From Sulfurovum sp. (GTDB lineage: Bacteria; Campylobacterota; Campylobacteria; Campylobacterales; Sulfurovaceae), in contig NZ_WGDD01000014.1 in NCBI RefSeq assembly GCF_015493435.1, positions 1 to 64,000 on the forward strand: a stretch of DNA of 64,000 bases, in the 5' to 3' direction. The notes beneath the pieces were generated by a model. The model worked only from the letters and a program-made list of their open reading frames with translations, did not search any database and was not told the origin of the DNA. Below, piece after piece: positions 1 to 64,000 of this stretch; within the stretch, counting starts at the first letter, position 1, and each line of letters begins with the position of its first letter. The position numbers and the translations under genes were made by a program.

Positions 1-821
1 CCCACATCTTCGGAGTTTTTTAAATACCACAGCACGGTTTCTTTTTTAAAAGCATTGTCCGTAACAGCTTTCAGTCCTGTCTGCTTTGTAATATTTCTGG
101 CTAAATCAGCGGCAGATATGTTTTTCTCTGCTTTTGCCATAATGAATGTAATATATCTGTTCTCTCCGGGATTGAGTCGTTTGAAATTCGACTGTGTTGT
201 GTACATCAGCGGTCTTGGCGGGAATCTGGGGATGGTGGAAGAGACACCGCTCACAACGACTCTTTTATCATTAATGATCAGTGTGTCTCCGTATCGCAGT
301 TTTCGTGTAGGTACATTGAGATGTACGCCGTCATAAGGCCACATATCTTTTGTATACATCGGTGTCTGAAGTTTATCTTTGGTTCCGCCGCTGTCGACGA
401 TGACGCTCTGGGGTATATGAAGCAGTGTGGTACTCAGACCGCCTCCGGGCCTTGGGGTTCCGCTCAGTGTACCGTCATCTACACCGATCATCTGAAAGGA
501 CTGGAAGTGTCCGTTTGGAAATCTGGCGGTGACATCACCCAGATACAGAGGTACAGCATAACTCACTCCTTTGACACTGCGCACAAGCCCCAGAGCACCA
601 TCACTCATATTGATCGTTGCTTCTGTCGAATGCACTGCCGGGTCCATCACCCAGATACTGGCGGTGGGATTTTCGCTTACCAGCGCAAAACCCCTGGTCA
701 TGAAGCCTGCAAAATAGGACATTGCGAAGGTTACCAGAAACGCAGTAAACCCGATGCCTGTAAAAAGTCCCAGAAATTTGGTTCTGTCATGCATCAGCAT
801 TTTGACTGCCACTTCAAACAT
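1..821 (-). CDS. ABC transporter permease, FtsX/MacB/DevC type (3' end outside window)
   Basis: Partial gene: it starts at the ATG at 821, directly after the stop codon of the upstream membrane-fusion gene, and runs off the left edge with 273 residues visible. The protein opens with a cytoplasmic stretch (MFEVAVKMLMHDRTKFLG) and a membrane segment at about residues 18-40, followed by a large extracytoplasmic domain with a MacB-like periplasmic core pattern (an N-P-T-A-S-I-W-V-M-D stretch, later a G-D-T-L-I-I-N-D stretch). This is the usual layout of DevC/FtsX permeases, whose other membrane segments lie at the C-terminus and are not seen here. With the ATPase and HlyD-type protein upstream it forms a three-gene exporter, ATPase-adaptor-permease. 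The substrate cannot be told from the sequence. Expression probably comes from the TTTCAT-box promoter at 2429-2461. Confidence 0.85.
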   Translation of the reverse strand, partial: MFEVAVKMLMHDRTKFLGLFTGIGFTAFLVTFAMSYFAGFMTRGFALVSENPTASIWVMDPAVHSTEATINMSDGALGLVRSVKGVSYAVPLYLGDVTARFPNGHFQSFQMIGVDDGTLSGTPRPGGGLSTTLLHIPQSVIVDSGGTKDKLQTPMYTKDMWPYDGVHLNVPTRKLRYGDTLIINDKRVVVSGVSSTIPRFPPRPLMYTTQSNFKRLNPGENRYITFIMAKAEKNISAADLARNITKQTGLKAVTDNAFKKETVLWYLKNSEDV

Positions 822-1718
822 TTATTTTTCCTGCTCAGGGGTCTGGATAAAGACATCCAGCTGTTCTCCCACATAAAGAGGGAATGTTTTGGTTCTTTCG
901 GCTGCATAAATAACTTGCAGCACACGTGTATCGGTTCGCTCTGTACTGCGCCCTGTCAAGTTTGTTTTCGGCACGACATAAGGAATGGTATAGGCGTATT
1001 TCAAGCCGATATTTTTTTTAGTATTTCCGCGTAAGTATGCGACTGCTTTTGTTCCTGGTTTGAATTTTGAAATATCATACTCATTGATGCTGACACGTAC
1101 ATTGACCCGCTCACTCCCAATGAGAAGAGCATTTGAGCGGCTGTCAAAAAAATCTCCCCTGCTTATCTCAGATCTCAATACTATGCCGTCTATGGGACTG
1201 TACACCTTATATAGATTTGACTGTTCTTTCAGGGCAGCCAGTTTTGTTTTGGACACTTCCAGCAGCTCTTTTGCTTCATGAAAATGATCCTGTGCCTGCA
1301 TGTATTTTTCTTTCGTAACCATTTGAGGAGAGACATTTTTGAAATTTTCTATCAGCTCGAAGTGATGTTTTGCACTGATGAATGTTGCCTCAGCAGCTTT
1401 GATACCTGCCTGTGCGATCAGAATATTCGACTGCAAAAGGGTATCATCCATTTCAAAAAGCAGCATTCCTTTCTGTATTTTCTCCCCGCTTTGTACATAA
1501 ACCGCTTTGACAATACCGGAGAAAGAGGAACTTACCGCAATATTTTTGCTTTTTGCCTCTACGATCCCCGTACCTGCTATAAAAGAGTTAAAAGGCAGTT
1601 TCACTGAAGGGATGGCAACGGTACCGGATGATTTTAGCATATCATCGTAAAACATAGCAGCAATGCCGATACCTACACCGATAAGTGAGAATATAATCCA
1701 TATATAAAATTTTTTCAT
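822..1718 (-). CDS. HlyD/DevB-type periplasmic adaptor (membrane fusion protein) of the ABC exporter
   Basis: 298-residue periplasmic adaptor. It has one N-terminal membrane anchor (about residues 4-24), a lipoyl-like half-motif near 65-92 (V-Q-S-G-E-K-I-Q-K-G-M-L-L-F), a helical hairpin around 95-175 and a second half-motif after 'VYSPIDGIVLRSEISRGD'. The family bridges an inner-membrane transporter to an outer-membrane channel or accepts the cargo. The start ATG overlaps the ATPase stop codon (ATGA) and the stop abuts the permease ATG, so the three genes are translationally coupled. No TolC-like gene belongs to this operon; the TolC family gene at 9102-10304 could serve both systems, but that is inference. 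It is DevB-like rather than RND-like because of its ABC partners. Confidence 0.88.
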   Translation of the reverse strand: MKKFYIWIIFSLIGVGIGIAAMFYDDMLKSSGTVAIPSVKLPFNSFIAGTGIVEAKSKNIAVSSSFSGIVKAVYVQSGEKIQKGMLLFEMDDTLLQSNILIAQAGIKAAEATFISAKHHFELIENFKNVSPQMVTKEKYMQAQDHFHEAKELLEVSKTKLAALKEQSNLYKVYSPIDGIVLRSEISRGDFFDSRSNALLIGSERVNVRVSINEYDISKFKPGTKAVAYLRGNTKKNIGLKYAYTIPYVVPKTNLTGRSTERTDTRVLQVIYAAERTKTFPLYVGEQLDVFIQTPEQEK

Positions 1719-2422
1719 CTATTTTTTTCCACCTTGATGATTCTTCCATCTTCCATTTGTGCGATCCTGTCTGCATATTTATATACCCGTTCATCATGTG
1801 TCACGACGATCATGGTTACACCGTGTTCTTTGGTCAGTTTCTTTAAAAGTTCCATGACCATCTGTCCGGACTTGTGGTCCAGACTGCTTGTAGGTTCATC
1901 ACAGATCACCAGTCTGGGTGTATGTACCAGTGCCCTGGCTATGGCGACCTTCTGCTGCTGTCCGCCGCTCAGATTACCCGGAAGAACATGTTCTTTTGAT
2001 TCCAAATCCACCGCTTTTAACATTTTGTATGAACGGGAGAATGCCGTTGTTTTATTGGTACCGAAGATGGTAAGAGGCAGGGCTGTGTTCTCCGCAGCCG
2101 TGAGTGCAGGAATAAGATTGAATGCCTGAAATACAAAGCCGATCTCTTTGCCTCTAAAAGCAGTTTTTTCTGCATCGCTCATTGCAGAAAAATCGTGGCC
2201 CAGAACAATGCACCTGCCGCTGTCAAAACCAAGCAGGGCAGTAATTACCGATACAAAGGTCGTTTTGCCGCAGCCCGAAGGCCCCACCAGCATAAGCAGT
2301 TCATTTTCATAGACATCAAGACTTATACCCTGTAACGCTTTGACCTCTGTCTCGCCTGAATTATATGTTTTTACGATATCAGTACACTGTAGTGCAATGT
2401 TTCTGCTGTTGTCTGTTGTCAT
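1715..2422 (-). CDS. ABC transporter ATP-binding protein (MacB/LolD/DevA type)
   Basis: 235-residue ATPase that powers the exporter encoded with it. Walker A is GPSGCGKT near residues 47-54, the signature is LSGGQQQK near 150, and Walker B is LVICDEPTSSLD near 170, followed by a switch His (VVTHDE). The set matches the MacB/LolD/DevA family. An upstream in-frame TTG at 2428 could also be read as a start, but it lies directly against the -10 box. The ATG at 2422 sits exactly 6 nt after TATAAT (2429-2434) with no Shine-Dalgarno, so the message is probably leaderless. Its promoter carries a TTTCAT-N5-TTTCAT box shared back-to-back with the divergent DedA-PAP2-LssY gene. First gene of the operon. 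Confidence 0.92.
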   Translation of the reverse strand: MTTDNSRNIALQCTDIVKTYNSGETEVKALQGISLDVYENELLMLVGPSGCGKTTFVSVITALLGFDSGRCIVLGHDFSAMSDAEKTAFRGKEIGFVFQAFNLIPALTAAENTALPLTIFGTNKTTAFSRSYKMLKAVDLESKEHVLPGNLSGGQQQKVAIARALVHTPRLVICDEPTSSLDHKSGQMVMELLKKLTKEHGVTMIVVTHDERVYKYADRIAQMEDGRIIKVEKNR

Positions 2423-2428
2423 AGGCAA

Positions 2429-2499
2429 ATTATAGTCGATGAAAATGAAATGAGGATGAAAATTTCTTTCATCCTCATTTCATTTTGAATGTTTATAAT
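2429..2499. promoter_or_regulatory. Divergent promoter with perfect 20-bp inverted repeat of TTTCAT boxes
   Basis: The arms at 2442-2461 and 2467-2486 are perfect reverse complements of each other, separated by 5 bp (ATTTC). Each arm holds TTTCAT-CCTCA-TTTCAT reading outwards (boxes 2445-2461 minus strand, 2467-2483 plus strand). Exactly 10 bp after each box lies TATAAT: 2429-2434 for the ABC exporter (minus) and 2494-2499 for the DedA fusion (plus). No TTGACA is present; the distal TTTCAT occupies the -35 zone. This fits an activator of the OmpR/PhoB family. It is not a terminator because both flanking genes point away from it. Confidence 0.82.
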
Positions 2500-2527
2500 G
2501 AACTAAAATTCACCAAACGGATCATAT

Positions 2528-4555
2528 ATGTCAGATATACTGAATCATTCTATTTTGCCCTTTATTGAGCATTTCAAACATTATGTCGTATGGATCGCCT
2601 TCTTTGCCGCCTTTGGCGAGACGCTGATCGGTTTAGGTTTTTTGCTGCCCGGTTCAACCTTCCTGCTTCTTCTTGGTGTTCTGGCGGGGCAGGGATATTT
2701 TGATATTGGTATATTGCTCTTATTTGCAGTAACGGGAGCTTATATAGGGGATATCACCAATTATTATATCGGTAAACACTACGGTTCTTCTTTACTGGAT
2801 AAAACATGGATCCCTTTCTCCGGTGAGCAGCTCAGGAGAGCACAGCAATTTTTAAATACACACGGTGCAAAATCTGTTTTTCTGGCTCGTTTTCTGCCGG
2901 CGCTGAAAGAGAGTGTTCCTTTTCTTGCAGGTTCTTTGAAAATGCAACGGAGCAAGTTCCTTTTTTGGGATTTTTTTGGTGCTATCGGCTGGAGTTTGGA
3001 GTTTATAGGTGTAGGCTATCTCTTTTCGGCATCACTTTCCCTTGCACAGATATGGATGAGCCGTACGCTTACTGTCCTTGTGATACTCATTTTCCTTTTT
3101 GTACTTCTCTATCTTTTGAAACAATTTATTGTAAACAATGCACACTCAGCCAAAATAGTACTTCTTTCACTCTGGAATTCTTTTTTGCAAAATCCTTTTG
3201 TATCAGGGGGGATAAAATCACATCCAAAATCCACAGCATTCATCAAAAGCCGTTTTGACCAAACAACATTTTATGGATTGCCGCTTACATTGCTTAGCGT
3301 TGCATTTATATCGGTTTTAGCACTTTTTGCCGGTATTGTCGAAGATTTTCTCAGCCGGGATCCGATCGTTTACGTTGATCATATTGTTGCAAACCTCATG
3401 GTAGGATGGAGAACGCCGGAAATGATCACCTTCTTTACCTGGGTCACCTATCTTGGTACGAAAGAGATTGTGCTGCTTTTCCTTGCATCGGCTACTGTTA
3501 TTTTGTTTTTGTATAAAAAATATAATGATCTTATTGCACTCTATTTTTCTTTCGCGGGGTCAGCTGTTTTTCTCTACCTGGGTAAACTCGCTTTTCACCG
3601 CCCGCGGCCGGAGACAGCACTCTATTTTGAGTCTTCCTTCTCGTTTCCAAGCGGGCATGCCACAATTGCTGTAGCATTTTACGGATTTTTAGGCTATTTG
3701 CTAATACGCCATGTCGATAAATTTAAAAACAAGATCAATCTCTTTTTTGTTACGACAATACTGGTTCTGCTGATAGGCTTAAGCCGTATTTATCTCGGAG
3801 AGCACTATCTCAGCGATGTTTATAGCGGATACTTAATAGGAACGTTATGGGTAATCACGGCTATTGCCTTGCTGCAGTGGCTCTCATGTAAAAAGTTTTT
3901 TACTCAGGGAAAGCCATTTGGTAAAGCAAAAACAATCAGTATTACGCTGATTTTCATTACCGCAGGTTTGTATGTTCTTTTTGGTTTTAAATTTCATTAT
4001 ACACTTGCCACCCCTCCCAAAATAAATACAGTCAAACTTGACAGGCTCAAAATGTTATTTGACAAAAGTTCCAATAGATTTGCCAAAAATATCTTCGGAC
4101 TTGACGCGCAGCCGATCAATATTGTCCTGACGTCTGATCAAAAGGAAGATATCTGTAGTGTTTTAAAAAAAGCCGGATGGAAAGATGGAAGTGAGATACA
4201 AAGTCTCAATATTCCTCTCTTTTGGCAGGCAAAAGAACCGATCTGCAGTTTGAATATGAAAAGAAAAAAAAGATTTTATCTGCTAAAAATCTGGCGTACC
4301 GATGTATCCTGTAAAGGCAAAAAAGTATACGTTGCCGGTGCGAATGCTATCACCGGAAAACAGTGGGGTATCATACCGGTTTTCATCACAGATATGGATG
4401 AAGCAAAAGCATTCGTTGTGAAAGAGCTCCATGAGAATACAAATATAAAAAGAGATAAACCTATTCAGGTAAATGCACCTTTTGTCAAAGAGAATCTTTT
4501 TGGGAACTCCTATTTTAGCGATGGGAAGATAGAGGTATTGTCTTTGGAAAAATAA
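2528..4555 (+). CDS. DedA - PAP2 phosphatase - LssY_C triple-domain membrane protein
   Basis: 675-residue inner-membrane fusion. Residues about 15-195 are a DedA/SNARE-associated domain (lipid scramblase/flippase family), with the pattern F-L-A-R-F-L-P-A near 118-125. Residues about 240-455 are a PAP2 acid phosphatase with a complete active site: KLAFHRPRP at 353-361, PSGH at 374-377 and SRIYLGEHYLSD at 419-430. Residues about 500-675 match the LssY C-terminal domain. PAP2 enzymes dephosphorylate undecaprenyl pyrophosphate, phosphatidate or lipid A phosphates at the periplasmic face. Joining a DedA carrier to a phosphatase suggests coupled flipping and dephosphorylation of an undecaprenyl or phospholipid substrate, which is inference. 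Promoter: TTTCAT box 2467-2483 with TATAAT at 2494-2499. It belongs to the same putative regulon as the RND pump and the two-component systems. Confidence 0.9.
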   Translation: MSDILNHSILPFIEHFKHYVVWIAFFAAFGETLIGLGFLLPGSTFLLLLGVLAGQGYFDIGILLLFAVTGAYIGDITNYYIGKHYGSSLLDKTWIPFSGEQLRRAQQFLNTHGAKSVFLARFLPALKESVPFLAGSLKMQRSKFLFWDFFGAIGWSLEFIGVGYLFSASLSLAQIWMSRTLTVLVILIFLFVLLYLLKQFIVNNAHSAKIVLLSLWNSFLQNPFVSGGIKSHPKSTAFIKSRFDQTTFYGLPLTLLSVAFISVLALFAGIVEDFLSRDPIVYVDHIVANLMVGWRTPEMITFFTWVTYLGTKEIVLLFLASATVILFLYKKYNDLIALYFSFAGSAVFLYLGKLAFHRPRPETALYFESSFSFPSGHATIAVAFYGFLGYLLIRHVDKFKNKINLFFVTTILVLLIGLSRIYLGEHYLSDVYSGYLIGTLWVITAIALLQWLSCKKFFTQGKPFGKAKTISITLIFITAGLYVLFGFKFHYTLATPPKINTVKLDRLKMLFDKSSNRFAKNIFGLDAQPINIVLTSDQKEDICSVLKKAGWKDGSEIQSLNIPLFWQAKEPICSLNMKRKKRFYLLKIWRTDVSCKGKKVYVAGANAITGKQWGIIPVFITDMDEAKAFVVKELHENTNIKRDKPIQVNAPFVKENLFGNSYFSDGKIEVLSLEK

Positions 4556-4579
4556 GAGAAGATCATTTTTTCCTATGGA

Positions 4580-4900
4580 TCAATCGTCGTCTTTACTTTT
4601 GAGTACTTTCGCTGTAACCGGATCGACAAGTACTTCCATCTTTTTACCGTTTCGGGCAATAATTTTGATCTTATAGACGAGATAGTCATCTTCTTCATCG
4701 AGTTTTGCCTTTACAACCTGGCCGTTAACACTTTTTTTTGCCGCTTCGATCGCCTGGATCATGGAGACAGTCACTTTGTGCATGGCTTTCTTTTCAGATT
4801 CGAAAAGTCCTACTTTGATAGAACTTATAATATCGTCAGCCATAGCCGAAGAGCTGAAAAGCACACCAGAAACAAGGCTGGATAAGAGAATTTTTTTCAT
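4580..4900 (-). CDS. Periplasmic PepSY-domain protein
   Basis: 106 residues. A Sec signal peptide (about residues 1-21, ending ...SSSAMA-DD) precedes one PepSY domain with the typical run: M-I-Q-A-I-E-A-A-K near 47-55, G-Q-V-V-K-A-K-L near 60-67, Y-L-V-Y-K-I-K-I near 73-80, and a closing V-D-P-V-T-A-K-V-L. Small exported PepSY proteins are often found beside two-component systems and are thought to modulate sensors or proteases. The start is supported by an AAGGAATAAAC ribosome-binding stretch. It is transcribed alone from its own TTTCAT-box promoter, downstream of the RND operon. It is a shorter relative of the PepSY protein at 12344-12754. Confidence 0.88.
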   Translation of the reverse strand: MKKILLSSLVSGVLFSSSAMADDIISSIKVGLFESEKKAMHKVTVSMIQAIEAAKKSVNGQVVKAKLDEEDDYLVYKIKIIARNGKKMEVLVDPVTAKVLKSKDDD

Positions 4901-4929
4901 GTTTATTCCTTCGTTTGATTTATACCTAT

Positions 4930-4962
4930 ACTATACAATTTTAAGATGAAACAAAAATGAAA
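4930..4962 (-). promoter_or_regulatory. TTTCAT-box promoter of the PepSY gene
   Basis: On the minus strand TTTCAT-TTTTG-TTTCAT (4946-4962) is followed by 10 bp and TATAGT (4930-4935). Spacing is identical to the eight other promoters of this set. Confidence 0.8.
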
Positions 4963-4988
4963 GTATACATAGTAACATATTGTAGAAA

Positions 4989-7900
4989 CTATAGTTTGGT
5001 TCTATAGAGATAAAGCCAATAAAAAAACAGCGGTATGACAAACAGATTTACCACAATAGCAAAAAAGAGTCCGCCCATAATGGCGATCGCCATATCCTGT
5101 ATGATCTGTGTGCCGCTGCCTATTGCCAGTGCGACGGGCAGCAGGGCAAAGGCGTTGGAGAACATGGTCATCAGTACCGGACGAATCCTAACAGCGATGG
5201 CATCTACTATTCGTTTTTTCTCGTCGGTATCACCGGCTATATTCATGTGATAGAAATCGTAGATGAGAACATTGTTGTTGATGACGATGCTGAGGACTAT
5301 CAGCATACCCATAAAAGCAGTGATATCCAGAGGCTTTCCGGTAAGCTTCAGTGCCAGGAAAACACCCGTCAATGTGACCAAAAGTGCTATGAGTATAGAA
5401 AATGAGGTGCGAAGTGAACTGAAGTTCAAAAGCAATCCTGTAAAAATGATGATAATCGCAAACAAAATAACATATCCCATCTCTTTGAAAGATTGTTGCT
5501 GCTCTTTGTAAAAACCGCTGATATCGGTGGTGATATCGCTTGGCAGTTTGGCAGAAGAAAGGGTTTCTTTGATGTGTCCAACTACAGCTGACATATCATT
5601 GCCCATAAATCGGATACCCAGGATACAAACCGGAGAGAGGTTGTAGTGTGTAATTTCAGCTACTTTATTTTTATAGGTGATCGTGGCAACATAATTCAAG
5701 GGTATATTTTTGCCCAGTTTGGGTGAAAATACAAGCAACTCTTTTTGTAGATAGGCAATAGGATCAACCCTCGGACGACTCATAAGGACACGAATATTGA
5801 TAAGCTTCTCCCCTTGTGCCACAGAGGCCACAACCCTGCCGTAATACATAGCCCTAATCTGTGTTGCCAGTGTCTGCTCATTAATACCATATAATGCGAG
5901 GGCATTATCTTTAAGGCGTACATTAATGGCAGGGGAAGCATAGGAAGTAAGGACATTTACTTCTTCTACATCTTTGATAGGTTTCAGCTTCTCTTTAAGG
6001 CGATACCCCTGTTGTATCAGCTCGTCAGGATTGGGGCCGAAAAGATGTACCGATATAGGTGCATCTGCTCCCATAATGTCTCCAAGTCTGTCTTCAAGGA
6101 CTTGAGAAAGCCCCAGTTCCTCCAGATTGGGTACGGCATGCTCTATCTCATGACGCAGTTGTTCGATGACTTCAAAGGCACTTCTGCTGCGCTTTTTTTT
6201 GAGTGTCACCAAGAAATCTCCCTGATTGGGTTGTGTAGAGACTTGCCCCAGAGAGGTTCCGATACGGAGTGTCCATCCTTTGACCTCAGGCGTATTATCG
6301 AGTATTTTGCCCACAGTCATAAACTCATCTTTGCTCTGTCCCAGTGAAGTACCCGGAGGCAGTACCATGTCCACAACAACATTTCCTTCATCCCATTTGG
6401 GCAGGAAAGTAGAGGGGATAGTTTTGTAAAGGAAAAAGCTCAATACGAAGGCAGAGATGAGGATAGGTATGGATATCCAGGCATGGTTCATCATCTTTGT
6501 CAAAAAGCGTTTGTATCGCTCTACCATAGGCTCCATAAAGTCTTTTTTTGTTTTTGGTTCATTGGGAAGTGCAACAAAAGCAATGATGGGAGTCAGGAAA
6601 ATAGCGATCACCTGAGAGATCACATAGGTGATCACCAACACAAAAGCCAGCTGTTTAAAAAAGAGTCCTACCACACCGCTCACCAGCAACAGCGGTACAA
6701 ATATCAATGTAGCAAGCAGTGTTGCCACTGCCATGATCGGCAAAATCTCTTTCGCACCGCGGATCACGGCTTCCTGTTTTGAAACTCCTTTTTTAAAGTG
6801 CCTTTCAATGTTTTCGATCACAATGATCATCTGATCTATCAAACCGCCAAGTGCTGCAGCCATACCGCCGAGTGAAAAGATATTGAAATCAATACCTCCA
6901 AGCTTCATCCCCACCATGGTAATAAGAAATGTAACAGGAATAACAAGCAGAGAGACAAGTGAAAGTTTTACCTGTCTTAAAAAGAAAAACACCACCAAAA
7001 CAGCGATGATACCACCGAGTATGATGGCATCCCTTACACTGTTGACCGCCTCTTTGATAAAATCGGTACCATCATAGTAATTGACGATCTTGATATCTTC
7101 TTTTTGAAGTGCAGGTGCCAGCTCTTTTAATTTTTCATCAAACTTTTTTGCGACATCTATGGCATTGGCATTGGGCTGTCTTAAAAGATTGAAAACCACT
7201 GAATTTTTAAATCCTGTGGCGGCACTGGTGGCCTTGACGGGATTTGTTCTCTCTATAAGCAGTGCAATATCACTCAACTTCACAGATTTTTGATTTGGCA
7301 GTGCAATATCAAGATCCAGTAATTTAGAAGCATCTTCGCTTTTTTGATAAAGTGAAAGAACATACTGTTTATGATAATCCTCAATAAGCTCCATAAACTC
7401 TATGAGATTTTGCGCTTTGAGCTGGTCGATGATCGTTTGCACATCCAGTCCGTATGCTCTTACCTTTTTTGCATCGAGCAGGAGTTTGTATTCACTCCAT
7501 GCCGGTGCTTTTATCTGTATATCATAGACTCCCGGGATAGAGAGCAGTACCGGTTTGAGTTCATAGTAAAGTTTCTCTGTCAATTTTGCACGTGATAATG
7601 AATTGGAACCGATAGCATAGATAGAGACAGGGTAGATACTCGGTGTCGCCTGACGTATGGTTATGGAGGCAGAAGCAGGAATACGGTTTTTGATATCTGC
7701 TATACGGGCCTGAACCAGCTGGTATGCAAGATAAGGGTCGATATTCCAGTTGAAATAGAGACTGATATCGGTAGAACCGATAGAGGTGGAAGAGACTATC
7801 TTCTCGACATCCTGTACTGTTTTAAGCGCTTCTTCGCTGGGCTTGGTCACGGAGAAAAGCATCTGTTTGATAGGCGCATAGCCATTTTCAATACTCACTT

Positions 7901-8048
7901 CGATGCGTGGGAAAAAGACATTCGGGAAAACACCTTTGGGGATAGAAAAGGAGAGTTTGTAGCCGACAGCAGCCAGCAAAAAAACAACGATAAAAATCGC
8001 CAGTTTATTTTTCAGGATATAGAGGAAAAAACCTTTTTGCTCTTTCAT
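4989..8048 (-). CDS. RND family efflux transporter, inner-membrane pump
   Basis: 1019-residue RND pump, normal length for AcrB/CzcA proteins. A first membrane helix (about 12-33) is followed by a large periplasmic domain, a helix bundle (about 335-500), a second periplasmic domain and a C-terminal bundle (about 850-1015). The TM4 relay stretch is G-G-L-I-D-Q-M-I-I-V-I-E-N (401-413): only one acidic residue, where AcrB has two adjacent Asp. The matching TM10 region reads S-I-V-I-N-N-N-V-L-I, without the AcrB Lys. This is closer to the heavy-metal (CzcA-like) relay than to the drug (HAE1) type, but the substrate cannot be assigned. It is the last gene of a tolC-adaptor-pump operon, overlaps the adaptor by 4 nt, and is driven from the TTTCAT promoter at 10332-10364. 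Confidence 0.92.
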   Translation of the reverse strand: MKEQKGFFLYILKNKLAIFIVVFLLAAVGYKLSFSIPKGVFPNVFFPRIEVSIENGYAPIKQMLFSVTKPSEEALKTVQDVEKIVSSTSIGSTDISLYFNWNIDPYLAYQLVQARIADIKNRIPASASITIRQATPSIYPVSIYAIGSNSLSRAKLTEKLYYELKPVLLSIPGVYDIQIKAPAWSEYKLLLDAKKVRAYGLDVQTIIDQLKAQNLIEFMELIEDYHKQYVLSLYQKSEDASKLLDLDIALPNQKSVKLSDIALLIERTNPVKATSAATGFKNSVVFNLLRQPNANAIDVAKKFDEKLKELAPALQKEDIKIVNYYDGTDFIKEAVNSVRDAIILGGIIAVLVVFFFLRQVKLSLVSLLVIPVTFLITMVGMKLGGIDFNIFSLGGMAAALGGLIDQMIIVIENIERHFKKGVSKQEAVIRGAKEILPIMAVATLLATLIFVPLLLVSGVVGLFFKQLAFVLVITYVISQVIAIFLTPIIAFVALPNEPKTKKDFMEPMVERYKRFLTKMMNHAWISIPILISAFVLSFFLYKTIPSTFLPKWDEGNVVVDMVLPPGTSLGQSKDEFMTVGKILDNTPEVKGWTLRIGTSLGQVSTQPNQGDFLVTLKKKRSRSAFEVIEQLRHEIEHAVPNLEELGLSQVLEDRLGDIMGADAPISVHLFGPNPDELIQQGYRLKEKLKPIKDVEEVNVLTSYASPAINVRLKDNALALYGINEQTLATQIRAMYYGRVVASVAQGEKLINIRVLMSRPRVDPIAYLQKELLVFSPKLGKNIPLNYVATITYKNKVAEITHYNLSPVCILGIRFMGNDMSAVVGHIKETLSSAKLPSDITTDISGFYKEQQQSFKEMGYVILFAIIIIFTGLLLNFSSLRTSFSILIALLVTLTGVFLALKLTGKPLDITAFMGMLIVLSIVINNNVLIYDFYHMNIAGDTDEKKRIVDAIAVRIRPVLMTMFSNAFALLPVALAIGSGTQIIQDMAIAIMGGLFFAIVVNLFVIPLFFYWLYLYRTKL

Positions 8049-9109
8049 TTAACAACCTCTACGGTGGCCCCGTCATGCAGCATATAGGCATTTTTCAAAG
8101 CGATTTGATCTTTGGCTTTTAGATGGTCTGTGACCAACACCTTGTCAATCATATCTTTTTGCACGGTGACAAAGTGAAGTGTCGCTTTGCTCTTTTTTAT
8201 GAGAAATATAGCCGGGCGGTTTTGTACCAGGACAATCGCCTCTTTGGGAATGATCCAGCCTTTGGTCTGTGCCGTTTCTATCTGAGCTTCTATACGCAAC
8301 CCAACCGGCAAAGTATGAGAAGGCAAGGCAATCACATTGAGCAGATTGTCACTGCTTTGAGGAAGTATGGCTATAATTTTTGCATCAGCAACAACCCCTT
8401 GCTCTTTTATTTTTACGTTTTGACCGATATGCAGCTCTTTTGCAAAGAGTGGAGAGACAAAAAGCCGTATCTGCACATGGGCATCTATGATCCTGCAAAG
8501 TGTTTGTCCGTAAGAGACATAACTCCCGTCAGGAAGCAGCGAATCTACATATCCGGCTACCGGTGCTTTCACAGTGGAGGAGCTATTTTGAAGTTCCAAT
8601 TTATTCAATGCTATTTTGGCTTGATTGAGGGCAATGCTCCTCTCTTCCAAAAGATTTTGCTGATCCAAAAGTTGGTTTTTTGAGAGGATGCCGAGGTTCA
8701 CCATCTCTTTGGCACTTTGAAGTTTACTTTTTTGTGCAGAAACCTGTTTTTGCAGAAGTTTGATATTTGACTTTAGCATGGTTATGGTGTTTTTTTGTCG
8801 AGCGTTACTGACTGTTGCAACAACATCATCTTTTTGAATCAGTTGGCCATTAAAACTTTTTACATGCAGAATGCCCTCTGATAGTGTATTGATAGTAATC
8901 TTTTGATGGGGCTCTGTAATGCCGGTTACAGTATGACTCATAGGCATACTTGCGATTTTTGGGGAGACAATACTGACTTTAACATGTCGTTCCTGTTTGG
9001 GAACCTGAAGTGCTTTAGCTGTTTCTTCATCATTATCTTCAAAGAAAGAGAAAAGAGAAGAACTAAAAAGAAGTAAAAGGCTGAAGATAAGGAGAGATTG
9101 CCTATTCAT
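8045..9109 (-). CDS. RND periplasmic adaptor (membrane fusion protein)
   Basis: 354 residues. An N-terminal hydrophobic segment (about 5-22) acts as signal or anchor. A lipoyl half-motif lies near 80-105 (S-F-N-G-Q-L-I-Q-K-D-D-V-V), the helical hairpin spans about 110-175, and the second half-motif follows at 'VKAPVAGYVDSLLPDGSYV'. Beta-barrel and membrane-proximal domains follow. It joins the RND pump to the TolC-family channel. It overlaps both neighbours (8 nt with the channel gene, 4 nt with the pump), so it is translationally coupled within the operon. Confidence 0.9.
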   Translation of the reverse strand: MNRQSLLIFSLLLLFSSSLFSFFEDNDEETAKALQVPKQERHVKVSIVSPKIASMPMSHTVTGITEPHQKITINTLSEGILHVKSFNGQLIQKDDVVATVSNARQKNTITMLKSNIKLLQKQVSAQKSKLQSAKEMVNLGILSKNQLLDQQNLLEERSIALNQAKIALNKLELQNSSSTVKAPVAGYVDSLLPDGSYVSYGQTLCRIIDAHVQIRLFVSPLFAKELHIGQNVKIKEQGVVADAKIIAILPQSSDNLLNVIALPSHTLPVGLRIEAQIETAQTKGWIIPKEAIVLVQNRPAIFLIKKSKATLHFVTVQKDMIDKVLVTDHLKAKDQIALKNAYMLHDGATVEVVK

Positions 9110-10304
9110 AAATGATTTTCTCAGAAAGCATATTCAAGATAACAGCATTCTGTATCATCTTGTATTTGGCACTGATCTGTGCTTCATGTGTGGCAAGGCT
9201 CTCTTTTATGGTCTGTAGGTAAGTGTTTAGGTCAACATAGTGTTTCAGGTAGGCTATTCTCATATTTTTTAACGTAACATTGCTGTGTTTCAGGGGTTGG
9301 CGGAGTGAAGCAAATAATTTTTTGGCTGTTTGATATTGGGTTTTCCATGCAATGTACTGTGCTTTTCTTTCTATCTCCAATGCTTTTTTTTGACTCTTTA
9401 TCCTCAACGCATCTACTTTTTGTCTCTCTATATCATGAGTCATCCCACCATCAAAGTGCATACTCAACCCCATGCTCAAAGTATAGTTGTCACCATTGGC
9501 AGTAGGGTCATTGTTGTATTGCTGATTGGCACCGATGATGGCATCTGGCATCCAGCTTTGTTCGATCTGCTTTATTTTTTGTGAGGATTGTTTTGCTCTG
9601 TTGTCATTGAGTTTGAGTTGCGGACTGTGGGCAAGAAAGTGACGAAGATCGCTATGCAGCCCAGTCACAGAGAGGTGGGGAATAGCATGATGCGGGCTGT
9701 AAAGTTTCAGTTGCGCTTTCATCATCGTGACTATTTGCTTTTCCTGGTCTCTTTGTGCCTCTATCAGTGCCATAATATTTTCAAGTCTTGTGAGTTCAAG
9801 CATGGGTACAGTACCCGACTTGACGGCAGATCTGACAGCTTCAATCAAAGTTGCCTGTGTGTGGTACAGCTTTTGGTAGAGTTTCAGTTTCTCTTCACTG
9901 GCTTTACAGGAGGTGACCATATCGACCAGGGAAAGAAAAAGTTTTTCTTTCTGGACTTGAAGCAAAAGCCCGTCCTCTTTCATTTGAAGCTGTATAAGAC
10001 GGATATCTTCTATATTTTTTCCAAAAAGATCGATCGTATCTGTGATACCGATATCGGTATTGTTGAAGTGATGTGCCAAAAGTTTTGCATTGGTTGCACC
10101 GTACATGATGCCTGCATCAAGATTGAGATACCGTTGCTTCTTTTTGGCTTCTATAAGTAACGCTCTTGATTTTTTCTCTAATGTGTACGTGCTTTGGTAA
10201 GAAAGTGTTTTTACTGCCTCTTTGTAGAACGGGATCATACCGCTGCCGGCATTTGCCAAGGTTAGGAAAATAGTCATCAATAAAAAAACAGTAATTTTTT
10301 GCAT
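9102..10304 (-). CDS. TolC family outer-membrane channel protein
   Basis: 400 residues with a signal peptide (about 1-19, ending ...TLANAG). The rest is mostly long helices with two repeats typical of the outer-membrane efflux protein family, including a conserved pattern near 280-300 (N-Y-T-L-S-M-G-L-S-M-H-F-D-G-G) where the second half begins. It forms the trimeric exit duct. It is the first gene of the RND operon; the ATG at 10304 has a strong AAAGGAG site 6 nt upstream. The preceding gap to the histidine kinase gene is only 83 bp and is filled by a TTTCAT-box promoter, which separates this operon from the regulator operon. Confidence 0.9.
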   Translation of the reverse strand: MQKITVFLLMTIFLTLANAGSGMIPFYKEAVKTLSYQSTYTLEKKSRALLIEAKKKQRYLNLDAGIMYGATNAKLLAHHFNNTDIGITDTIDLFGKNIEDIRLIQLQMKEDGLLLQVQKEKLFLSLVDMVTSCKASEEKLKLYQKLYHTQATLIEAVRSAVKSGTVPMLELTRLENIMALIEAQRDQEKQIVTMMKAQLKLYSPHHAIPHLSVTGLHSDLRHFLAHSPQLKLNDNRAKQSSQKIKQIEQSWMPDAIIGANQQYNNDPTANGDNYTLSMGLSMHFDGGMTHDIERQKVDALRIKSQKKALEIERKAQYIAWKTQYQTAKKLFASLRQPLKHSNVTLKNMRIAYLKHYVDLNTYLQTIKESLATHEAQISAKYKMIQNAVILNMLSEKIIYE

Positions 10305-10331
10305 GAATGCTCCTTTTGCATATTTTACTTT

Positions 10332-10364
10332 ATTATGAATAGTGAAAATGAAATGAAAATGAAA
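10332..10364 (-). promoter_or_regulatory. TTTCAT-box promoter of the RND efflux operon
   Basis: Minus strand TTTCAT-TTTCA-TTTCAT (10348-10364), 10 bp, then CATAAT (10332-10337). It sits between the sensor kinase stop and the channel gene start and links the pump to the adjacent two-component system. Confidence 0.78.
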
Positions 10365-10387
10365 TCCCGTACAGGCAATGGCATAAA

Positions 10388-11698
10388 TTACAAAATCACT
10401 TCTACAGTCGTACCAATGTCAAGTTTGGATGTGATGTACAATTCACCCTTATGAAGTTCAATACTGTTCTTAACAATAGAAAGACCAAGCCCAAATCCTT
10501 CTGTTTCTTTATTACGTGATTCATCTACTCTGTAAAAACGGTCTGTGATTTTAGACAAGTTTTTCTGTGCTATGCCTATACCTTCATCTTGGATAATAAA
10601 ATGAATCATCTTCCTTTCCTGCCAAAGTGATATATGAATATTTTTTCCTGGGGATGTATATTTGACAGCATTGTCTATAAGATTTGAAAAAATAGCATTG
10701 ATCAATTCAGGGCTTGCATTTTTTGTTGCTTTTTCAAACCTGATGATTTCCAGGTCAATGTTCTTTGCCAGGGCTTTGGGAAGATACTGATCAACGGTTC
10801 CCAGTAAAATAGCATTTAGGTCGCAGGGGACAAAACTTTGCATTATATTTTCTTTCGAATATTTACTGAGTTGGAGCAACTCTTCTACAATTTTTTGGAT
10901 CTTGTGTGATTCGGACTGTATCATGTTCAAACTCTCTTTATAGTATGCTCTGTCCCGATCTTTTTTGAGAGCCAATTCAATTTTTCCATTGATCACAGTC
11001 AGTGGTGTTTTCAACTCATGTGACACATCACTGTTAAACCTGTCCAGTTTTTCAACACCGTCTTTGAGTCTATCCACCATAGTGTTAAAGGTGTCTATCA
11101 GATTACGAATCTCATCTTCAGATTCCGTAAGCGGTATTTTATTTTGAAAATTGTGAATTGAGATATCTTTTGCCACAGTACTGATGTTCTGTATGGGTTT
11201 TAGAATCTTATTGACCATTTTATTTGCCAATAGCATGAAAAGTAAAAAAAGTATGGATTCCAGGGCTATGATGATAGTAATAACATTTTCAAACCCTTCG
11301 TCAATATCATCTTTAAAAACTGCGATGGCACCGTCAAAAGGTTTTTTGAATTTCAATACATAAAGTGCTGTTTGACTCCCTTTTCTCTCTACAGTAGAAA
11401 AAGGTTTTTTTTTATGAATTATTTTTTCAATACCCTTAAAGTCAAATTCTTTTGTTTTGTATATTGTCTGACTATTTTTCACAATTGCAAAAGGAAACTT
11501 GGCGTGTATGTCGCTAAACTTTGTAGTACTTAAATGCTCTTTGATGTAAAAAGACTGGGAATAAAGACCATTTTTTGTCGTCTCAATCATGCTCTGGTTT
11601 AAAAAATAATAAAATATAAACCCAAAAGCCACAAGCATAAAAAAGGAGATAGTGCCAAACGATAGCAGAACTTTTGTTTTTAAACTTTTATGCTTCAA
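10388..11698 (-). CDS. Sensor histidine kinase of envelope two-component system 1
   Basis: 436 residues. Two membrane helices (about 12-33 and 138-158) enclose a periplasmic sensor loop of roughly 100 residues. Then come a HAMP linker (about 160-215), the dimerisation domain with FNSDVSHELKTPLTV (phospho-acceptor His227), and the ATPase domain with an N-box (N-L-I-D-N-A-V-K-Y-T), D-E-G-I-G-I and a G-F-G-L-G-L-S-I-V box. It phosphorylates the regulator encoded just upstream. The start codon is TTG at 11698, overlapping the regulator's end by 11 nt; alignment with the paralogous kinase at 15761, which also starts with TTG in the same position, supports this start. Operon order is PepSY, regulator, kinase. 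Confidence 0.93.
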   Translation of the reverse strand: MKHKSLKTKVLLSFGTISFFMLVAFGFIFYYFLNQSMIETTKNGLYSQSFYIKEHLSTTKFSDIHAKFPFAIVKNSQTIYKTKEFDFKGIEKIIHKKKPFSTVERKGSQTALYVLKFKKPFDGAIAVFKDDIDEGFENVITIIIALESILFLLFMLLANKMVNKILKPIQNISTVAKDISIHNFQNKIPLTESEDEIRNLIDTFNTMVDRLKDGVEKLDRFNSDVSHELKTPLTVINGKIELALKKDRDRAYYKESLNMIQSESHKIQKIVEELLQLSKYSKENIMQSFVPCDLNAILLGTVDQYLPKALAKNIDLEIIRFEKATKNASPELINAIFSNLIDNAVKYTSPGKNIHISLWQERKMIHFIIQDEGIGIAQKNLSKITDRFYRVDESRNKETEGFGLGLSIVKNSIELHKGELYITSKLDIGTTVEVIL

Positions 11699-12344
11699 TT
11701 TTATATCCCAGCCCTTTAAAATTTTTAATGAAATCCTTACCCAGTTTTTTTCGCATATGGTAAATCGTTACCTCGATAACATTGCTTTGTTTGAAATCTT
11801 CATTTGTCCACAATTGCTCTTCTATCATAAACTTTGAGACATACGAATTTTTTTGCTTTACAAGAAACATCAGAAGCTCATACTCTTTTGCAGTAAGAGG
11901 AACTTTTTCATCGTTCTTTTTGACGGTCTTGTCATTGATGTCGATACTAATATTTTTTATGGTAATGGTATTTTTCCCGTTCGAGACTATCCTTCGGTAA
12001 AGTGCTTCCACTCTGGCCTGTAATTCTTCAAGACTGAATGGTTTGGCAAGGTAGTCGTCTGCACCACTGTTGAGTCCCGTAACCTTGTCTGCTATCTCAC
12101 CTTTTGCAGTCAGCATAAGAACAGGCGTATTGATATCCTGCTTTCTTAAAGAATGCAAAACATCCAGCCCACTCATTTTTGGCAGCATCCAGTCAAGAAT
12201 AATCACATCATAATGGTTCATTGTTGCCAAATATTCGCCATCTTCGCCGTCCTTGGCAACATCAACAATATGATTTTCCTCAACAAAGGCACTTTGCAGA
12301 AGCGAGAGGATGTTTTTATCATCCTCTACGATCAAGATCTTCAT
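11688..12344 (-). CDS. OmpR/PhoB-family response regulator 1
   Basis: 218 residues. The receiver domain (1-115) has the acidic pair near residues 8-9, phospho-acceptor Asp51 in I-I-L-D-W-M-L-P and a conserved Lys in the D-D-Y-L-A-K-P-F motif. A winged-helix DNA-binding domain follows (about 125-218). The predicted recognition helix region is SNVIEVTIYHMRKKLG, almost the same as SNVIQVTIYHLRKKIG in regulator 2, so both probably read the same DNA box. The ATG overlaps the stop of the PepSY gene (TAATG). Its promoter carries the TTTCAT box it is likely to bind, which implies autoregulation. Confidence 0.94.
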   Translation of the reverse strand: MKILIVEDDKNILSLLQSAFVEENHIVDVAKDGEDGEYLATMNHYDVIILDWMLPKMSGLDVLHSLRKQDINTPVLMLTAKGEIADKVTGLNSGADDYLAKPFSLEELQARVEALYRRIVSNGKNTITIKNISIDINDKTVKKNDEKVPLTAKEYELLMFLVKQKNSYVSKFMIEEQLWTNEDFKQSNVIEVTIYHMRKKLGKDFIKNFKGLGYKIEA

Positions 12345-12754
12345 TAATCCTCTTTTTCTTCATCTTTTTCATTGTCGTTTTCATCTTCATGGTCTGGTTT
12401 GTCCACGCTTGAAGTTAAGACCTGAGCAGTTCCGGCATCCACAACAACATTGAAAGTTTTACCATCCTTCTGGAAAACTTCAGCTTCATAAACCAGGTTA
12501 CCCTCTTCATTTTCAAGTTCAACCTTTGTGATTTTGCCTGACAACTTTGCTTCAATCGCAGCAAGAACTTCATTTATGCCAACTTTTGCAGCTTTTATCT
12601 CTTCAGTTTCACTGGCTGTTTCGCTGATCTGTACCGAACTTTGTATCTCTATATCTTTATCATTGTCATCATTGGTCTCAATGTCCCCAGCCATGGCAAC
12701 ACCACTTGCTAAACTGAATGCAAGAAAACTTTTTACTATATATGATTGTTTCAT
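12344..12754 (-). CDS. Periplasmic PepSY-domain protein leading the two-component operon
   Basis: 136 residues: a signal peptide (about 1-22, ...GVAMAG), an acidic linker, one PepSY domain (about 52-113; I-N-E-V-L-A-A-I-E-A-K, then G-K-I-T-K-V-E-L-E, L-V-Y-E-A-E-V-F and V-D-A-G-T-A-Q-V-L), and a very acidic tail of mixed Asp/Glu/Lys that could bind cations. It lies first in the operon and overlaps the regulator gene. This suggests a periplasmic signal partner for the kinase, which is inference from position. Its promoter nearly matches that of the shorter PepSY gene at 4580-4900. Confidence 0.88.
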   Translation of the reverse strand: MKQSYIVKSFLAFSLASGVAMAGDIETNDDNDKDIEIQSSVQISETASETEEIKAAKVGINEVLAAIEAKLSGKITKVELENEEGNLVYEAEVFQKDGKTFNVVVDAGTAQVLTSSVDKPDHEDENDNEKDEEKED

Positions 12755-12805
12755 ATGTGATCCTTTAATGTTTATTTATCAACCAATTGCTTGATCGATA
12801 AAATA

Positions 12806-12838
12806 AGTATAGAAGTCTCAGATGAAACAAAAATGAAT
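12806..12838 (-). promoter_or_regulatory. TTTCAT-box promoter of the PepSY-regulator-kinase operon
   Basis: Minus strand ATTCAT-TTTTG-TTTCAT (12822-12838; first base differs from consensus), 10 bp, then TATACT (12806-12811). It implies feedback control of system 1. Confidence 0.78.
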
Positions 12839-12843
12839 AAGGT

Positions 12844-13788
12844 TTATTTTTTATTTCCAAAATAAGGTCTTGAATAGGGCTGAACATACCCTTGTGTATC
12901 ATAATCATATCCAAACGGAATATAGGTATATGGAAGTTGGTAATAGTTGAAAATTTTGCTCGTCTTTTCCCAGCCTATGGCTTTTAGTACCTCGGATGAA
13001 TTTATCCCGACACCAACATAAACTACACGTTCTTTGTCCAAATAATCTTCATGTGCCTGATATCCTCTTGTGTAATATCCGAGCTGCAGTTCAAGATACT
13101 TCATAGGTGTATCTTCCATACTTTTAAATCCACTGAATTTCAGTGCCATTAAATATTTCATTGAATTGTATTGGGTAAAAAAGTCAACATTGGAATTGAA
13201 ATCAGGTATATATTCCAGACGAAAATCAAGTTTTGATTTTACTGTCGGATATTTTTCCCGGACATAATAGAAAGCTGCACCCACAGTATTCATGATGAGA
13301 TCCTCATAGGAAAATCCCTGTGATGCACTGAACGAATCTCCAACCTCCATCAGTGCCTGGAAGGTCCAGGATGTAAGGGGACCGTATAGCAGGGCTTCAT
13401 CTTCATGCATACCCCAGTATTCATAAAGGGAGGAGAAGCCAAGTGACCATAAATAGGTGGAGTACATATGGCCAAACTTATCGGCACCGCCATACTTTGT
13501 ATCCTTCCCAAACCACCCTTCATTTTTAACAACAGGTTTGATGGTAAAGTAATCCCAAAAAGCCGTCCCCCATGCGGCAACAAGACCAGCACCAATCAGG
13601 TTAGTGTAGAGTACCCGGGTTCTCAATTCTTCATCGGTCAGCGGCTTTTCCGGCTTAAAGAGGATAGCTTCAGTCCATGTTCTTTCCTGTGTTCCTGCCG
13701 CGGTATCTTCTCCTGCTTTTGAATTTGGTATATGCCCACCGGCTATTAAGCTTGCAGATACTACCGGGATCAAAATAAGTTTCTTCAT
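12844..13788 (-). CDS. DUF2279-family exported protein
   Basis: 314 residues with an N-terminal signal sequence (about 1-25) but no lipobox Cys. It resembles the DUF2279 family of predicted periplasmic or outer-membrane-associated proteins: a hydrophobic G-A-G-L-V-A-A-W-G stretch near 70, the K-F-G-H-M-Y-S-T-Y motif near 104-112, and a G-P-L-T-S-W-T-F-Q-A-L-M-E-V-G-D stretch near 136-151. The family function is unknown. The ATG is preceded by GGAGG. It has its own TTTCAT promoter and lies beside the broken PAP2 gene in the same orientation. Confidence 0.8.
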   Translation of the reverse strand: MKKLILIPVVSASLIAGGHIPNSKAGEDTAAGTQERTWTEAILFKPEKPLTDEELRTRVLYTNLIGAGLVAAWGTAFWDYFTIKPVVKNEGWFGKDTKYGGADKFGHMYSTYLWSLGFSSLYEYWGMHEDEALLYGPLTSWTFQALMEVGDSFSASQGFSYEDLIMNTVGAAFYYVREKYPTVKSKLDFRLEYIPDFNSNVDFFTQYNSMKYLMALKFSGFKSMEDTPMKYLELQLGYYTRGYQAHEDYLDKERVVYVGVGINSSEVLKAIGWEKTSKIFNYYQLPYTYIPFGYDYDTQGYVQPYSRPYFGNKK

Positions 13789-13816
13789 TTATATTATCCT
13801 CCAAAAAATTATCGAA

Positions 13817-13849
13817 AGCATACAAAATGAAAATGAAACAAAAATGAAA
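13817..13849 (-). promoter_or_regulatory. TTTCAT-box promoter of the DUF2279 gene
   Basis: Minus strand TTTCAT-TTTTG-TTTCAT (13833-13849), 10 bp, then TATGCT (13817-13822). A further TTTCAT lies inside the 10-bp spacer. Confidence 0.78.
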
Positions 13850-13851
13850 AA

Positions 13852-14238
13852 CTATGCTTTACCACTTGTAATTAAACTGTATACCTTTGTAGTCAGTGCC
13901 AACCTCAGGTGTAATGTCGAGGTTTTTATACGGGCTGGTGAAAAACCAGCTCCGGAGAATGCACTTGAGGTATGTCCGGAAGGGAAGGAATCTGTATTGT
14001 CGCTGTCTGGTCTCTTTTCTCGCACGGTGTACTTCAACGCATAGGTTGCCGCAAGCGTTGTGCCGTATGATTTGTAGAATTGATATTCTCCTTCTTCATC
14101 ATCAAGATAAAGTGTCGCTCCATAAGCACCTACCGGTATAGCCACCGATAATATATCTCCTATTCTTTCTGTATTGCTTTTTGCATACATTGGGTTTGCA
14201 AGTATCAATATCGGTAATGCTGTAAATATTTTTTTCAC
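13852..14238 (-). pseudogene. PAP2-family phosphatase with internal deletion
   Basis: The N-terminal part is normal: GTG start at 14238 with GGAGG upstream, signal peptide (VKKIFTALPILILANPMYA), the KYTVREKRP motif and SFPSGHTSSAFSGA. Just after this, where the third catalytic motif (SR-x5-H-x3-D) should follow, the frame jumps to an unrelated ending. In another frame, 13859-13944 encodes FFTSPYKNLDITPEVGTDYK followed by GIQFNYKW and a stop, which looks like the proper C-terminus of such proteins. About 60 residues including the catalytic His/Asp therefore appear deleted and the frame is shifted. The visible product would be 128 residues and inactive. Its promoter (TTTCAT box) is still intact. 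A GCTGGT-GAAAA-ACCAGC hairpin lies at the junction. Confidence 0.75.
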
Positions 14239-14265
14239 CCTGTCCTCCAAATTTTGCATTGGAGT

Positions 14266-14338
14266 ACTTTATGGTATGAAAATGAAATAAAAATGAAAAT
14301 TTCATTTTCATTTTTATTTCATTTTCGTTGATTATTAT
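14266..14338. promoter_or_regulatory. Divergent promoter with perfect 22-bp inverted repeat of TTTCAT boxes
   Basis: The arms at 14278-14299 and 14305-14326 are perfect reverse complements with a 5-bp spacer, the same design as at 2442-2486. Box 14282-14298 (minus) is followed after 10 bp by TAAAGT (14266-14271) for the PAP2 remnant. Box 14306-14322 (plus) is followed after 10 bp by TATTAT (14333-14338) for the methyltransferase-like gene. Confidence 0.82.
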
Positions 14339-14409
14339 TCCGAAAAGTACGAAAACCAAAGTACCGATAAAGGTGCACTGGCGGAATTTCACATTCATGA
14401 AGGAAAAAA

Positions 14410-15018
14410 ATGAAATCAAAATTTGAAAAATCACGGATACTGATATCCAGAATTATTGTTGTTGCAATATTGGTCTTTTTTATAGTAACAGGAAGTTACT
14501 GGGAAGAAGATCATGGAATGATGTCTTATGTATTGTTTTGCATAGGTGTAATTTTTGTAGGCATTGCTTCATTGGGAAGAATGTGGTGTTCAGTATATAT
14601 CGCTGGCTATAAAGACAATAAACTGATTACAAAGGGACCTTATTCACTCTCGAGAAATCCTTTGTATTTTTTTAGTATGTTAGGTGTGATTGGAATCGGA
14701 TTTGCTACGGAAACCTTTACTTTTCCTTTACTTCTTACAGCACTTTTTGCTATCTATTATCCTTTTGTGATTAAAAGTGAAGAAGCACGTCTCAGAACTT
14801 ATTTTGGGAATGACTTTGAAGATTATGTTAAAAAAGTTCCTGCTTTTTTCCCAAGATTTTCATCTTTTGATGAGCCGTCTCAGTATATGATGAATCCTGC
14901 TGTATATAGAAATCATATTTTTAGCGCATTGTGGTTCATTTGGATAGTTGGAATATTTAAAGTCGTTGAAGGTTTGAAAGAACTTGGATTTTTTGGTCAT
15001 TTATGGATAATTTATTAG
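14410..15018 (+). CDS. Isoprenylcysteine carboxyl methyltransferase-like membrane protein
   Basis: 202 residues with about four or five membrane helices. The SAM-binding C-terminal half has G-P-Y-S-L-S-R-N-P-L-Y (about 77-87) and later the E-E-A-R-L-R-T-Y-F-G region (about 125-134), the hallmark of the ICMT/PEMT superfamily. Bacterial members methylate small lipids or unknown membrane substrates, and the true substrate here is unknown. Start ATG with AAGGAA 6 nt upstream. Its promoter is shared with the PAP2 remnant through a bidirectional TTTCAT operator, so a role in envelope lipid modification is plausible (inference). Confidence 0.82.
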   Translation: MKSKFEKSRILISRIIVVAILVFFIVTGSYWEEDHGMMSYVLFCIGVIFVGIASLGRMWCSVYIAGYKDNKLITKGPYSLSRNPLYFFSMLGVIGIGFATETFTFPLLLTALFAIYYPFVIKSEEARLRTYFGNDFEDYVKKVPAFFPRFSSFDEPSQYMMNPAVYRNHIFSALWFIWIVGIFKVVEGLKELGFFGHLWIIY

Positions 15019-15075
15019 CCAACCTGTAGAGAACCTCTCATATAAAAATTTCGGAATAGGGTGCAGTCAATTGCT

Positions 15076-15108
15076 CTTCATCCCCATTTCATTTATACAT
15101 TATATAAT
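15076..15108 (+). promoter_or_regulatory. TTTCAT-box promoter of two-component system 2
   Basis: CTTCAT-CCCCA-TTTCAT (15076-15092), 10 bp, then TATAAT (15103-15108). The ATG follows 6 nt after the -10, so the message is likely leaderless. Confidence 0.76.
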
Positions 15109-15114
15109 TAAGTC

Positions 15115-15774
15115 ATGAAAATCTTAATTATAGAAGATGATGCACATATCCTTTCTCTTTTAACAAGAGGATTCAGCGAAGACGGGCATCTTGTAGAAAG
15201 CAGTATGGAGGGGGAAGAGGGGGAGTATATGGCAGGTGAAAATGCTTATGACATCATCGTACTCGACTGGATGCTGCCTGGAAAAAATGGACTGAAAATT
15301 TTACAAAGTTTACGTCAAAAGAAAATAAAAACCCCCATTATCATGCTTACAGCAAAAGGTGAAACAGAAGACAAAGTGGCTGCATTGAGAGCAGGTGCAG
15401 ATGATTATCTGGCTAAACCTTTTGCGTACGAAGAGCTGCTGGCAAGAATAGGGGCACTCTACAGAAGAAGTGCTATGGAAGGCAGCAATACTGTTGATAT
15501 TCAGAATATCACGCTTGATCTTGACGCAAAAACTGTCCAAAAAGAGGGTAAAGTACTTTTGTTAAGCCAAAAAGAATTTGAACTTTTACTCTTTCTTGTC
15601 AAACATAAAAACAGTATGGTAACCAATGCCATGATAGAAGAACAGCTTTGGAGCAATGAGACTGCTGTCAACAGCAATGTGATACAGGTAACGATCTATC
15701 ACTTGAGAAAAAAAATAGGGAAAGATCTGATCAGGAGTTTCAGGGGACTGGGGTACAAAATTGAAAGCCGATAG
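15115..15774 (+). CDS. OmpR/PhoB-family response regulator 2
   Basis: 219 residues, clearly paralogous to regulator 1: acidic residues at 8-9, phospho-acceptor Asp51 in I-V-L-D-W-M-L-P, D-D-Y-L-A-K-P-F, and a winged-helix domain ending in RGLGYKIESR. The recognition helix region SNVIQVTIYHLRKKIG differs from regulator 1 only conservatively. No Shine-Dalgarno is seen; TATAAT lies exactly 6 nt before the ATG, so translation is probably leaderless. It overlaps the kinase gene by 14 nt. Its own promoter has the shared TTTCAT box, which allows auto- and cross-regulation between the two systems. Confidence 0.94.
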   Translation: MKILIIEDDAHILSLLTRGFSEDGHLVESSMEGEEGEYMAGENAYDIIVLDWMLPGKNGLKILQSLRQKKIKTPIIMLTAKGETEDKVAALRAGADDYLAKPFAYEELLARIGALYRRSAMEGSNTVDIQNITLDLDAKTVQKEGKVLLLSQKEFELLLFLVKHKNSMVTNAMIEEQLWSNETAVNSNVIQVTIYHLRKKIGKDLIRSFRGLGYKIESR

Positions 15775-17086
15775 TCTAAAGAGAAGGGTACTGTTTTGGT
15801 TTGGCAGTGTGAGTGCTATGCTGCTGGTACTTTTTGGTTTTGTGTTTTACTATCTGTTCGATCAAAGTATTTCTTTAAAAATACAAAGCCAACTGTACAA
15901 ACAGGCTATTGGGACAGAAGACAAAATAACCGCAGGAGAACCGTTAGATCAGGTTTTGCAAAAAACACTGGCACAAAATTATGAAGCGGCAGTATTCAAG
16001 GCAGGCAAACTGGCCGGGCAAAGCAGGAACTTCCATTTGAAAAATCCCGAATCTTACATACATTACAATGACCGGTTTGTAATGCTCAAGTCCGAACAAT
16101 ACCTCAAAGGAGTCTATGTACTGACACTTTCAAAACTGTTTAAGGGAAAATTGATCGTAACAACCCATGAGATCAATAACAGTATTGAAGATATTACAGA
16201 TACACTGCTGACACTGATACCTATACTTCTTTTAACCCTTCTTTTTCTGGGAAGCAAACTGATCGACAAGATCTTGATACCAGTCAAGCGTATTACCCGG
16301 ACAGCCAACAGGATCGGTGTCAACAATTTTTCGGGTACTATCCCGCTTCCCGAAAAAGAAGATGAGATAAAAGCACTGGTTGAAGCGTTTAACAGCATGA
16401 TCGTCAGACTGAAAGAGGGGGTGGACAATCTGAACCGGTTTAACAGTGATGTGTCGCATGAATTGAGAACGCCTCTGACCGTCATTAAAGGTGAAATAGA
16501 GATCACCCTTCGCAAACTGCGTGAGCCGGATGAATATATTGAAAGCATGCAGACCATTGCCTATGAAGCGGAACAGATAGAATATATTGTAGAGAACCTG
16601 CTGCTGCTTACCAAATACAGCCAAGAAAATATCAAGCAGACATTTCAGCCCTGCCACCTTGATGCCATGGTGCTCAATACACTTGAGAAATATGATAGTA
16701 CACTCAAAGAAAAAGGATTGCATCTTACTATAGAAAAACTTGAATCGATTATGATAGAGGCAAACCCTGTACTTCTGTCTATGATTTTTTCAAACCTCAT
16801 AGACAATGCGATCAAATATACGCCAAAACATAAGTCTATTACCATTTCACTTTATAAAGATGAAAAAATACATTTTGCTATTAAAGATGAAGGTATAGGA
16901 ATTCCCAAAGAAGAACTTTCAAAAATAACCGATAGATTTTACAGGGTTGACAGATCAAGAAACAAAAAGACAGAAGGCTTCGGACTGGGGCTTTCCATTG
17001 TCAAGAAAGGTGTGGAGCTTCATGGCGGGAAGATAAATATAGTCTCTGTGCCAAATGAAGGGACTACAGTTCATATTATTTTGTAA
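15761..17086 (+). CDS. Sensor histidine kinase of envelope two-component system 2
   Basis: 441 residues. Membrane helices at about 10-32 and 148-168 enclose a periplasmic loop whose sequence differs strongly from that of kinase 1, so the input signal may differ. HAMP is at about 170-220, the H-box FNSDVSHELRTPLTV has His233, the N-box is N-L-I-D-N-A-I-K-Y-T, and the G-box is G-F-G-L-G-L-S-I-V. The start is a TTG inside the regulator gene, preceded by a G-rich stretch; the first kinase uses TTG at the equivalent place. The strong similarity of the catalytic halves with the divergent sensor halves suggests duplication followed by sensor divergence. Confidence 0.92.
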   Translation: MKADSLKRRVLFWFGSVSAMLLVLFGFVFYYLFDQSISLKIQSQLYKQAIGTEDKITAGEPLDQVLQKTLAQNYEAAVFKAGKLAGQSRNFHLKNPESYIHYNDRFVMLKSEQYLKGVYVLTLSKLFKGKLIVTTHEINNSIEDITDTLLTLIPILLLTLLFLGSKLIDKILIPVKRITRTANRIGVNNFSGTIPLPEKEDEIKALVEAFNSMIVRLKEGVDNLNRFNSDVSHELRTPLTVIKGEIEITLRKLREPDEYIESMQTIAYEAEQIEYIVENLLLLTKYSQENIKQTFQPCHLDAMVLNTLEKYDSTLKEKGLHLTIEKLESIMIEANPVLLSMIFSNLIDNAIKYTPKHKSITISLYKDEKIHFAIKDEGIGIPKEELSKITDRFYRVDRSRNKKTEGFGLGLSIVKKGVELHGGKINIVSVPNEGTTVHIIL

Positions 17087-17203
17087 TTATTAGAGGTCCC
17101 CATAAGTTTATCCTTTTTTATTGTATAGTAAATTCATATACAGTTCACGATCTATTTGTATACTATTGTATATGATACTACTACATAAGAAGGAGAGAAA
17201 AAG

Positions 17204-17632
17204 ATGAAAAAAATACTTATTGGACTTATAGTCCTTTTGGTTCTGATCCAGTTCATACCGTATGGAAGAAACCATGACAATCCCAAGGTCGCAGCTGAAC
17301 CGCAGTGGGACAGTCCGCAGACACGTGAAATATTTATGCGTGCCTGCGGAGATTGTCACTCCAATGAAACCAAATGGCCAAGGTACAGCAATATTGCACC
17401 GATCTCCTGGTCTGTGTACCACCATGTAGAAGAGGGGCGGGAACATTTCAATATTTCCATGTGGGGATATCAGAAGAAAAACAAAGGTGACGAAGCCGCC
17501 AAAGAAGTGGAAGAAGGAGAAATGCCTTTGTTCTCCTATCTGCTGGTTCATTCTGAAGCCAGGCTCTCAAAAAAAGAGAAAGAACAACTTATCCAAGGAC
17601 TGGAAAATACGTTTGGCAGGGAAGAAGATTGA
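17204..17632 (+). CDS. Haem-binding domain (PF14376-like) c-type cytochrome
   Basis: 142 residues. An N-terminal hydrophobic signal or anchor (about 4-20) is followed by a single c-type haem motif A-C-G-D-C-H (about 46-51), then S-N-E-T-K-W-P-R-Y and the N-I-A-P-I-S-W-S-V-Y-H-H-V-E-E-G-R run typical of the small 'haem-binding domain' family. It is probably periplasmic and membrane-anchored. The exact electron-transfer role is unknown. A good AAGGAG site precedes the ATG. It follows two-component system 2 but has its own upstream gap of 117 bp, without a TTTCAT box. Confidence 0.85.
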   Translation: MKKILIGLIVLLVLIQFIPYGRNHDNPKVAAEPQWDSPQTREIFMRACGDCHSNETKWPRYSNIAPISWSVYHHVEEGREHFNISMWGYQKKNKGDEAAKEVEEGEMPLFSYLLVHSEARLSKKEKEQLIQGLENTFGREED

Positions 17633-18130
17633 TTTTAGGCTTTTTTTAGCACACACAAGGAAATACAAGCGAGTCTGTACAGAAACGACAGACTTGTTGT
17701 CCGGCATAGCACTTGATTTTCCTGTACCTGGATATTTCGGATATTTTTAAGTGTTATACCGGTTTTCTTTATTGCTTAATTCTATTGATTAACATAATAT
17801 AAATTCTATTAAAAAACTATATCGTTTCTGCTCTGTAATTATATGTGTACATTTCCCGGTATATAAAAGACAATTTTTTGTCTATATGAGAATTTCACTG
17901 GAAATTATTTCGCGATCATGTTATTCCAATAAATTCCAAAACCTAAATCCGATTCACTGTAGTTTCTTTTCTATTTTAATTATGACAGATATAGATAAAG
18001 TTTATATTTTCAAATATAAATAAATTGTTCTTTTCCTGCTTTCAAAACACCAATGTCGTTCCTTTCAAAAAAACCAAATATGTATTTTCCCTGCAAAGCC
18101 CTTTAAGGGGTACTTTAACGCGGTATTGGT
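17633..18130. other. Non-coding AT-rich gap
   Basis: No convincing gene. A stem-loop with G-U pairs on the plus strand lies at 17668-17697 (AGTCTGT at 17672-17678 with ACAGACT at 17688-17694, extended by wobbles), possibly the 3' end of the haem-protein message. A second small inverted repeat (AGACAA/TTGTCT) lies near 17870. The rest is AT-rich and leads into the operator array of the TetR gene. Confidence 0.55.
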
Positions 18131-18269
18131 GAACATTTGTTCTTAAATAAAAGTAGTTCCTCTTTTATAAATGAACATATGTTCACTTCAGGAAAAACAA
18201 GAAAAATTAAATATGAACATTTGTTCATAAGCAAGACATGGTGCCGGCTTGACATATGAACATTTGTTC
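18131..18269 (+). promoter_or_regulatory. Four palindromic operators, 42-43 bp apart, upstream of the TetR gene
   Basis: GAACATTTGTTC occurs at 18131-18142, 18215-18226 and 18258-18269, and GAACATATGTTC at 18173-18184. Each is a perfect palindrome. The start-to-start distances are 42, 42 and 43 bp, about four helical turns, which would place all sites on one face of the DNA. The last site lies inside the promoter spacer of the TetR gene. Confidence 0.85.
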
Positions 18270-18277
18270 ACTATAAT
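18249..18277 (+). promoter_or_regulatory. Consensus sigma-70 promoter of the TetR gene
   Basis: TTGACA (18249-18254), 17 bp, TATAAT (18272-18277): a perfect consensus promoter whose spacer contains a full GAACATTTGTTC operator. AAAGGAG at 18284-18290 precedes the ATG at 18296. The arrangement predicts tight autorepression. Confidence 0.88.
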
Positions 18278-18295
18278 TGCATTAAAGGAGTCACT

Positions 18296-18949
18296 ATGAG
18301 CGAGCAGACGGGCACTTCCGCCCTATCTAAAGGAAGAAAAACCAAAGAAAAAATACTCAAAACCGCATTGAAACTTTTCTCTGCCAAGGGCTATAAGGCA
18401 ACAACAGTCAGAGACATAGCCGGAGCCATGGGTGTAAAGCAGAGTGCACTCTATAACCACTTCAAGAACAAAGAGGAGATACTTGAAACCCTTATAAGCA
18501 ACCTTACCTCTTCGGCGATAGTCACCTTGTTTGACGATAAAGAGCCCCAGGAGCTTCATAAACAGGGGAAATCACTTCTTATGAACCTTGCAACTACGTT
18601 TAAGCTTATCGGCTTTGACGGGCCAAATGAAGCACTTTTAAAGCTATTGATGCAGGAAATATTCAGAAACGAGCGTGTTCGGGAGATCTATAACGAATAT
18701 TTCTACCAGGAGAACGTTAAAAAGCTTTCAGGGCTCTTCTTTCAAATGATGCAGGAAGAGATGATCAAATCTTCCGATCCGCTTTTGTTGGCCAATGAGT
18801 TCTTTTCTCCCCTTTTTTTCTACCAGATGCAGGTTTCTCTGCTAAAATTAGACAAGAAATCTACCTCTTCGGTCGTTTCACTGTTTGAAAAACATGTAGA
18901 TTTTTTCTGGGACAACATTAAGGTTGAAAAACAAGAGACGTTATTTTAG
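18296..18949 (+). CDS. TetR/AcrR-family transcriptional repressor
   Basis: 217 residues. The N-terminal helix-turn-helix (about 15-62) reads K-I-L-K-T-A-L-K-L-F-S-A-K-G-Y, then T-T-V-R-D-I-A-G-A-M-G-V and S-A-L-Y-N-H-F-K-N-K-E, standard for the family. The C-terminal ligand domain is unlike any I can name. It probably binds the four GAACAT(T/A)TGTTC palindromes upstream of itself; one overlaps its own promoter, so autorepression is likely. The next genes (methyltransferase, DUF2238 protein) lie 57 bp downstream in the same direction and may be co-transcribed, but no operator was found between them. Confidence 0.92.
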   Translation: MSEQTGTSALSKGRKTKEKILKTALKLFSAKGYKATTVRDIAGAMGVKQSALYNHFKNKEEILETLISNLTSSAIVTLFDDKEPQELHKQGKSLLMNLATTFKLIGFDGPNEALLKLLMQEIFRNERVREIYNEYFYQENVKKLSGLFFQMMQEEMIKSSDPLLLANEFFSPLFFYQMQVSLLKLDKKSTSSVVSLFEKHVDFFWDNIKVEKQETLF

Positions 18950-19006
18950 TTAGATACTAAATAATATTAAAAAGTAGAGATATTATTATATTAAGGAATA
19001 TTAAAT

Positions 19007-19615
19007 ATGAAAAACAAGATTGACCACTTCGCGCATAAGTCAAAATCATGGGATATGAATTCAAAAAGAGTTCAGAATGCCAAGGGTATCGCAGATTTAA
19101 TAGTAAAAAATATTGAACTCTCCCCTTCCATGGAAATCATGGACTTCGGTGCAGGTACCGGTCTGCTGAGCTATTTTGTCGCTCCCTATGTCGGTAAGAT
19201 CACGGCGGTAGACAATTCCCCTTCTATGCTTCTTGAGTTTACAAAGAAATGTGACGAATTCGCCTGCAGGACCGAAGTCATGGAAAAAGATCTCAGTGTC
19301 GATACGCTTGAACGAAAATTTGACGGCATTACCTCGTCTATGACCATTCATCATGTGAAAGACCAGAAAGCCCTTTTCTCCAAATTGTATGACATGCTCA
19401 AGGAAAAAGGGTTCATTGCCATTGCGGACCTTGACAGTGAAGACGGCAGCTTTCACAGTGACAATACAGGCGTCTTTCATCATGGTTTTGACCGGAAGGA
19501 ACTTGAAAACATTGCAAAAGAGGCAGGATTTAAACATATCAGGTTCGACCATGCCAATACGATCTCCAAGCCGCATCATGATTTTACAGTCTTTTTAATG
19601 ACTGCGGTGAAATAG
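19007..19615 (+). CDS. Class I SAM-dependent methyltransferase
   Basis: 202 residues. Motif I is M-D-F-G-A-G-T-G-L-L-S (about 42-52), the acidic end of strand 2 is A-V-D-N-S-P-S-M-L (about 67-75), and post-motif regions include D-G-I-T-S-S-M-T-I-H-H-V and a later I-A-D-L-D-S-E-D-G-S-F. This is the Methyltransf_11/25-type fold acting on small molecules; the substrate is unknown. AAGGAA precedes the ATG. It lies directly upstream of the DUF2238 gene (one base between stop and start), so the two are co-translated, and downstream of the TetR gene. Confidence 0.87.
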   Translation: MKNKIDHFAHKSKSWDMNSKRVQNAKGIADLIVKNIELSPSMEIMDFGAGTGLLSYFVAPYVGKITAVDNSPSMLLEFTKKCDEFACRTEVMEKDLSVDTLERKFDGITSSMTIHHVKDQKALFSKLYDMLKEKGFIAIADLDSEDGSFHSDNTGVFHHGFDRKELENIAKEAGFKHIRFDHANTISKPHHDFTVFLMTAVK

Positions 19616-19616
19616 T

Positions 19617-20219
19617 ATGAAATATCTATGGCTGGGTATCTTTTTTACTGTTTTGACCTGGTCAGCGGTACATCCCAAAGACCAGTTTACCTGGTTTCTC
19701 GAAGTAGTGCCTGCCCTGATCGGCTTTATACTGATCGTATTGACCTACAGGAAGTTCCCTCTTACACCCCTGCTCTATACGCTCATATTGATGCATATGA
19801 TCATCTTGATGGTCGGCGGGCACTACACTTATGCCGAAGTACCGCTCTTTGACTGGATCAGAGAAGTGCTGCATCAGAACAGAAACAATTTTGACAAACT
19901 TGGGCATTTCTTTCAGGGGTTTGAACCTGCTATCCTTGCCCGGGAGATACTGATCCGCCTCAAAGTGGTCAAACCGAGCCGCTTGTGGCTGGATTACATC
20001 GTACTGAGTATTGTTCTGGCTTTCTCTGCTTTCTATGAACTGGTGGAATGGTGGGTAGCGTTGGCAACAGGAGAGGATGCCGAAGCTTTTCTGGGAACAC
20101 AGGGCTATGTCTGGGATACACAGTCAGATATGCTGTATGCGCTTATCGGCGGTATCACCGCCCTGCTTCTTTTAAGCCGACTGCATGACAGACAGCTTAA
20201 AAAGATGATGAAGGTTTAG
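19617..20219 (+). CDS. DUF2238 (YjdF-like) integral membrane protein
   Basis: 200 residues with about five or six membrane helices. Diagnostic patterns are D-K-L-G-H-F-F-Q-G-F (about 94-103), A-F-Y-E-L-V-E-W-W (about 138-146) and the end motif G-Y-V-W-D-T-Q-S-D-M-L (about 163-173), all typical of the DUF2238/YjdF family of inner-membrane proteins with conserved charged residues. The function is unknown. The gene is co-oriented with the methyltransferase and almost overlaps it. Its 3' end overlaps the convergent haem-protein gene by 4 nt. Confidence 0.85.
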   Translation: MKYLWLGIFFTVLTWSAVHPKDQFTWFLEVVPALIGFILIVLTYRKFPLTPLLYTLILMHMIILMVGGHYTYAEVPLFDWIREVLHQNRNNFDKLGHFFQGFEPAILAREILIRLKVVKPSRLWLDYIVLSIVLAFSAFYELVEWWVALATGEDAEAFLGTQGYVWDTQSDMLYALIGGITALLLLSRLHDRQLKKMMKV

Positions 20220-20788
20220 TGCTTTTTGATCTCGGCTACGATCACACCGCGAAGACTGCCTTCTTTGAAACCGGTTGCATGGTCATGCGGATAGGCACTT
20301 TCAATCGCTTCTTTGATCTTGGGTGAAAGAGCGCTTCCATGGCACTTCAGGCAAACAGCCTTTGTTACAAGCGGCTTGTAGATACGTGTGACATCTCCCT
20401 CTTTTACTATTTTGATATCTTTGGGGGAAAACGTTTTGTCAGCGATCGCTTTTTCATACGCTTCCATTACTTTCCTGTCTGTGGCATCGGGTGTATTGAC
20501 AGAATTGTTTCTGACTTTCAGTGCGGTACGCCTTACTGAAGCATACTTTGGAAGCTTTGCATTGACCTCTTTGGTGATGGTATCTGCACTGGAAGTACAG
20601 AATGCAAGTGCCTCCAGACCGCTTGGATCGTTTTTCATATGTGCTTTGAGTTCACCTTTCAATGCCCCGCCAAGCATTTTAATGTATTTAATGCCTTCCT
20701 GTTTCACCTGCGGCTGTGGTGCTGCCTCCGATGCATGGAGCATAGATACGGCAAGAAATGCCGGTAATATCAAATGTCGTACTGTCAT
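20216..20788 (-). CDS. DUF3365 (Tll0287-like) periplasmic haem protein
   Basis: 190 residues. The ATG at 20788 is chosen over an upstream frame extension because it begins a proper signal peptide (MTVRHLILPAFLAVSMLHASEA) and has GAAGGATTG upstream. The mature protein has the DUF3365 pattern (A-L-A-F-C-T-S-S-A-D near 60, later V-R-R-T-A-L-K-V-R-N) and one c-type haem motif, V-C-L-K-C-H-G. It ends with G-S-L-R-G-V-I-V-A-E-I. These domains are haem-containing redox or gas sensors found alone or fused to signalling domains. The protein at the right end of the window appears to carry the same domain as its sensor. Confidence 0.85.
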   Translation of the reverse strand: MTVRHLILPAFLAVSMLHASEAAPQPQVKQEGIKYIKMLGGALKGELKAHMKNDPSGLEALAFCTSSADTITKEVNAKLPKYASVRRTALKVRNNSVNTPDATDRKVMEAYEKAIADKTFSPKDIKIVKEGDVTRIYKPLVTKAVCLKCHGSALSPKIKEAIESAYPHDHATGFKEGSLRGVIVAEIKKH

Positions 20789-20956
20789 TTTCAATCCTTC
20801 GTATAATAATATGTGGAGCAGTATAGCAAAACTTTCATTTACGAATATTAATCCCGATCGTTTAGCATCCAAAATCAGGCAATACTCCCAAGTGTAAAAA
20901 TATGACAATATGACATATTTTTCACAGCTTCTATTGTTATATTCTATAATTCGGGC

Positions 20957-21298
20957 ATGTATAAAAAGAAAAAAGAGCGTTTTTACATTTCAGAACTTTT
21001 GGAAGACCCGGCCGTAACCTATCCATCCTATTATATGCTTTCTGCTTCTATGGCGAAAAACGAAATGCTGCATACTGCTATTATTGCTCTGCACAGTTTT
21101 GATTTTTCATGGTTTGAAACACCCAAAAACTTTGATGATATCTTCAGTATGTTTGATTCCGGCACTTTTCCTCTTTATAAAGAGAAGTATATTGTAGGAT
21201 ATTTTGGAAATAAAATGATGTTTCTTGAAAGCAGCGGATGGAAGGGAATGCCCGCCACAGCTGACCTTTTCAAGCTTGAGAACTGGCTTGTCTGCTGA
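20957..21298 (+). CDS. Small hypothetical protein
   Basis: 113 residues, no signal peptide or membrane helix, rich in aromatic residues (F-S-W-F-E-T-P-K-N-F-D-D near 52-63, G-Y-F-G-N-K-M-M-F near 79-87). I do not recognise a family. The start is supported by TATAAT at 20945-20950 exactly 6 nt before the ATG, with no Shine-Dalgarno, so a leaderless message is likely. It diverges from the DUF3365 gene and lies upstream of the candidate structured RNA. Confidence 0.7.
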   Translation: MYKKKKERFYISELLEDPAVTYPSYYMLSASMAKNEMLHTAIIALHSFDFSWFETPKNFDDIFSMFDSGTFPLYKEKYIVGYFGNKMMFLESSGWKGMPATADLFKLENWLVC

Positions 21299-21369
21299 TA
21301 AAAGCATAAAATATTGATATCATTTTTTTAATTAAGACAAATTTTATCTTATTTGGGATATACTTCGCC

Positions 21370-21489
21370 CTATCTTAGGTATCGGCGAAGACATTTTTTA
21401 TTCTTCCTCCTTTTTTAAAAACGTCAAAATGTGCCAACTACCCATTGGCATATTACCTCCTCCCAAAACCACGTCGGTACCTAAGATAG
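21370..21489 (+). ncRNA. Candidate structured small RNA with CCUCC motifs
   Basis: An 18-bp stem joins CTATCTTAGGTATCGGCG (21370-21387) with CGTCGGTACCTAAGATAG (21472-21489). On the plus strand all 18 positions pair, two of them as G-U; on the minus strand those two become A-C mismatches, which favours a plus-strand RNA. Inside, TGCCAA (21432-21437) pairs with TTGGCA (21445-21450). Unpaired regions carry CCTCC (21406-21410) and CCTCCTCCC (21456-21464), complementary to Shine-Dalgarno sequences. TATACT at 21359-21364 would start transcription at the foot of the stem. No family (SRP, 6S, tmRNA) matched by eye. Confidence 0.5.
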
Positions 21490-21499
21490 AACTTTTCAT
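21398..21499 (-). CDS. Possible 33-residue ORF antisense to the candidate RNA
   Basis: ATG at 21499, eleven bases past the helicase stop codon, gives MKSSILGTDVVLGGGNMPMG, then SWHILTFLKKEEE and a stop. A second 16-codon ORF (21344-21394) follows behind AAGGAGGAAG. The strong purine stretches are the complement of the CCUCC motifs of the plus-strand RNA candidate, so either reading could be the real one. No family recognised. Confidence 0.25.
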   Translation of the reverse strand: MKSSILGTDVVLGGGNMPMGSWHILTFLKKEEE

Positions 21500-21509
21500 C
21501 TTCGTAAAA

Positions 21510-23228
21510 TCATTCCAAAAACAACAGGCACACGCGTATATCATCATAACTTACTTCACCATTGAGCCCCTCGAACACAGGCTTGAGTTTCAGTTTTCCG
21601 TCCTCGGAAAAATTTTCTTTCATATGTTTGGTTTTCAGGCTCAACACTACAGTGTCTACCCGTTCCAAGAGTGCTTCATTCGGTTTGAATTTGTCCAGAT
21701 CAATCTCGGGATCCTCCTCTTTTATCAGTGTCAAATGCTGAACTATGGTACTTTTGGCCAGTTTTCTGTTGGTTGCCAGTTGTATGAGTGTATCGGACTT
21801 GTCTATGAGGTTTTTGGTTTTGATGTATGTAGGGGTGACGTATGCTGAGTGTGAGGGGTTTCCCGCTTTGATATTTTTGCGCTCCTCTGCTATTTTTTCT
21901 TTGCTGACAACGCCGCCCAAATGTGAAATATGCCCTTCAAACATCCTGTCAAGCGCTTCAGGAGAAAGACCCTCTATGCGCTCGGCGGCTTTCTGTGAAG
22001 CGGTTTTAATGCGTCCGTCCACGTGCAAAATGAGCGGGTCTACACGCAATGCCATCGGATTCAGGCCCATCAGACGCAGCCCCTCTATGCTCTTTATGCG
22101 TGAAAGCGCTACATACCCCTGCCCTGTCTCAAAGGTTTTACTCAAATCCATTTCAGCAGCATCAAGGGTCATCCCCTGTGATTTGTGGATGGTGATAGCC
22201 CAGGCCAGACGCAGCGGTACCTGTGAAACGGTTGCCGTTACTTTTCCGCTGTCATTTTCCAAAGACCAGTCTTCCCGGTCGAGCTTGATCTTTTTGCCTT
22301 CCGCAGTACGGACAATGGGCATATTGTCTATGGGAGAAAAATGCTCTACTGTTCCGGTAGTACCGTTGACATACCCTGCTTCCGGATTATTTTTAATGAA
22401 AATAACCACCGCCCCTTTTTTCAGCGCCAGTGTTTCCAAAACCAAAGAAGACTTGAATATCTTTTCTATGTTCTTTTGGCTTCCCTGTGCTTCATAGACA
22501 AAGTGTTTTTCCTCTCCGCCGAGCTTTTCGAGTTCACTGAGGTTAATGCGGTCTACATCGACATTGTGTGTGTAGAGTTTTGTCGGCGTATCGATGGCCA
22601 GTTCTTTTTCATGCCTTTGGGCAAGCATTTCTTCAGAAGATTCCGAAATACTGCCGCTTCGTATATCGTCCAGGATCTGTATAAGCCTGCTGTCGTCCTG
22701 TCTGAATTTCTCATCGAGGTAACAGGTTTGCAGGTCCAGTGCCTTCCAGACAGGAGACTGCCAGGCAAAGCGCTTCTCTCTGGGTTCCCTGGAAACGGGA
22801 GGCAGCTGAAAAAAGTCTCCCGATATGACCACCTGTACCCCGCCAAACGGTGCATCTGTCTCCTTGAACCCGCGCAGTATCATGTCCATAGAGGCAAAAA
22901 GCTCCGGTGAGATCATGGAGACTTCATCGATGATGAGTATGTCAAGTTTGGCAAAACGGGTTTTAAGGTATTTTTTATCCAAAAGAAAATCTACATATCC
23001 TTCATCGATGCTCTCACGTATACCCAGAGCAAAAAAAGAGTGTATCGTCTGCCCGCCCAAATGCGAAGCCGCTATCCCCGTAGGTGCTACAATGGTCGGG
23101 TATATGCTTCGTTCTTTGAGATACTGTGTGTAAAGATTCAGCAGATAGGTTTTACCTGTGCCTGCCGACCCCGTGATGAAGACGTTTTTGCCTGATTTGA
23201 GTATGTTGAGTGCTGTTTCTTGTTTCAT
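21510..23228 (-). CDS. PIF1/RecD-like AAA helicase
   Basis: 572 residues from the ATG at 23228. Walker A is GSAGTGKT (20-27), Walker B is L-D-I-L-I-I-D-E-V-S-M (about 93-103), followed by S-G-D-F-F-Q-L-P-P (motif III), and the C-terminal UvrD-like motif reads W-A-I-T-I-H-K-S-Q-G-M-T. The tail (about 455-560) looks like a helix-turn-helix (HTH_40-like) region. This is a superfamily 1B 5'-3' DNA helicase of the PIF1/RecD2-like group, likely used in recombination or replication restart. A longer reading frame starts upstream, but TATAAT (23235-23240) lies exactly 6 nt before this ATG and there is no Shine-Dalgarno, so the message is probably leaderless. Divergent from hrpB. Confidence 0.88.
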   Translation of the reverse strand: MKQETALNILKSGKNVFITGSAGTGKTYLLNLYTQYLKERSIYPTIVAPTGIAASHLGGQTIHSFFALGIRESIDEGYVDFLLDKKYLKTRFAKLDILIIDEVSMISPELFASMDMILRGFKETDAPFGGVQVVISGDFFQLPPVSREPREKRFAWQSPVWKALDLQTCYLDEKFRQDDSRLIQILDDIRSGSISESSEEMLAQRHEKELAIDTPTKLYTHNVDVDRINLSELEKLGGEEKHFVYEAQGSQKNIEKIFKSSLVLETLALKKGAVVIFIKNNPEAGYVNGTTGTVEHFSPIDNMPIVRTAEGKKIKLDREDWSLENDSGKVTATVSQVPLRLAWAITIHKSQGMTLDAAEMDLSKTFETGQGYVALSRIKSIEGLRLMGLNPMALRVDPLILHVDGRIKTASQKAAERIEGLSPEALDRMFEGHISHLGGVVSKEKIAEERKNIKAGNPSHSAYVTPTYIKTKNLIDKSDTLIQLATNRKLAKSTIVQHLTLIKEEDPEIDLDKFKPNEALLERVDTVVLSLKTKHMKENFSEDGKLKLKPVFEGLNGEVSYDDIRVCLLFLE

Positions 23229-23234
23229 GGAAGT

Positions 23235-23300
23235 ATTATAGCGTGGTATGTTCGGTTTTATCGAACATACCATGCAATTATTAGTGATTTTATGTATAAT
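23235..23300. promoter_or_regulatory. Divergent helicase promoters with an 11-bp hairpin palindrome
   Basis: TATAAT on the minus strand (23235-23240) and TATAAT on the plus strand (23295-23300) each lie 6 nt from an ATG. Between them TGGTATGTTCG (23244-23254) and CGAACATACCA (23262-23272) form a perfect 11-bp inverted repeat with a 7-nt loop, a possible shared operator. Confidence 0.7.
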
Positions 23301-23306
23301 CCCCTT

Positions 23307-25793
23307 ATGCAAAACCTACCCATAAATCATGTCATTCCCGAAGTCAGAGAAAAACTTCAGACACATACCCGTCTTGTGCTTCAGGCACCTCCGGGAGCAG
23401 GAAAGACCACTGCGCTGCCACTGGCACTGCTTGACGAACCCTGGCTGGCCGGAAGGCAGATCATGCTGCTTGAACCCCGCCGGCTGGCAGTGCGTTCTTC
23501 CGCTGTACGTATGGCTGGATTGTTGGGTGAAAAGGTGGGACAGCGCATCGGGTACCAGATCAAGATGGAGTCTGTGCAGAGCAAGGAAACCAAAATACTT
23601 CTTGTGACAGAAGGCATACTCACACGAAAACTGCAGAATGACCCGGGGCTGGAGAATGTGGCACTGCTTATTTTCGATGAATTTCATGAACGCTCCCTGC
23701 ACGCTGACCTCTCTTTGGCTTTGGCACTTGAGTTCCAGTCTGTGCTGCGCGAAGATTTGAAAATACTCGTTATGTCCGCAACACTTGATACGTCGGCTAT
23801 TGCTGCACTGTTGGGCAATGCACCGGTCGTGCGGAGCGAAGGCCGTTCCTTCCCTGTGGAGCGTGTTTATCTGGATGCGAATACCCCTCAACCCGCAGGC
23901 AAGTCTCTGCCGGCATACATTCACAGGCTTTTGCTCAGGCTGCTCTCCTCAGAAGAAGGGAACATTCTTGTTTTTCTTCCGGGCATACGGCAGATCAAAG
24001 CAGTGGAAAAACTGCTTGGAGGGAAGAAGCCACAAAACGTCTATGTTGCCGCACTCTACGGAAATCTCAGCAAGGAGGCACAGGACAAAGCCATCGAAGC
24101 ACCGCCAGAAGGCATAAGGAAAGTAGTGCTTTCTACCAATATTGCGCAGACTTCTCTGACCATTGAAGGTATTAAAATCGTGGTAGACTCCGGGCTTCAG
24201 AATGTCTCTGTCTTTAACCCCTTTACAGGTATGAACAAACTGGAGAGTCGGTTCATTTCCAAAGATACTGCCGTGCAAAGGGCCGGACGGGCAGGAAGAC
24301 TTTCTGCGGGGAAAGCCTTCCATCTGTGGCCGAAATCCAAAATACTCCCCGAACATGACACACCCGAAATACTCTCGGCCGATCTGAGTCAACTTGTTTT
24401 GGAGCTGGCATGCTGGGGGAATGATGATATACACACTTTCTCCTGGGTGGATATTCCGCCCGTTACTGCCATATTCCATGCCAAAACACTGCTGCTGCAG
24501 CTGGGTGCGCTGGATGAGAACGGCCGTATCACAGTGCACGGAGAAGCGATGAGCGCTTACGGACTTCACCCGAGGCTTGCCCATATGATGCTTAAAGCCA
24601 AAGAGATGAACCTCTCCTATGAGGCTTCTCTTCTGGCAGTACTTGTGACCGAAAAAGAGATCTATACCCAGACGTATGCTTCGGCAGATTTGCGGGAACG
24701 GGTCATTACCCTGCATGATGTTGCCCAAAAAGCGGATGTCAATGCCGGACTGGTCAACCTCAAACAGTGCCGTTATCTTCTTGCCAATGCCAAACGTATT
24801 GAAAAGAGACAACCTTCAACCCTTGACACGGAACATTTGGGTGTGCTTCTTGCCTTTGCCTACCCTGACCGTGTGGCCCAGCTGCGTCATACCAACAAAG
24901 GTATTTACCTCCTTTCCAACGGGAAAGGCGCACATCTGCATCATGATGATACGCTTTTTAACACTTCGTACCTTGTTATCTCCGATCTTGATGCCAAAAG
25001 TACCAATGCTACCATTTACAAAGCTGTTTCACTGAGTCTTGCAGAGATCGAAACCTATCTGGAAACGGAAACACATGAACGGGTTACGTGGAATGAAACA
25101 GAGGCACGGGTGGAAGTACGAAAAGTTGAATGTCTGGGAAAACTCACTCTCAAAGAGACACAATTGAAAAGTACCGACAGTCCCGAAGTTCTGGAAGTAC
25201 TCCTAGAGGAACTTGCGGCACTGGGCCTGGAAGTCCTGCACTGGAGCAAAGAGGCAAAAACACTCAGGGAAAGGGTAAATTTCCTGCACTTTCACGATAA
25301 CGATTTCCCCAACTTCTCCGGGGCGTATCTGGTAAAAAATATGGATATCTGGCTGGCACCCTGTCTTTATGGCATCACGACACTCAAAGCCTGTCAGAAC
25401 CTCGATCTCTACCAGATGCTTCTGGGACAGCTGAGCTACGAGCAGGTCCGCAGACTCGACACACTCGCCCCGCTCAGATACAAGGTCGCCAGCGGTTCAC
25501 ACATAGGCATAGATTACAGTAATCCGCAGCAACCTGTATTGGCTGTGCGTCTGCAGGAAATGTTCGGTACCCGGAATACCCCTGCCGTACTCGGAGGAAA
25601 AGTCAAACTGATGCTGCACCTTCTTTCTCCCGCTTCCCGTCCTGTGCAGGTTACGCAGGACTTGAAAAGTTTTTGGGAAAATACGTATGGGGAAGTCAAA
25701 AAAGAGTTGCGGGGAAAATACAAAAAACACTACTGGCCGGATGATCCCCTTGAAGCCAGGGCGACTTCCAAAACAAAAAAGCATATGGGATGA
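23307..25793 (+). CDS. hrpB: ATP-dependent helicase HrpB
   Basis: 828 residues, normal length for HrpB. Walker A is APPGAGKTT (27-35), the DEAH-box variant is D-E-F-H-E-R-S, SAT is M-S-A-T-L-D, and motif VI is Q-R-A-G-R-A-G-R. A helicase-associated HA2 region and the HrpB C-terminal domain follow (end motif near D-D-P-L-E-A-R-A, typical H-Y-W-P-D-D-P). HrpB is a DExH helicase of poorly known role in RNA processing. The frame is open upstream to 23220, but the ATG at 23307 begins the conserved N-terminus, and TATAAT ends 6 nt before it without a Shine-Dalgarno; probably leaderless, as for the divergent helicase. Confidence 0.94.
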   Translation: MQNLPINHVIPEVREKLQTHTRLVLQAPPGAGKTTALPLALLDEPWLAGRQIMLLEPRRLAVRSSAVRMAGLLGEKVGQRIGYQIKMESVQSKETKILLVTEGILTRKLQNDPGLENVALLIFDEFHERSLHADLSLALALEFQSVLREDLKILVMSATLDTSAIAALLGNAPVVRSEGRSFPVERVYLDANTPQPAGKSLPAYIHRLLLRLLSSEEGNILVFLPGIRQIKAVEKLLGGKKPQNVYVAALYGNLSKEAQDKAIEAPPEGIRKVVLSTNIAQTSLTIEGIKIVVDSGLQNVSVFNPFTGMNKLESRFISKDTAVQRAGRAGRLSAGKAFHLWPKSKILPEHDTPEILSADLSQLVLELACWGNDDIHTFSWVDIPPVTAIFHAKTLLLQLGALDENGRITVHGEAMSAYGLHPRLAHMMLKAKEMNLSYEASLLAVLVTEKEIYTQTYASADLRERVITLHDVAQKADVNAGLVNLKQCRYLLANAKRIEKRQPSTLDTEHLGVLLAFAYPDRVAQLRHTNKGIYLLSNGKGAHLHHDDTLFNTSYLVISDLDAKSTNATIYKAVSLSLAEIETYLETETHERVTWNETEARVEVRKVECLGKLTLKETQLKSTDSPEVLEVLLEELAALGLEVLHWSKEAKTLRERVNFLHFHDNDFPNFSGAYLVKNMDIWLAPCLYGITTLKACQNLDLYQMLLGQLSYEQVRRLDTLAPLRYKVASGSHIGIDYSNPQQPVLAVRLQEMFGTRNTPAVLGGKVKLMLHLLSPASRPVQVTQDLKSFWENTYGEVKKELRGKYKKHYWPDDPLEARATSKTKKHMG

Positions 25794-25808
25794 AAACAGA
25801 CCGGGAAA

Positions 25809-25834
25809 TGCCACTGCGGATCTCCGCAGTGGCA
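25809..25834. terminator. Strong hairpin between convergent hrpB and clpB
   Basis: TGCCACTGCGG - ATCT - CCGCAGTGGCA: 11-bp GC-rich stem with a 4-nt loop in the 57-bp gap. On the clpB side the stem is followed by TTTCCC; on the hrpB side no U-tract follows. Likely a bidirectional transcription end. Confidence 0.6.
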
Positions 25835-25850
25835 ACAGGGGGAGGAGGCA

Positions 25851-28424
25851 TCAGGAGATATGTACTTCGATCTCTCCGTTCTGCACATCAAACTCGACGG
25901 TACTGCCTTCGACGACTTTGTCTTCAAGGATAAGTTCTGCCAGTTTGTCCTCGACCACTTCATAAAGGGCTCTTTTGAGCGGTCTCGCACCGTAAACCGG
26001 GTCGAAGCCCGCTTCGGCGATATAGGCTTTGGCTGCCGGTGTCAGACTGATCTTGATATCACGCTCTGCCAGTTTTGCCTGAATACTCTTAAAGAGGATA
26101 TCGACAATGCTGGTGATCGCCTCGAGATCGAGCGGGTTGAAGATGACGATGTCATCAAGACGGTTGAGGAATTCAGGTTTGAAATGGCGCTTTAACTCGT
26201 CATTCACCGCTTTTCTTCTGTCCTCGGGATCTCTGAACTCCATGATCTTGTCTGACGCGATATTCGATGTCATAATGATAATGGTGTTCTTGAAGTCTAC
26301 CGTGACCCCTTTATTGTCTGTCAGACGACCGTCATCGAGCACTTGGAGGAGTGTGTTGAACACATCCGGGTGGGCTTTCTCGATCTCGTCGAAAAGGACG
26401 ACAGAGTACGGCTTTCTTCTGACCGCTTCGGTCAACTGTCCGCCTTCGTCGTAACCGACATATCCCGGAGGTGCACCGACCAGTCTGCTGGCTGCATGTT
26501 TCTCCATGTACTCACTCATATCGATACGGATGAGCGACTTCTCACTGTCGAAGAGGAACTTCGCCAGTGTCTTGGCGACCTGTGTCTTACCGACCCCTGT
26601 AGGGCCGAGGAACATGAAGCTGCCGATAGGACGGTTGACATCGCTCAGACCTGCCTTGTTACGCTTGATGGCACGTGCGACCGCTTTAAGTGCTTCTTCC
26701 TGCCCTACTACTTCTTCCTTGAGGATGCTTTCGATCGCAAGGATCTTTTCTTTTTCACCCTGAAGCATTTTATTGACCGAAATGCCCGTCCAGCGACTGA
26801 CGATGCTGGCGATCATTTCTTCATCAACAGAATTCTTGAGCAGTGTACCTTCTGCCATCATCATGTTCCATTTCTCTTCGAGTGCTTTAAGCTCTTCCTG
26901 TTTTGCCGGAATCTGTCCGTACTCGATCTCGGCAGCCTTGTTGAAATCTCCTTCACGCTTTACAAGCTCAGCCTGTGTCTTGAGTGATTCAATAGCAGAT
27001 TTTACTTCTGCGATCTGGTTAAAGACTTCTTTTTCATTGTCGAACTGGTTTTGCAGGGAAACCCTCTTCTCTTCCATATCGGCCAACTCTTTTTCTATCT
27101 CTTCAAGGCGTGCTGTATTTTTTTCACTCTCTTCCATCTTCAGTGCTTCTTTTTCAACCTGAAGTGTAGAAATCTCGCGTTTGATCTTCGCAAGGTCAGT
27201 CGGCTCGCTTTCGATCTGCATTTTGAGCTCTGCCGCTGCTTCATCGATCAGGTCGATCGCCTTGTCGGGGAGGAACCTGTCGGTAATGTATCGGTCAGAC
27301 AGCTTCGCCGCAGCCACCAGTGCACCGTCGGTAATGATAACATTGTGGTGCGTCTCCAGTCTGTCTTTGATCCCTCTGAGGATCTGCAGGGCTTCGTTGA
27401 TGCTCGGCTCATCGACTTTTACCGGCTGGAAACGTCTCTGGAGCGCCGCATCTTTCTCGAAGTACTTTCTGTACTCTTTGAGTGTCGTCGCACCAATGGT
27501 ATGGAGTTCACCACGTGCCAGTGCCGGTTTGAGGATGTTGGCCGCATCCATGCTTCCTTCGCTCGCTCCCGCACCTACGATAGTGTGGATCTCATCGATG
27601 AAAAGAATGATGTTGGCCGCCTCTTTGACTTCGTCGACAACGGCTTTGAGCCTGTCTTCAAATTCTCCTCTGTATTTTGCTCCGGCGATCAGACGGCTCA
27701 TATCCAGTGAGATAACACGCATATTTTGAAGGCTGATAGGTACCTCTTTGTTGACGATACGCTGTGCAAGTCCTTCTACTATGGCTGTTTTACCGGTACC
27801 CGGCTCCCCTATCAGGATAGGGTTGTTCTTTGTCTTTCGGATAAGGATCTGCATCACACGCTGAACCTCTTCGTCACGGCCGATGACCGGGTCAAGTTCG
27901 CCGTCGAGTGCTTTCTGGTTCAAGTCTATTCCGTACTGGGCAAGCGCTTCAAGGGTTTCGTCACCGCTCTGGGAATCTATCTGCTTTCCACCGCGGATCG
28001 ACTCAAGGGTCTTTTTGAACTCGGAAATATCAACATATTTTCCGAGAATATCTCTGATGAAACTTTCATCGGCATTGGCAAGCAGCCAGGCATCTACAGC
28101 AAGATACTGGTCTCCGTTGGCAGCCATGACACCTTCTGCATTCTGTAGTGAACGGACAAGGTTCTGTCCCAGTTTGATATTCTCTTTGGTCACGGTTGAC
28201 ACTGTCGGCAGTTTATTTGCCACGGATTTGGCTTCCAGTTCAACTGCTGCTTTGTCGACATTCATTTTGTTGAGTGCCTGGTTCAAAATGGAATTGCTGT
28301 TGGTCAATAACGCCCAGATAAGATGGATAGGCTCTACTTCCTGATTCTTATTATGTAATGCAAGGGAAACACCCGATTCAATGGTTCCCTGCATTTGGTT
28401 GGTTAGTTTTTCTAATATACTCAT
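25851..28424 (-). CDS. clpB: ATP-dependent disaggregase ClpB
   Basis: 857 residues, the standard length. The N-domain (about 1-145) is followed by AAA-1 with Walker A GEPGTGKT (about 205) and the motif [12 protein letters not shown], a coiled-coil middle domain (about 400-525, rich in Glu/Lys/Leu), and AAA-2 with GPTGVGKT (about 605) and [11 protein letters not shown]. ClpB works with DnaK to dissolve heat-induced protein aggregates in the cytoplasm. The middle domain separates it from ClpA/ClpC. Start ATG with AGGAG 7 nt upstream. The promoter has perfect -35/-10 hexamers overlapped by a HAIR-like inverted repeat, which indicates HspR-type repression as known in Helicobacter and Campylobacter. 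Confidence 0.97.
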
Positions 28425-28460
28425 AATGATCTCCTGCTAATAGCTGATTAATTTAAAAGT

Positions 28461-28490
28461 ATTATACAACTTTAGTCACTCCTTGTCAAG
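28461..28490 (-). promoter_or_regulatory. clpB sigma-70 promoter overlapped by HAIR-like (HspR) operator
   Basis: Minus strand TTGACA (28484-28489), 17 bp, TATAAT (28461-28466). CTTGACA-N7-ACTAAAG (28470-28490) matches the HspR box CTTGAGT-N7-ACTCAAG at 11 of 14 fixed positions and covers the -35 and spacer. Confidence 0.72.
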
Positions 28491-28631
28491 TTTCTTTATG
28501 AAAATGGCTTAATAATCAAAAAAAGACAGTGTTTAACTTCAATTTACCCTGTATGACTATGATAGCAAAACAGCAACCTCTTAGAGAGATTTCTATAAAA
28601 TAATAACTCAATTAATGGAGAAACATCACCG

Positions 28632-30002
28632 ATGATCAAAAAAAGTAAAAAAATCATTGCTACCGGTCTGCTTTCAACACTGACCGCTGCCTATCTTTTC
28701 GGCGGTTTTGCAGAAGCAAAAAGTACAACCACACAATCTACGGCAAAAGAAAAACTTGAAGCCTACATTAAATTCACACAGATACTCAATGTGATCGAAA
28801 AAGAGTATGTGGATGAAACCAATACGACTGAACTCATAAACAAAGCACTCAAAGGGCTGATGACGAATCTTGATTCCCACTCCAATTTTATGGATACCAA
28901 AGAATACAAGGACCTTACCGTACAGACCAAAGGGGAATTCGGAGGACTGGGTATTTCTGTAGGCATGAAAGACGGTGCACTGACCGTTATCGCCCCGCTT
29001 GAAGGTACACCGGCCAAAAAAGCGGGTATCAAAGCAGGAGACATCATCCTCAAGATCAATAACAAGGCAACGATCGGTATGTCTATCGACGAATCGGTCA
29101 AACTGATGCGCGGCAAACCCGGTACAGATATCGTATTGACGGTCGTCAGAAAAAAAGCACCCAAGCCGCTGACCATCAAGATCACCAGAGCGATCATCAA
29201 AATCCAGTCGGTTTATGCGAAAAACCTGGCAACAGACAAAAATCTTCTCTACCTTCACGTGACATCATTTGACCAGAAGGTTGTCGAAAGTATGAAAAAA
29301 GCCATTGCAGACCATAACGATACGAAAGGTATTATCCTGGATCTGAGAAACAACCCGGGCGGACTGCTCGACCAGGCAGTCGGTCTTGTTAATATGTTTG
29401 TAAAAAAAGGTGTGATAGTCAGTCAGAAAGGACGCAGCAAGCTTGAAAACGTAGAGTACAAAGCTACCCCGGAAAATACAGATACAAAAACGCCTATGGT
29501 GGTGCTTGTCAACGGCGGATCTGCCAGTGCAAGCGAAATTGTTTCCGGTGCGCTTCAGGACTTCAACCGTTCTGTTATTGTCGGAGAAAAAACATTCGGT
29601 AAAGGTTCCGTACAGGTGGTGCTTCCCATTGGCGACAAAGAAGCTTTGAAACTCACTGTAGCACGCTACTATCTTCCCAGCGGACGTACGATACAGGCAA
29701 AAGGCGTTACACCGGATATTCTGGTACATTACGGTGAGATCCCGAGAAAACAGGACCCCCTTTTCCTTAAAGAGGCAGATTTGAAACAGCACCTTGAAGA
29801 AGAGCTGCAAAAGATCGATAGCAATGCCACAACAAAATCGATAAGGGTAGATACCAATGCTACGGACAGCAATCTGACACTCTCTGCAGACCAGAACAAG
29901 TCTTCGATCATTACAGAGGACCAACTCTATAAAGATGCGCAGCTGAAGATCGGTGTAGACATTCTCAAAGCACTGGTTATCACACATAAAGGAAAACAAT
30001 AA
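28632..30002 (+). CDS. ctpA: Carboxyl-terminal processing protease (S41 family)
   Basis: 456 residues. A signal or anchor helix (about 8-29), a short N-terminal helical domain, a PDZ domain (about 95-180; F-G-G-L-G-I-S-V-G, then [13 protein letters not shown]) and the S41 core follow. The catalytic Ser lies in [11 protein letters not shown] and the catalytic Lys in [11 protein letters not shown]. It cleaves C-terminal tails of periplasmic proteins. GGAG precedes the ATG, and TATAAAAT lies about 30 nt further up. Its stop overlaps the purC start (TAATG), so protease and purine genes are one transcription and translation unit. Confidence 0.95.
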
Positions 30003-30736
30003 TGGCAAAAGATTCACCGGTCAAGCAGAAACTTGTCTATGAAGGCAAAGCAAAAAAGATTTGGACTACAAAAGACGATGATCTTTATATTTCTGAATTC
30101 AAAGATGATCTCACCGCTTTCAACGGTGAAAAAAAATCGAGTGAAGAGGGAAAAGGTGCACTTAACAACAAAATCTCTACCGAACTCTTCAAGTTTCTCA
30201 ATGCAAAAGGTATCCCTACACATTTTGTAGAAATGCTGGATGATAATCATATGCTTCACAAAAAAGCCGAAGTGATCCTCATTGAAGTGATCGTCAGAAA
30301 TATTGCAACAGGAAGTCTCAGCCGCAATCTCGGCATAGAAGACGGGAAAATACTTCCGTTCACTCTGGTGGAATTCGATTACAAGAACGATGAACTCGGC
30401 GACCCCAAACTCAATGACCAGCACTGTATGATCCTCGGACTTGTTGAAGAAGAAGCGGAACTTGACTACATCCGGTATATGGCACGCAGGATCAACAAAC
30501 TGCTTAAAGCGTTCTATGCCGAAAGAAAGCTTACGCTTGTTGACTTTAAACTGGAGTTCGGCAGAGACAGCAACGGCAATATCATTCTCATCGATGAACT
30601 CAGCCCGGACAATTTCAGACTTTGGGACAGCGAAAGCGGAGAGAAAATGGATAAAGACAGATTCAGAGAAGGTTTAGGCGGATTGAAAGTGGCTTATGAA
30701 GAGGTATTGAACAGAATTCTTGGAGGAACAAAGTAA
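30002..30736 (+). CDS. purC: Phosphoribosylaminoimidazole-succinocarboxamide synthase (SAICAR synthetase)
   Basis: 244 residues, full length. It carries [12 protein letters not shown] near the start (ATP-binding strand), [11 protein letters not shown] (about 99-109) and [11 protein letters not shown] (about 199-209). It ligates CAIR with aspartate in purine synthesis in the cytoplasm. It is coupled by TAATG junctions to ctpA upstream and purS downstream. The purC-purS-purQ order is common in Campylobacterota. Confidence 0.97.
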
Positions 30737-30975
30737 TGACAGCGATCGTAAATGTATTTTTGAAAGAAGGTGTACTGGACCCGCAGGGAAAAGCAGCCCA
30801 TCATGCACTGGAGTCACTCGGTTTTGGCGATGTGGAAGATGTGCGCATCGGCAAACAGATCGTTATCAAACTCAATACGGACGATAAGGTCAAAGCGGAA
30901 GCGGAAGTCAAAGAAATGTGCGAAACCCTGCTTGCCAACACCGTCATCGAAGACTATACGATAGAGATAGCGTAA
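30736..30975 (+). CDS. purS: Phosphoribosylformylglycinamidine synthase subunit PurS
   Basis: 79 residues, the normal size. The pattern V-N-V-F-L-K-E-G-V-L-D-P-Q-G-K-A (about 5-20) and the closing E-M-C-E-T-L-L-A-N-T-V-I-E-D-Y are diagnostic. PurS bridges PurQ and the small-type PurL. It shares TAATG-type overlaps with purC and purQ. The matching purL is not in this window. Confidence 0.95.
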   Translation: MTAIVNVFLKEGVLDPQGKAAHHALESLGFGDVEDVRIGKQIVIKLNTDDKVKAEAEVKEMCETLLANTVIEDYTIEIA

Positions 30976-31646
30976 TGAAAGTAGCGGTACTAAGATTTCC
31001 GGGAACGAACTGTGAGTTTGATACCCAGTACGCTTTTGATAAGCTCGGGCACACTACTGAGCTGGTATGGCACGAAGAAGAGAAACTTCCGGAAAGTATC
31101 GATCTTGTGGTCGTTCCCGGCGGATTTTCCTACGGAGACTATCTCCGTTCCGGTTCTATTGCACGGTTTTCGCCTGTCATGAAAGCGGTTAAAGCCTATG
31201 CGGAAGAAGGCGGCAGGGTACTGGGTATCTGCAACGGTTTCCAGATACTGACTGAAGCTGGCATGCTGCCCGGTGCACTCAAACGCAACAACAATCTGCA
31301 TTTTATTTCCAAATATCAGAATCTCTGTGTGATCAACAATGACAATGCCTTTTTGAACCGCTGTGACAAAGGAGAAGTGCTCAATATTCCTATTGCCCAT
31401 GCAGACGGGAACTATTATATAGATGATGAGGGATTCCAGGCACTGGAAGCCAACGGTCAGATCTTGCTTCGCTACTCGGATGCAGAGGGAAACCCTGTCG
31501 TAGTGAACGGTTCCGTCACTTCCATTGCAGGTGTCTGCAATGCGTCCAAAAATGTTTATGGTCTTATGCCGCACCCGGAACGTGCGCTTGAAGCGCTGCT
31601 CGGCAGTGAAGATGGTGTCCGTATGCTCAAAGGTTTCGAGTCCTGA
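30975..31646 (+). CDS. purQ: Phosphoribosylformylglycinamidine synthase glutaminase subunit PurQ
   Basis: 223 residues. The start at 30975 overlaps the purS stop by one base and gives the conserved MKVAVLRFPGTNCEFD; the frame is open further upstream inside purS but that part is not conserved. The class I amidotransferase triad is visible: nucleophile Cys86 in L-G-I-C-N-G-F-Q and His/Glu in M-P-H-P-E-R-A. It supplies ammonia from glutamine to PurL. Confidence 0.96.
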   Translation: MKVAVLRFPGTNCEFDTQYAFDKLGHTTELVWHEEEKLPESIDLVVVPGGFSYGDYLRSGSIARFSPVMKAVKAYAEEGGRVLGICNGFQILTEAGMLPGALKRNNNLHFISKYQNLCVINNDNAFLNRCDKGEVLNIPIAHADGNYYIDDEGFQALEANGQILLRYSDAEGNPVVVNGSVTSIAGVCNASKNVYGLMPHPERALEALLGSEDGVRMLKGFES

Positions 31647-32689
31647 TGCCGTTACTGCGTTCCTTGGGCTTTATGCTCCTTGCAGTGTTTGCTTTCACTG
31701 CCCTACTGAACGCAGAAGCCGAATATAAGTACAGCTATGTACCTAAAAAGATTTATGAGAACCAGCTTTTCCCCCTCACCGTGATCGATACAGCCCGTAC
31801 CAAAGATGACAATCCCCGTTTCAAGTTCGATCCTGTGAGCCCTGTACAGCCTGTTTTTCAGGAGCCGCTGGTGGTTCACAACGGCAGTGACAGTTTCTAT
31901 ACCTTTTACTTTAAAGCAGACAAGGTCGATGTGAATATCCCGCGGCTTTTTATTGTTTCAGGTTCTGTCGATACTTCGCTGGACCCGCAAACCATTCCTC
32001 TGGCACACCTTAAACCCAGAAAGGATTTCTGCGGTGTACTCGCTGCCGATATGAAGATCAAGGGTTCCCAGGTATCGAACTATGATGAGAAAAACCATCT
32101 TGTCACACTTTCTATCGAAGCATATGAAGCCAATCTTGAAGATATGCACCTGAAACACGTAGAAGAATCCGGACTTGAAGATTTACACAGAACATTTGCC
32201 AAGGTAACGGCAGAATTTTATGTTGTACTTCCTCTCAAACAGAAAAATATCAGGTTTACCTACTTCAATACCATTAAAAACCAATATGTATTTCTTGAAG
32301 CTTCTGCGGAACTTGCCGATGATTCAGTGACGACTCAGTCCGATCTGAACCCCAAAGAAGACAGTTTTGAAAAACTGAAAAAGTACACGTTCGTTTTCCT
32401 GACAGGATTCTTCCTGTTGATGTCCCTCGTTAAAAGGGATTTTTTCTTTCTTGTGCTGGGGGTTGTTTCTCTTATTACCCTGCTGACATTCTACATACCG
32501 CACAAAAAGATCTGTGTCAAACAGGGAGCTCCGCTCTATCTGCTCCCTACACAGACCAGTACGATCGGTACAAAGATAGATGAGGATTTCGAAACATCAC
32601 TGTTGGGAAAACGTGAAGAGTTTCGTAAAATAGAATATAAAAACGGAATTATAGGATGGGTCAAAAATGAAGATCTCTGCAAAAATTAG
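31646..32689 (+). CDS. Exported/membrane protein with C-terminal SH3-like domain
   Basis: 347 residues. An N-terminal signal segment (about 1-22, ...TALLNAEA) precedes an extracytoplasmic beta-rich region (about 25-230), two adjacent membrane helices (about 248-262 and 266-285), and a C-terminal SH3-like segment (about 290-347; K-Q-G-A-P-L-Y-L-L-P-T near 294-304 and N-G-I-I-G-W-V-K-N near 334-342). I do not recognise a named function. It overlaps purQ by one base and the acyltransferase by 23 nt, so it belongs to the ctp-pur unit. The protein may sense or bind the cell wall, but that is inference from the SH3-like end. Confidence 0.75.
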   Translation: MPLLRSLGFMLLAVFAFTALLNAEAEYKYSYVPKKIYENQLFPLTVIDTARTKDDNPRFKFDPVSPVQPVFQEPLVVHNGSDSFYTFYFKADKVDVNIPRLFIVSGSVDTSLDPQTIPLAHLKPRKDFCGVLAADMKIKGSQVSNYDEKNHLVTLSIEAYEANLEDMHLKHVEESGLEDLHRTFAKVTAEFYVVLPLKQKNIRFTYFNTIKNQYVFLEASAELADDSVTTQSDLNPKEDSFEKLKKYTFVFLTGFFLLMSLVKRDFFFLVLGVVSLITLLTFYIPHKKICVKQGAPLYLLPTQTSTIGTKIDEDFETSLLGKREEFRKIEYKNGIIGWVKNEDLCKN

Positions 32690-33377
32690 ATTTCTCTGGA
32701 ATGCTTTTGTCATTGCGGTCAATACTGGTGCGGTCATGATACCTGCGATCATGCTCTTTCCTAAACACAAAGGTGCCATTATGCACAACCTCAATCGGGT
32801 AACCCTCTTTTTAATGGGAGCGAAAGTCGTGCAGGAAGGGGCAATGGATCCGGAGGCAGATATGTATGTCATGAACCATCAGGGGATCATCGATATCATC
32901 GGTATGGAAGCACTGCAGGATAGGCATCTTATGTGGGTAGCCAAAAAAGAGCTTTTTTCAATGCCCATCTACGGACATCTTCTGCGTCATGGTGATATGA
33001 TCTCCCTTGACAGAGGTAACAAGGCCGGCTTGATCAAACTGATGAAAGATGTTAAAGTCTCTCTGGATGAGAAACACCGTGCCATCGCTATTTTTCCGGA
33101 AGGTACAAGAGCCAAGGACCAGAAACTGCTCCCTTTTAAACAGGGAACGAAGATCATTGCAGAAAAACTGAAACTTAAAGTACAGCCGGTTGTGATCACC
33201 GGAAGCAAATGGATACTCAATGAGCATGACAGAACTGCCCATGGCGGAACAGTGCATTACAAATTTCTGCCGACTGTTGCCGTGGACAAAAATGACAAAG
33301 AGTGGTTTGACAGACTTCATGACCAAATGCAGCAAACAATAGACAATGAATATACCAACCATCATCGCAGCCGATAG
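32667..33377 (+). CDS. plsC: 1-acyl-sn-glycerol-3-phosphate acyltransferase (PlsC family)
   Basis: 236 residues. An N-terminal membrane helix (about 10-30) is followed by the acyltransferase H-x4-D motif (N-H-Q-G-I-I-D, His71/Asp76), an F-P-E-G-T-R substrate-binding motif (about 145) and P-V-V-I-T-G-S. It makes phosphatidic acid from lysophosphatidic acid at the inner membrane. Start ATG lies within the 3' end of the preceding gene (23-nt overlap), with AGGATGG as ribosome-binding site. Last named gene of the ctp-pur unit. A second, unusual PlsC domain is found in the fusion at 37708-39834. Confidence 0.9.
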   Translation: MKISAKIRFLWNAFVIAVNTGAVMIPAIMLFPKHKGAIMHNLNRVTLFLMGAKVVQEGAMDPEADMYVMNHQGIIDIIGMEALQDRHLMWVAKKELFSMPIYGHLLRHGDMISLDRGNKAGLIKLMKDVKVSLDEKHRAIAIFPEGTRAKDQKLLPFKQGTKIIAEKLKLKVQPVVITGSKWILNEHDRTAHGGTVHYKFLPTVAVDKNDKEWFDRLHDQMQQTIDNEYTNHHRSR

Positions 33378-33430
33378 CAGCAGTTTCTGCTGTTCCATGC
33401 GTACTGAAAATTTTACTAAGAGGAAATAGC

Positions 33431-33691
33431 GTGTCAACACTACAATCAATGATCGAAAAACATATTAAAAAACTGGTTCATCCTTTAAAAGAGGATGAAG
33501 AACTGCTTGCCGCCCTGAAAGTCAAACTGACAAAGAAAGAATTAAAACTGCTCAAAGCATGGGCAGAAGAGATTCCTGCAAAAGAGGTTATGCTGAAATT
33601 GAATTTGAATGAAGAACGCTACACAGAACTTTCTGCCAAACTGATTAAAAAGCTCAATCAGGAGAAGATCAAGCAGGCCATCTGCAGATAG
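33431..33691 (+). CDS. Small helical hypothetical protein
   Basis: 86 residues, GTG start with AGAGGAAATA upstream. Highly charged and helical (L-K-E-D-E-E-L-L-A-A-L-K-V-K, then L-K-L-L-K-A-W-A-E-E-I-P near 42-52 and L-N-L-N-E-E-R-Y near 58-65), which hints at a helix-turn-helix-like fold. It has no signal peptide. Family not recognised. Confidence 0.7.
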   Translation: MSTLQSMIEKHIKKLVHPLKEDEELLAALKVKLTKKELKLLKAWAEEIPAKEVMLKLNLNEERYTELSAKLIKKLNQEKIKQAICR

Positions 33692-33706
33692 CCTCCCTGC
33701 TTTGTT

Positions 33707-34444
33707 TTAGACTTTTGGGTTTTCAGTTTTTACACTGTCTTTTTTGGCTGTCGGAACGGCAGCTTCCTTTTGAGTGTCTGTATTGGGGCTTTCCTGTTTC
33801 TGCTCTTCTTTTTGAGGCGCTTTGTTCAAGTCTTTGGGAACGACTATTTTTTCAGCTTCTTTTTTAGGCGTTGCGGCAGAAGAAGGTGTTGCCGGTGCCG
33901 AGAGGGGCTGTACCGTTTTGGCGGCTGCACCTTTTTTCTTGGCGATACTGACTACCAGCTTACCGTCTTTATAGCTTGTTGTAATCGCTGATTCATCTGC
34001 ATCAGCCGGAAGAGATGTGCTCTGCTGATACATTCTTACAGAACGCGACTGGCTGCTGCCGTACTTGCTTTTAACCTCTTTTTCCTGAACGATCTTGGCA
34101 GTGATGTTCATCATGCCGTTTGCCGTTTCAATATCTATATGATTCTCTTTGCTCTGCGGAATATTGGTAAGCAGTTCATAATGGTCACCTTTGTCGACAA
34201 GCTGGTTCTGTACAGCCATTTTATAGGTACCCAGCGGACTGATAAGTCCGGAAGATCTCTGATTCATGCGGTGCTGCATACGCTCGAACATTTTATCCAT
34301 CCGATGCTGCATTTGTGTCATTTCCTTAAAAATATCGTCCCCGAACGGGTCATTGAAGAATGGATCGTTGAACGGATCGGCTGCGTGTAGTGAAAAAGTC
34401 GCTGCAAGAGGCAGCAGTAAGAGTGAAAGTTTTTTACTTAACAT
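33707..34444 (-). CDS. Exported Hsp20/alpha-crystallin-like protein
   Basis: 245 residues. A signal peptide (about 1-21, ...TFSLHAADP) is followed by a short F/D/P-rich repeat (D-P-F-N-D-P-F-F-N-D-P-F-G-D), a Met/Arg-rich helix (about 45-62), an alpha-crystallin-like domain (about 80-170; H-I-D-I-E-T-A-N-G-M-M-N-I-T-A and Y-K-D-G-K-L-V-V-S-I-A-K) and a low-complexity Lys/Pro/Glu/Ala tail. Small heat shock proteins are usually cytoplasmic, so a periplasmic form is unusual. The gene stands alone and converges with the small gene upstream of it. Confidence 0.8.
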   Translation of the reverse strand: MLSKKLSLLLLPLAATFSLHAADPFNDPFFNDPFGDDIFKEMTQMQHRMDKMFERMQHRMNQRSSGLISPLGTYKMAVQNQLVDKGDHYELLTNIPQSKENHIDIETANGMMNITAKIVQEKEVKSKYGSSQSRSVRMYQQSTSLPADADESAITTSYKDGKLVVSIAKKKGAAAKTVQPLSAPATPSSAATPKKEAEKIVVPKDLNKAPQKEEQKQESPNTDTQKEAAVPTAKKDSVKTENPKV

Positions 34445-34514
34445 GGGTTGCTCCTTAATATCTAATTTAAATTTTCCCCATTATAAAAGGGAAAGTTTAA
34501 CCGTTTTTAAATAT

Positions 34515-36200
34515 TTACCGCAGCAACAGATCATCCGCATGCAGCTCACGTATATCTGTTTTTCCCATGACAGCGAGCAGGGAACGTACTCCCTGTAAAA
34601 GTTCATGATGATAGTTTTCCACATGTTTTGCCTTTTCATTGACCAGGTACTTGCTTCGTTTTGATTCATCCATAGTCGCCAGGCCTACCGGGCAATTCTT
34701 GCCACCGGCACCGGAACATTCGCGTGCGCGGATACACCCTGCGGAGATCATGAATCCTCTGGCTATGTTGATGAAATCCGCTCCGTAACAGAGCAGCTCC
34801 ACAACATCGTCCGGTGTCAGGACTTTTTCCGCAGCAATGATCTTTATATCTTCTCTCAGACCGTATGTTTCGAGTACTTCAGTGACTATTTGGAGTGATT
34901 CACGGATAGGAAGGCCTATTTTGCTCATCATTTCAAGGGGAGCTGTGGCCGAGCCTCCGTCTCCGCCGTCGATGGTAATGAAATCCGCAATACTTTTCCC
35001 CTTCTTCTTTCTGTCCTGAAGTGCCCGGGCATAGGTTTCAAATTCCTCTTTTGTAGAGATGACGATCTTAAAGCCTACGGGTTTGTTTGAAATAGACTGA
35101 AGTCTGGAAATGAAACCAAAGAACATTTCCATATTGTCAGCATAGGGAAAACGGTTGGGACTGATCAGGTCTTTGTGTGCCGGAACTCCCCGGTAGTAGG
35201 CGATATCATCACTGACTTTGGGTGCAAGCAGTTTTCCGCCTGTCTGTTTTGCGCCCTGTGCCAGTTTGATCTCTGTCATTCTGCAAAAGCGCATAACTTT
35301 TTGGTAGCGTATTTCATCAAAGTTCCCTTCTTTGTCCCTTACACCGTAGAGCCCGCTTCCCATTTGAAAGGTAATGTCGGGAACTCCCTCCGGTACGTTT
35401 TGGGGAAAATGTTCAAGCGCAACAGACCAGTTGATACGAAAATAATTTAATTTAATATTGTCAAATATGAATGTACCTCTGTCTTTTTCCCTGACTACCA
35501 TCTTTCTGTAAACCCTCTGGGCTATCTCTTTGTTGGTAAACATTTTCATAGCTCTGAATACAGATTTGGCAAACCATGTTCCTTCTTTGAATTCAAGATA
35601 GTGCCTGCTGCAATTCATACAGTGCAGTGTAGAAAGAAAATTGGAAGTCAGCCCGCCCTCACCGGTATTGATGGGGAAATGCCCTTTGAATGCGCCTTTG
35701 GCAAAAGCGCGTGTTCCTTCCGGAGAGATCGCCCCGTCACTCATAGCGGAACGGCCTATGATGCTCCGGCTCACAAAAGGCTGTTTTCGTTTTTCGCCAA
35801 AGATGACAGAAAATTGGGTTTGTACTTCATCAAGTTCTTTGACAAAATTGGCATGCCTGAAAAGCGTCTTCTGGTTTCCGTAGGGTTTGGTCGGAGAAAA
35901 CGAAAGATACGGATTTTTTTTGGCCGCTACTTTGTTGATCCAGTCAAGCTTTTCAAACGAATCGTAAAATGTTTCATCTCCGAAATACTGCCGCATCGGT
36001 CCTCTGAGCATATAGAAAAGATAACGCATTCTGCCTATGAGCGGAAAATTGATCAAAAGCTGATTTTTCCTCTGAATATATCTGTCATAGATCAAAACAC
36101 CCAGCATAATGAGAAATACTGCCAAGAGTATTGCTTTGAAGAGAATGCTCCAGTCAGCACTGAAAAGGGGGAAATAGTGGGAAAGTACATTGTTATTCAT
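34515..36200 (-). CDS. FMN-binding glutamate synthase-like protein with N-terminal membrane anchor
   Basis: 561 residues. The ATG at 36200 is chosen: the frame is open further up, but that part overlaps the DoxX gene. A membrane helix (about 14-38) is followed by the glutamate synthase central domain: F-I-T-I-D-G-G-D-G-G-S-A-T-A-P (FMN region) and C-S-G-A-G-G-K-N-C-P-V-G (cysteines for an iron-sulphur cluster). No glutaminase domain or NAD(P)H subunit is present. The family is widespread but its reaction is unproven. It is coupled to the DoxX gene (8-nt overlap), which suggests a membrane redox partner. Confidence 0.85.
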   Translation of the reverse strand: MNNNVLSHYFPLFSADWSILFKAILLAVFLIMLGVLIYDRYIQRKNQLLINFPLIGRMRYLFYMLRGPMRQYFGDETFYDSFEKLDWINKVAAKKNPYLSFSPTKPYGNQKTLFRHANFVKELDEVQTQFSVIFGEKRKQPFVSRSIIGRSAMSDGAISPEGTRAFAKGAFKGHFPINTGEGGLTSNFLSTLHCMNCSRHYLEFKEGTWFAKSVFRAMKMFTNKEIAQRVYRKMVVREKDRGTFIFDNIKLNYFRINWSVALEHFPQNVPEGVPDITFQMGSGLYGVRDKEGNFDEIRYQKVMRFCRMTEIKLAQGAKQTGGKLLAPKVSDDIAYYRGVPAHKDLISPNRFPYADNMEMFFGFISRLQSISNKPVGFKIVISTKEEFETYARALQDRKKKGKSIADFITIDGGDGGSATAPLEMMSKIGLPIRESLQIVTEVLETYGLREDIKIIAAEKVLTPDDVVELLCYGADFINIARGFMISAGCIRARECSGAGGKNCPVGLATMDESKRSKYLVNEKAKHVENYHHELLQGVRSLLAVMGKTDIRELHADDLLLR

Positions 36201-36636
36201 AAATACCATCCTTGAAAAACAGTGAATCCAGGCTGAACTTTCCCGGACCGTAACTGACAAATATCATTAAAAACAGCAGATAATAGATCGGGATCTCCAT
36301 GCCATTGGCCGTAATGGAATAGCCGTTGGAGCCGTGAACAAAGAGGATCGCTCCGATCATGATGAAGCCCAGCAGCAGAGAAATATACCGTGTAAAGAGT
36401 CCCAGTACCAGAAGGACTATACCCAATGTTTCGATACCGGTTACAAGATAAGCGGTAAAGTCGGGGAAAGGAATGGAAATACTCCTGAACCATTTGGCCG
36501 TGCTGTCAATATTTTCTATTTTCATCAATGCCGGCAGGGAAAACCCGTAAGCGATGGCAAGCCGTGCCAGCAGCAGTACGATATTTCTGGGATAGGAAAA
36601 GAGTACCCTTATCTCCGCCATTAGATCTTTTATCAT
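36193..36636 (-). CDS. DoxX family membrane protein
   Basis: 147 residues, four membrane helices (about 15-35, 60-80, 82-102, 115-135). The pattern A-R-L-A-I-A-Y-G-F-S-L-P-A-L-M-K (about 25-40), G-I-E-T-L-G-I-V-L-L-V-L-G-L-F-T-R and the later H-G-S-N-G are typical of DoxX. Family members are linked to redox or thiosulphate metabolism, but function is not firmly known. The stop overlaps the start of the glutamate-synthase-like gene. Upstream lies the divergent metallo-hydrolase. Confidence 0.85.
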   Translation of the reverse strand: MIKDLMAEIRVLFSYPRNIVLLLARLAIAYGFSLPALMKIENIDSTAKWFRSISIPFPDFTAYLVTGIETLGIVLLVLGLFTRYISLLLGFIMIGAILFVHGSNGYSITANGMEIPIYYLLFLMIFVSYGPGKFSLDSLFFKDGIYE

Positions 36637-36766
36637 TCGACCTCTCCTTGAACCCTGAGTATGCAGTCATCGCCTATTCCGGGTTGAATTTCACCGGTTA
36701 CACAGTGATTGCATAGTTTTATTATACGCTCTTTGTGTGTAGCTAATATGCACTCAAAGGATCAAA

Positions 36767-37654
36767 ATGTTCAAACAGTTACTGCTCTTTCTGCTTTTGA
36801 CTGTGGCCGGTTTCTCCGCCCATAGTGTTTTACTTCAGGTTCTGGGTTCCGGAGGACCCGAGATCGGGGACAAACGTGCTTCTTCCTCCTATATCGTCTG
36901 GATCGACGGAAGAAGCAGGATACTTGTTGATTTCGGCGGGGGTGCACTGCTGCGTTTTGAAGAATCAAATGCCCGGATAGAGGATATTGATATGATACTG
37001 CTGACGCACCTGCATATAGACCATACTTCAGATCTCCCTGCCTTGATGAAAGCATCATTCTTTACGGGAAGATCCCATGATATTCTGCTCTATGGCCCAG
37101 AGGGAAATAGAGTGATGCCCGGTACAAAAACATTCATAAAGAGACTCTTCGAAGACAAAAAGGGTGCCTGGCAGTATATGGGAGACTATCTGGATGGGAG
37201 GGCCTCCTTTCAGTTGAAAACCAAAAATGTGGACCGCAGCAGAAAAGTACAGACTCTTTACCGCAAAGGCGACATAACTATTCAGGCTGTGACGGTACAC
37301 CACGGTCCCATTCCTGCCGTGGCATACCGGGTGAATGCAGGGAAAAAAAGTATTACTTTTACAGGAGATATGAATGGTGCCTACCATACAGTGGAAGCAC
37401 TGGCCTACAGGACAGATCTGCTCGTTGCGCATAATGCTGTTCCAAAGGGAGCAAAAGGTACGGCAACCGTTCTTCATATGACCCCTGATAGTATAGGCAG
37501 GATAGCTGCAGAATCCAAGGCAGGGTCACTGGTACTTTCCCACAGAATGTTAAGAACACTGGGAAAAGAGAAGGAGACCAAAAGAGAGATACGGAAGTAC
37601 TACATGGGTCCGATAGTGTTCGCCAATGATAAAAGTATATATACTGTAAAATAG
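36767..37654 (+). CDS. Exported MBL-fold metallo-hydrolase
   Basis: 295 residues. A signal peptide (about 1-19) leads into a beta-lactamase fold: G-S-G-G-P near 27-31, metal ligands T-H-L-H-I-D-H (His81, His83, Asp85, His86), T-V-H-H-G-P-I-P-A-V-A-Y near 178-189, F-T-G-D-M-N, and a late L-S-H-R-M-L. It resembles RNase Z-like or arylsulfatase-like hydrolases of the MBL superfamily, but export argues against an RNA substrate. AAAGGA precedes the ATG. Substrate unknown. Confidence 0.85.
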   Translation: MFKQLLLFLLLTVAGFSAHSVLLQVLGSGGPEIGDKRASSSYIVWIDGRSRILVDFGGGALLRFEESNARIEDIDMILLTHLHIDHTSDLPALMKASFFTGRSHDILLYGPEGNRVMPGTKTFIKRLFEDKKGAWQYMGDYLDGRASFQLKTKNVDRSRKVQTLYRKGDITIQAVTVHHGPIPAVAYRVNAGKKSITFTGDMNGAYHTVEALAYRTDLLVAHNAVPKGAKGTATVLHMTPDSIGRIAAESKAGSLVLSHRMLRTLGKEKETKREIRKYYMGPIVFANDKSIYTVK

Positions 37655-37707
37655 GACTAAAGGCCTTGGAGAGGCATCCTCGAATCTGAGTATTGAGGGT
37701 GCGATAC

Positions 37708-39834
37708 TCACTTCTCTTCAGAGTACTCCTCAATAAAGCTAAGGATTGCATCAAATATTTCCTGATGTCTTTCATCGGCTAAAACTGCATGATCCTTGCG
37801 TGGAAGGATCAGCAGCTTTTTTTCTTTTGATGTTATTGTGTCATAGATAAGTCTTGCACTTTTTCGTTTGACCACGGGATCTTCGTCTCCCTGTATAACA
37901 AGGACCGGATACTTAATGTTATATAATATCTTACTGGCTTTCCGCATAACTTTTTCAAGCTGTGAAACTGAAGCAAGGGGATGTCGAAGATAGTTTATTT
38001 CAGGCTGTTCCGTTGCGGTGTTGTCAATCCACTCCATGATACCTTTTGCATGCAGATATGTGATCATTTCATTAAAGAGACTGAGTGTAGGGACGACATA
38101 GCTCACGCGTAGATCATGCAGTTTCAGTGCCGAATTGATCACGATGACACCTTGGGCTTCGTATTTTGATGCATAAATGAGTGCCAGTAGCCCTCCGGTG
38201 GAAAAACCGCCTATAAAGACCCGTGAACAGAGCTGTTTCATTGCTGTCACTGCCCGTTCAAAGTCAGTCTCCCAGTCATGCATCGTTACATGCCTGAGTG
38301 CTTCAGGGTCGGTACCGTGGCCTCGCAGTCTGGGAACATATACATTGATCCCGTGGGCAAAAAGATATTGTGCAAGCGTTTCTATTTCGCGCGGTGCAGC
38401 AAGATAGCCGTGGGAAAAGACGATCCCCCGTTCATAACGGTGGTCATAGAGGATTACAGGTGCGCCTTTTTCATCCTTTTGGGGAGGATGGTTAAAATAA
38501 TGCATATACTCCATTGTATAATCAGTCCACTCTTTCTCTTTCAAGTGATTGAAGTTGTCCTCTTTAAGCTCCTGTTCACTGTATTGGCTGTTCTTTTCGG
38601 CCATTTTTACGATCTCTGTCTGCCATTTGATCTCACGCAGTATAACATTGAGAGTGTTTTTTACACGTACTTGGTGAAAAGGATATTCTTTTTCAAGCAG
38701 ACTTTTGTCAAACAGGTATTCCCCATCGCTGTCACGGTACAGGATATGCTGTTTGACTGCCAGGTCTATGGCAGAGATGAATGGTGCATACTTTTCATTT
38801 ATGATCAGCCGGAACATTTCTCTGCTGATTTCACTGTGCAGTCTGTATCCCTGCATTTTTCTTAAGGAACGGGCATTTTTGTAAATCAGTGTTCTGAGGT
38901 ATGATGGACATACTTTAAGGGTCGGCATCGTCACCAGGCTTAAAATAAAAATATGGTCGAAATTGATCTGAATATTCGTATAGACCGCTTTCATCATGGT
39001 ATTGGTCAGTATTTTTCTCTGTGTATTGATCAGTCTGTCCGCTTCGGTGTTATTTTCGAGTACATTGCCTTTTGTCCTGAAATCATGCATATAAGGGTCT
39101 ACATCAATCGGTTGGCCGAAATGGATATCTATCTGGGATCCAAGCAGGAGGTTGAACTCTATTTCCATCTCCTCGAAAATGCGCGTGTTTCGCTGATGAA
39201 GAACACTGTCAAGCCAGACAAGGAAACGGTTCTTCCCCGAGCGTATCGGATAATAGGTGATTGAAACAGGAACGATACAGACTTTCAGATTTGGGTCAAA
39301 ATGCTCCAGGTCAAGACCCATGGAGGTGCAGAAACGTTTCCCCTCTGCATGTCCGAGTATTTTGGCCCTGAGCTGTGCTAGTCTCGTGCGCAGTGCTATG
39401 ACAGCAGCACCTGTATGAACAGGACCCTCGTATTCCGGGGAGTGCATACAGAATTCTCCGTCATGAAAAGTGATCCGTTTGTTTTTGACCATATATCCTT
39501 CCGGATAAATGATCCAGTTCGCGCTGCCTTTCAGCAGATCTTCTACGATAATGCAGTCACGTGCTTTGTTCTTGTTCGATATGGTACCGACCCAGCGCAA
39601 AAAGCGTCCAAGAATACCTACAAAAACGGTATCATCCGCCAGGGAGCGCGAGGCAATACCGTATTTATGATACAAAATATAGGGAAGCAGAAAAGTTTCA
39701 AAACGTGTAAAGTGGTTCGCTACAAAAAGTACGGACTGTGTTGGTATCTTTTCTGCGGAGATTTTGATATGGGTTCCGGCAAGCCGGCTTATAATGCCTA
39801 CAAGCATAGAACTGACCGTAAGGGAGAACCGCAT
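37708..39834 (-). CDS. PlsC-type acyltransferase fused to an alpha/beta hydrolase
   Basis: 708 residues. The N-terminal half (about 1-270) is an acyltransferase domain: N-H-F-T-R-F-E (the usual H-x4-D appears as H-x4-E, His41/Glu46) and I-Y-P-E-G-Y (about 127-132). A middle helical region follows. The C-terminal part (about 455-708) is an alpha/beta hydrolase with G-F-S-T-G-G (nucleophile Ser), Q-G-D-E-D-P-V-V (Asp) and K-D-H-A-V (His), like monoacylglycerol lipases. It could release and re-esterify fatty acids. It lies 3 bp after the acyl-CoA dehydrogenase gene in the same direction, so lipid turnover feeding beta-oxidation is likely (inference). Confidence 0.85.
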   Translation of the reverse strand: MRFSLTVSSMLVGIISRLAGTHIKISAEKIPTQSVLFVANHFTRFETFLLPYILYHKYGIASRSLADDTVFVGILGRFLRWVGTISNKNKARDCIIVEDLLKGSANWIIYPEGYMVKNKRITFHDGEFCMHSPEYEGPVHTGAAVIALRTRLAQLRAKILGHAEGKRFCTSMGLDLEHFDPNLKVCIVPVSITYYPIRSGKNRFLVWLDSVLHQRNTRIFEEMEIEFNLLLGSQIDIHFGQPIDVDPYMHDFRTKGNVLENNTEADRLINTQRKILTNTMMKAVYTNIQINFDHIFILSLVTMPTLKVCPSYLRTLIYKNARSLRKMQGYRLHSEISREMFRLIINEKYAPFISAIDLAVKQHILYRDSDGEYLFDKSLLEKEYPFHQVRVKNTLNVILREIKWQTEIVKMAEKNSQYSEQELKEDNFNHLKEKEWTDYTMEYMHYFNHPPQKDEKGAPVILYDHRYERGIVFSHGYLAAPREIETLAQYLFAHGINVYVPRLRGHGTDPEALRHVTMHDWETDFERAVTAMKQLCSRVFIGGFSTGGLLALIYASKYEAQGVIVINSALKLHDLRVSYVVPTLSLFNEMITYLHAKGIMEWIDNTATEQPEINYLRHPLASVSQLEKVMRKASKILYNIKYPVLVIQGDEDPVVKRKSARLIYDTITSKEKKLLILPRKDHAVLADERHQEIFDAILSFIEEYSEEK

Positions 39835-39837
39835 TTG

Positions 39838-42159
39838 TCAGTCCTCTTTTTTTCGCATGTAAATATCGTGTTCAAAGGCATCTACTGCAATGATCTCTTT
39901 CTGCAAAGCCCTGGCTTCTCTAAGCCGATCTTTGTCACTTTCACTCAAAGGCATTCCCTTTTTCTCATTGAGCAGCAATATTTTAACTGCCTGCATTGCT
40001 ATTGTGGCTTTACGGAGCAGCATAATACGCTCACTTTTGTAAATATTGGCACATATATGTTCTCTCAGGGCTTCCTCTTCACTCATCAAAATCGCGATCT
40101 TGTGCAAGTCTCTGTCTTTAATGGTCCTTCCCATAGGATTGATTCTTGAGCAGTATGCCAATATTCTGAAAGGAAATCCTGCAGCTCCGGGTATAAGGTT
40201 TTCAAAAATACCTCTAAAAGCAAAATCTATCTTTCCAAATGCTTCTTCTGCAGCCACTTCCAAAAAAACTTCATCGGCTTCTTGTCTGCCCTCTTCTTCA
40301 AATCGTTTCAATGCAGCAGTGATAAAATACATTTGTGCCAAAATATCGCCAAAACGTCCGGAAACAGATTCTCTGCGTTTTACAGAGGCACCCATCAATC
40401 CTAATGCAATATCTGCAAAAAAAGCAAACTTTGCCGATGCCCAGGCCAGTTTCTGCTCAAGCCGTCTTGCAGTACCCTGACTTTGGGCAAAATGCAGGTA
40501 CCCCCGGCTAAAGCCCAGTACCAGAGTTCTTATTTTATTGTGTAGCACATGACCCATATGGGCAAAAAGCAGTGTATCAAAAGCGTTAACATCACCTTTT
40601 TTCAAAGCTTCGATCTCTGCATAGGCATACGGATGACATCGTATCATCCCCTGTCCGAACATCATAAGCGTACGAGTCATAATATTTGCACCCTCCACTG
40701 TAATAGCGACCGGTGCACCGAAATAAGCATGTGCAAGCAGGTTTCGGGGCCCTCGTGATATGGCTGCACCGCCCTGAATGTCCATTGCATCCATAATATT
40801 TTTACGAAACATCTCTGTACTCTGGTACTTCATGACAGCATTGGCTACTGCCGGTTTTTTTCCTTTGCTGATGGCTCCGAGTGTAAAGGTTTTTGCTGCA
40901 TCAAGCATATAGGTACTGGCACCAAGTCTGCCCAGGACTTCTGCAATTCCTTCGAACTTCACGATACTGAGCCCGAACTGGTAACGCACTACAGCATAGG
41001 TTGAAGCAACATACGCAGCCAGTTTTGAACCGCCGGTGCTTGTCGATGGCAGGGAAATACCGCGTCCCACTGCCAAAGATTCCATCAGCATTTTCCACCC
41101 ATTGCCAAGTCCGGATTTGCCACCAATAATATCGTTAATACCTATAATGACATCTTTCCCGACAAGCGGTGCATTGACAAACGGTACATTCAAAGGGTCG
41201 TGCCGTCTGCTCTGGTCAACCCCTTTTGTTTTGGCATCTACCAAAGCACAGGTAATACCCCACTCTTTTTCCCGGCCTAAAATACCTTCCGGGTCTTTCA
41301 GTACAAAGGCAAGACCGATTACTGTGGCAATGGAAGAAAGTGTAATGTAGCGTTTCTCAAAATTCAGCCGAATCTTTATCGTATTGTCTTTATCTTTGAA
41401 CACAATGCCTTCAGACTGTATGGAGCCGGCATCTGATCCTGCTTCAGGTTCTGTCAGAGCAAAACAGGGAATATCTCTTCCGCTGGCCAGTCTTGGCAGG
41501 TAATAGACTTTCTGCTCTTCCAAACCGTAGTGTAAAATAAGTTCGGCAGGCCCGAGAGAGTTGGGAACCATTACTGTAATAGCAAGTACCTGAGAATGGG
41601 AAGCCAGTTTTTCAATGACACAGGAATGAGCATAGGCAGAAAAGCCCAGCCCACCGTATGCTTTTGGGATGATCATCCCAAAAAACTTTTTTTCTTTAAG
41701 GAATTTCCAGACTTCTTCGGGCAGCTTTCTTGACTCAAAGACTTTCCAGTCCGAAGTCATGGCACATACTTCGTTGACTTCATTTTCCATAAAAGCCTGC
41801 TCCTCTTCGGTCAGTTTTGGGTAAGGGTTGGCAAAAATCTTTTTAAAATCCGGATTCCCCGAAAAAAGCTCACCCTCCACCCAGACATCTCCCGCTCTCA
41901 ATGCTGTTTTTTCCGTTTCTGAAATATTTGGCAGGAGTCCTTTCTTTTCTATGAAACTGAAAAGGTTTCGGGTAATGAATTTGACACGCAGGGTTTTGTT
42001 TAACAATACAAATGCCACAACAGCGGCGGGTATCCACCAGACCAGGGAAGCATCACAGACTGCCAGGAACAGAGCCAAAGCTGCAAACCAGGCCCACATT
42101 GGTGCGGCAAAGTAGCCTAAAAGTACGGAAACAAGTATAAGAGAGAAAATGAGTGCCAT
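39838..42159 (-). CDS. fadE: Acyl-CoA dehydrogenase (FadE type)
   Basis: 773 residues, close to the FadE length and far longer than ordinary acyl-CoA dehydrogenases. It has N-terminal membrane helices (about 1-55), the dehydrogenase core (A-L-T-E-P-E-A-G-S-D-A-G-S near 235-247; G-G-A-A-I-S-R-G-P-R-N near 467-477) and the FadE-specific C-terminal domain. It performs the first, FAD-linked step of beta-oxidation of acyl-CoA. CAGGAGG precedes the ATG. The next gene, the acyltransferase-hydrolase fusion, starts 3 bp after its stop. Confidence 0.9.
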   Translation of the reverse strand: MALIFSLILVSVLLGYFAAPMWAWFAALALFLAVCDASLVWWIPAAVVAFVLLNKTLRVKFITRNLFSFIEKKGLLPNISETEKTALRAGDVWVEGELFSGNPDFKKIFANPYPKLTEEEQAFMENEVNEVCAMTSDWKVFESRKLPEEVWKFLKEKKFFGMIIPKAYGGLGFSAYAHSCVIEKLASHSQVLAITVMVPNSLGPAELILHYGLEEQKVYYLPRLASGRDIPCFALTEPEAGSDAGSIQSEGIVFKDKDNTIKIRLNFEKRYITLSSIATVIGLAFVLKDPEGILGREKEWGITCALVDAKTKGVDQSRRHDPLNVPFVNAPLVGKDVIIGINDIIGGKSGLGNGWKMLMESLAVGRGISLPSTSTGGSKLAAYVASTYAVVRYQFGLSIVKFEGIAEVLGRLGASTYMLDAAKTFTLGAISKGKKPAVANAVMKYQSTEMFRKNIMDAMDIQGGAAISRGPRNLLAHAYFGAPVAITVEGANIMTRTLMMFGQGMIRCHPYAYAEIEALKKGDVNAFDTLLFAHMGHVLHNKIRTLVLGFSRGYLHFAQSQGTARRLEQKLAWASAKFAFFADIALGLMGASVKRRESVSGRFGDILAQMYFITAALKRFEEEGRQEADEVFLEVAAEEAFGKIDFAFRGIFENLIPGAAGFPFRILAYCSRINPMGRTIKDRDLHKIAILMSEEEALREHICANIYKSERIMLLRKATIAMQAVKILLLNEKKGMPLSESDKDRLREARALQKEIIAVDAFEHDIYMRKKED

Positions 42160-42318
42160 GAGAAACCTCCTGGAATAGTATGTATTGGTGTACTGAAAAG
42201 ATAATAACGTTATGGGTGTGGATTGGGTGTGGAGTATTTCGAGATTTCGGTGTTATTGCCTTAATAATCTTTTTTGTATACTAAAGTATAATGATTACTG
42301 AAAGAGAGGGAATATATA

Positions 42319-42699
42319 ATGAAACCAGTCATATTGATCATTGCTTGTACCATAACGTTGCTTGCCGGCGGGATTCAGTTTGAACATGACTTCAACAGTG
42401 CATTGCAAAAAGCAGAAAAACAGAACAAAGAAGTAATGATGATGTATTCTGCTCCCTGGTGTCCGGAATGCAATTACATGAAAGAAGTTGTATTTAAAAA
42501 TAAAAATGTCCTTGCCTATATCCAAAAACATTTTATTGTGCTGTCACTTGATATCCAGAAAGACAAGCTGCCCAAAGGGTTTGATTTTATTGGCATTCCT
42601 ACCTTTTTCTTTCTGGATAAAAAGGCAAAAGAGAAAGACAAGATCATTGGCGGAAGCAAGGCAGATGTGTTTTTGCAAAAGCTGAAGGCTGTAAAATGA
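42319..42699 (+). CDS. Exported thioredoxin-like protein
   Basis: 126 residues. A signal peptide (about 1-18) precedes the thioredoxin fold with active site A-P-W-C-P-E-C-N-Y-M (Cys48, Cys51) and the cis-Pro in G-I-P-T-F-F-F-L. This is the DsbD-gamma/SoxW-like group of periplasmic thiol proteins. It overlaps the pentapeptide gene by 4 nt. The two plus-strand genes sit between the two halves of the fatty-acid cluster. TATAAT lies upstream (42287-42292) and GAGAGGGAAT acts as ribosome-binding site. Confidence 0.87.
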   Translation: MKPVILIIACTITLLAGGIQFEHDFNSALQKAEKQNKEVMMMYSAPWCPECNYMKEVVFKNKNVLAYIQKHFIVLSLDIQKDKLPKGFDFIGIPTFFFLDKKAKEKDKIIGGSKADVFLQKLKAVK

Positions 42700-43184
42700 A
42701 ACCTATTATAATATCTATGCTGGTTTGCTCAACATTGCTTTTTGCCTTTAACCGCGATGACTTTAAGCATCTCAAAGAAGAGGGAGACTGTCCGAAATGT
42801 GATTTGAGTTATGCCGATTTAAGGGGAATTGACCTGAGCATGTCAGATTTCACCGATGCAAATTTAACCCATGCCAATCTTGGCAGTACTTTGGCGCATA
42901 AAGCAGATTTCACCCGTGCGGACCTGAATTATGCTGTATTTGCCAATGCAAACATAAAAGGAGCCTCTTTTGTCAGCGCAAGATTGAAAAGTGTCAATTT
43001 TTACGCGGCAAGGATATGGAAGGGGAACTTTTCCCATGCACGGATAGATCATTGTAACTTTAATGAATCGGCATTGGGTTCAGCCATATTTGATGACAAT
43101 AATTTAACGAATTCAACTTTCAGCGGTGCTATTCTGTATAAGACTGTTTTTCATAAAAATGTGGTCGGGGTACCTGGCAAATAG
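42696..43184 (+). CDS. Exported pentapeptide-repeat protein with N-terminal CxxC
   Basis: 162 residues. The signal peptide (about 1-18) is followed by G-D-C-P-K-C-D (a CxxC near 33-36) and then about 20 pentapeptide repeats of the A(D/N)LXX type (Y-A-D-L-R, T-D-A-N-L, T-H-A-N-L, T-R-A-D-L, ...), forming a right-handed beta-helix. The CxxC directly before the helix and the tight coupling to a thioredoxin-like gene suggest that the thioredoxin keeps these cysteines reduced or disulphide-bonded. The role of the beta-helix is unknown. Confidence 0.85.
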   Translation: MKPIIISMLVCSTLLFAFNRDDFKHLKEEGDCPKCDLSYADLRGIDLSMSDFTDANLTHANLGSTLAHKADFTRADLNYAVFANANIKGASFVSARLKSVNFYAARIWKGNFSHARIDHCNFNESALGSAIFDDNNLTNSTFSGAILYKTVFHKNVVGVPGK

Positions 43185-43216
43185 ACAACAGGCCTGCGAC
43201 CCGATTTGATACAGGG

Positions 43217-45331
43217 TCACATGTTGCCATAAAAAGTCTGCTTCTTCTCAAGCATTTTCAGCAAAAGTCCTGAAACCCTGAAACGCTCTGAATAATGTGT
43301 TTCAAATTCGGAAAGACGCCTGACGACCTCTGCGACGCCTAGTGAGTCTGCATAGCGCAGCAGCCCTCCTCTGAAAGCAGGAAAACCGGTACCCATGACC
43401 ATCGCCATGTCAAGGTAGCGTGCATTGGCAACCACTTTCTCTTCAAGACAGCGTGAAGCTTCATTGACCATAATGAGTATAGCTCTGTCAAGGATAGTCT
43501 GCTCATCCAATACTGTTTTGCCGCATTGCAGACTTTGTACCTCTGTATTGAAAGTCAGCTGCTTTCCCTGATGCAGATAAAATCCTTTGCCTGTCTTTTT
43601 GCCCAGCCAGTTCTTCTCTGTCATCTGTGCAAGAAGCGGTGAAGGTTTCATACGTTCTCCATAAGATTCAAAAAGAATATCTGATACTTTTTTCCCAATA
43701 TCCAAGCCGACTTCATCTGCCAGTGTAAAAGGTCCCATTGGCATACCGAAGGCTTTTAGCACTTTATCAATATGCTCCACACTCTCACCTTCTTCGAACA
43801 TTTTGGCCGCTTCGTTCAGATAAGGCAGAAGAGTACGGTTTACAAGGAAGCCTGCACACTCTTTTACTTTAATCGGTGTTTTGCCCAGTTTTTTTGTCAA
43901 ACCAACCACAGTGGCAATGGTTTTGGCATTTGTTTTTGCACCGGCTATCACTTCGACCAGCGGCATTTTGGCAACAGGGTTGAAAAAATGCATCCCGACA
44001 AATCGTTCAGGGTGCACAGTGTCAGCAGCCAGGTCTGTAACGGATAATGATGAAGTATTGGTCGCTACGATGGCATCTTCAGCAAGATGTTCTTCGAGCT
44101 GTGTGTAAACAGCCTGTTTGATTTTCGGGTCTTCACTGACTGCTTCTATGACAAAGTCCGAACGTGAAAGTCCGTCCATTTCAGTGGTGCAGGTCACTCT
44201 GTCCATTTTCAGAGCGATCTCACGGTCAGTCAGCCGGCCTCTGCGTTTTACATTCTCAAAATCAGCCATTATTGCGGAGAATGCCCTGACGATACTCTTC
44301 ATGTTGCGTGCCCCCAGCCTGACAGGAATGTCCCTGTTGGTTAGAGCCCAGGCGATACCTGCTCCCATGGTTCCAGTACCTATGACCACTGTTTCTTTGA
44401 CTGCACGGGGCTTGGCACGGGAGAAGGTTTCTTTTTTTAAAACCTCGGAAGTGAAGAAAAGTTCTATGAGGTTTTTGGATATCTCACTCAGTGCCAGAGG
44501 GGCAAAGGTTTCCCTTTCCACTTTCAATCCCTCTTCCATTGGCATATTCAATGTTTTTTCAAGGACTTCTATAGCTTTTACAGGTGCAGGATAATGTCCT
44601 TCTGTTTTGGCTATGACCGAAGCTTTTGCCAGTTGTGCAATGATACTTTTGAGGGGAAAAATCTTTTCATACCATGTGACTCTCCGGCGGATCTTGGTGG
44701 TTCTGTCTGCCAGTGTACCGTCAAGGATATCTTGAATGAATTCCTCTTTTTTAAAACTGAGGTAACCGCTCGGTACGGAGGCATCAACAAGACCCAGTTT
44801 CAGTGCCTTGTCTCCTTTGAGACGTTTCGATGCCGTGATCAGTTCAATCGCTTTTTGATATCCTACCAGTTTTGGCAAACGCTGTGTCCCGCCCAGTCCG
44901 GGGATGATTCCCAGGCTGACTTCTACCAGTCCCAGACGGGTATGTTCATCATTGGTGGCCAAACGGTAGTCACAGGCCATTGCCAGCTCCAGTCCCCCTC
45001 CCAGACAGGCGCCGTCAATGACAGATACTGTGGCAAAAGGGAGATTTCCCAAAGTGCTAAGAACAGCCTGAGCGCGACTCAGCGTCTTCACGATCTCTTT
45101 TTCATCCTGAAAGGCTTTGATCTCTTTGATGTCCGCACCGGCAATGAAAATGCTTTTTTTGGCACTCTCTATGAAAAGTATTTTGACGGAGCTGTCTTTT
45201 TGCAAAATATCGAGGATCTGCTCCAGTTGATACAGGGCATCGAAACAGAGTATATTGACCGGTTTTTCGGGTGTGTCAAAAGTGAGTGTCACCACCCCTC
45301 TTTTATCTTTTGTTTGATTGAAATAGTTCAT
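43217..45331 (-). CDS. fadJ: Enoyl-CoA hydratase / 3-hydroxyacyl-CoA dehydrogenase (FadJ/FadB type)
   Basis: 704 residues. The crotonase domain (about 1-190) has the oxyanion-hole motifs I-F-I-A-G-A-D-I-K-E and G-A-C-L-G-G-G-L-E-L-A-M-A. The NAD-binding domain follows (G-T-G-T-M-G-A-G-I-A near 317-326), then the C-terminal dehydrogenase domain (F-F-N-P-V-A-K-M-P-L-V-E-V, and G-F-P-A-F-R-G-G-L near the end). It carries out steps 2 and 3 of beta-oxidation. It overlaps the thiolase gene by one base, with which it forms the trifunctional complex. The length and gene order favour FadJ over FadB. Confidence 0.92.
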   Translation of the reverse strand: MNYFNQTKDKRGVVTLTFDTPEKPVNILCFDALYQLEQILDILQKDSSVKILFIESAKKSIFIAGADIKEIKAFQDEKEIVKTLSRAQAVLSTLGNLPFATVSVIDGACLGGGLELAMACDYRLATNDEHTRLGLVEVSLGIIPGLGGTQRLPKLVGYQKAIELITASKRLKGDKALKLGLVDASVPSGYLSFKKEEFIQDILDGTLADRTTKIRRRVTWYEKIFPLKSIIAQLAKASVIAKTEGHYPAPVKAIEVLEKTLNMPMEEGLKVERETFAPLALSEISKNLIELFFTSEVLKKETFSRAKPRAVKETVVIGTGTMGAGIAWALTNRDIPVRLGARNMKSIVRAFSAIMADFENVKRRGRLTDREIALKMDRVTCTTEMDGLSRSDFVIEAVSEDPKIKQAVYTQLEEHLAEDAIVATNTSSLSVTDLAADTVHPERFVGMHFFNPVAKMPLVEVIAGAKTNAKTIATVVGLTKKLGKTPIKVKECAGFLVNRTLLPYLNEAAKMFEEGESVEHIDKVLKAFGMPMGPFTLADEVGLDIGKKVSDILFESYGERMKPSPLLAQMTEKNWLGKKTGKGFYLHQGKQLTFNTEVQSLQCGKTVLDEQTILDRAILIMVNEASRCLEEKVVANARYLDMAMVMGTGFPAFRGGLLRYADSLGVAEVVRRLSEFETHYSERFRVSGLLLKMLEKKQTFYGNM

Positions 45332-46644
45332 TACTCTACCTCCAGTAACAGTGCAGCACCCTGCCCGCCGCCGATGCAGAGTGTCGCCAAACCGCGTTGC
45401 CGACCCCGGTGTCTCAACTCATGCAGTATGGTCAATACCAGTCTGGTTCCCGTCATACCTACCGGGTGCCCAAGCGCTACGGCACCGCCGTTGACATTGA
45501 GAATAGACGGGTCTATAGCGCCTACAGCCTTTTTTGCTCCCAGATGTATTTGTGCAAACAGATCAGAAGCAAAAGCTTTTTCACAGGCTATCACTTGTGC
45601 GGCAAACGCTTCATTGATCTCAACGATCTCCATATCTTTCATACTGAAACCGGTTTTTTTAAAAAGTTTATGGGCGGCAAAAACCGGTCCGAGTCCCATC
45701 CGTTTGGGTTCAAGTCCCGCATAGGCATATTCTGTCAGATAGCCCAAAGGTTCCAACCCCCGCTTTTGGGCTTCGCTTTCGGACAGGAGAACCACACCTG
45801 CTGCTGCATCCGTGATCTGTGAAGAATTCCCTGCGGTGACCGTTCCGTTCTTCCTGTCAAAGAAAGGATGGAGCCTGGCTAGTTTTTCCATTGTCTGGTC
45901 TTCCCGTATGCCGTCATCAAAATCCAGATACTTTCCTGAAACTTCATCATAGACTAAAGTCATACTTTCCTGGGCAAAACGTCCGTTCTCTTTGGCTTTG
46001 GCTGCTTTTTGGTGACTCATGAAAGAAAAGAAATCCTGCTCTTCCCTGCTGATACCGAAATCCTGTGCCAGTACTTCTGCGGTACTCCCCATCAGCAAGC
46101 CGCTTACAGGGTCGGTCAAGCCGGACATCAATCCGATGATCGGTTTTAAAAATGCCGGTCTGAACCCTAAAAGTGTACGCACTTTGTCCAGTGCACTTTT
46201 GGAACGAGCCAGCTTTTCAAAAAGCAGGGTCATCTTCTCGTTGTACACCAGAGGAATATTGGACATGGACTCCACACCTCCGCAGACATAGACCTTGCCT
46301 TCACCGGCATAAATACGTGCTGCCGCTGTCGTGATGGATTCCATACCCGATGCGCAGTTTCTGTGTACAGTCAAAGCAGGTATTGATTCGGGAAAACCGG
46401 CACGCAGAGCAATAACACGTGCAATATTGGCTGCATGGATCGGCTGTGCCACATTGCCTATGATGACTTCATCTACTTCCTCAAAGCCGATGGAAGAGCG
46501 CATCATCAGTTCGCGAAAGAGTACGGCTCCAAGCTGATCTGCCTGCATACGGGCGAATTTTCCGCCTGCTTTTGCCATGGGTGTACGCAGTGCCGTCACG
46601 ATAGCGATACGTTCTTTTTTATTTTTTATTTTTTTTCTATTCAT
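45331..46644 (-). CDS. fadI: Acetyl-CoA C-acyltransferase (thiolase, FadI type)
   Basis: 437 residues, matching FadI length. The active-site Cys lies in V-H-R-N-C-A-S-G-M-E-S (about 90-100), with N-E-A-F-A-A, a G-H-P-V-G-M-T-G motif and the second Cys in C-I-G-G-G-Q-G-A-A. It cleaves 3-ketoacyl-CoA to acetyl-CoA. It overlaps the acyl-CoA synthetase by 4 nt and the fadJ gene by one, so the three genes form one operon. The N-terminus has an Arg/Lys-rich stretch before R-I-A-I-V-T-A-L-R-T-P. Confidence 0.92.
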   Translation of the reverse strand: MNRKKIKNKKERIAIVTALRTPMAKAGGKFARMQADQLGAVLFRELMMRSSIGFEEVDEVIIGNVAQPIHAANIARVIALRAGFPESIPALTVHRNCASGMESITTAAARIYAGEGKVYVCGGVESMSNIPLVYNEKMTLLFEKLARSKSALDKVRTLLGFRPAFLKPIIGLMSGLTDPVSGLLMGSTAEVLAQDFGISREEQDFFSFMSHQKAAKAKENGRFAQESMTLVYDEVSGKYLDFDDGIREDQTMEKLARLHPFFDRKNGTVTAGNSSQITDAAAGVVLLSESEAQKRGLEPLGYLTEYAYAGLEPKRMGLGPVFAAHKLFKKTGFSMKDMEIVEINEAFAAQVIACEKAFASDLFAQIHLGAKKAVGAIDPSILNVNGGAVALGHPVGMTGTRLVLTILHELRHRGRQRGLATLCIGGGQGAALLLEVE

Positions 46645-48389
46645 AGGTGATCCTTGTACATTTCACGGATGAGCGCTTCGTAGCGCTGCATGAGATGCTC
46701 TTTTGCCAGTTTCATGGAAGGGGTAAGTTCTCCGGACTCGATAGTCGGTGTACGGTCGATAAAGCGAAAATCACGTATCTTTTCCCAATGGTTCAGTTTT
46801 CTGTTTATTTTTTCTATATATCGCTGTACCATCGTGCGGAACCTGTCAGACTTCAGTACGGATACCGGTGTGTGCTTATGCCTGTCTGCTACGCGTCCTA
46901 TGAAATCCGGATCGACAAACAGAAGTGCCACTACAAATGGTTTTTGGTCACCTATCACCAAAGCATGTTCAAACCATCCATTTGCCAAAAGCAGCTGTTC
47001 AATATAGACGGCAGAAACAAACTCACCTGTGGATGTTTTGAGCAATTCCTTTTTTCGTCCACTGATCGTAATGAAGCCGTCTTCCTGAATAGAGGCAAGG
47101 TCACCTGTATGCAGCCATCCCTCACTGTCAATCACTTCAGCAGTTGCTTTTCTGTCATTGTGATATCCGCGCATAATATTGTCACCACGTGCCAGAAGTT
47201 CACCTTCTGCACTGATTTTTACTTCCACTCCCGGGAAGGCTTTCCCGCAAGTTCCTGTTTTATTGTTTTTGGGTGTATTGGCGCAGATAACAGGGCTTGA
47301 TTCCGTCAGCCCGTATCCCTGATAGAGAGGAATACCTATGTTGAGGTAAAAACGGTAAAGTCTATCCGAGAGGGCGGCACCTCCACTGATCATCATTGAT
47401 ATCTCAGTTCCAAATGCCAGTTTGAGTTTTCGGTAGACCAGCCGTTCCAAAGTACTGTCCAAAAAATAAATAGTATCTTCAGGAGCTTTGGTTGTTGCCC
47501 TGTAAAAAGCGAAACGTACCAATATTTGTTTAAGTATGTTTCCTTCAAGTGCTTTATCTCTCATTTTGAAAAAAACTTTTTCAAGCAGACGGGGCACTGC
47601 GGTCATGACGGTAGGATTGATCTCTTTGAGCAATGCTGCGACATTTTTCACATCATCGGCAAAGTACACGCTTAACTCCTGTGAAAGATAGAAATGCATT
47701 ACCATACGTTCAAAAATATGTGCCAGAGGCAGAACAGAAAGGGCAGTGTCCGATGTTCTGTCCAAATGGTAATTTTCTGCTGTTGCATGTATCTGCGAAA
47801 TGAGATTTCGGTGTGTGAGTTCTACTCCTTTCGGGGTTCCAGATGTACCTGAAGTATAGATGATGGTCGCAAGGTCATCCTGGTCTATGCGGGATAAAAG
47901 TTGATCGAACAGGGTCGGATTTTTTTTGTCTATCCGCCTTCCCTCTTCTATCATGGTTCTCAGATGCATATAGCCGCTGCGTGTATTTTCCGTATAGATG
48001 ATCTCGATGGAAGTATCATATTTTTCAATACGTACTGCAGCTTCGTCACTGTTTGCAAAAACAGTTTGAATATTGGCATCGAGCAATTCAAAAAAAAGGT
48101 TTCTGGAAGAAATGTTGGTAAAGAGCGGTACGCTTACTGCACCACAGAGCATCAGAGCATAATCGAGTACCAGCCAGTAGGATGATGGTGTAATGGCAAT
48201 GGCAACCTGTTTTCCTTTCCATCCTTTGTGATGAAAAGCAACAGTGAGGGCGCGTACAAGAGAAAGAAAATCTGTTTTGTTGATGTCCACCCACTCCCCG
48301 GCATGACGGTGATGCAGGAAATCTTTTTTGGCAGGTGCAGATTCAAGATATCGGAAGAGTTCTCCGAAATGTCGGTATGCTATACTCAT
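46641..48389 (-). CDS. Long-chain acyl-CoA synthetase (AMP-forming)
   Basis: 582 residues. The AMP-binding P-loop is T-I-I-Y-T-S-G-T-S-G-T-P-K-G (about 176-189), then Y-G-L-T-E-S-S-P, W-L-H-T-G-D-L and the hinge I-S-G-R-K-K-E-L-L-K-T-S-T-G-E-F. The last motif marks the long-chain (FadD15/eukaryotic ACSL-like) branch rather than E. coli FadD. It activates fatty acids with CoA and ATP at the membrane. First gene of the beta-oxidation operon; AAAGGAG lies 7 nt before the ATG. Confidence 0.92.
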   Translation of the reverse strand: MSIAYRHFGELFRYLESAPAKKDFLHHRHAGEWVDINKTDFLSLVRALTVAFHHKGWKGKQVAIAITPSSYWLVLDYALMLCGAVSVPLFTNISSRNLFFELLDANIQTVFANSDEAAVRIEKYDTSIEIIYTENTRSGYMHLRTMIEEGRRIDKKNPTLFDQLLSRIDQDDLATIIYTSGTSGTPKGVELTHRNLISQIHATAENYHLDRTSDTALSVLPLAHIFERMVMHFYLSQELSVYFADDVKNVAALLKEINPTVMTAVPRLLEKVFFKMRDKALEGNILKQILVRFAFYRATTKAPEDTIYFLDSTLERLVYRKLKLAFGTEISMMISGGAALSDRLYRFYLNIGIPLYQGYGLTESSPVICANTPKNNKTGTCGKAFPGVEVKISAEGELLARGDNIMRGYHNDRKATAEVIDSEGWLHTGDLASIQEDGFITISGRKKELLKTSTGEFVSAVYIEQLLLANGWFEHALVIGDQKPFVVALLFVDPDFIGRVADRHKHTPVSVLKSDRFRTMVQRYIEKINRKLNHWEKIRDFRFIDRTPTIESGELTPSMKLAKEHLMQRYEALIREMYKDHL

Positions 48390-48465
48390 GATCGCGCTCC
48401 TTTAAGTGAAGGCTTGTTCTAGAAGTATAGATGATATCTGTGTATTGTATGTGCAGGGAGCGGGA

Positions 48466-48651
48466 TCAGCTATGCGAGCGGAAGCGGCAGGTACCCAGTG
48501 TAATGGTCTTTCCTCTCTGTGTTTTGGACAGAATATACTGCAGTGTCGCTTCGGCATCGGTCTGGGGCATTTCTTCGAGAATGATACGAAGTGCCTCTTT
48601 GTCAGAAGTGGGCTGCCACTTCTTCTCGTAGGTATATTGGGTATAGAGCAC
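48466..48651 (-). CDS. Small hypothetical protein
   Basis: 61 residues from a GTG start at 48651, only three bases after the stop of the 64-residue gene, so it is probably translated by coupling. It contains K-E-A-L-R-I-I-L-E-E-M-P-Q-T-D-A-E-A-T-L (about 18-37) with a helical look and ends G-T-C-R-F-R. No family recognised. It lies between the fad operon and the small gene behind the phosphofructokinase. Confidence 0.5.
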   Translation of the reverse strand: MLYTQYTYEKKWQPTSDKEALRIILEEMPQTDAEATLQYILSKTQRGKTITLGTCRFRSHS

Positions 48652-48654
48652 TAC

Positions 48655-48849
48655 TTAGACAAGTCCGAGTTCAGCAAAGATCGGCTCAACTTCCATCCAC
48701 CAGTTCTCAAAGCGCAGAGCGATATCGTTGATGGCATCGTCCTCTTCTCTCCATTCTTTGAGCTTCTGGATGATCAAAGGTTTGTTCTCCTCTGTGATCT
48801 TGTCAGATTTTTCTACGGTTTCTATGGCTTTTTCTATTTTCTTTTTCAT
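48655..48849 (-). CDS. Small acidic helical protein
   Basis: 64 residues, ATG preceded by AAGGATAAAAA. Entirely helical and charged (I-E-K-A-I-E-T-V-E-K-S-D-K near 5-17; L-R-F-E-N-W-W-M-E-V-E-P near 45-56). It lies 49 bp downstream of the phosphofructokinase gene in the same direction. Family not recognised; the reading frame and ribosome-binding site make it a real gene candidate. Confidence 0.65.
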   Translation of the reverse strand: MKKKIEKAIETVEKSDKITEENKPLIIQKLKEWREEDDAINDIALRFENWWMEVEPIFAELGLV

Positions 48850-48898
48850 TTTTTATCCTTATTTTTGATTTATTATACCTAATTTCTGTGACATGGTA

Positions 48899-49867
48899 TT
48901 ATTTGGTATTGAACTCCATGCCGAGTTTGAGAAGATCTTCATTGATTCGGTAGGTTTTGAAGGCGACCTCTTCTATTTTTTTAAGCCGGAAGCCGTTGTC
49001 ACTGTAGCAGACGACTGCACTTGCTTCTTTTCTGATGAGTGCATCGATGGCATGTGTCACAAAATGGAAGGCCATAAGGCGGTCATTGACTGTGGGCGTG
49101 CCACCGCGCTGGATATGCCCCAAAACAGTTACTCTTGACTCAACGCCCAATTCATTCTCAAACCACTGTGCTGTCTCTTCACTGTTTTTAAGTGCTTCGG
49201 AAACAACAGCGATAAAATATTCTCTGCCCTCCTCTTTCTGTTTCATCAGGTTGTCTCTGTAGAGTGACAGATCATATTTGATCTCGGGAATGAGACACAT
49301 TTCTGCACCTGAAGTCAATGCGGAAACCAGGGCAAGATAGCCGCATTCACGGCCCATGACCTCAATGACAAAAGCACGTCCGAACGATGATGCTGTATCC
49401 CGGATGGCATCGATGGCATACCGTATGGTGTTGAGTGCCGTATCGACCCCGAGGCAGTATTCGGTTCCTGCGATGTCATTGTCTATGGTAGAAGGAATCC
49501 CCATGATATGCAGTGCTTCATATTCATCTGAAAGTTTCTGCATACCCTTGAACGATCCATCACCGCCGAGAATGACCAGGCCCGTGATCTCCCGGGCTTT
49601 CAGGTTTTCTATAGCGATTCTGCGGTAACGTGCTTCCATAAAGCGTTTGGATCTTGAAGTACGGATTTTCGTGCCCCCGATAGAAATGATACCGGAAACA
49701 TCACTGTATCCGGCCGGATAAATCTTGTTGTCTATCAAGCCTTCGTAGCCATTATAGATCATGTAGGGTGTCAGGCTGTTTGTCAGTGCATATTCGACAA
49801 AACGTTTCAGGGCAGCGTTCATTCCCGAAACATCACCGCCCGAACAGAGTATGGCTATATTTTTCAT
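48899..49867 (-). CDS. pfkA: 6-phosphofructokinase
   Basis: 322 residues, the normal size for bacterial PfkA. The N-terminal ATP loop reads C-S-G-G-D-V-S-G-M-N (usual G-G-D-A-P-G-M-N), then L-G-G-D-G-S, catalytic T-I-D-N-D (about 128-132), G-V-D-T-A-L-N-T-I, V-M-G-R-E-C-G-Y-L-A (usual M-G-R-H/x-C-G-x-L) and G-H-I-Q-R-G-G-T-P. The G-G-D-G-S motif points to ATP use rather than pyrophosphate. It phosphorylates fructose-6-phosphate. Many Campylobacterota lack this enzyme, so its presence says something about sugar or glycogen use. Confidence 0.9.
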   Translation of the reverse strand: MKNIAILCSGGDVSGMNAALKRFVEYALTNSLTPYMIYNGYEGLIDNKIYPAGYSDVSGIISIGGTKIRTSRSKRFMEARYRRIAIENLKAREITGLVILGGDGSFKGMQKLSDEYEALHIMGIPSTIDNDIAGTEYCLGVDTALNTIRYAIDAIRDTASSFGRAFVIEVMGRECGYLALVSALTSGAEMCLIPEIKYDLSLYRDNLMKQKEEGREYFIAVVSEALKNSEETAQWFENELGVESRVTVLGHIQRGGTPTVNDRLMAFHFVTHAIDALIRKEASAVVCYSDNGFRLKKIEEVAFKTYRINEDLLKLGMEFNTK

Positions 49868-49952
49868 ATTTTATTTCTCGTTTTTGAATTATATTACCGT
49901 ATTAAAATCTTGAATTCGGCAATAGATAGCGAAATTATAACATGAATAACTG

Positions 49953-49958
49953 TATAAT
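49953..49958 (+). promoter_or_regulatory. -10 box of the LOG-family gene, 6 nt before ATG
   Basis: TATAAT-AATCGC-ATG with no Shine-Dalgarno: predicted leaderless transcript. Confidence 0.6.
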
Positions 49959-49964
49959 AATCGC

Positions 49965-50816
49965 ATGAAAAAAAATAATACAACAGCAAAAACAGACAAA
50001 CAGACCTCTGTCCAGAAATATACAAAAGAAGATAAGCAGTTCCTTTATTCCGACGATGCGCGCGGTATCAGGCTGCAGCTTGACTACCTGAAGGCTGAGA
50101 CCAGTCTTAAAAAACACGGTGTAGATCATACGATCGTTGTGTTTGGCAGTGCAAGAGTAACAGAGTTTGCCGAAGCGCTCAAAAAGCTTGAAAAGATCAA
50201 ACAGAAATTTGAAGCCAAGCCGGATTCCGATACACTGCTCCAGCAGTTGAGAGGGGCAGAAAGGATCGTAGAAAAAAGCCGTTACTACGAAGAAGCCCGC
50301 GAATTTGGAAAACTGGTCGGTCAAAGCGGAAAAGGTCCGGATGACTGCAGTGTCACACTCATGACTGGCGGCGGTCCCGGCATTATGGAAGCTGCCAACC
50401 GAGGCGCCTATGAAGTGGGTGCAAAATCGATCGGACTCAATATTGAACTTCCCCGCGAACAGCATCCAAACCCGTACATCACACCGGAACTGAGTTTTCA
50501 GTTCCGCTATTTTGCCATACGCAAACTGCATTTTATGCAGCGTGCCAAGGCATTGGTGGTTTTTCCGGGAGGCTTTGGGACACTTGATGAGCTTTTTGAC
50601 CTGCTTACACTTATTCAAACCGGGAAAAGCCCTGCGATTCCCGTAGTATTGGTCTGCCGTTCCTACTGGAGCCGCATTATTGACTTTGAATATCTGTATG
50701 AAGAAGGTGTGATCGCGAAAGAAGACCTTGATATCTTTGAATATGCAGAAGATGCCAGGGAAGCATGGGAAGCCATACTTCGATGGCACAAAAAAAAGAA
50801 AACACCGCTTTTCTAA
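49965..50816 (+). CDS. LOG/TIGR00730-family Rossmann-fold protein
   Basis: 283 residues, longer than the usual 180-200. An N-terminal helical extension (about 1-120) precedes the family core: M-T-G-G-G-P-G-I-M-E-A-A-N (about 127-139) and P-G-G-F-G-T-L-D-E-L (about 200-209). Some LOG proteins release cytokinin-like bases from nucleotides (R..PGGxGTxxE motif); others are nucleotide 5'-monophosphate nucleosidases. The long N-terminus fits the bacterial type II group. It converges with the M16 peptidase gene (4-nt overlap). TATAAT lies 6 nt before the ATG. Confidence 0.88.
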   Translation: MKKNNTTAKTDKQTSVQKYTKEDKQFLYSDDARGIRLQLDYLKAETSLKKHGVDHTIVVFGSARVTEFAEALKKLEKIKQKFEAKPDSDTLLQQLRGAERIVEKSRYYEEAREFGKLVGQSGKGPDDCSVTLMTGGGPGIMEAANRGAYEVGAKSIGLNIELPREQHPNPYITPELSFQFRYFAIRKLHFMQRAKALVVFPGGFGTLDELFDLLTLIQTGKSPAIPVVLVCRSYWSRIIDFEYLYEEGVIAKEDLDIFEYAEDAREAWEAILRWHKKKKTPLF

Positions 50817-53575
50817 GATTTCTTTTTCTCCGGCAGCCGTTCGGTGACAAGCAGATCGCTCCCAAAAAGTGTTTTTGCCGCCGCTTTTATTTCCCCGACT
50901 GTCAGTGTATGTATCGCTTCGGGCATTTTCAGGTAAGTTTCTATGGGTGTATCGAACCTGGCACTCAGCATCATCATACCGCTCCAGAAACGATTCTCTT
51001 TTTGCATCAGTTTATACTGTACGGCAAACTCTGTTTTGTAGTTTTTAAGTTCCTGTGCCGTCGGTCCGTGTGCAATAAAGCCGGCAATACTTTTTCTAAC
51101 CGCTTTTATCAGTTCATCCCTGCGTGCCGGATCTGCGGCAAAACCGACAGTACATACCGTTTTGTTATGAAGTTCACGGATCATCCGGCACTGTACCCCG
51201 ATGCCGTAGGTACCCGAACGTGCTTCGCGTATGAGGTTGCGCAGCCTAACCGTCAAAATGTTCTGTACCGCATCCATTATGGCGGCGTTGCGTATGGAGT
51301 ACGGCAGGCTTGACTGGTATTGCAGTGCAATGTTCGCAATATTTGTTGTGTTGAAGCGTTTCACAAAATACTGTTCGCCTTTTCGGTGAGGGTACGGTGT
51401 ACTGTCGTACTTTTCATTTTTTGTTCTTGTGGGCAGATTGCCCAGATATGTAGAGATGAGTTTTTCTACTTGCTTTGGTGTGGTATCTCCCACAATAATG
51501 AAATGGAAATGGTTCATATCTCCGAACTTTTTTTTGAAAAGTGCAAGCATCTCTTTGGGGTCAAGTTTCTCAATGCTTTGTTTGGTATCGAACTGAATAC
51601 GCGGATTGTCCCTGTAATAGAACTTCTTGGCACCTTTTTCAAACCGATAGGCAGGGTCTCTGTCACTATGGGCCTGATCCGTCAGCAGGATATTTCTCTC
51701 CTGGTTGGCTATAGCAGGGTCGATCTTCGGTGCAGTGATTTGCATATAAAGCAGCTGAAAAAGCGAGGCAAGGTCTTCCGTGCTGCTGCCTGCATCTATC
51801 ACTTCCCCGAAACGGGAGACAGAAAAGATGAAACTGAGCTGTTTTCCGGCCATCAGCTCTTTAAGCTCGTAGCTCTTGAGATCTCCCGGAGCGGAAGGTA
51901 CTACCCAGTCAGCTGCTTTTATAGCAGCATCAAGCGATTTGGTAGGTACTGTTGAAAAACCGCCCGGACTGACAGCACTGACGAGTACTTCGTTCTTTCT
52001 GAAGTCAGTCGGTTTGAACGAAACTGTAACATTGTTCTCCAAACGGTAAAAATAGATACCTGTTTTTTGATCAAAATGTTTTTCGATGATCTTTACCGGT
52101 GTAAGCGGATGTTTCAGCAGCGTGAGTGTATGGCTTTTCTGTATTTTCGGTTTTTTCGCCTCCTTTTTCGCCTGCGCCATTAGGTGAAGAACACGCTTGT
52201 GCGGGAGTTTGTTTTTTGATGTGCCGACAAAGATGATGACCCTGTCTTTGATACCCAGTATTTTCCTGAACCGCTTGTTTACCTCTTCCAGTGTAATGGA
52301 ATGCAGCAGCTTTTTGGAAAGCGTATAATCATATGCTTCATCTACGAAAACCCCTCCGCTGCCGATGTTTCTGACGATCTGCGAAGCAAAAGCGGCCGAC
52401 TTGGTATTGTTCGACTCCCTGTAACTGTTTTCATTGCGTGCCAAAAGATGTGTACGGACGGTTTCAAAGTCTTTTTGTGCAAAGCCGTATTTGCCGAAAC
52501 GCCACATCAGCCGGTAGAGCTGTTCAAAAGCGGCTGCACGGTTTGCTTCTTTATAGTAGGCGGAAAAACGGTACATGCGCTTTACAGGCGTCAACGATGA
52601 AATGTCAAAATGCAGAGAAAGTGCCTTGCTTTCGGGTTTGAGTACTTCTTTTTGCGCATTGAGATTAAAAAGCAGGCTTGTCATCCAGACAACGAGATCA
52701 TCCCTCTTCTCTTCTTCGGTAACAGTGCCCGGTTTGCGTTCGAGATAGTCTATCTCCGCACTGTTGCTGTGGAGTTCTTTGTCTGTCAGCGAAATGATAC
52801 GTGTTTTGTTCTGTGGGGGAACAAGCCTTGAAACCGGCTCGATCTGTACACTGTTCTTCAGTCCGCCAAACGTTTCTTTGATCTTTTTTTTCATCTCTTT
52901 GACATCGATATCCCCTACGACAACAAGGTGCATCAGTTCAGGACGGTACCACTTTTTATAAAAATCAACGGCACGCTGTACAGGGGCATGTTTAATGACC
53001 TGTTCTTTGCCTATGACCATACGGTCATTATATTTGGTACCGTCAAAAAAAAGCGGAGAATACTGCCGGTAGAGACGGTATGACGGTGTGTTGCGCAAAC
53101 GCTTCTCTTCCAGTATTACGCCGCGTTCTTTGTTGAACTCCTCGGGGTTGAAACGCAGTCCGCCTGCCCAGTCCTGAAGTACGGTCAGTGCCTTGTCCAC
53201 ATTGTCCCCTCCGATGGGTACGGAAAGCTTGTAGAGTGTCCGTCCGTATCCGGTGTTGGCATTGAGATCGCCACCGAACGTCAAACCGATCGATTCGAGA
53301 TAAGAAACGAGTTCATTTTTTTTAAAATGTTTCGTACCGTTGAAGGCCATGTGCTCGATGAAATGTGCCAGGCCGCGCTGATCTTCCTCTTCTTCGAGTG
53401 AACCGGCTTTGACATAGAGGCGGAACTCCACTTTGTCTTTGGGTTTTTCATTATGCATGATGCTGTAGCTGAAACCATTGGGCAGCATCCCTTCGACAAG
53501 ACGTGCATCGCTGGGGAGTGTTTTGGCAGAAAGCAGTACAGAAAGCAGACTTAAAAGCAGCAGATATCGTTTCAC
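50813..53575 (-). CDS. M16-family zinc peptidase (pitrilysin-like), exported
   Basis: 920 residues from a GTG at 53575. This start gives a clean signal peptide (VKRYLLLLSLLSVLLSA) with AAGGATC upstream, whereas the 18 residues in the longer frame do not fit. The inverted zinc motif is H-F-I-E-H (71-75), followed by a distal Glu region (V-I-L-E-E-K-R). The second, inactive half has G-D-T-T-P-K-Q-V-E-K (about 705-714). Exported M16 peptidases degrade oligopeptides or pre-sequences in the periplasm. Its 3' end overlaps the LOG gene. Confidence 0.9.
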   Translation of the reverse strand: MKRYLLLLSLLSVLLSAKTLPSDARLVEGMLPNGFSYSIMHNEKPKDKVEFRLYVKAGSLEEEEDQRGLAHFIEHMAFNGTKHFKKNELVSYLESIGLTFGGDLNANTGYGRTLYKLSVPIGGDNVDKALTVLQDWAGGLRFNPEEFNKERGVILEEKRLRNTPSYRLYRQYSPLFFDGTKYNDRMVIGKEQVIKHAPVQRAVDFYKKWYRPELMHLVVVGDIDVKEMKKKIKETFGGLKNSVQIEPVSRLVPPQNKTRIISLTDKELHSNSAEIDYLERKPGTVTEEEKRDDLVVWMTSLLFNLNAQKEVLKPESKALSLHFDISSLTPVKRMYRFSAYYKEANRAAAFEQLYRLMWRFGKYGFAQKDFETVRTHLLARNENSYRESNNTKSAAFASQIVRNIGSGGVFVDEAYDYTLSKKLLHSITLEEVNKRFRKILGIKDRVIIFVGTSKNKLPHKRVLHLMAQAKKEAKKPKIQKSHTLTLLKHPLTPVKIIEKHFDQKTGIYFYRLENNVTVSFKPTDFRKNEVLVSAVSPGGFSTVPTKSLDAAIKAADWVVPSAPGDLKSYELKELMAGKQLSFIFSVSRFGEVIDAGSSTEDLASLFQLLYMQITAPKIDPAIANQERNILLTDQAHSDRDPAYRFEKGAKKFYYRDNPRIQFDTKQSIEKLDPKEMLALFKKKFGDMNHFHFIIVGDTTPKQVEKLISTYLGNLPTRTKNEKYDSTPYPHRKGEQYFVKRFNTTNIANIALQYQSSLPYSIRNAAIMDAVQNILTVRLRNLIREARSGTYGIGVQCRMIRELHNKTVCTVGFAADPARRDELIKAVRKSIAGFIAHGPTAQELKNYKTEFAVQYKLMQKENRFWSGMMMLSARFDTPIETYLKMPEAIHTLTVGEIKAAAKTLFGSDLLVTERLPEKKKS

Positions 53576-53689
53576 TAAGATCCTTTTTAAAAAAGCTGAT
53601 ACCCTCTGCCATAAAAGAAAAAGCACCATTTGGGTATAATCGCGGCATTATTATAGTGCGAAAAGATAAACGCAGCAAGAAGGACAGAG

Positions 53690-56326
53690 ATGAGCGACAC
53701 ATCGGAAAAAAAAGTTTACAATCCAAAAGAGATCGAAGAACGTTATTACCGGGTCTGGGAAGATCGCGGCTATTTTGAAATAGACGGCAATAAAGACATA
53801 CAGGAAGCGGAAAAGAATTTCTGCATCATGATGCCGCCGCCCAATGTTACCGGGCATCTTCATATCGGTCACGGGCTGACATTCACCCTTCAGGATATTA
53901 TCGTACGCTACAAGAGAATGGACGGGTTCAAGACACTTTGGCAGCCCGGAACAGACCATGCGGGTATCGCCACGCAGAATGTCGTTGAGAAACAGCTTCT
54001 GGCGGAAGGAACTACCAAGGAAGAGATAGGCCGGGAAGCCTTCCTCAAAAGAGCCTGGCAACAGAAGGACAGTTCTGGGAACGCCATCACCAGGCAGCTC
54101 AGGAAACTCGGTGTATCGCCTGCCTGGAGCCGTGAACGCTTCACCATGGACGAAGGCTTGGCCAATGCGGTCAAAAAGTCCTTCAAACAGATGTACGACA
54201 ACGGCGACATCGTCCGCGGGAACTACATGATCAATTGGTGTACCCACGACGGTGCCCTCTCCGACATCGAAGTGGAGCACGAAGACCATATGGGTCATCT
54301 CTACCATCTCAGGTACCCGCTTACGGACGGTTCCGGTGTTGTTATCGTTGCGACCACACGTCCCGAAACCTACTTTGGGGATACGGCCGTGATGGTACAC
54401 CCGGACGACGAACGCTACAAGGACCTCATAGGCAAGACCGTTACCCTTCCCCTGATCGGAAGAGAAGTGAAGATCATCGCCGACGAACATGTCGATATGG
54501 AGTTCGGTACCGGTGTCGTCAAGGTCACTCCGGCGCACGACCCGAACGACTACGAGGTCGGGAAACGCCATAATCTCGACTTTATTACGATCTTCGATGA
54601 AAAAGGTATTCTCAATGAAGAGTGCGGCGAGTTTGCCGGTATGGAACGCCTTGAGGCCAGAGAGCCCATTATGGCGAAACTCGAAGAAGAGGGTTTTGTG
54701 GAGAAGGTGGAAGAACATGCGCACCAGGTCGGACACTGCTACCGCTGCAAGAACATCGTAGAACCCTACATTTCCAAACAGTGGTTCGTGAAAAAAGAGT
54801 TCGCCAAAGCGTCCATCGAGAAGGTTAACAACGGGGAAGCGGAATTCTTCCCGGCACACTGGATCAATTCCTACAATGCATGGATGAGCGAGCTGAGGGA
54901 CTGGTGTATCTCGCGTCAGCTCTGGTGGGGCCACCAGATACCGGTCATGTACTGTGACGACTGTGGCGCAGAGTTCGCGTTCGACGGCGAGACACCGACC
55001 CAGTGTATCAAGTGCGGTTCGATGAATATACACCAGGATGAGGATGTACTGGATACCTGGTTCTCCTCGGGTCTCTGGCCTTTCTCCACGCTTGGTTGGG
55101 GTAACGGGGATGCTTTCAGGAACGAAAAGTGGTTCGAAGAGGACATGAAAGAGTTCTACCCGAACCAGCTGCTGATCACCGGCTTCGACATCCTCTTCTT
55201 CTGGGTCGCCAGAATGCTGATGATGGGAGAGAACATTACCGGAAAACTGCCCTTCAAGGATATTTACCTGCATGCACTGGTCAAGGATGAAAAAGGCGAG
55301 AAGATGAGCAAGTCCAAAGGGAACGTCATCGACCCGCTTGTCATGATAGAGAAGTACTCTACCGATGCGCTCCGTTTCACGCTTGCCGTACTTGCTGTTC
55401 AGGGACGCGATATCAAACTGAGTGAAGAGAAGCTCGAGCAGAGCCGCAACTTCACCAACAAGCTCTTCAATGCGACGAACTACCTGCAGCTCAACCAGGA
55501 TACTTTCGAAGACCTGGACCAGGGGAAGATAGAGACTCCGCTCGGCCGCTATATGCTCTCGCGTTTCAACCTGGCGGTCAAAGAGACAAGGGATTACATA
55601 AACCAGTACCGTTTCAACGATGCGGCAACGACGCTCTACCGCTTTATGTGGGGTGAGTTCTGCGACTGGGGTATCGAGCTGAGCAAAGCGAGCAAGGAGA
55701 GTGTACCTGAACTGGGAAGCATCTTCAAAGAGTCGCTCAAACTCCTCCATCCCTTCATGCCGTTCATTACGGAGAACCTGTACCAGAGACTCTCGGGGAC
55801 CGAGCTTGAGGAGAGTACTTCCATCATGGTCATGTCCTATCCGAAAGTGACAGAGATCGACGAAGAGATCGCCGAGCAGTTCAATCTTGCCATTGAAGCG
55901 ATCGTTTCGGTGAGACGATGTAAAACGCTCATTGAAAAAGGGAACCAGAAGATCGAGAAGGCCTCCATCAAGTTCAACAAAGAGGCGGAAACTGCCCTGC
56001 TCAAACCTTTCATAGAAAAGCTCGGAAAGGTCGAAGAGATCTCTTTTGTCAATGAAAAGCTGCCCAACTGCGTCACGGACGTTTCCGACAGCCTTGAAAC
56101 GATGATCTCCACGGAAAATATCGATATGTCCGCCATCATCGGGAAACTTTCCAAGCAGAAAGAGAAGCTTGAAAAAGAGATACAGAAACTCAGCGGCATG
56201 CTGAACAATGAAAAATTCGTCGCCAATGCGCCTGAACAGGTCATTGCAGAGAATAGAAAAGCCCTTGAGGAAGCCCAGAGCAAAATTGCGAAGGTCAATG
56301 CGGAGCTTGAAGGGTTCGGTGCCTGA
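53690..56326 (+). CDS. valS: Valyl-tRNA synthetase
   Basis: 878 residues. The class I signatures are H-L-H-I-G-H-G (HIGH) near 47-53 and K-M-S-K-S-K-G-N (KMSKS) near 535. The editing domain is inserted between them (T-T-R-P-E-T-Y-F-G-D-T-A-V), the anticodon-binding domain follows, and the C-terminal coiled coil (about 815-878) is rich in Lys/Glu. It charges tRNA-Val and clears Thr mischarging. AAGGACAG precedes the ATG. Its stop is one base before the start of the Sel1 gene. Confidence 0.97.
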   Translation: MSDTSEKKVYNPKEIEERYYRVWEDRGYFEIDGNKDIQEAEKNFCIMMPPPNVTGHLHIGHGLTFTLQDIIVRYKRMDGFKTLWQPGTDHAGIATQNVVEKQLLAEGTTKEEIGREAFLKRAWQQKDSSGNAITRQLRKLGVSPAWSRERFTMDEGLANAVKKSFKQMYDNGDIVRGNYMINWCTHDGALSDIEVEHEDHMGHLYHLRYPLTDGSGVVIVATTRPETYFGDTAVMVHPDDERYKDLIGKTVTLPLIGREVKIIADEHVDMEFGTGVVKVTPAHDPNDYEVGKRHNLDFITIFDEKGILNEECGEFAGMERLEAREPIMAKLEEEGFVEKVEEHAHQVGHCYRCKNIVEPYISKQWFVKKEFAKASIEKVNNGEAEFFPAHWINSYNAWMSELRDWCISRQLWWGHQIPVMYCDDCGAEFAFDGETPTQCIKCGSMNIHQDEDVLDTWFSSGLWPFSTLGWGNGDAFRNEKWFEEDMKEFYPNQLLITGFDILFFWVARMLMMGENITGKLPFKDIYLHALVKDEKGEKMSKSKGNVIDPLVMIEKYSTDALRFTLAVLAVQGRDIKLSEEKLEQSRNFTNKLFNATNYLQLNQDTFEDLDQGKIETPLGRYMLSRFNLAVKETRDYINQYRFNDAATTLYRFMWGEFCDWGIELSKASKESVPELGSIFKESLKLLHPFMPFITENLYQRLSGTELEESTSIMVMSYPKVTEIDEEIAEQFNLAIEAIVSVRRCKTLIEKGNQKIEKASIKFNKEAETALLKPFIEKLGKVEEISFVNEKLPNCVTDVSDSLETMISTENIDMSAIIGKLSKQKEKLEKEIQKLSGMLNNEKFVANAPEQVIAENRKALEEAQSKIAKVNAELEGFGA

Positions 56327-56327
56327 G

Positions 56328-56912
56328 ATGACTGCACAAGTACAGGAAGCATTCAACGCACTGACAGCCAAAGCGTATGACAAAGCCTTTGCACTCTACA
56401 CCGATCTGGCGGCTCAGAAAGAGCCGACCGCGTTCTACTACCTCGGTTTCCTCTACTTCAGAGGTTTCGGTGTGGAGCAGGACTCGAAAAAAGCCTTTGA
56501 GAACTACCTGGAAGCCGCCACGAGAGAGGTGCCTGTGGCACAGTTCGAAGCGGCACTGATGCTCGAGGAAGGGGAAGGCTGCGAGCAGAACTTCTCCGAA
56601 GCAGCGTTCTGGTACGAAGAGGCGGCAAAGAGAGGCAATGTCGATGCCTTCAACAACCTTGCGGCCATGTTCAAAGAGGGACGCGGCGTGGAGCAGGACT
56701 ACAAAAAAGCCTTCATTCTCTTCAAAAAAGCGGCCATGGCAGGCAATGCTTCTGCGCAGTTCAACCTCGGCGCGCTTTACGACATGGGACTGGGATGCGA
56801 AGAAGACAAGGAAAAAGCCATCGAGTGGTGCAGAAAAGCCTCTTTCCAGGGCCACCAGAAAGCCAAAGAGATCATGATGCGTATGCAGAATGACGGACAG
56901 ATCGTCTTTTAA
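56328..56912 (+). CDS. Sel1-repeat (tetratricopeptide-like) protein
   Basis: 194 residues. The ATG at 56328 follows the valS stop directly; the frame is open further up but that part lies inside valS. Five Sel1-type repeats are seen: A-F-Y-Y-L-G-F-L-Y-F-R-G-F-G-V, then A-Q-F-E-A-A-L-M-L-E-E-G-E-G-C, A-F-N-N-L-A-A-M-F-K-E-G-R-G-V and A-Q-F-N-L-G-A-L-Y-D-M-G-L-G-C. No signal peptide, so likely a cytoplasmic protein-protein adaptor. In Helicobacter similar Cys-pair repeats occur in Hcp proteins, but here the Cys residues are few. Confidence 0.85.
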   Translation: MTAQVQEAFNALTAKAYDKAFALYTDLAAQKEPTAFYYLGFLYFRGFGVEQDSKKAFENYLEAATREVPVAQFEAALMLEEGEGCEQNFSEAAFWYEEAAKRGNVDAFNNLAAMFKEGRGVEQDYKKAFILFKKAAMAGNASAQFNLGALYDMGLGCEEDKEKAIEWCRKASFQGHQKAKEIMMRMQNDGQIVF

Positions 56913-56946
56913 ATTCTTCTGTAAAATACGAGTTGTATGCGCATTC

Positions 56947-59247
56947 TCAGGCAGAGAGGAATTTCTTTTTGAACAGAGGAATTGAAAGCGGTCTGCTGAT
57001 CAGATATCCCTGGTAATACAGTGTATTATCGATATTTTTGATGATCTCTTTTTGCTCCGGAGTCTCTATGCCTTCCACGACAATACTGTAGTTAAACTGT
57101 TTTGCAATCTCCACGATCGTGCGGATAAGTATTTCGTTGTCAACATTGTTTTCAAGGTCAAAAATAAATTCTCTGTCTATTTTCAGCACAGAAAACGAAA
57201 ATTTTTTCAGGTAGGAAAGGGATGAATATCCGGTTCCGAAATCATCAATAATACATTTTATACCCCGATCCTGAAGCTCATGGATCACCTGCTGTGTCAG
57301 CTCGAAATTGTTTATCAGTGATGTTTCCGTAATCTCAACCTTAATATCCTGTGTATCGACATTATAGATGTCAAGCTGTGTAAAAAACTTTTCGATAAAA
57401 TCATTTTTGATCAACTGTTTGGCATTGAGATTGATAGAAATATAGTGCAGTTCCCACAGTCCCTGTGCTTTCCATTCCGTGATGGTCTGACAGACTTTCT
57501 CCAAGACCCACCACCCTATTTCCGTGATCACACCGAGTTCAATCGCCAACGGAATAAAATCAGCCGGTTCCAAAAGTCCTTTTACCGGATGATCCCAGCG
57601 TATCAAGGCTTCGACCGCATATAACGCATCATCTTCAATAGATACAATGGGCTGAAGATAGAGTTCGAACAGATTATCTTCCAATGCATAGATAAGATCC
57701 TGCTGCAGAGCAAAGGTCGCTTTGCGTTCCTCATCCAGCTTGTTATTGTAGAATGATATTTGGTCCTGGCCGTGCTTTTTCGCCTGATACATTGAAATAT
57801 CCGCATGCCTTACGATCTCGTCTATATTGTTGAAATTGGGCTCGATGATCACAATACCGATACTGGTCTTGATATAAAGACGCACACCGTCAATAATAAA
57901 AGCTTCTTCGAACGAACGGTGTATTTTATCGGTATAGGCTTCAGCATTGAGATGTGCCGCATAAAAACTCTCTGCTACAAAAGGAACAACGATGACAAAC
58001 TCATCTCCGCCCAGGCGCGTTAAATTGTGCTCTTCCTCCACGATCGATTTCAGACGCAGCGCAACTTCCTGCAGCAGTTTGTCCCCAAATGTATGTCCAA
58101 GGGAATCGTTGATATATTTAAAGCGGTTCAGGTCCAGGTAAAAAAGAAGTGAGTAGCTATGTCTATGTTTTTCGTTTTCCAGCAGTTTTTCGGTAAACGT
58201 TCTGAATCCGCGTCTGTTGGAAAGTTGGGTCAGTGCATCATGGGAAGCAAGATATTTGAGTTTTTCCACTGCTTCATGCTCTTTGGTCTTGTTTTCAAGC
58301 AGGGCAATCCCCCCGATCACTTCATTGCGCCCATTATGAATGGGAAATGTTTTCGCTTCTATCCAGTATTCCAGTCCTTTTGTAGACAAATAGGCCCCTA
58401 CATAGGTCTGTACCCCGTCTTTGAGTGCCGCACGGATAACTTTCAGGGGGCTCTGGTCGGGAAGCAGTGTAAGGTTCATTCCGATGACTTTTTTCTTGTC
58501 AAGATGGAAAAGCTCCAAAAATGCTTTGTTGCATTCTGTAATGTTCAGGTTGATATCATAGGAAAAAATACTGATAGGTGCCTGTGTATAGAAGTACTCC
58601 ATAGCTTCTCTGTGTTTCAGCAGCTGTGTCTGGGCAGCCATCGTTTCCTGTTGCTTTGCCGCCAGTTCCGCATTCTGTTTGTGCACATTGAAAGCAATGA
58701 CAACCTGAGTAAAAAAATAGAGAATCAGCATGGCTGCGAGCAGGATATGCAGTTCTCCTCCCAGTATAAAGAGTGAAAAGATCAACGGTAGGATAATGAT
58801 CGTGACATATCCCAGCATGATCCGGACATCCGGGTAGAGAGAACTTACGGCCCCGGCAGAAAGTCCTAACAGCGAAGCCACGATAAACAGCCTTTGAACA
58901 TCATTGACCCAATAGATCAGTACGGCACCCAGTACAGTAATGCCCAGTGCCGACATAAAGTTAAAAAACAGAAATATTCTATACCATTTTTCAGTGCTGT
59001 ATCGGCTTTCGTATCGTTTGAAATACAGTGCCAGTCCCAGCCTTGTCAGGGTAATCAGAACAATGATGCTCCCCCATACAATGATCGTCGTATGCAAGGC
59101 AGGATAAAGATAATAGCTCACAAACAGAACAAATCCGACCATGGCTATGAGACTCCGCTGTGATAAAGAGTAGAGTCTGCTTACCATTCTCCGGTCTGTT
59201 GTTCTGACAGCATAAAGAAGATTAAGTGTATTTATCAAATAATTCAT
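56947..59247 (-). CDS. Membrane-bound PAS-GGDEF-EAL protein
   Basis: 766 residues. An N-terminal block of about six membrane helices (about 30-195), a PAS domain (about 210-330), a GGDEF domain with intact R-L-G-G-D-E-F (c-di-GMP synthase motif, about 415) and an EAL domain with A-V-E-A-L-I-R-W and D-D-F-G-T-G-Y-S-S-L follow. It makes or cleaves cyclic di-GMP; which activity wins cannot be told. No Shine-Dalgarno; TATACT (59254-59259) lies 6 nt before the ATG, so the message is probably leaderless. Confidence 0.93.
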   Translation of the reverse strand: MNYLINTLNLLYAVRTTDRRMVSRLYSLSQRSLIAMVGFVLFVSYYLYPALHTTIIVWGSIIVLITLTRLGLALYFKRYESRYSTEKWYRIFLFFNFMSALGITVLGAVLIYWVNDVQRLFIVASLLGLSAGAVSSLYPDVRIMLGYVTIIILPLIFSLFILGGELHILLAAMLILYFFTQVVIAFNVHKQNAELAAKQQETMAAQTQLLKHREAMEYFYTQAPISIFSYDINLNITECNKAFLELFHLDKKKVIGMNLTLLPDQSPLKVIRAALKDGVQTYVGAYLSTKGLEYWIEAKTFPIHNGRNEVIGGIALLENKTKEHEAVEKLKYLASHDALTQLSNRRGFRTFTEKLLENEKHRHSYSLLFYLDLNRFKYINDSLGHTFGDKLLQEVALRLKSIVEEEHNLTRLGGDEFVIVVPFVAESFYAAHLNAEAYTDKIHRSFEEAFIIDGVRLYIKTSIGIVIIEPNFNNIDEIVRHADISMYQAKKHGQDQISFYNNKLDEERKATFALQQDLIYALEDNLFELYLQPIVSIEDDALYAVEALIRWDHPVKGLLEPADFIPLAIELGVITEIGWWVLEKVCQTITEWKAQGLWELHYISINLNAKQLIKNDFIEKFFTQLDIYNVDTQDIKVEITETSLINNFELTQQVIHELQDRGIKCIIDDFGTGYSSLSYLKKFSFSVLKIDREFIFDLENNVDNEILIRTIVEIAKQFNYSIVVEGIETPEQKEIIKNIDNTLYYQGYLISRPLSIPLFKKKFLSA

Positions 59248-59286
59248 AATTATAGTATACTCAAAAATATATTAGTACTATTCTGT

Positions 59287-61347
59287 TTAAAACTGTTTCT
59301 GAAGAAAATGGTGCATCTTTTCCTGAGATAACGGTTTACTGTAGTAAAAACCCTGAATTTTGGTACAGCCGTTCTCGACCAAAAACGCTTTTTGCTCTTC
59401 TGTTTCTACCCCTTCGGCAATAATTTCAAGTTTCAGGCTGCCTGCTAAGGCAATGATCGCTTTGACAATGGCCATGTCTTCTTCATCAAAAGGAATATCT
59501 TTAATAAATGATCTGTCGATCTTCAAAAGGTTGATGGGCAAACGCTTTAAGAGTGAGAGTGAAGAATATCCCGTACCAAAATCGTCAATGGAGATACCGA
59601 TACCCATATCATGCACTTTCTGGAGTTTGGCAATTGTTTCTTTATGGTCTTTCATCACCTGCCCTTCGGGAATTTCAAGTTCAAGCCAGTGAGGTTGGAA
59701 TTCAAAAGCGTTGAGGCAATGTTCAATCTCCTGTAGAAAATGATGTCCCTCCAGCTGCTTGATAGAGAGGTTCAGGGCAAGCATATCGGGAATGAGACCC
59801 TCTTTATGCCAGAGCGATACCTGCTGCATGGCTGTTTTCATGACCCATCGGTCGATGTCGACGATCAAACCCGTCTCTTCTGCCAGGGGGATGAACTGAT
59901 CGGGAAGTATCAGCCCTCTGCTTGGATGCTGCCACCTCACCAGGGCTTCCAGGCCGATGGTATGACCTGTCAGGGCATCAACCTGCGGCTGATAGTAAAG
60001 GACGAATTCTTCCTTCTCTATTGCCTCTTTCAAACTGGTTTTCATTTCCATGCGCTCAATAGCGTAGGCAGTCATTGCCGCAGCGTAGAACTGGAACATA
60101 TTGCGTCCGTTTGCTTTTGCTCTGTACATCGCTGTATCCGCGTACTTCAAAAGGTCCTCTGCATCTGCAGCATCTTCAGGGTAGAGACTGATGCCTATAC
60201 TGCCTGAGATGTAAAGTGTATATTCATCGATATACATAGGCTTTTGCAAAACAGCCAGGATTTTTTCTGCAAGATAAGAGGCATCTGCAGGATGATGAAG
60301 GTCTTCCATAATGACAGTGAATTCATCTCCGCTCAGGCGGGCAAGTGTATCTTCCTGACGGAGCATGCTTCCGATACGCTTTGCTGTGATCCGCAGAACC
60401 CTGTCACCTATGCTGTGCCCCAGTGAATCATTGATATGTTTGAATCTGTCAAGGTCAATGAAGAAAAGGGCAAAGCCCGAACCGAGACGTTTGGTTTTGC
60501 GTATGCTCTGTTCGAGCCGGTCAAAGAAAAGCACTCTGTTGGGTAAGCCTGTCAGTGCATCATGGTGTGCCTGATAGAAAAGGATTCTTTTTTGCTCTAC
60601 CAGTCGTTCTTCCGCTTCTTTTCTGTCAGTGATATCGTGGGCATAACTTACTATGCCAATGCGTTTCCCCTCATTGTCTTTGAGGGGAGAGAGTACGAGC
60701 TCAACAAACAGGGGTTCACCCGACCTTTTTTTGAGTTGTATCTCGGTTTTGTACTCTCCATATTGTTCCAAGGCAGCAATACTTTTAGTTTGAAGAGAGC
60801 ATTTTTCTTCAAGGCAGAGTAAAGAGAAATGTCTGCCGATCATTTCGTCGGCACTATAGCCGAAAAGCATTTCAGAACCCTTGTTCCAACTGGTAATATT
60901 GCCTTGTTTATCCAGGGAAATGACAGAATCATGAATTTGCTCAATGATCTGTGCATAATGGGAGTATTTAAACTGCAGCTCTTTTTCTTTCGTGATATCA
61001 GTTTGTGTTCCGATCATCCGAACGGCATGGCCCTCTGCATCATAAATAATCTGTGCTCTGCCAAAGATACATATCCAGTGTCCGTGCCTGTGCCGGATCC
61101 GGTAGCTGTGTTCAAAGGTTTTCAAATGTTTGTGTCTGTGCTGCAGGAAAGAGCGAAAATTTTTTTTCACATCTTCCGGGTGTGCCAGTTCTTTCCACGT
61201 TTCTATCGAAGTGGGAAGCTCACTGTCGCTGTATCCCAGCATCTTTTTCCCGTTTGGAGAGATATAGAGAGTTTTATTCACCATATCCCAGTCGAGTATC
61301 GCTGTTTTGCCTCCGTCAAGTGCAAGCGTCAACCGTTCTGTACTCAT
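59287..61347 (-). CDS. PAS-PAS-GGDEF-EAL protein with SGDEF motif
   Basis: 686 residues, soluble. Two PAS domains (about 5-125 with the PAC end D-I-T-K-E-K-E, and 130-250 ending D-I-T-D-R-K-E) are followed by GGDEF (about 260-415) in which the active-site loop reads R-L-S-G-D-E-F, and EAL (about 430-680) with G-L-E-A-L-V-R-W, D-D-F-G-T-G-Y-S-S-L and E-G-V-E-T-E-E-Q. The Ser in place of the first Gly does not always abolish synthase activity. AGGAGGGGGAG precedes the ATG. It is cytoplasmic, sensing its signal through PAS. Confidence 0.93.
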   Translation of the reverse strand: MSTERLTLALDGGKTAILDWDMVNKTLYISPNGKKMLGYSDSELPTSIETWKELAHPEDVKKNFRSFLQHRHKHLKTFEHSYRIRHRHGHWICIFGRAQIIYDAEGHAVRMIGTQTDITKEKELQFKYSHYAQIIEQIHDSVISLDKQGNITSWNKGSEMLFGYSADEMIGRHFSLLCLEEKCSLQTKSIAALEQYGEYKTEIQLKKRSGEPLFVELVLSPLKDNEGKRIGIVSYAHDITDRKEAEERLVEQKRILFYQAHHDALTGLPNRVLFFDRLEQSIRKTKRLGSGFALFFIDLDRFKHINDSLGHSIGDRVLRITAKRIGSMLRQEDTLARLSGDEFTVIMEDLHHPADASYLAEKILAVLQKPMYIDEYTLYISGSIGISLYPEDAADAEDLLKYADTAMYRAKANGRNMFQFYAAAMTAYAIERMEMKTSLKEAIEKEEFVLYYQPQVDALTGHTIGLEALVRWQHPSRGLILPDQFIPLAEETGLIVDIDRWVMKTAMQQVSLWHKEGLIPDMLALNLSIKQLEGHHFLQEIEHCLNAFEFQPHWLELEIPEGQVMKDHKETIAKLQKVHDMGIGISIDDFGTGYSSLSLLKRLPINLLKIDRSFIKDIPFDEEDMAIVKAIIALAGSLKLEIIAEGVETEEQKAFLVENGCTKIQGFYYSKPLSQEKMHHFLQKQF

Positions 61348-61484
61348 ATTAAACTCCCCCTCCTGCTCTATTTCTATTATTTTTTACTGTCAAATATACT
61401 TTCTTATCTATTTTTATGATAGTACAATTTGAAGATTAAATCAAGAAATACACTGTGTGCCGGGACAAACCAGGATGATATTGC

Positions 61485-61931
61485 TTATTTTATATAGGTA
61501 CAGTTTCCCTTGCTGATATCAAAGTGAAACAGTTCTTTTTTGCTTTTTGCACTGAGATAGCGGTAGACGATAGTGATGTCCGCATCCAAAAAACGTTTGG
61601 AGGTATGGCATACACCCCGTGTGACTGCTTTCTGCATGCGTGTCCGGTCTTCTTTTTGTACCGCTTCATCACTTTTGGCCCCGGTATTTATCTCAAAAAT
61701 ATAAATCAGGCTTTCCTGTTTTCCTTCAATTTTCATCAGTGTTGTGTACTGATCTATTTTTTGGGGTAAATCTTTTGAGAGTTCCTCGCTTGCCATTTTG
61801 ACGATGGTTCTGTTCTGCTGCTGCATTTTTGTCAAAGGAAGTTCTTTCTGCATTATTTGCTGTACGGCAAATCCGGCCTGGGTAAAAAGCAGTGTTCCCA
61901 ATGCTATTGTCAATATTTTTTTCATTTGCAT
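61485..61931 (-). CDS. Exported hypothetical protein
   Basis: 148 residues with a signal peptide (about 1-22, ...TQAGFAV). The mature part has A-S-E-E-L-S-K-D-L-P near 48-57 and two Cys (one in G-V-C-H-T, one near the end in G-N-C-T-Y), possibly forming a disulphide. GGAGATGC precedes the ATG. It sits between two c-di-GMP genes but no functional link is visible. Family not recognised. Confidence 0.75.
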   Translation of the reverse strand: MQMKKILTIALGTLLFTQAGFAVQQIMQKELPLTKMQQQNRTIVKMASEELSKDLPQKIDQYTTLMKIEGKQESLIYIFEINTGAKSDEAVQKEDRTRMQKAVTRGVCHTSKRFLDADITIVYRYLSAKSKKELFHFDISKGNCTYIK

Positions 61932-62026
61932 CTCCGTAGTTAGTATGGTTCCTGCTATTTTAGCGCTATTGTCTTTTGAAAAGTTTGATATAGGTCATCT
62001 GACTTTGATGTTCCTGTGTACTCAAT

Positions 62027-64000
62027 TCAGCAAATATCAAAACATTTTTTCTCTATCTGCTCTGCCAGCATGGGTCTGCCATAGTAATACCCCTGCATAT
62101 TGATACAGCCATGTTTCATAAGAAAATTTTTCTGTTCTTCATTCTCCACCCCTTCTGCGATCAGTTTGAGATGAAGACTTTTGGCCAGAGCAATAGTTGC
62201 TTTGATGATGGCGGCATTCTCTTTGTCCTCTGGAATACCGTGCGTGAACGACTGGTCTATTTTCAGTTTGCTTACAGGCAGGCGTTTCAGGTAGCTCAGG
62301 GAAGAGTACCCTGTACCAAAATCATCAATGGCGATCTTGATACCCATCGATTGTATCTGCTCAAGCCGTTCGATCGCCTCTTCAGGCTTTTTCATCATTT
62401 GCCCCTCTGTCACTTCAAGCTCAAGCCATTCGGATTTAAAACCGATACGATCGAAACATTCATTGATGATTCCGATAAAGTGCTCATCCGTGAGCTGCCG
62501 TATGGACAGGTTCAAGGCAAGGACTCCGGGGTTCAGCCCCCTGCCGTACCACTGATGTATCTGTTTCATGGCTGTACGCATGACCCATCTGTCTATCTCA
62601 ATGATCAGTCCGGTATCTTCTGCAAGCGGAATAAATTTTTCAGGCAGCAGCAGGCCCAGATGCGGATGTTCCCATCGTATCAGTGCCTCCATTCCTATCA
62701 TCATGCTGGTTTCCGCATTGACCTGGGGCTGATAATAGAGTATGAATTCTTCATTTTTGATCGCCTGCCGCAAACTGGCTTCCATAACCACGCGTTCATA
62801 TGCCAGAACAGTCATTTCTGCTGAATAGAACTGGAAGTTGTTTCGGCCCTCCTCTTTGGCTTTGTACATCGCTGCATCGGCATACTTGACAAGATCATTG
62901 GCATTCTGGGCATCCTGCGGATAGAAAGAAATACCGATACTGCAGGAGATGTAGAGCGTATGCCCGTCTATGTGCATCGGCTGGCCCAATACAGCCTGTA
63001 TTTTCTGGGCCAGTACAGAGACTTGCCGGATCTCCTCGAGATTTTCCATAATGATGGTAAATTCGTCTCCTCCCAGCCGTGCCAGCGTATCCTCTTTGCG
63101 TATTTTTGCTTTCAGCCGTTCCGAAACGACCACAAGTACTTTGTCTCCTATCTGGTGTCCCAGTGAATCATTGATCTGCTTGAAATTGTCCAGGTCTATG
63201 AAAAAGAGCGCCAGCCTGCCGAGATGACGTTCTGCCAGTTTAAGACCGTGTTCGAGCCTGTCGCCAAAAAGTGTCCGGTTGGGGAGTCCTGTCAGACCAT
63301 CATGATGTGCCTGGTGGTGGAGGATGTTCTTCTGCCTTAAAAGTTCAAGTTGTGCTTTTTTCTTATCGGAAATATCTCTCACAACCGTATAGATGACATG
63401 ACGCTTGCCAAGTACGATAGGTGTCAGCGTCACTTCTGCAAGAAATTCTTCGCCATTGGCCCTGCGGTATACACATTCGAACTGATACCCGTTGTATTGT
63501 TTCGCCAGTGCGATCATTTCTTTTGATTTTTCATAAGAGTTCCTGCCGTCAGGCTGGAATTTGGGGACCATGTCGCTGTAGTGCATATTGAGAAGTTCTT
63601 TTTTGGAAGGGTATTTCAATATTTCCACCATTTTTTCATTGCACTCGATGAAGGTTGAACCGTCAACGATAAGGATACCGTCAGAGGACTTTTCGAACAG
63701 TGTTTCGAACGTCTCTTTCTGTTTTTTGATTTCATACGTTTTTTTTGCTATATCTCCTTCCAGTTTATGCATGTATTCCACCTCTTTGAAGCGAATACGT
63801 TTGATCAGAAGATAAATGATAAGCAAAAGAAGAAGATACATCAGCACGGCACTCAAGAGTGATTTGAGAAAATTGTCGTAGAGGCCGGCAAAAAGGTCAC
63901 TGTCTTTGATCTTGATATGCATAATACCGCGTATTTCGCCGAGCTTGTAATTGTATGCTGTAGCATATCTTTTGCGTATACTCGGGATTGCATTTTTACG
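62027..64000 (-). CDS. Sensor PAS-GGDEF-EAL protein (5' end outside window)
   Basis: 657 residues visible, and the frame stays open to the window edge, so the true start lies beyond 64000. The first visible residues (A-T-A-Y-N-Y-K-L-G-E-I-R-G-I-M-H-I-K-I) match the end of a DUF3365-type periplasmic sensor; a membrane helix (about 45-68 of the visible part), a short coiled coil, a PAS domain (about 95-215), GGDEF with intact R-L-G-G-D-E-F and EAL (G-M-E-A-L-I-R-W, D-D-F-G-T-G-Y-S-S-L) follow. The GGDEF-EAL half resembles that of the protein at 59287-61347, a likely duplication. Confidence 0.9.
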   Translation of the reverse strand, partial: RKNAIPSIRKRYATAYNYKLGEIRGIMHIKIKDSDLFAGLYDNFLKSLLSAVLMYLLLLLIIYLLIKRIRFKEVEYMHKLEGDIAKKTYEIKKQKETFETLFEKSSDGILIVDGSTFIECNEKMVEILKYPSKKELLNMHYSDMVPKFQPDGRNSYEKSKEMIALAKQYNGYQFECVYRRANGEEFLAEVTLTPIVLGKRHVIYTVVRDISDKKKAQLELLRQKNILHHQAHHDGLTGLPNRTLFGDRLEHGLKLAERHLGRLALFFIDLDNFKQINDSLGHQIGDKVLVVVSERLKAKIRKEDTLARLGGDEFTIIMENLEEIRQVSVLAQKIQAVLGQPMHIDGHTLYISCSIGISFYPQDAQNANDLVKYADAAMYKAKEEGRNNFQFYSAEMTVLAYERVVMEASLRQAIKNEEFILYYQPQVNAETSMMIGMEALIRWEHPHLGLLLPEKFIPLAEDTGLIIEIDRWVMRTAMKQIHQWYGRGLNPGVLALNLSIRQLTDEHFIGIINECFDRIGFKSEWLELEVTEGQMMKKPEEAIERLEQIQSMGIKIAIDDFGTGYSSLSYLKRLPVSKLKIDQSFTHGIPEDKENAAIIKATIALAKSLHLKLIAEGVENEEQKNFLMKHGCINMQGYYYGRPMLAEQIEKKCFDIC

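Follow-up and report, generated by a model that had tools for sequence, protein, structure and literature searches.

A conserved 33-base promoter module and the two sister two-component systems that probably read it in Sulfurovum sp. and its relatives

In Campylobacter jejuni, the response regulator DccR is said to recognise the box WTTCAC-N6-TTCACW, reportedly described by Wosten in 2010. A comparable arrangement of short direct repeats is found in several other systems: the PmrA site upstream of pmrC in A. baumannii is TTTAAG-N5-TTTAAG (PMC10927774), while the PhoB pho box and the PhoP box consist of tandem 11-nt units, or of hexamers 5 nt apart, which lie at or over the -35 position at a strictly kept distance from the core promoter (PMC4415409, PMC10294691, PMC3335776). 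In DbfQRS, DbfQ controls DbfS, and the system responds to membrane damage and polymyxin B (PMC12714742).

The locus studied here lies in a 64-kb stretch of the genome of Sulfurovum sp., the whole of which is called the window below. The first-pass annotation had placed nine repeats of 11-bp period in it, each exactly 10 bp from a -10-like hexamer, and all of these, with their coordinates, strands, hexamers and spacing (9/9), are confirmed by our analysis. When the window is scanned with the pattern TTTCAT-N5-TTTCAT-N10-TANNNT, allowing up to one mismatch, exactly these nine modules are detected, against 0 in 100 dinucleotide shuffles. Two half-sites depart by a single base, ATTCAT at 12822 and CTTCAT at 15076. 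The pairs 2445/2467 and 14282/14306 are divergent, with their promoters back to back, so the nine modules occupy seven intergenic regions. It had also been remarked that no module has a TTGACA, which is correct; this is a weak argument, because the -35 box shows little conservation in this bacterial group (PMC7755780). The modules and the genes behind them are as follows.

1715-2428, minus strand: ATPase of a MacB-type ABC exporter, then a membrane-fusion protein (822-1718) and a permease at the window edge
2429-2461, minus strand: module 1, TTTCAT-CCTCA-TTTCAT-N10-TATAAT, for the exporter operon; promoter conserved in L262 (G033), L260 (G014) and L135
2467-2499, plus strand: module 2, TTTCAT-CCTCA-TTTCAT-N10-TATAAT, for the fusion gene below; conserved in L260, L264, L284 and L285
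2528-4555, plus strand: DedA(VTT)-PAP2-LssY_C fusion (Pfam)
4580-4900, minus strand: PepSY protein 1 (Pfam)
4930-4962, minus strand: module 3, TTTCAT-TTTTG-TTTCAT-N10-TATAGT, for PepSY protein 1
4989-10304, minus strand: RND efflux operon (outer-membrane factor 9102-10304, membrane-fusion protein 8045-9109, RND pump 4989-8048)
10332-10364, minus strand: module 4, TTTCAT-TTTCA-TTTCAT-N10-CATAAT, for the efflux operon; conserved in L262, L287 and L288
10388-11698, minus strand: HK1, sensor histidine kinase (HAMP, HisKA, HATPase)
11688-12344, minus strand: RR1, OmpR-family response regulator (Pfam Response_reg and Trans_reg_C), wing residue Lys210
12344-12754, minus strand: PepSY protein 2, which opens the RR1-HK1 operon
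12806-12838, minus strand: module 5, ATTCAT-TTTTG-TTTCAT-N10-TATACT, for PepSY2-RR1-HK1; conserved in L113, L135, L269 and L298
12844-13788, minus strand: DUF2279 protein, predicted periplasmic lipoprotein (Pfam)
13817-13849, minus strand: module 6, TTTCAT-TTTTG-TTTCAT-N10-TATGCT, for the DUF2279 protein; conserved in L113
13852-14259, minus strand: truncated PAP2 phosphatase gene, 135 aa (sub-threshold PAP2 match)
14266-14298, minus strand: module 7, TTTCAT-TTTTA-TTTCAT-N10-TAAAGT, upstream of this remnant; conserved ahead of longer PAP2-like genes (174-181 aa) in L113, L290 and L298
14306-14338, plus strand: module 8, TTTCAT-TTTTA-TTTCAT-N10-TATTAT, for the methyltransferase; conserved in L265 and L284
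14410-15018, plus strand: PEMT/ICMT-like methyltransferase
15076-15108, plus strand: module 9, CTTCAT-CCCCA-TTTCAT-N10-TATAAT, for RR2-HK2
15115-15774, plus strand: RR2, OmpR-family response regulator, wing residue Arg210
15761-17086, plus strand: HK2, sensor histidine kinase

On the whole, the window holds two sister systems. RR1 and RR2 are 60% identical and both carry the receiver domain PF00072 and the winged-helix Trans_reg_C domain PF00486, and HK1 and HK2 are 45% identical. The genome as a whole (2.16 Mb) has eight perfect matches to the 33-bp pattern: six in the window, one on contig 51 and one in a TTTCATAGTGT triplet on contig 1. The contig 51 match, upstream of a sulfatase-family (LtaS/EptA-like) gene, is a convincing candidate for a tenth target promoter, so that the earlier count of nine targets stands for the window and is likely ten for the genome. 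The contig-1 match (TTTCATAGTGT repeated three times) was set aside, as its spacer and setting are unlike the others and it looks unrelated, and a one-mismatch match on contig 25 was discounted because it falls within a GroEL-like coding sequence. If up to two mismatches are allowed, the genome has 49 matches against 30 in the control.

A scan of related genomes for the 33-bp pattern shows that the module recurs across the order. Overall, 89 distinct sites consist of two 11-mers TTTCATYTTCR followed, after exactly 10 bp, by a -10 hexamer and then by an A where transcription would be expected to start; the fourth base of the half-site is C in 86-89 of the 89, and the A, 7 nt past the -10, is present in 65. 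Of 121 repeats, 63 have a TATAAT-like hexamer (at most one mismatch) at distance 10. Distance 4 comes second with 18 repeats, which fits a 6-bp register shift, and every other distance is represented by 8 repeats or fewer. Perfect sites occur in 20 of the 25 genomes with a close relative of the response regulators and in 47 of the 274 others (Fisher 2e-10, with shared ancestry ignored). The 25 genomes have 55 sites against 1 for the reversed-pattern control, the 274 others 54 against 27. Single sites in genomes lacking such a regulator mean little, because T-rich repeats arise by chance in AT-rich genomes; G024, for example, has a box upstream of a DedA gene, yet no regulator of the clade. In this genome and its relatives, the genes behind the module encode EptA, DedA, PAP2, UppS, APP1, PMT, MacB, RND pumps, PepSY proteins and DUF347, with EptA_B_N and Sulfatase genes in L113 and L115. 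Judged by these annotations, envelope lipids and efflux are the common theme of the targets.

In the tree, a single clade of 41 members (support 100/99), separate from other response regulators, unites RR1 and RR2 with those relatives that are associated with the box. A box heads the regulator's own operon in 19 of 39 clade members, a count that leaves out RR1 and RR2 themselves, against 3 of 46 regulators outside the clade, where the box is seven genes from the regulator in each case; scrambled boxes give 0-1. For about half of the clade regulators, the operon that encodes them lacks a box, some of these operons being on short contigs. The box of module 9 is absent as such from the four nearest RR2 orthologues, with half of it retained in one; two of the four have their RR2 genes behind a sulfatase gene, and in one the box is ahead of that gene. 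More distant regulators have the box directly upstream in L114, L115, L280 and L287. In Arcobacteraceae, ATTCAT/TTTCAT sites are found seven genes from a regulator outside the clade. Among solved structures, the closest full-length relatives of the window regulators are DrrD and PmrA/BasR, the latter as the second-best PDB match (E 5e-42). Three proposals of the first-pass annotation thus gain comparative support: that OmpR/PhoB-type activators would read the 11-bp repeat in the -35 zone (co-occurrence with the clade, conserved spacing), that both systems may be autoregulated (boxes heading the window operons and those of the 19 other regulators), and that the targets may form a lipid and envelope regulon (Pfam annotation).

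Based on these results, we consider, with a probability of roughly 0.83, that RR1 and RR2 of the window use the modules as operators to activate class-II promoters and would thereby control a PmrA-like envelope programme. The layout, a direct repeat in place of the -35 element at a fixed distance from the -10, is the class-II (pho-box-like) one in 9/9 modules of the window and 63/121 repeats overall. A phosphorylated head-to-tail dimer of the regulator would occupy the two 11-bp units (TTTCATYTTCR), replacing the -35 element, and hold RNA polymerase on the -10 exactly 10 bp downstream, with transcription starting about 7 bp past it. RR1-HK1, together with PepSY protein 2, and RR2-HK2 would jointly switch on lipid head-group transferases and phosphatases, undecaprenyl-phosphate recycling, efflux pumps, the PepSY sensor partners and both systems themselves. 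Binding and activation at the modules are deduced from sequence comparison; the signal may be envelope stress, and the PepSY proteins may tune the kinases. In short, the 33-base switch resembles the one for polymyxin defence in relatives of E. coli, and through it the two sister systems probably activate genes for envelope remodelling and protection.

The modules had been taken as one regulon; they may instead belong to two overlapping regulons, a refinement of the main reading that we hold at somewhat below even odds. RR1 would then read TTTCAT-TTTTG-TTTCAT (putatively PepSY1, PepSY2-RR1-HK1 and DUF2279) and RR2 TTTCAT-YYTCA-TTTCAT (putatively the ABC exporter, DedA, RND, RR2-HK2 and the sulfatase gene), the proposed readers being wing residue 210 (Lys/Arg) and, in the recognition helix, the residue that precedes the invariant SN. 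The RR1 type has an FKGLGY-like wing and Q/E-SN, the RR2 type an FRGLGY-like wing and mostly N-SN. Among clade genomes, the spacer TTTTG is found only beside RR1-type regulators (wing Lys), while TTTCA is beside both types. Spacers ending in TG account for 15 of 37 sites in genomes with an RR1-type regulator and 0 of 49 in those without (Fisher 4e-7, shared ancestry being ignored), and spacer bases 10 and 11 covary (1e-7). The perfect TTTTG module occurs in 5 of 299 genomes, four of them with a Lys-wing regulator (Fisher 2e-7, again ignoring shared ancestry); the contig of the fifth, G190, breaks off within the PepSY operon. G026, also with a Lys wing, has CTTCAT-TTTTG-CTTCAT-N10-TATACT. However, such a pattern could also come from shared descent of orthologous promoters (G085 and G160 belong to one genus), G153 and G288 have the Lys wing yet no TTTTG modules, G024 has a degenerate TTTTG repeat without a clade regulator, and the TTTTA sites match neither class. 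In the structure of M. tuberculosis PhoP, the Arg of the wing reaches into the minor groove of the spacer, but the wing has limited sequence preference (PMC4832192). A shade more tentative is the idea that, with one half-site and one geometry, the last two spacer bases (TG for RR1, CA for RR2), read by the Lys/Arg wing change and the neighbouring helix residue, divide the targets and insulate the paralogues after duplication. If true, this would be a natural case of duplicated regulators with one half-site avoiding cross-regulation.

Other readings fare much worse. The modules could be the DccRS regulon of Campylobacter in another genus, with the same operator and orthologous regulator and targets, as MacABC belongs to the DccRS regulon (PMC11365321) and three Campylobacter-type genomes (G192, G232, G242) have ATTCAC-N5-TTTCAC-N10-TATCAT, which in G192 and G232 is upstream of a PepSY_like gene, with a degenerate box ahead of one regulator gene. 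This is improbable, since the Campylobacter-type regulator (DccR in our tree being identified by box and context, not by name) is only 32-33% identical to RR2 and in a separate supported clade, its recognition helix is SELSLRAYVKNLRK against SNVIQVTIYHLRKK, and its half-site ends in C, not T; on the tree and the helix we rejected DccRS as the same system. Still less probable is a third regulator or the Pho regulon, despite the TGTCAT-type 11-bp repeats of E. coli pho boxes, some of them nearly identical, e.g. TTTCATAAATCTGTCATA (PMC10294691). The sites co-occur with the RR1/RR2 clade and stand in front of its operons, and the annotated targets of this genome and its relatives include no genes for phosphate uptake. 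Moreover, the PhosR box GTTTCNAAAANGTTTC is no more frequent in this genome than the control, and on its near absence and on the targets we rejected the Pho regulon. Very unlikely indeed are chance or functionless low-complexity T-rich repeats; TTTCAT is rich in A and T, and roughly one genome in six among those without a clade regulator has a perfect match (47/274), whereas the fixed N10, the promoter position, the conservation across families, the 0 in 100 shuffles and the 55 sites against 1 in the control decide against them.

With these results, an order of sulfur-oxidising and related bacteria gains a probable envelope-defence regulon, with a consensus precise enough for target prediction and with suggested roles for DUF2279, DUF347, PepSY and PEMT/ICMT-like genes. 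The literature searched gave no description of the TTTCAT motif in this bacterial group, and the earlier term "undescribed" holds to that extent for the motif; the layout is known from the PmrA box and Campylobacter DccR. Compared with C. jejuni DccRS, our system shares the 11-bp direct repeat over the -35 zone, the N10 to the -10, and MacABC and periplasmic targets, but differs in the clade and recognition helix of its regulators and in the half-site (TTCAT here, TTCAC there). The likeness to DbfQRS/BqsRS-type systems is one of gene content: a small periplasmic PepSY protein is encoded with the regulator and kinase (PepSY2-RR1-HK1 and relatives), its gene being at most four genes away in the window and in relatives. 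With the PhoB pho box and the PhoP box, the tandem repeat at -35 and the strict spacing are in common, while half-site, targets and probable signal are different. The polymyxin-resistance regulon of PmrAB (BasRS) likewise has a hexamer-N5-hexamer direct repeat ahead of EptA/PmrC-type genes, which in our system count as targets by promoter position, and in some relatives the regulator-kinase pair follows a sulfatase-family gene as pmrAB follows pmrC. Unlike in PmrAB, the half-site is TTTCAT, not TTTAAG, and does not fit YTTAAK, the regulators have their own clade within this order, the targets include PepSY, DUF2279, DUF347 and RND genes, and two paralogous systems are present in one genome.

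On the whole, the nine repeats reported by the first-pass annotation are all present where it placed them, and in 9/9 the second TTTCAT is separated by exactly 10 bp from the quoted -10 hexamer. With at most one mismatch allowed, the 33-bp pattern TTTCAT-N5-TTTCAT-N10-(-10 hexamer) matches only these nine sites in the 64 kb window and none in 100 dinucleotide shuffles; the shared module is real. Across the full genome (2.16 Mb, 61 contigs), the pattern has eight perfect matches, two of them outside the window. The contig 51 site, TTTCAT.TTTCC.TTTCAT.N10.TATACT, lies 52 bp upstream of a sulfatase-family gene whose 642-aa product is LtaS/EptA-like by architecture; judged from sequence, it is a predicted tenth member of the regulon, beyond the view of the first-pass annotation. 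On contig 1 (L062, 3379-3411), three tandem TTTCATAGTGT units with a spacer unlike that of the regulon lie, as judged by eye, about 190 bp upstream of a HipA-like gene.

Across about 25 genomes, 89 distinct modules were collected from non-coding DNA; in these the operator (positions 1-22) is 2x TTTCATYTTCR, the spacer being conserved as well. A TATAAT-like hexamer is present at distance 10 in 63/121 repeats and hardly at any other distance, and A is enriched 7 nt past the -10 (65/89 sites), which matches the expected start-site position. The half-sites would be located at about -39/-34 and -28/-23, standing in for the -35 element. In positions 1-22 of the 89 sites, the spacer resembles the half-site (TTTCAT TTTCA TTTCAT TTTCA, for example at window 10342-10364), giving an alternating 6/5-bp sub-repeat plus a second, overlapping register.

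RR1 and RR2 are the response regulators of the window's two OmpR-family two-component systems, and the closest named relatives of RR2 come from Sulfurovum, Sulfurimonas and Campylobacteraceae MAGs, which assigns the window to a Sulfurovum-like member of the Campylobacterota. A close regulator, matching RR2 at E <= 1e-65, is present in 25/299 genomes of the order, and 20 of these 25 have a perfect site vs 47/274 others (Fisher 2e-10, or 6.5e-10 with the window's genome left out, shared ancestry being ignored in both). The close-regulator genomes contain 55 sites vs 1 match to a reversed control pattern, and the other genomes 54 vs 27. Maximum-likelihood analysis groups RR1, RR2 and the box-associated regulators into one clade of 41 (support 100/99). 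Leaving aside the window's two, 19/39 clade members have the box at the head of their own operon; for regulators outside the clade the number is 3/46, all three far off, and scrambled boxes give 0-1 matches. The first gene behind the box in these operons varies (PepSY, sulfatase, APP1, DedA-PAP2, PEMT-like, YceI, cytochrome c, or none). Since varied genes intervene between the box and the regulator-kinase pair, we infer that the link is functional and not one inherited promoter alone. In two genomes of another family, TTTCAT.CAAAT.TTTCAT.N10.TATTAT adjoins an outside-clade regulator (L258, 6574; L232, 2170), which may be a distinct protein reading a similar operator.

There are exceptions. The complete genome G024 has a perfect module before a DedA-PAP2 gene (L264, 8491) and no clade regulator, perhaps reflecting recent regulator loss. 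The first-pass reading of an OmpR/PhoB-type envelope regulon with autoregulation is largely right. The box ahead of RR2 in the window is missing from the four nearest RR2 orthologues, of which the one in G014 retains one half-site with N10 and TATAAT. The RR2 genes of G319 and G014 are placed behind a sulfatase gene, and in G319 the box lies upstream of it, an order (box, sulfatase gene, RR2 genes) resembling pmrCAB.

The final two spacer bases, which covary, are in most cases CA (44 sites) or TG (16 sites). TG occurs at 15/37 sites in genomes with an RR1-type regulator vs 0/49 in genomes lacking one (4e-7). Wing position 210 is Lys in RR1-type proteins and Arg in RR2-type proteins; M. tuberculosis PhoP inserts a wing Arg into the spacer minor groove (PMC4832192). 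The exact TTTTG module matches in 5/299 genomes, four with a Lys-wing regulator (2e-7), while in the fifth, G190, the contig stops within the PepSY operon. The Lys-wing genome G026 has a TTTTG module with CTTCAT half-sites, and G153 and G288, also Lys-wing, have no TTTTG module. These patterns hint that RR1-type and RR2-type targets may be told apart by the last two spacer bases, at odds we put somewhat below even because orthologous inheritance accounts for part of the pattern. If true, such a code could exceed a known kind of regulon.

All targets, in the window and in relatives, are assigned from promoter position alone. Those in the window are a MacB-type exporter, DedA-PAP2-LssY, two PepSY proteins, an RND pump, DUF2279, a truncated PAP2 gene, a PEMT/ICMT-like enzyme and both two-component systems. 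In relatives they include EptA with an N-terminal domain, undecaprenyl diphosphate synthase, APP1 phosphatidate phosphatase, PAP2, DedA, MacB permease, EI24, DUF347, metallophosphatases, Haem_bd (identified via similarity to the window gene), and one operon of fatty-acid desaturase, LptF/G and PMT glycosyltransferases. The window's Haem_bd gene (17204-17632), directly past the RR2 partner kinase HK2, is without a module, which similar genes in L273 and L286 have. The window's PAP2 gene (13852-14259) is cut short at 135 aa vs 174-181 aa in relatives, with its module intact. Some DedA proteins are described as undecaprenyl-phosphate flippases or as required for polymyxin resistance. Together, the targets are predicted to centre on lipid A and lipid-carrier chemistry, plus efflux.

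On the model of PhoB, PhoP and PmrA (PMC4415409, PMC3335776, PMC10927774), a tandem dimer of phosphorylated regulator would occupy both 11-mers and contact sigma at a promoter that lacks a -35 box. One of the nearest full-length relatives with a solved structure is PmrA/BasR. The PepSY proteins encoded beside a kinase would probably tune that kinase, as DbfQ tunes DbfS in Vibrio cholerae, a system responding to polymyxin B and LPS defects (PMC12714742). Our best guess for the inducing signal in the window organism is envelope damage.

The literature searched, mostly outside subscription journals, yielded no description of the TTTCAT module. The C. jejuni DccRS system has its layout and some targets in common with the window regulon; however, its regulator belongs to another clade, with another recognition helix, and its consensus is reportedly WTTCAC-N6-TTCACW. 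A DccR-type ATTCAC-N5-TTTCAC-N10-TATCAT lies upstream of a PepSY_like protein in L254 (6549-6581) and L255 (6083-6115), whose host genomes appear Campylobacter-type from gene content. The PmrAB regulon operates similarly, although the PmrA half-site is absent here. Overall, the regulon belongs to a known kind and adds a new member to it.
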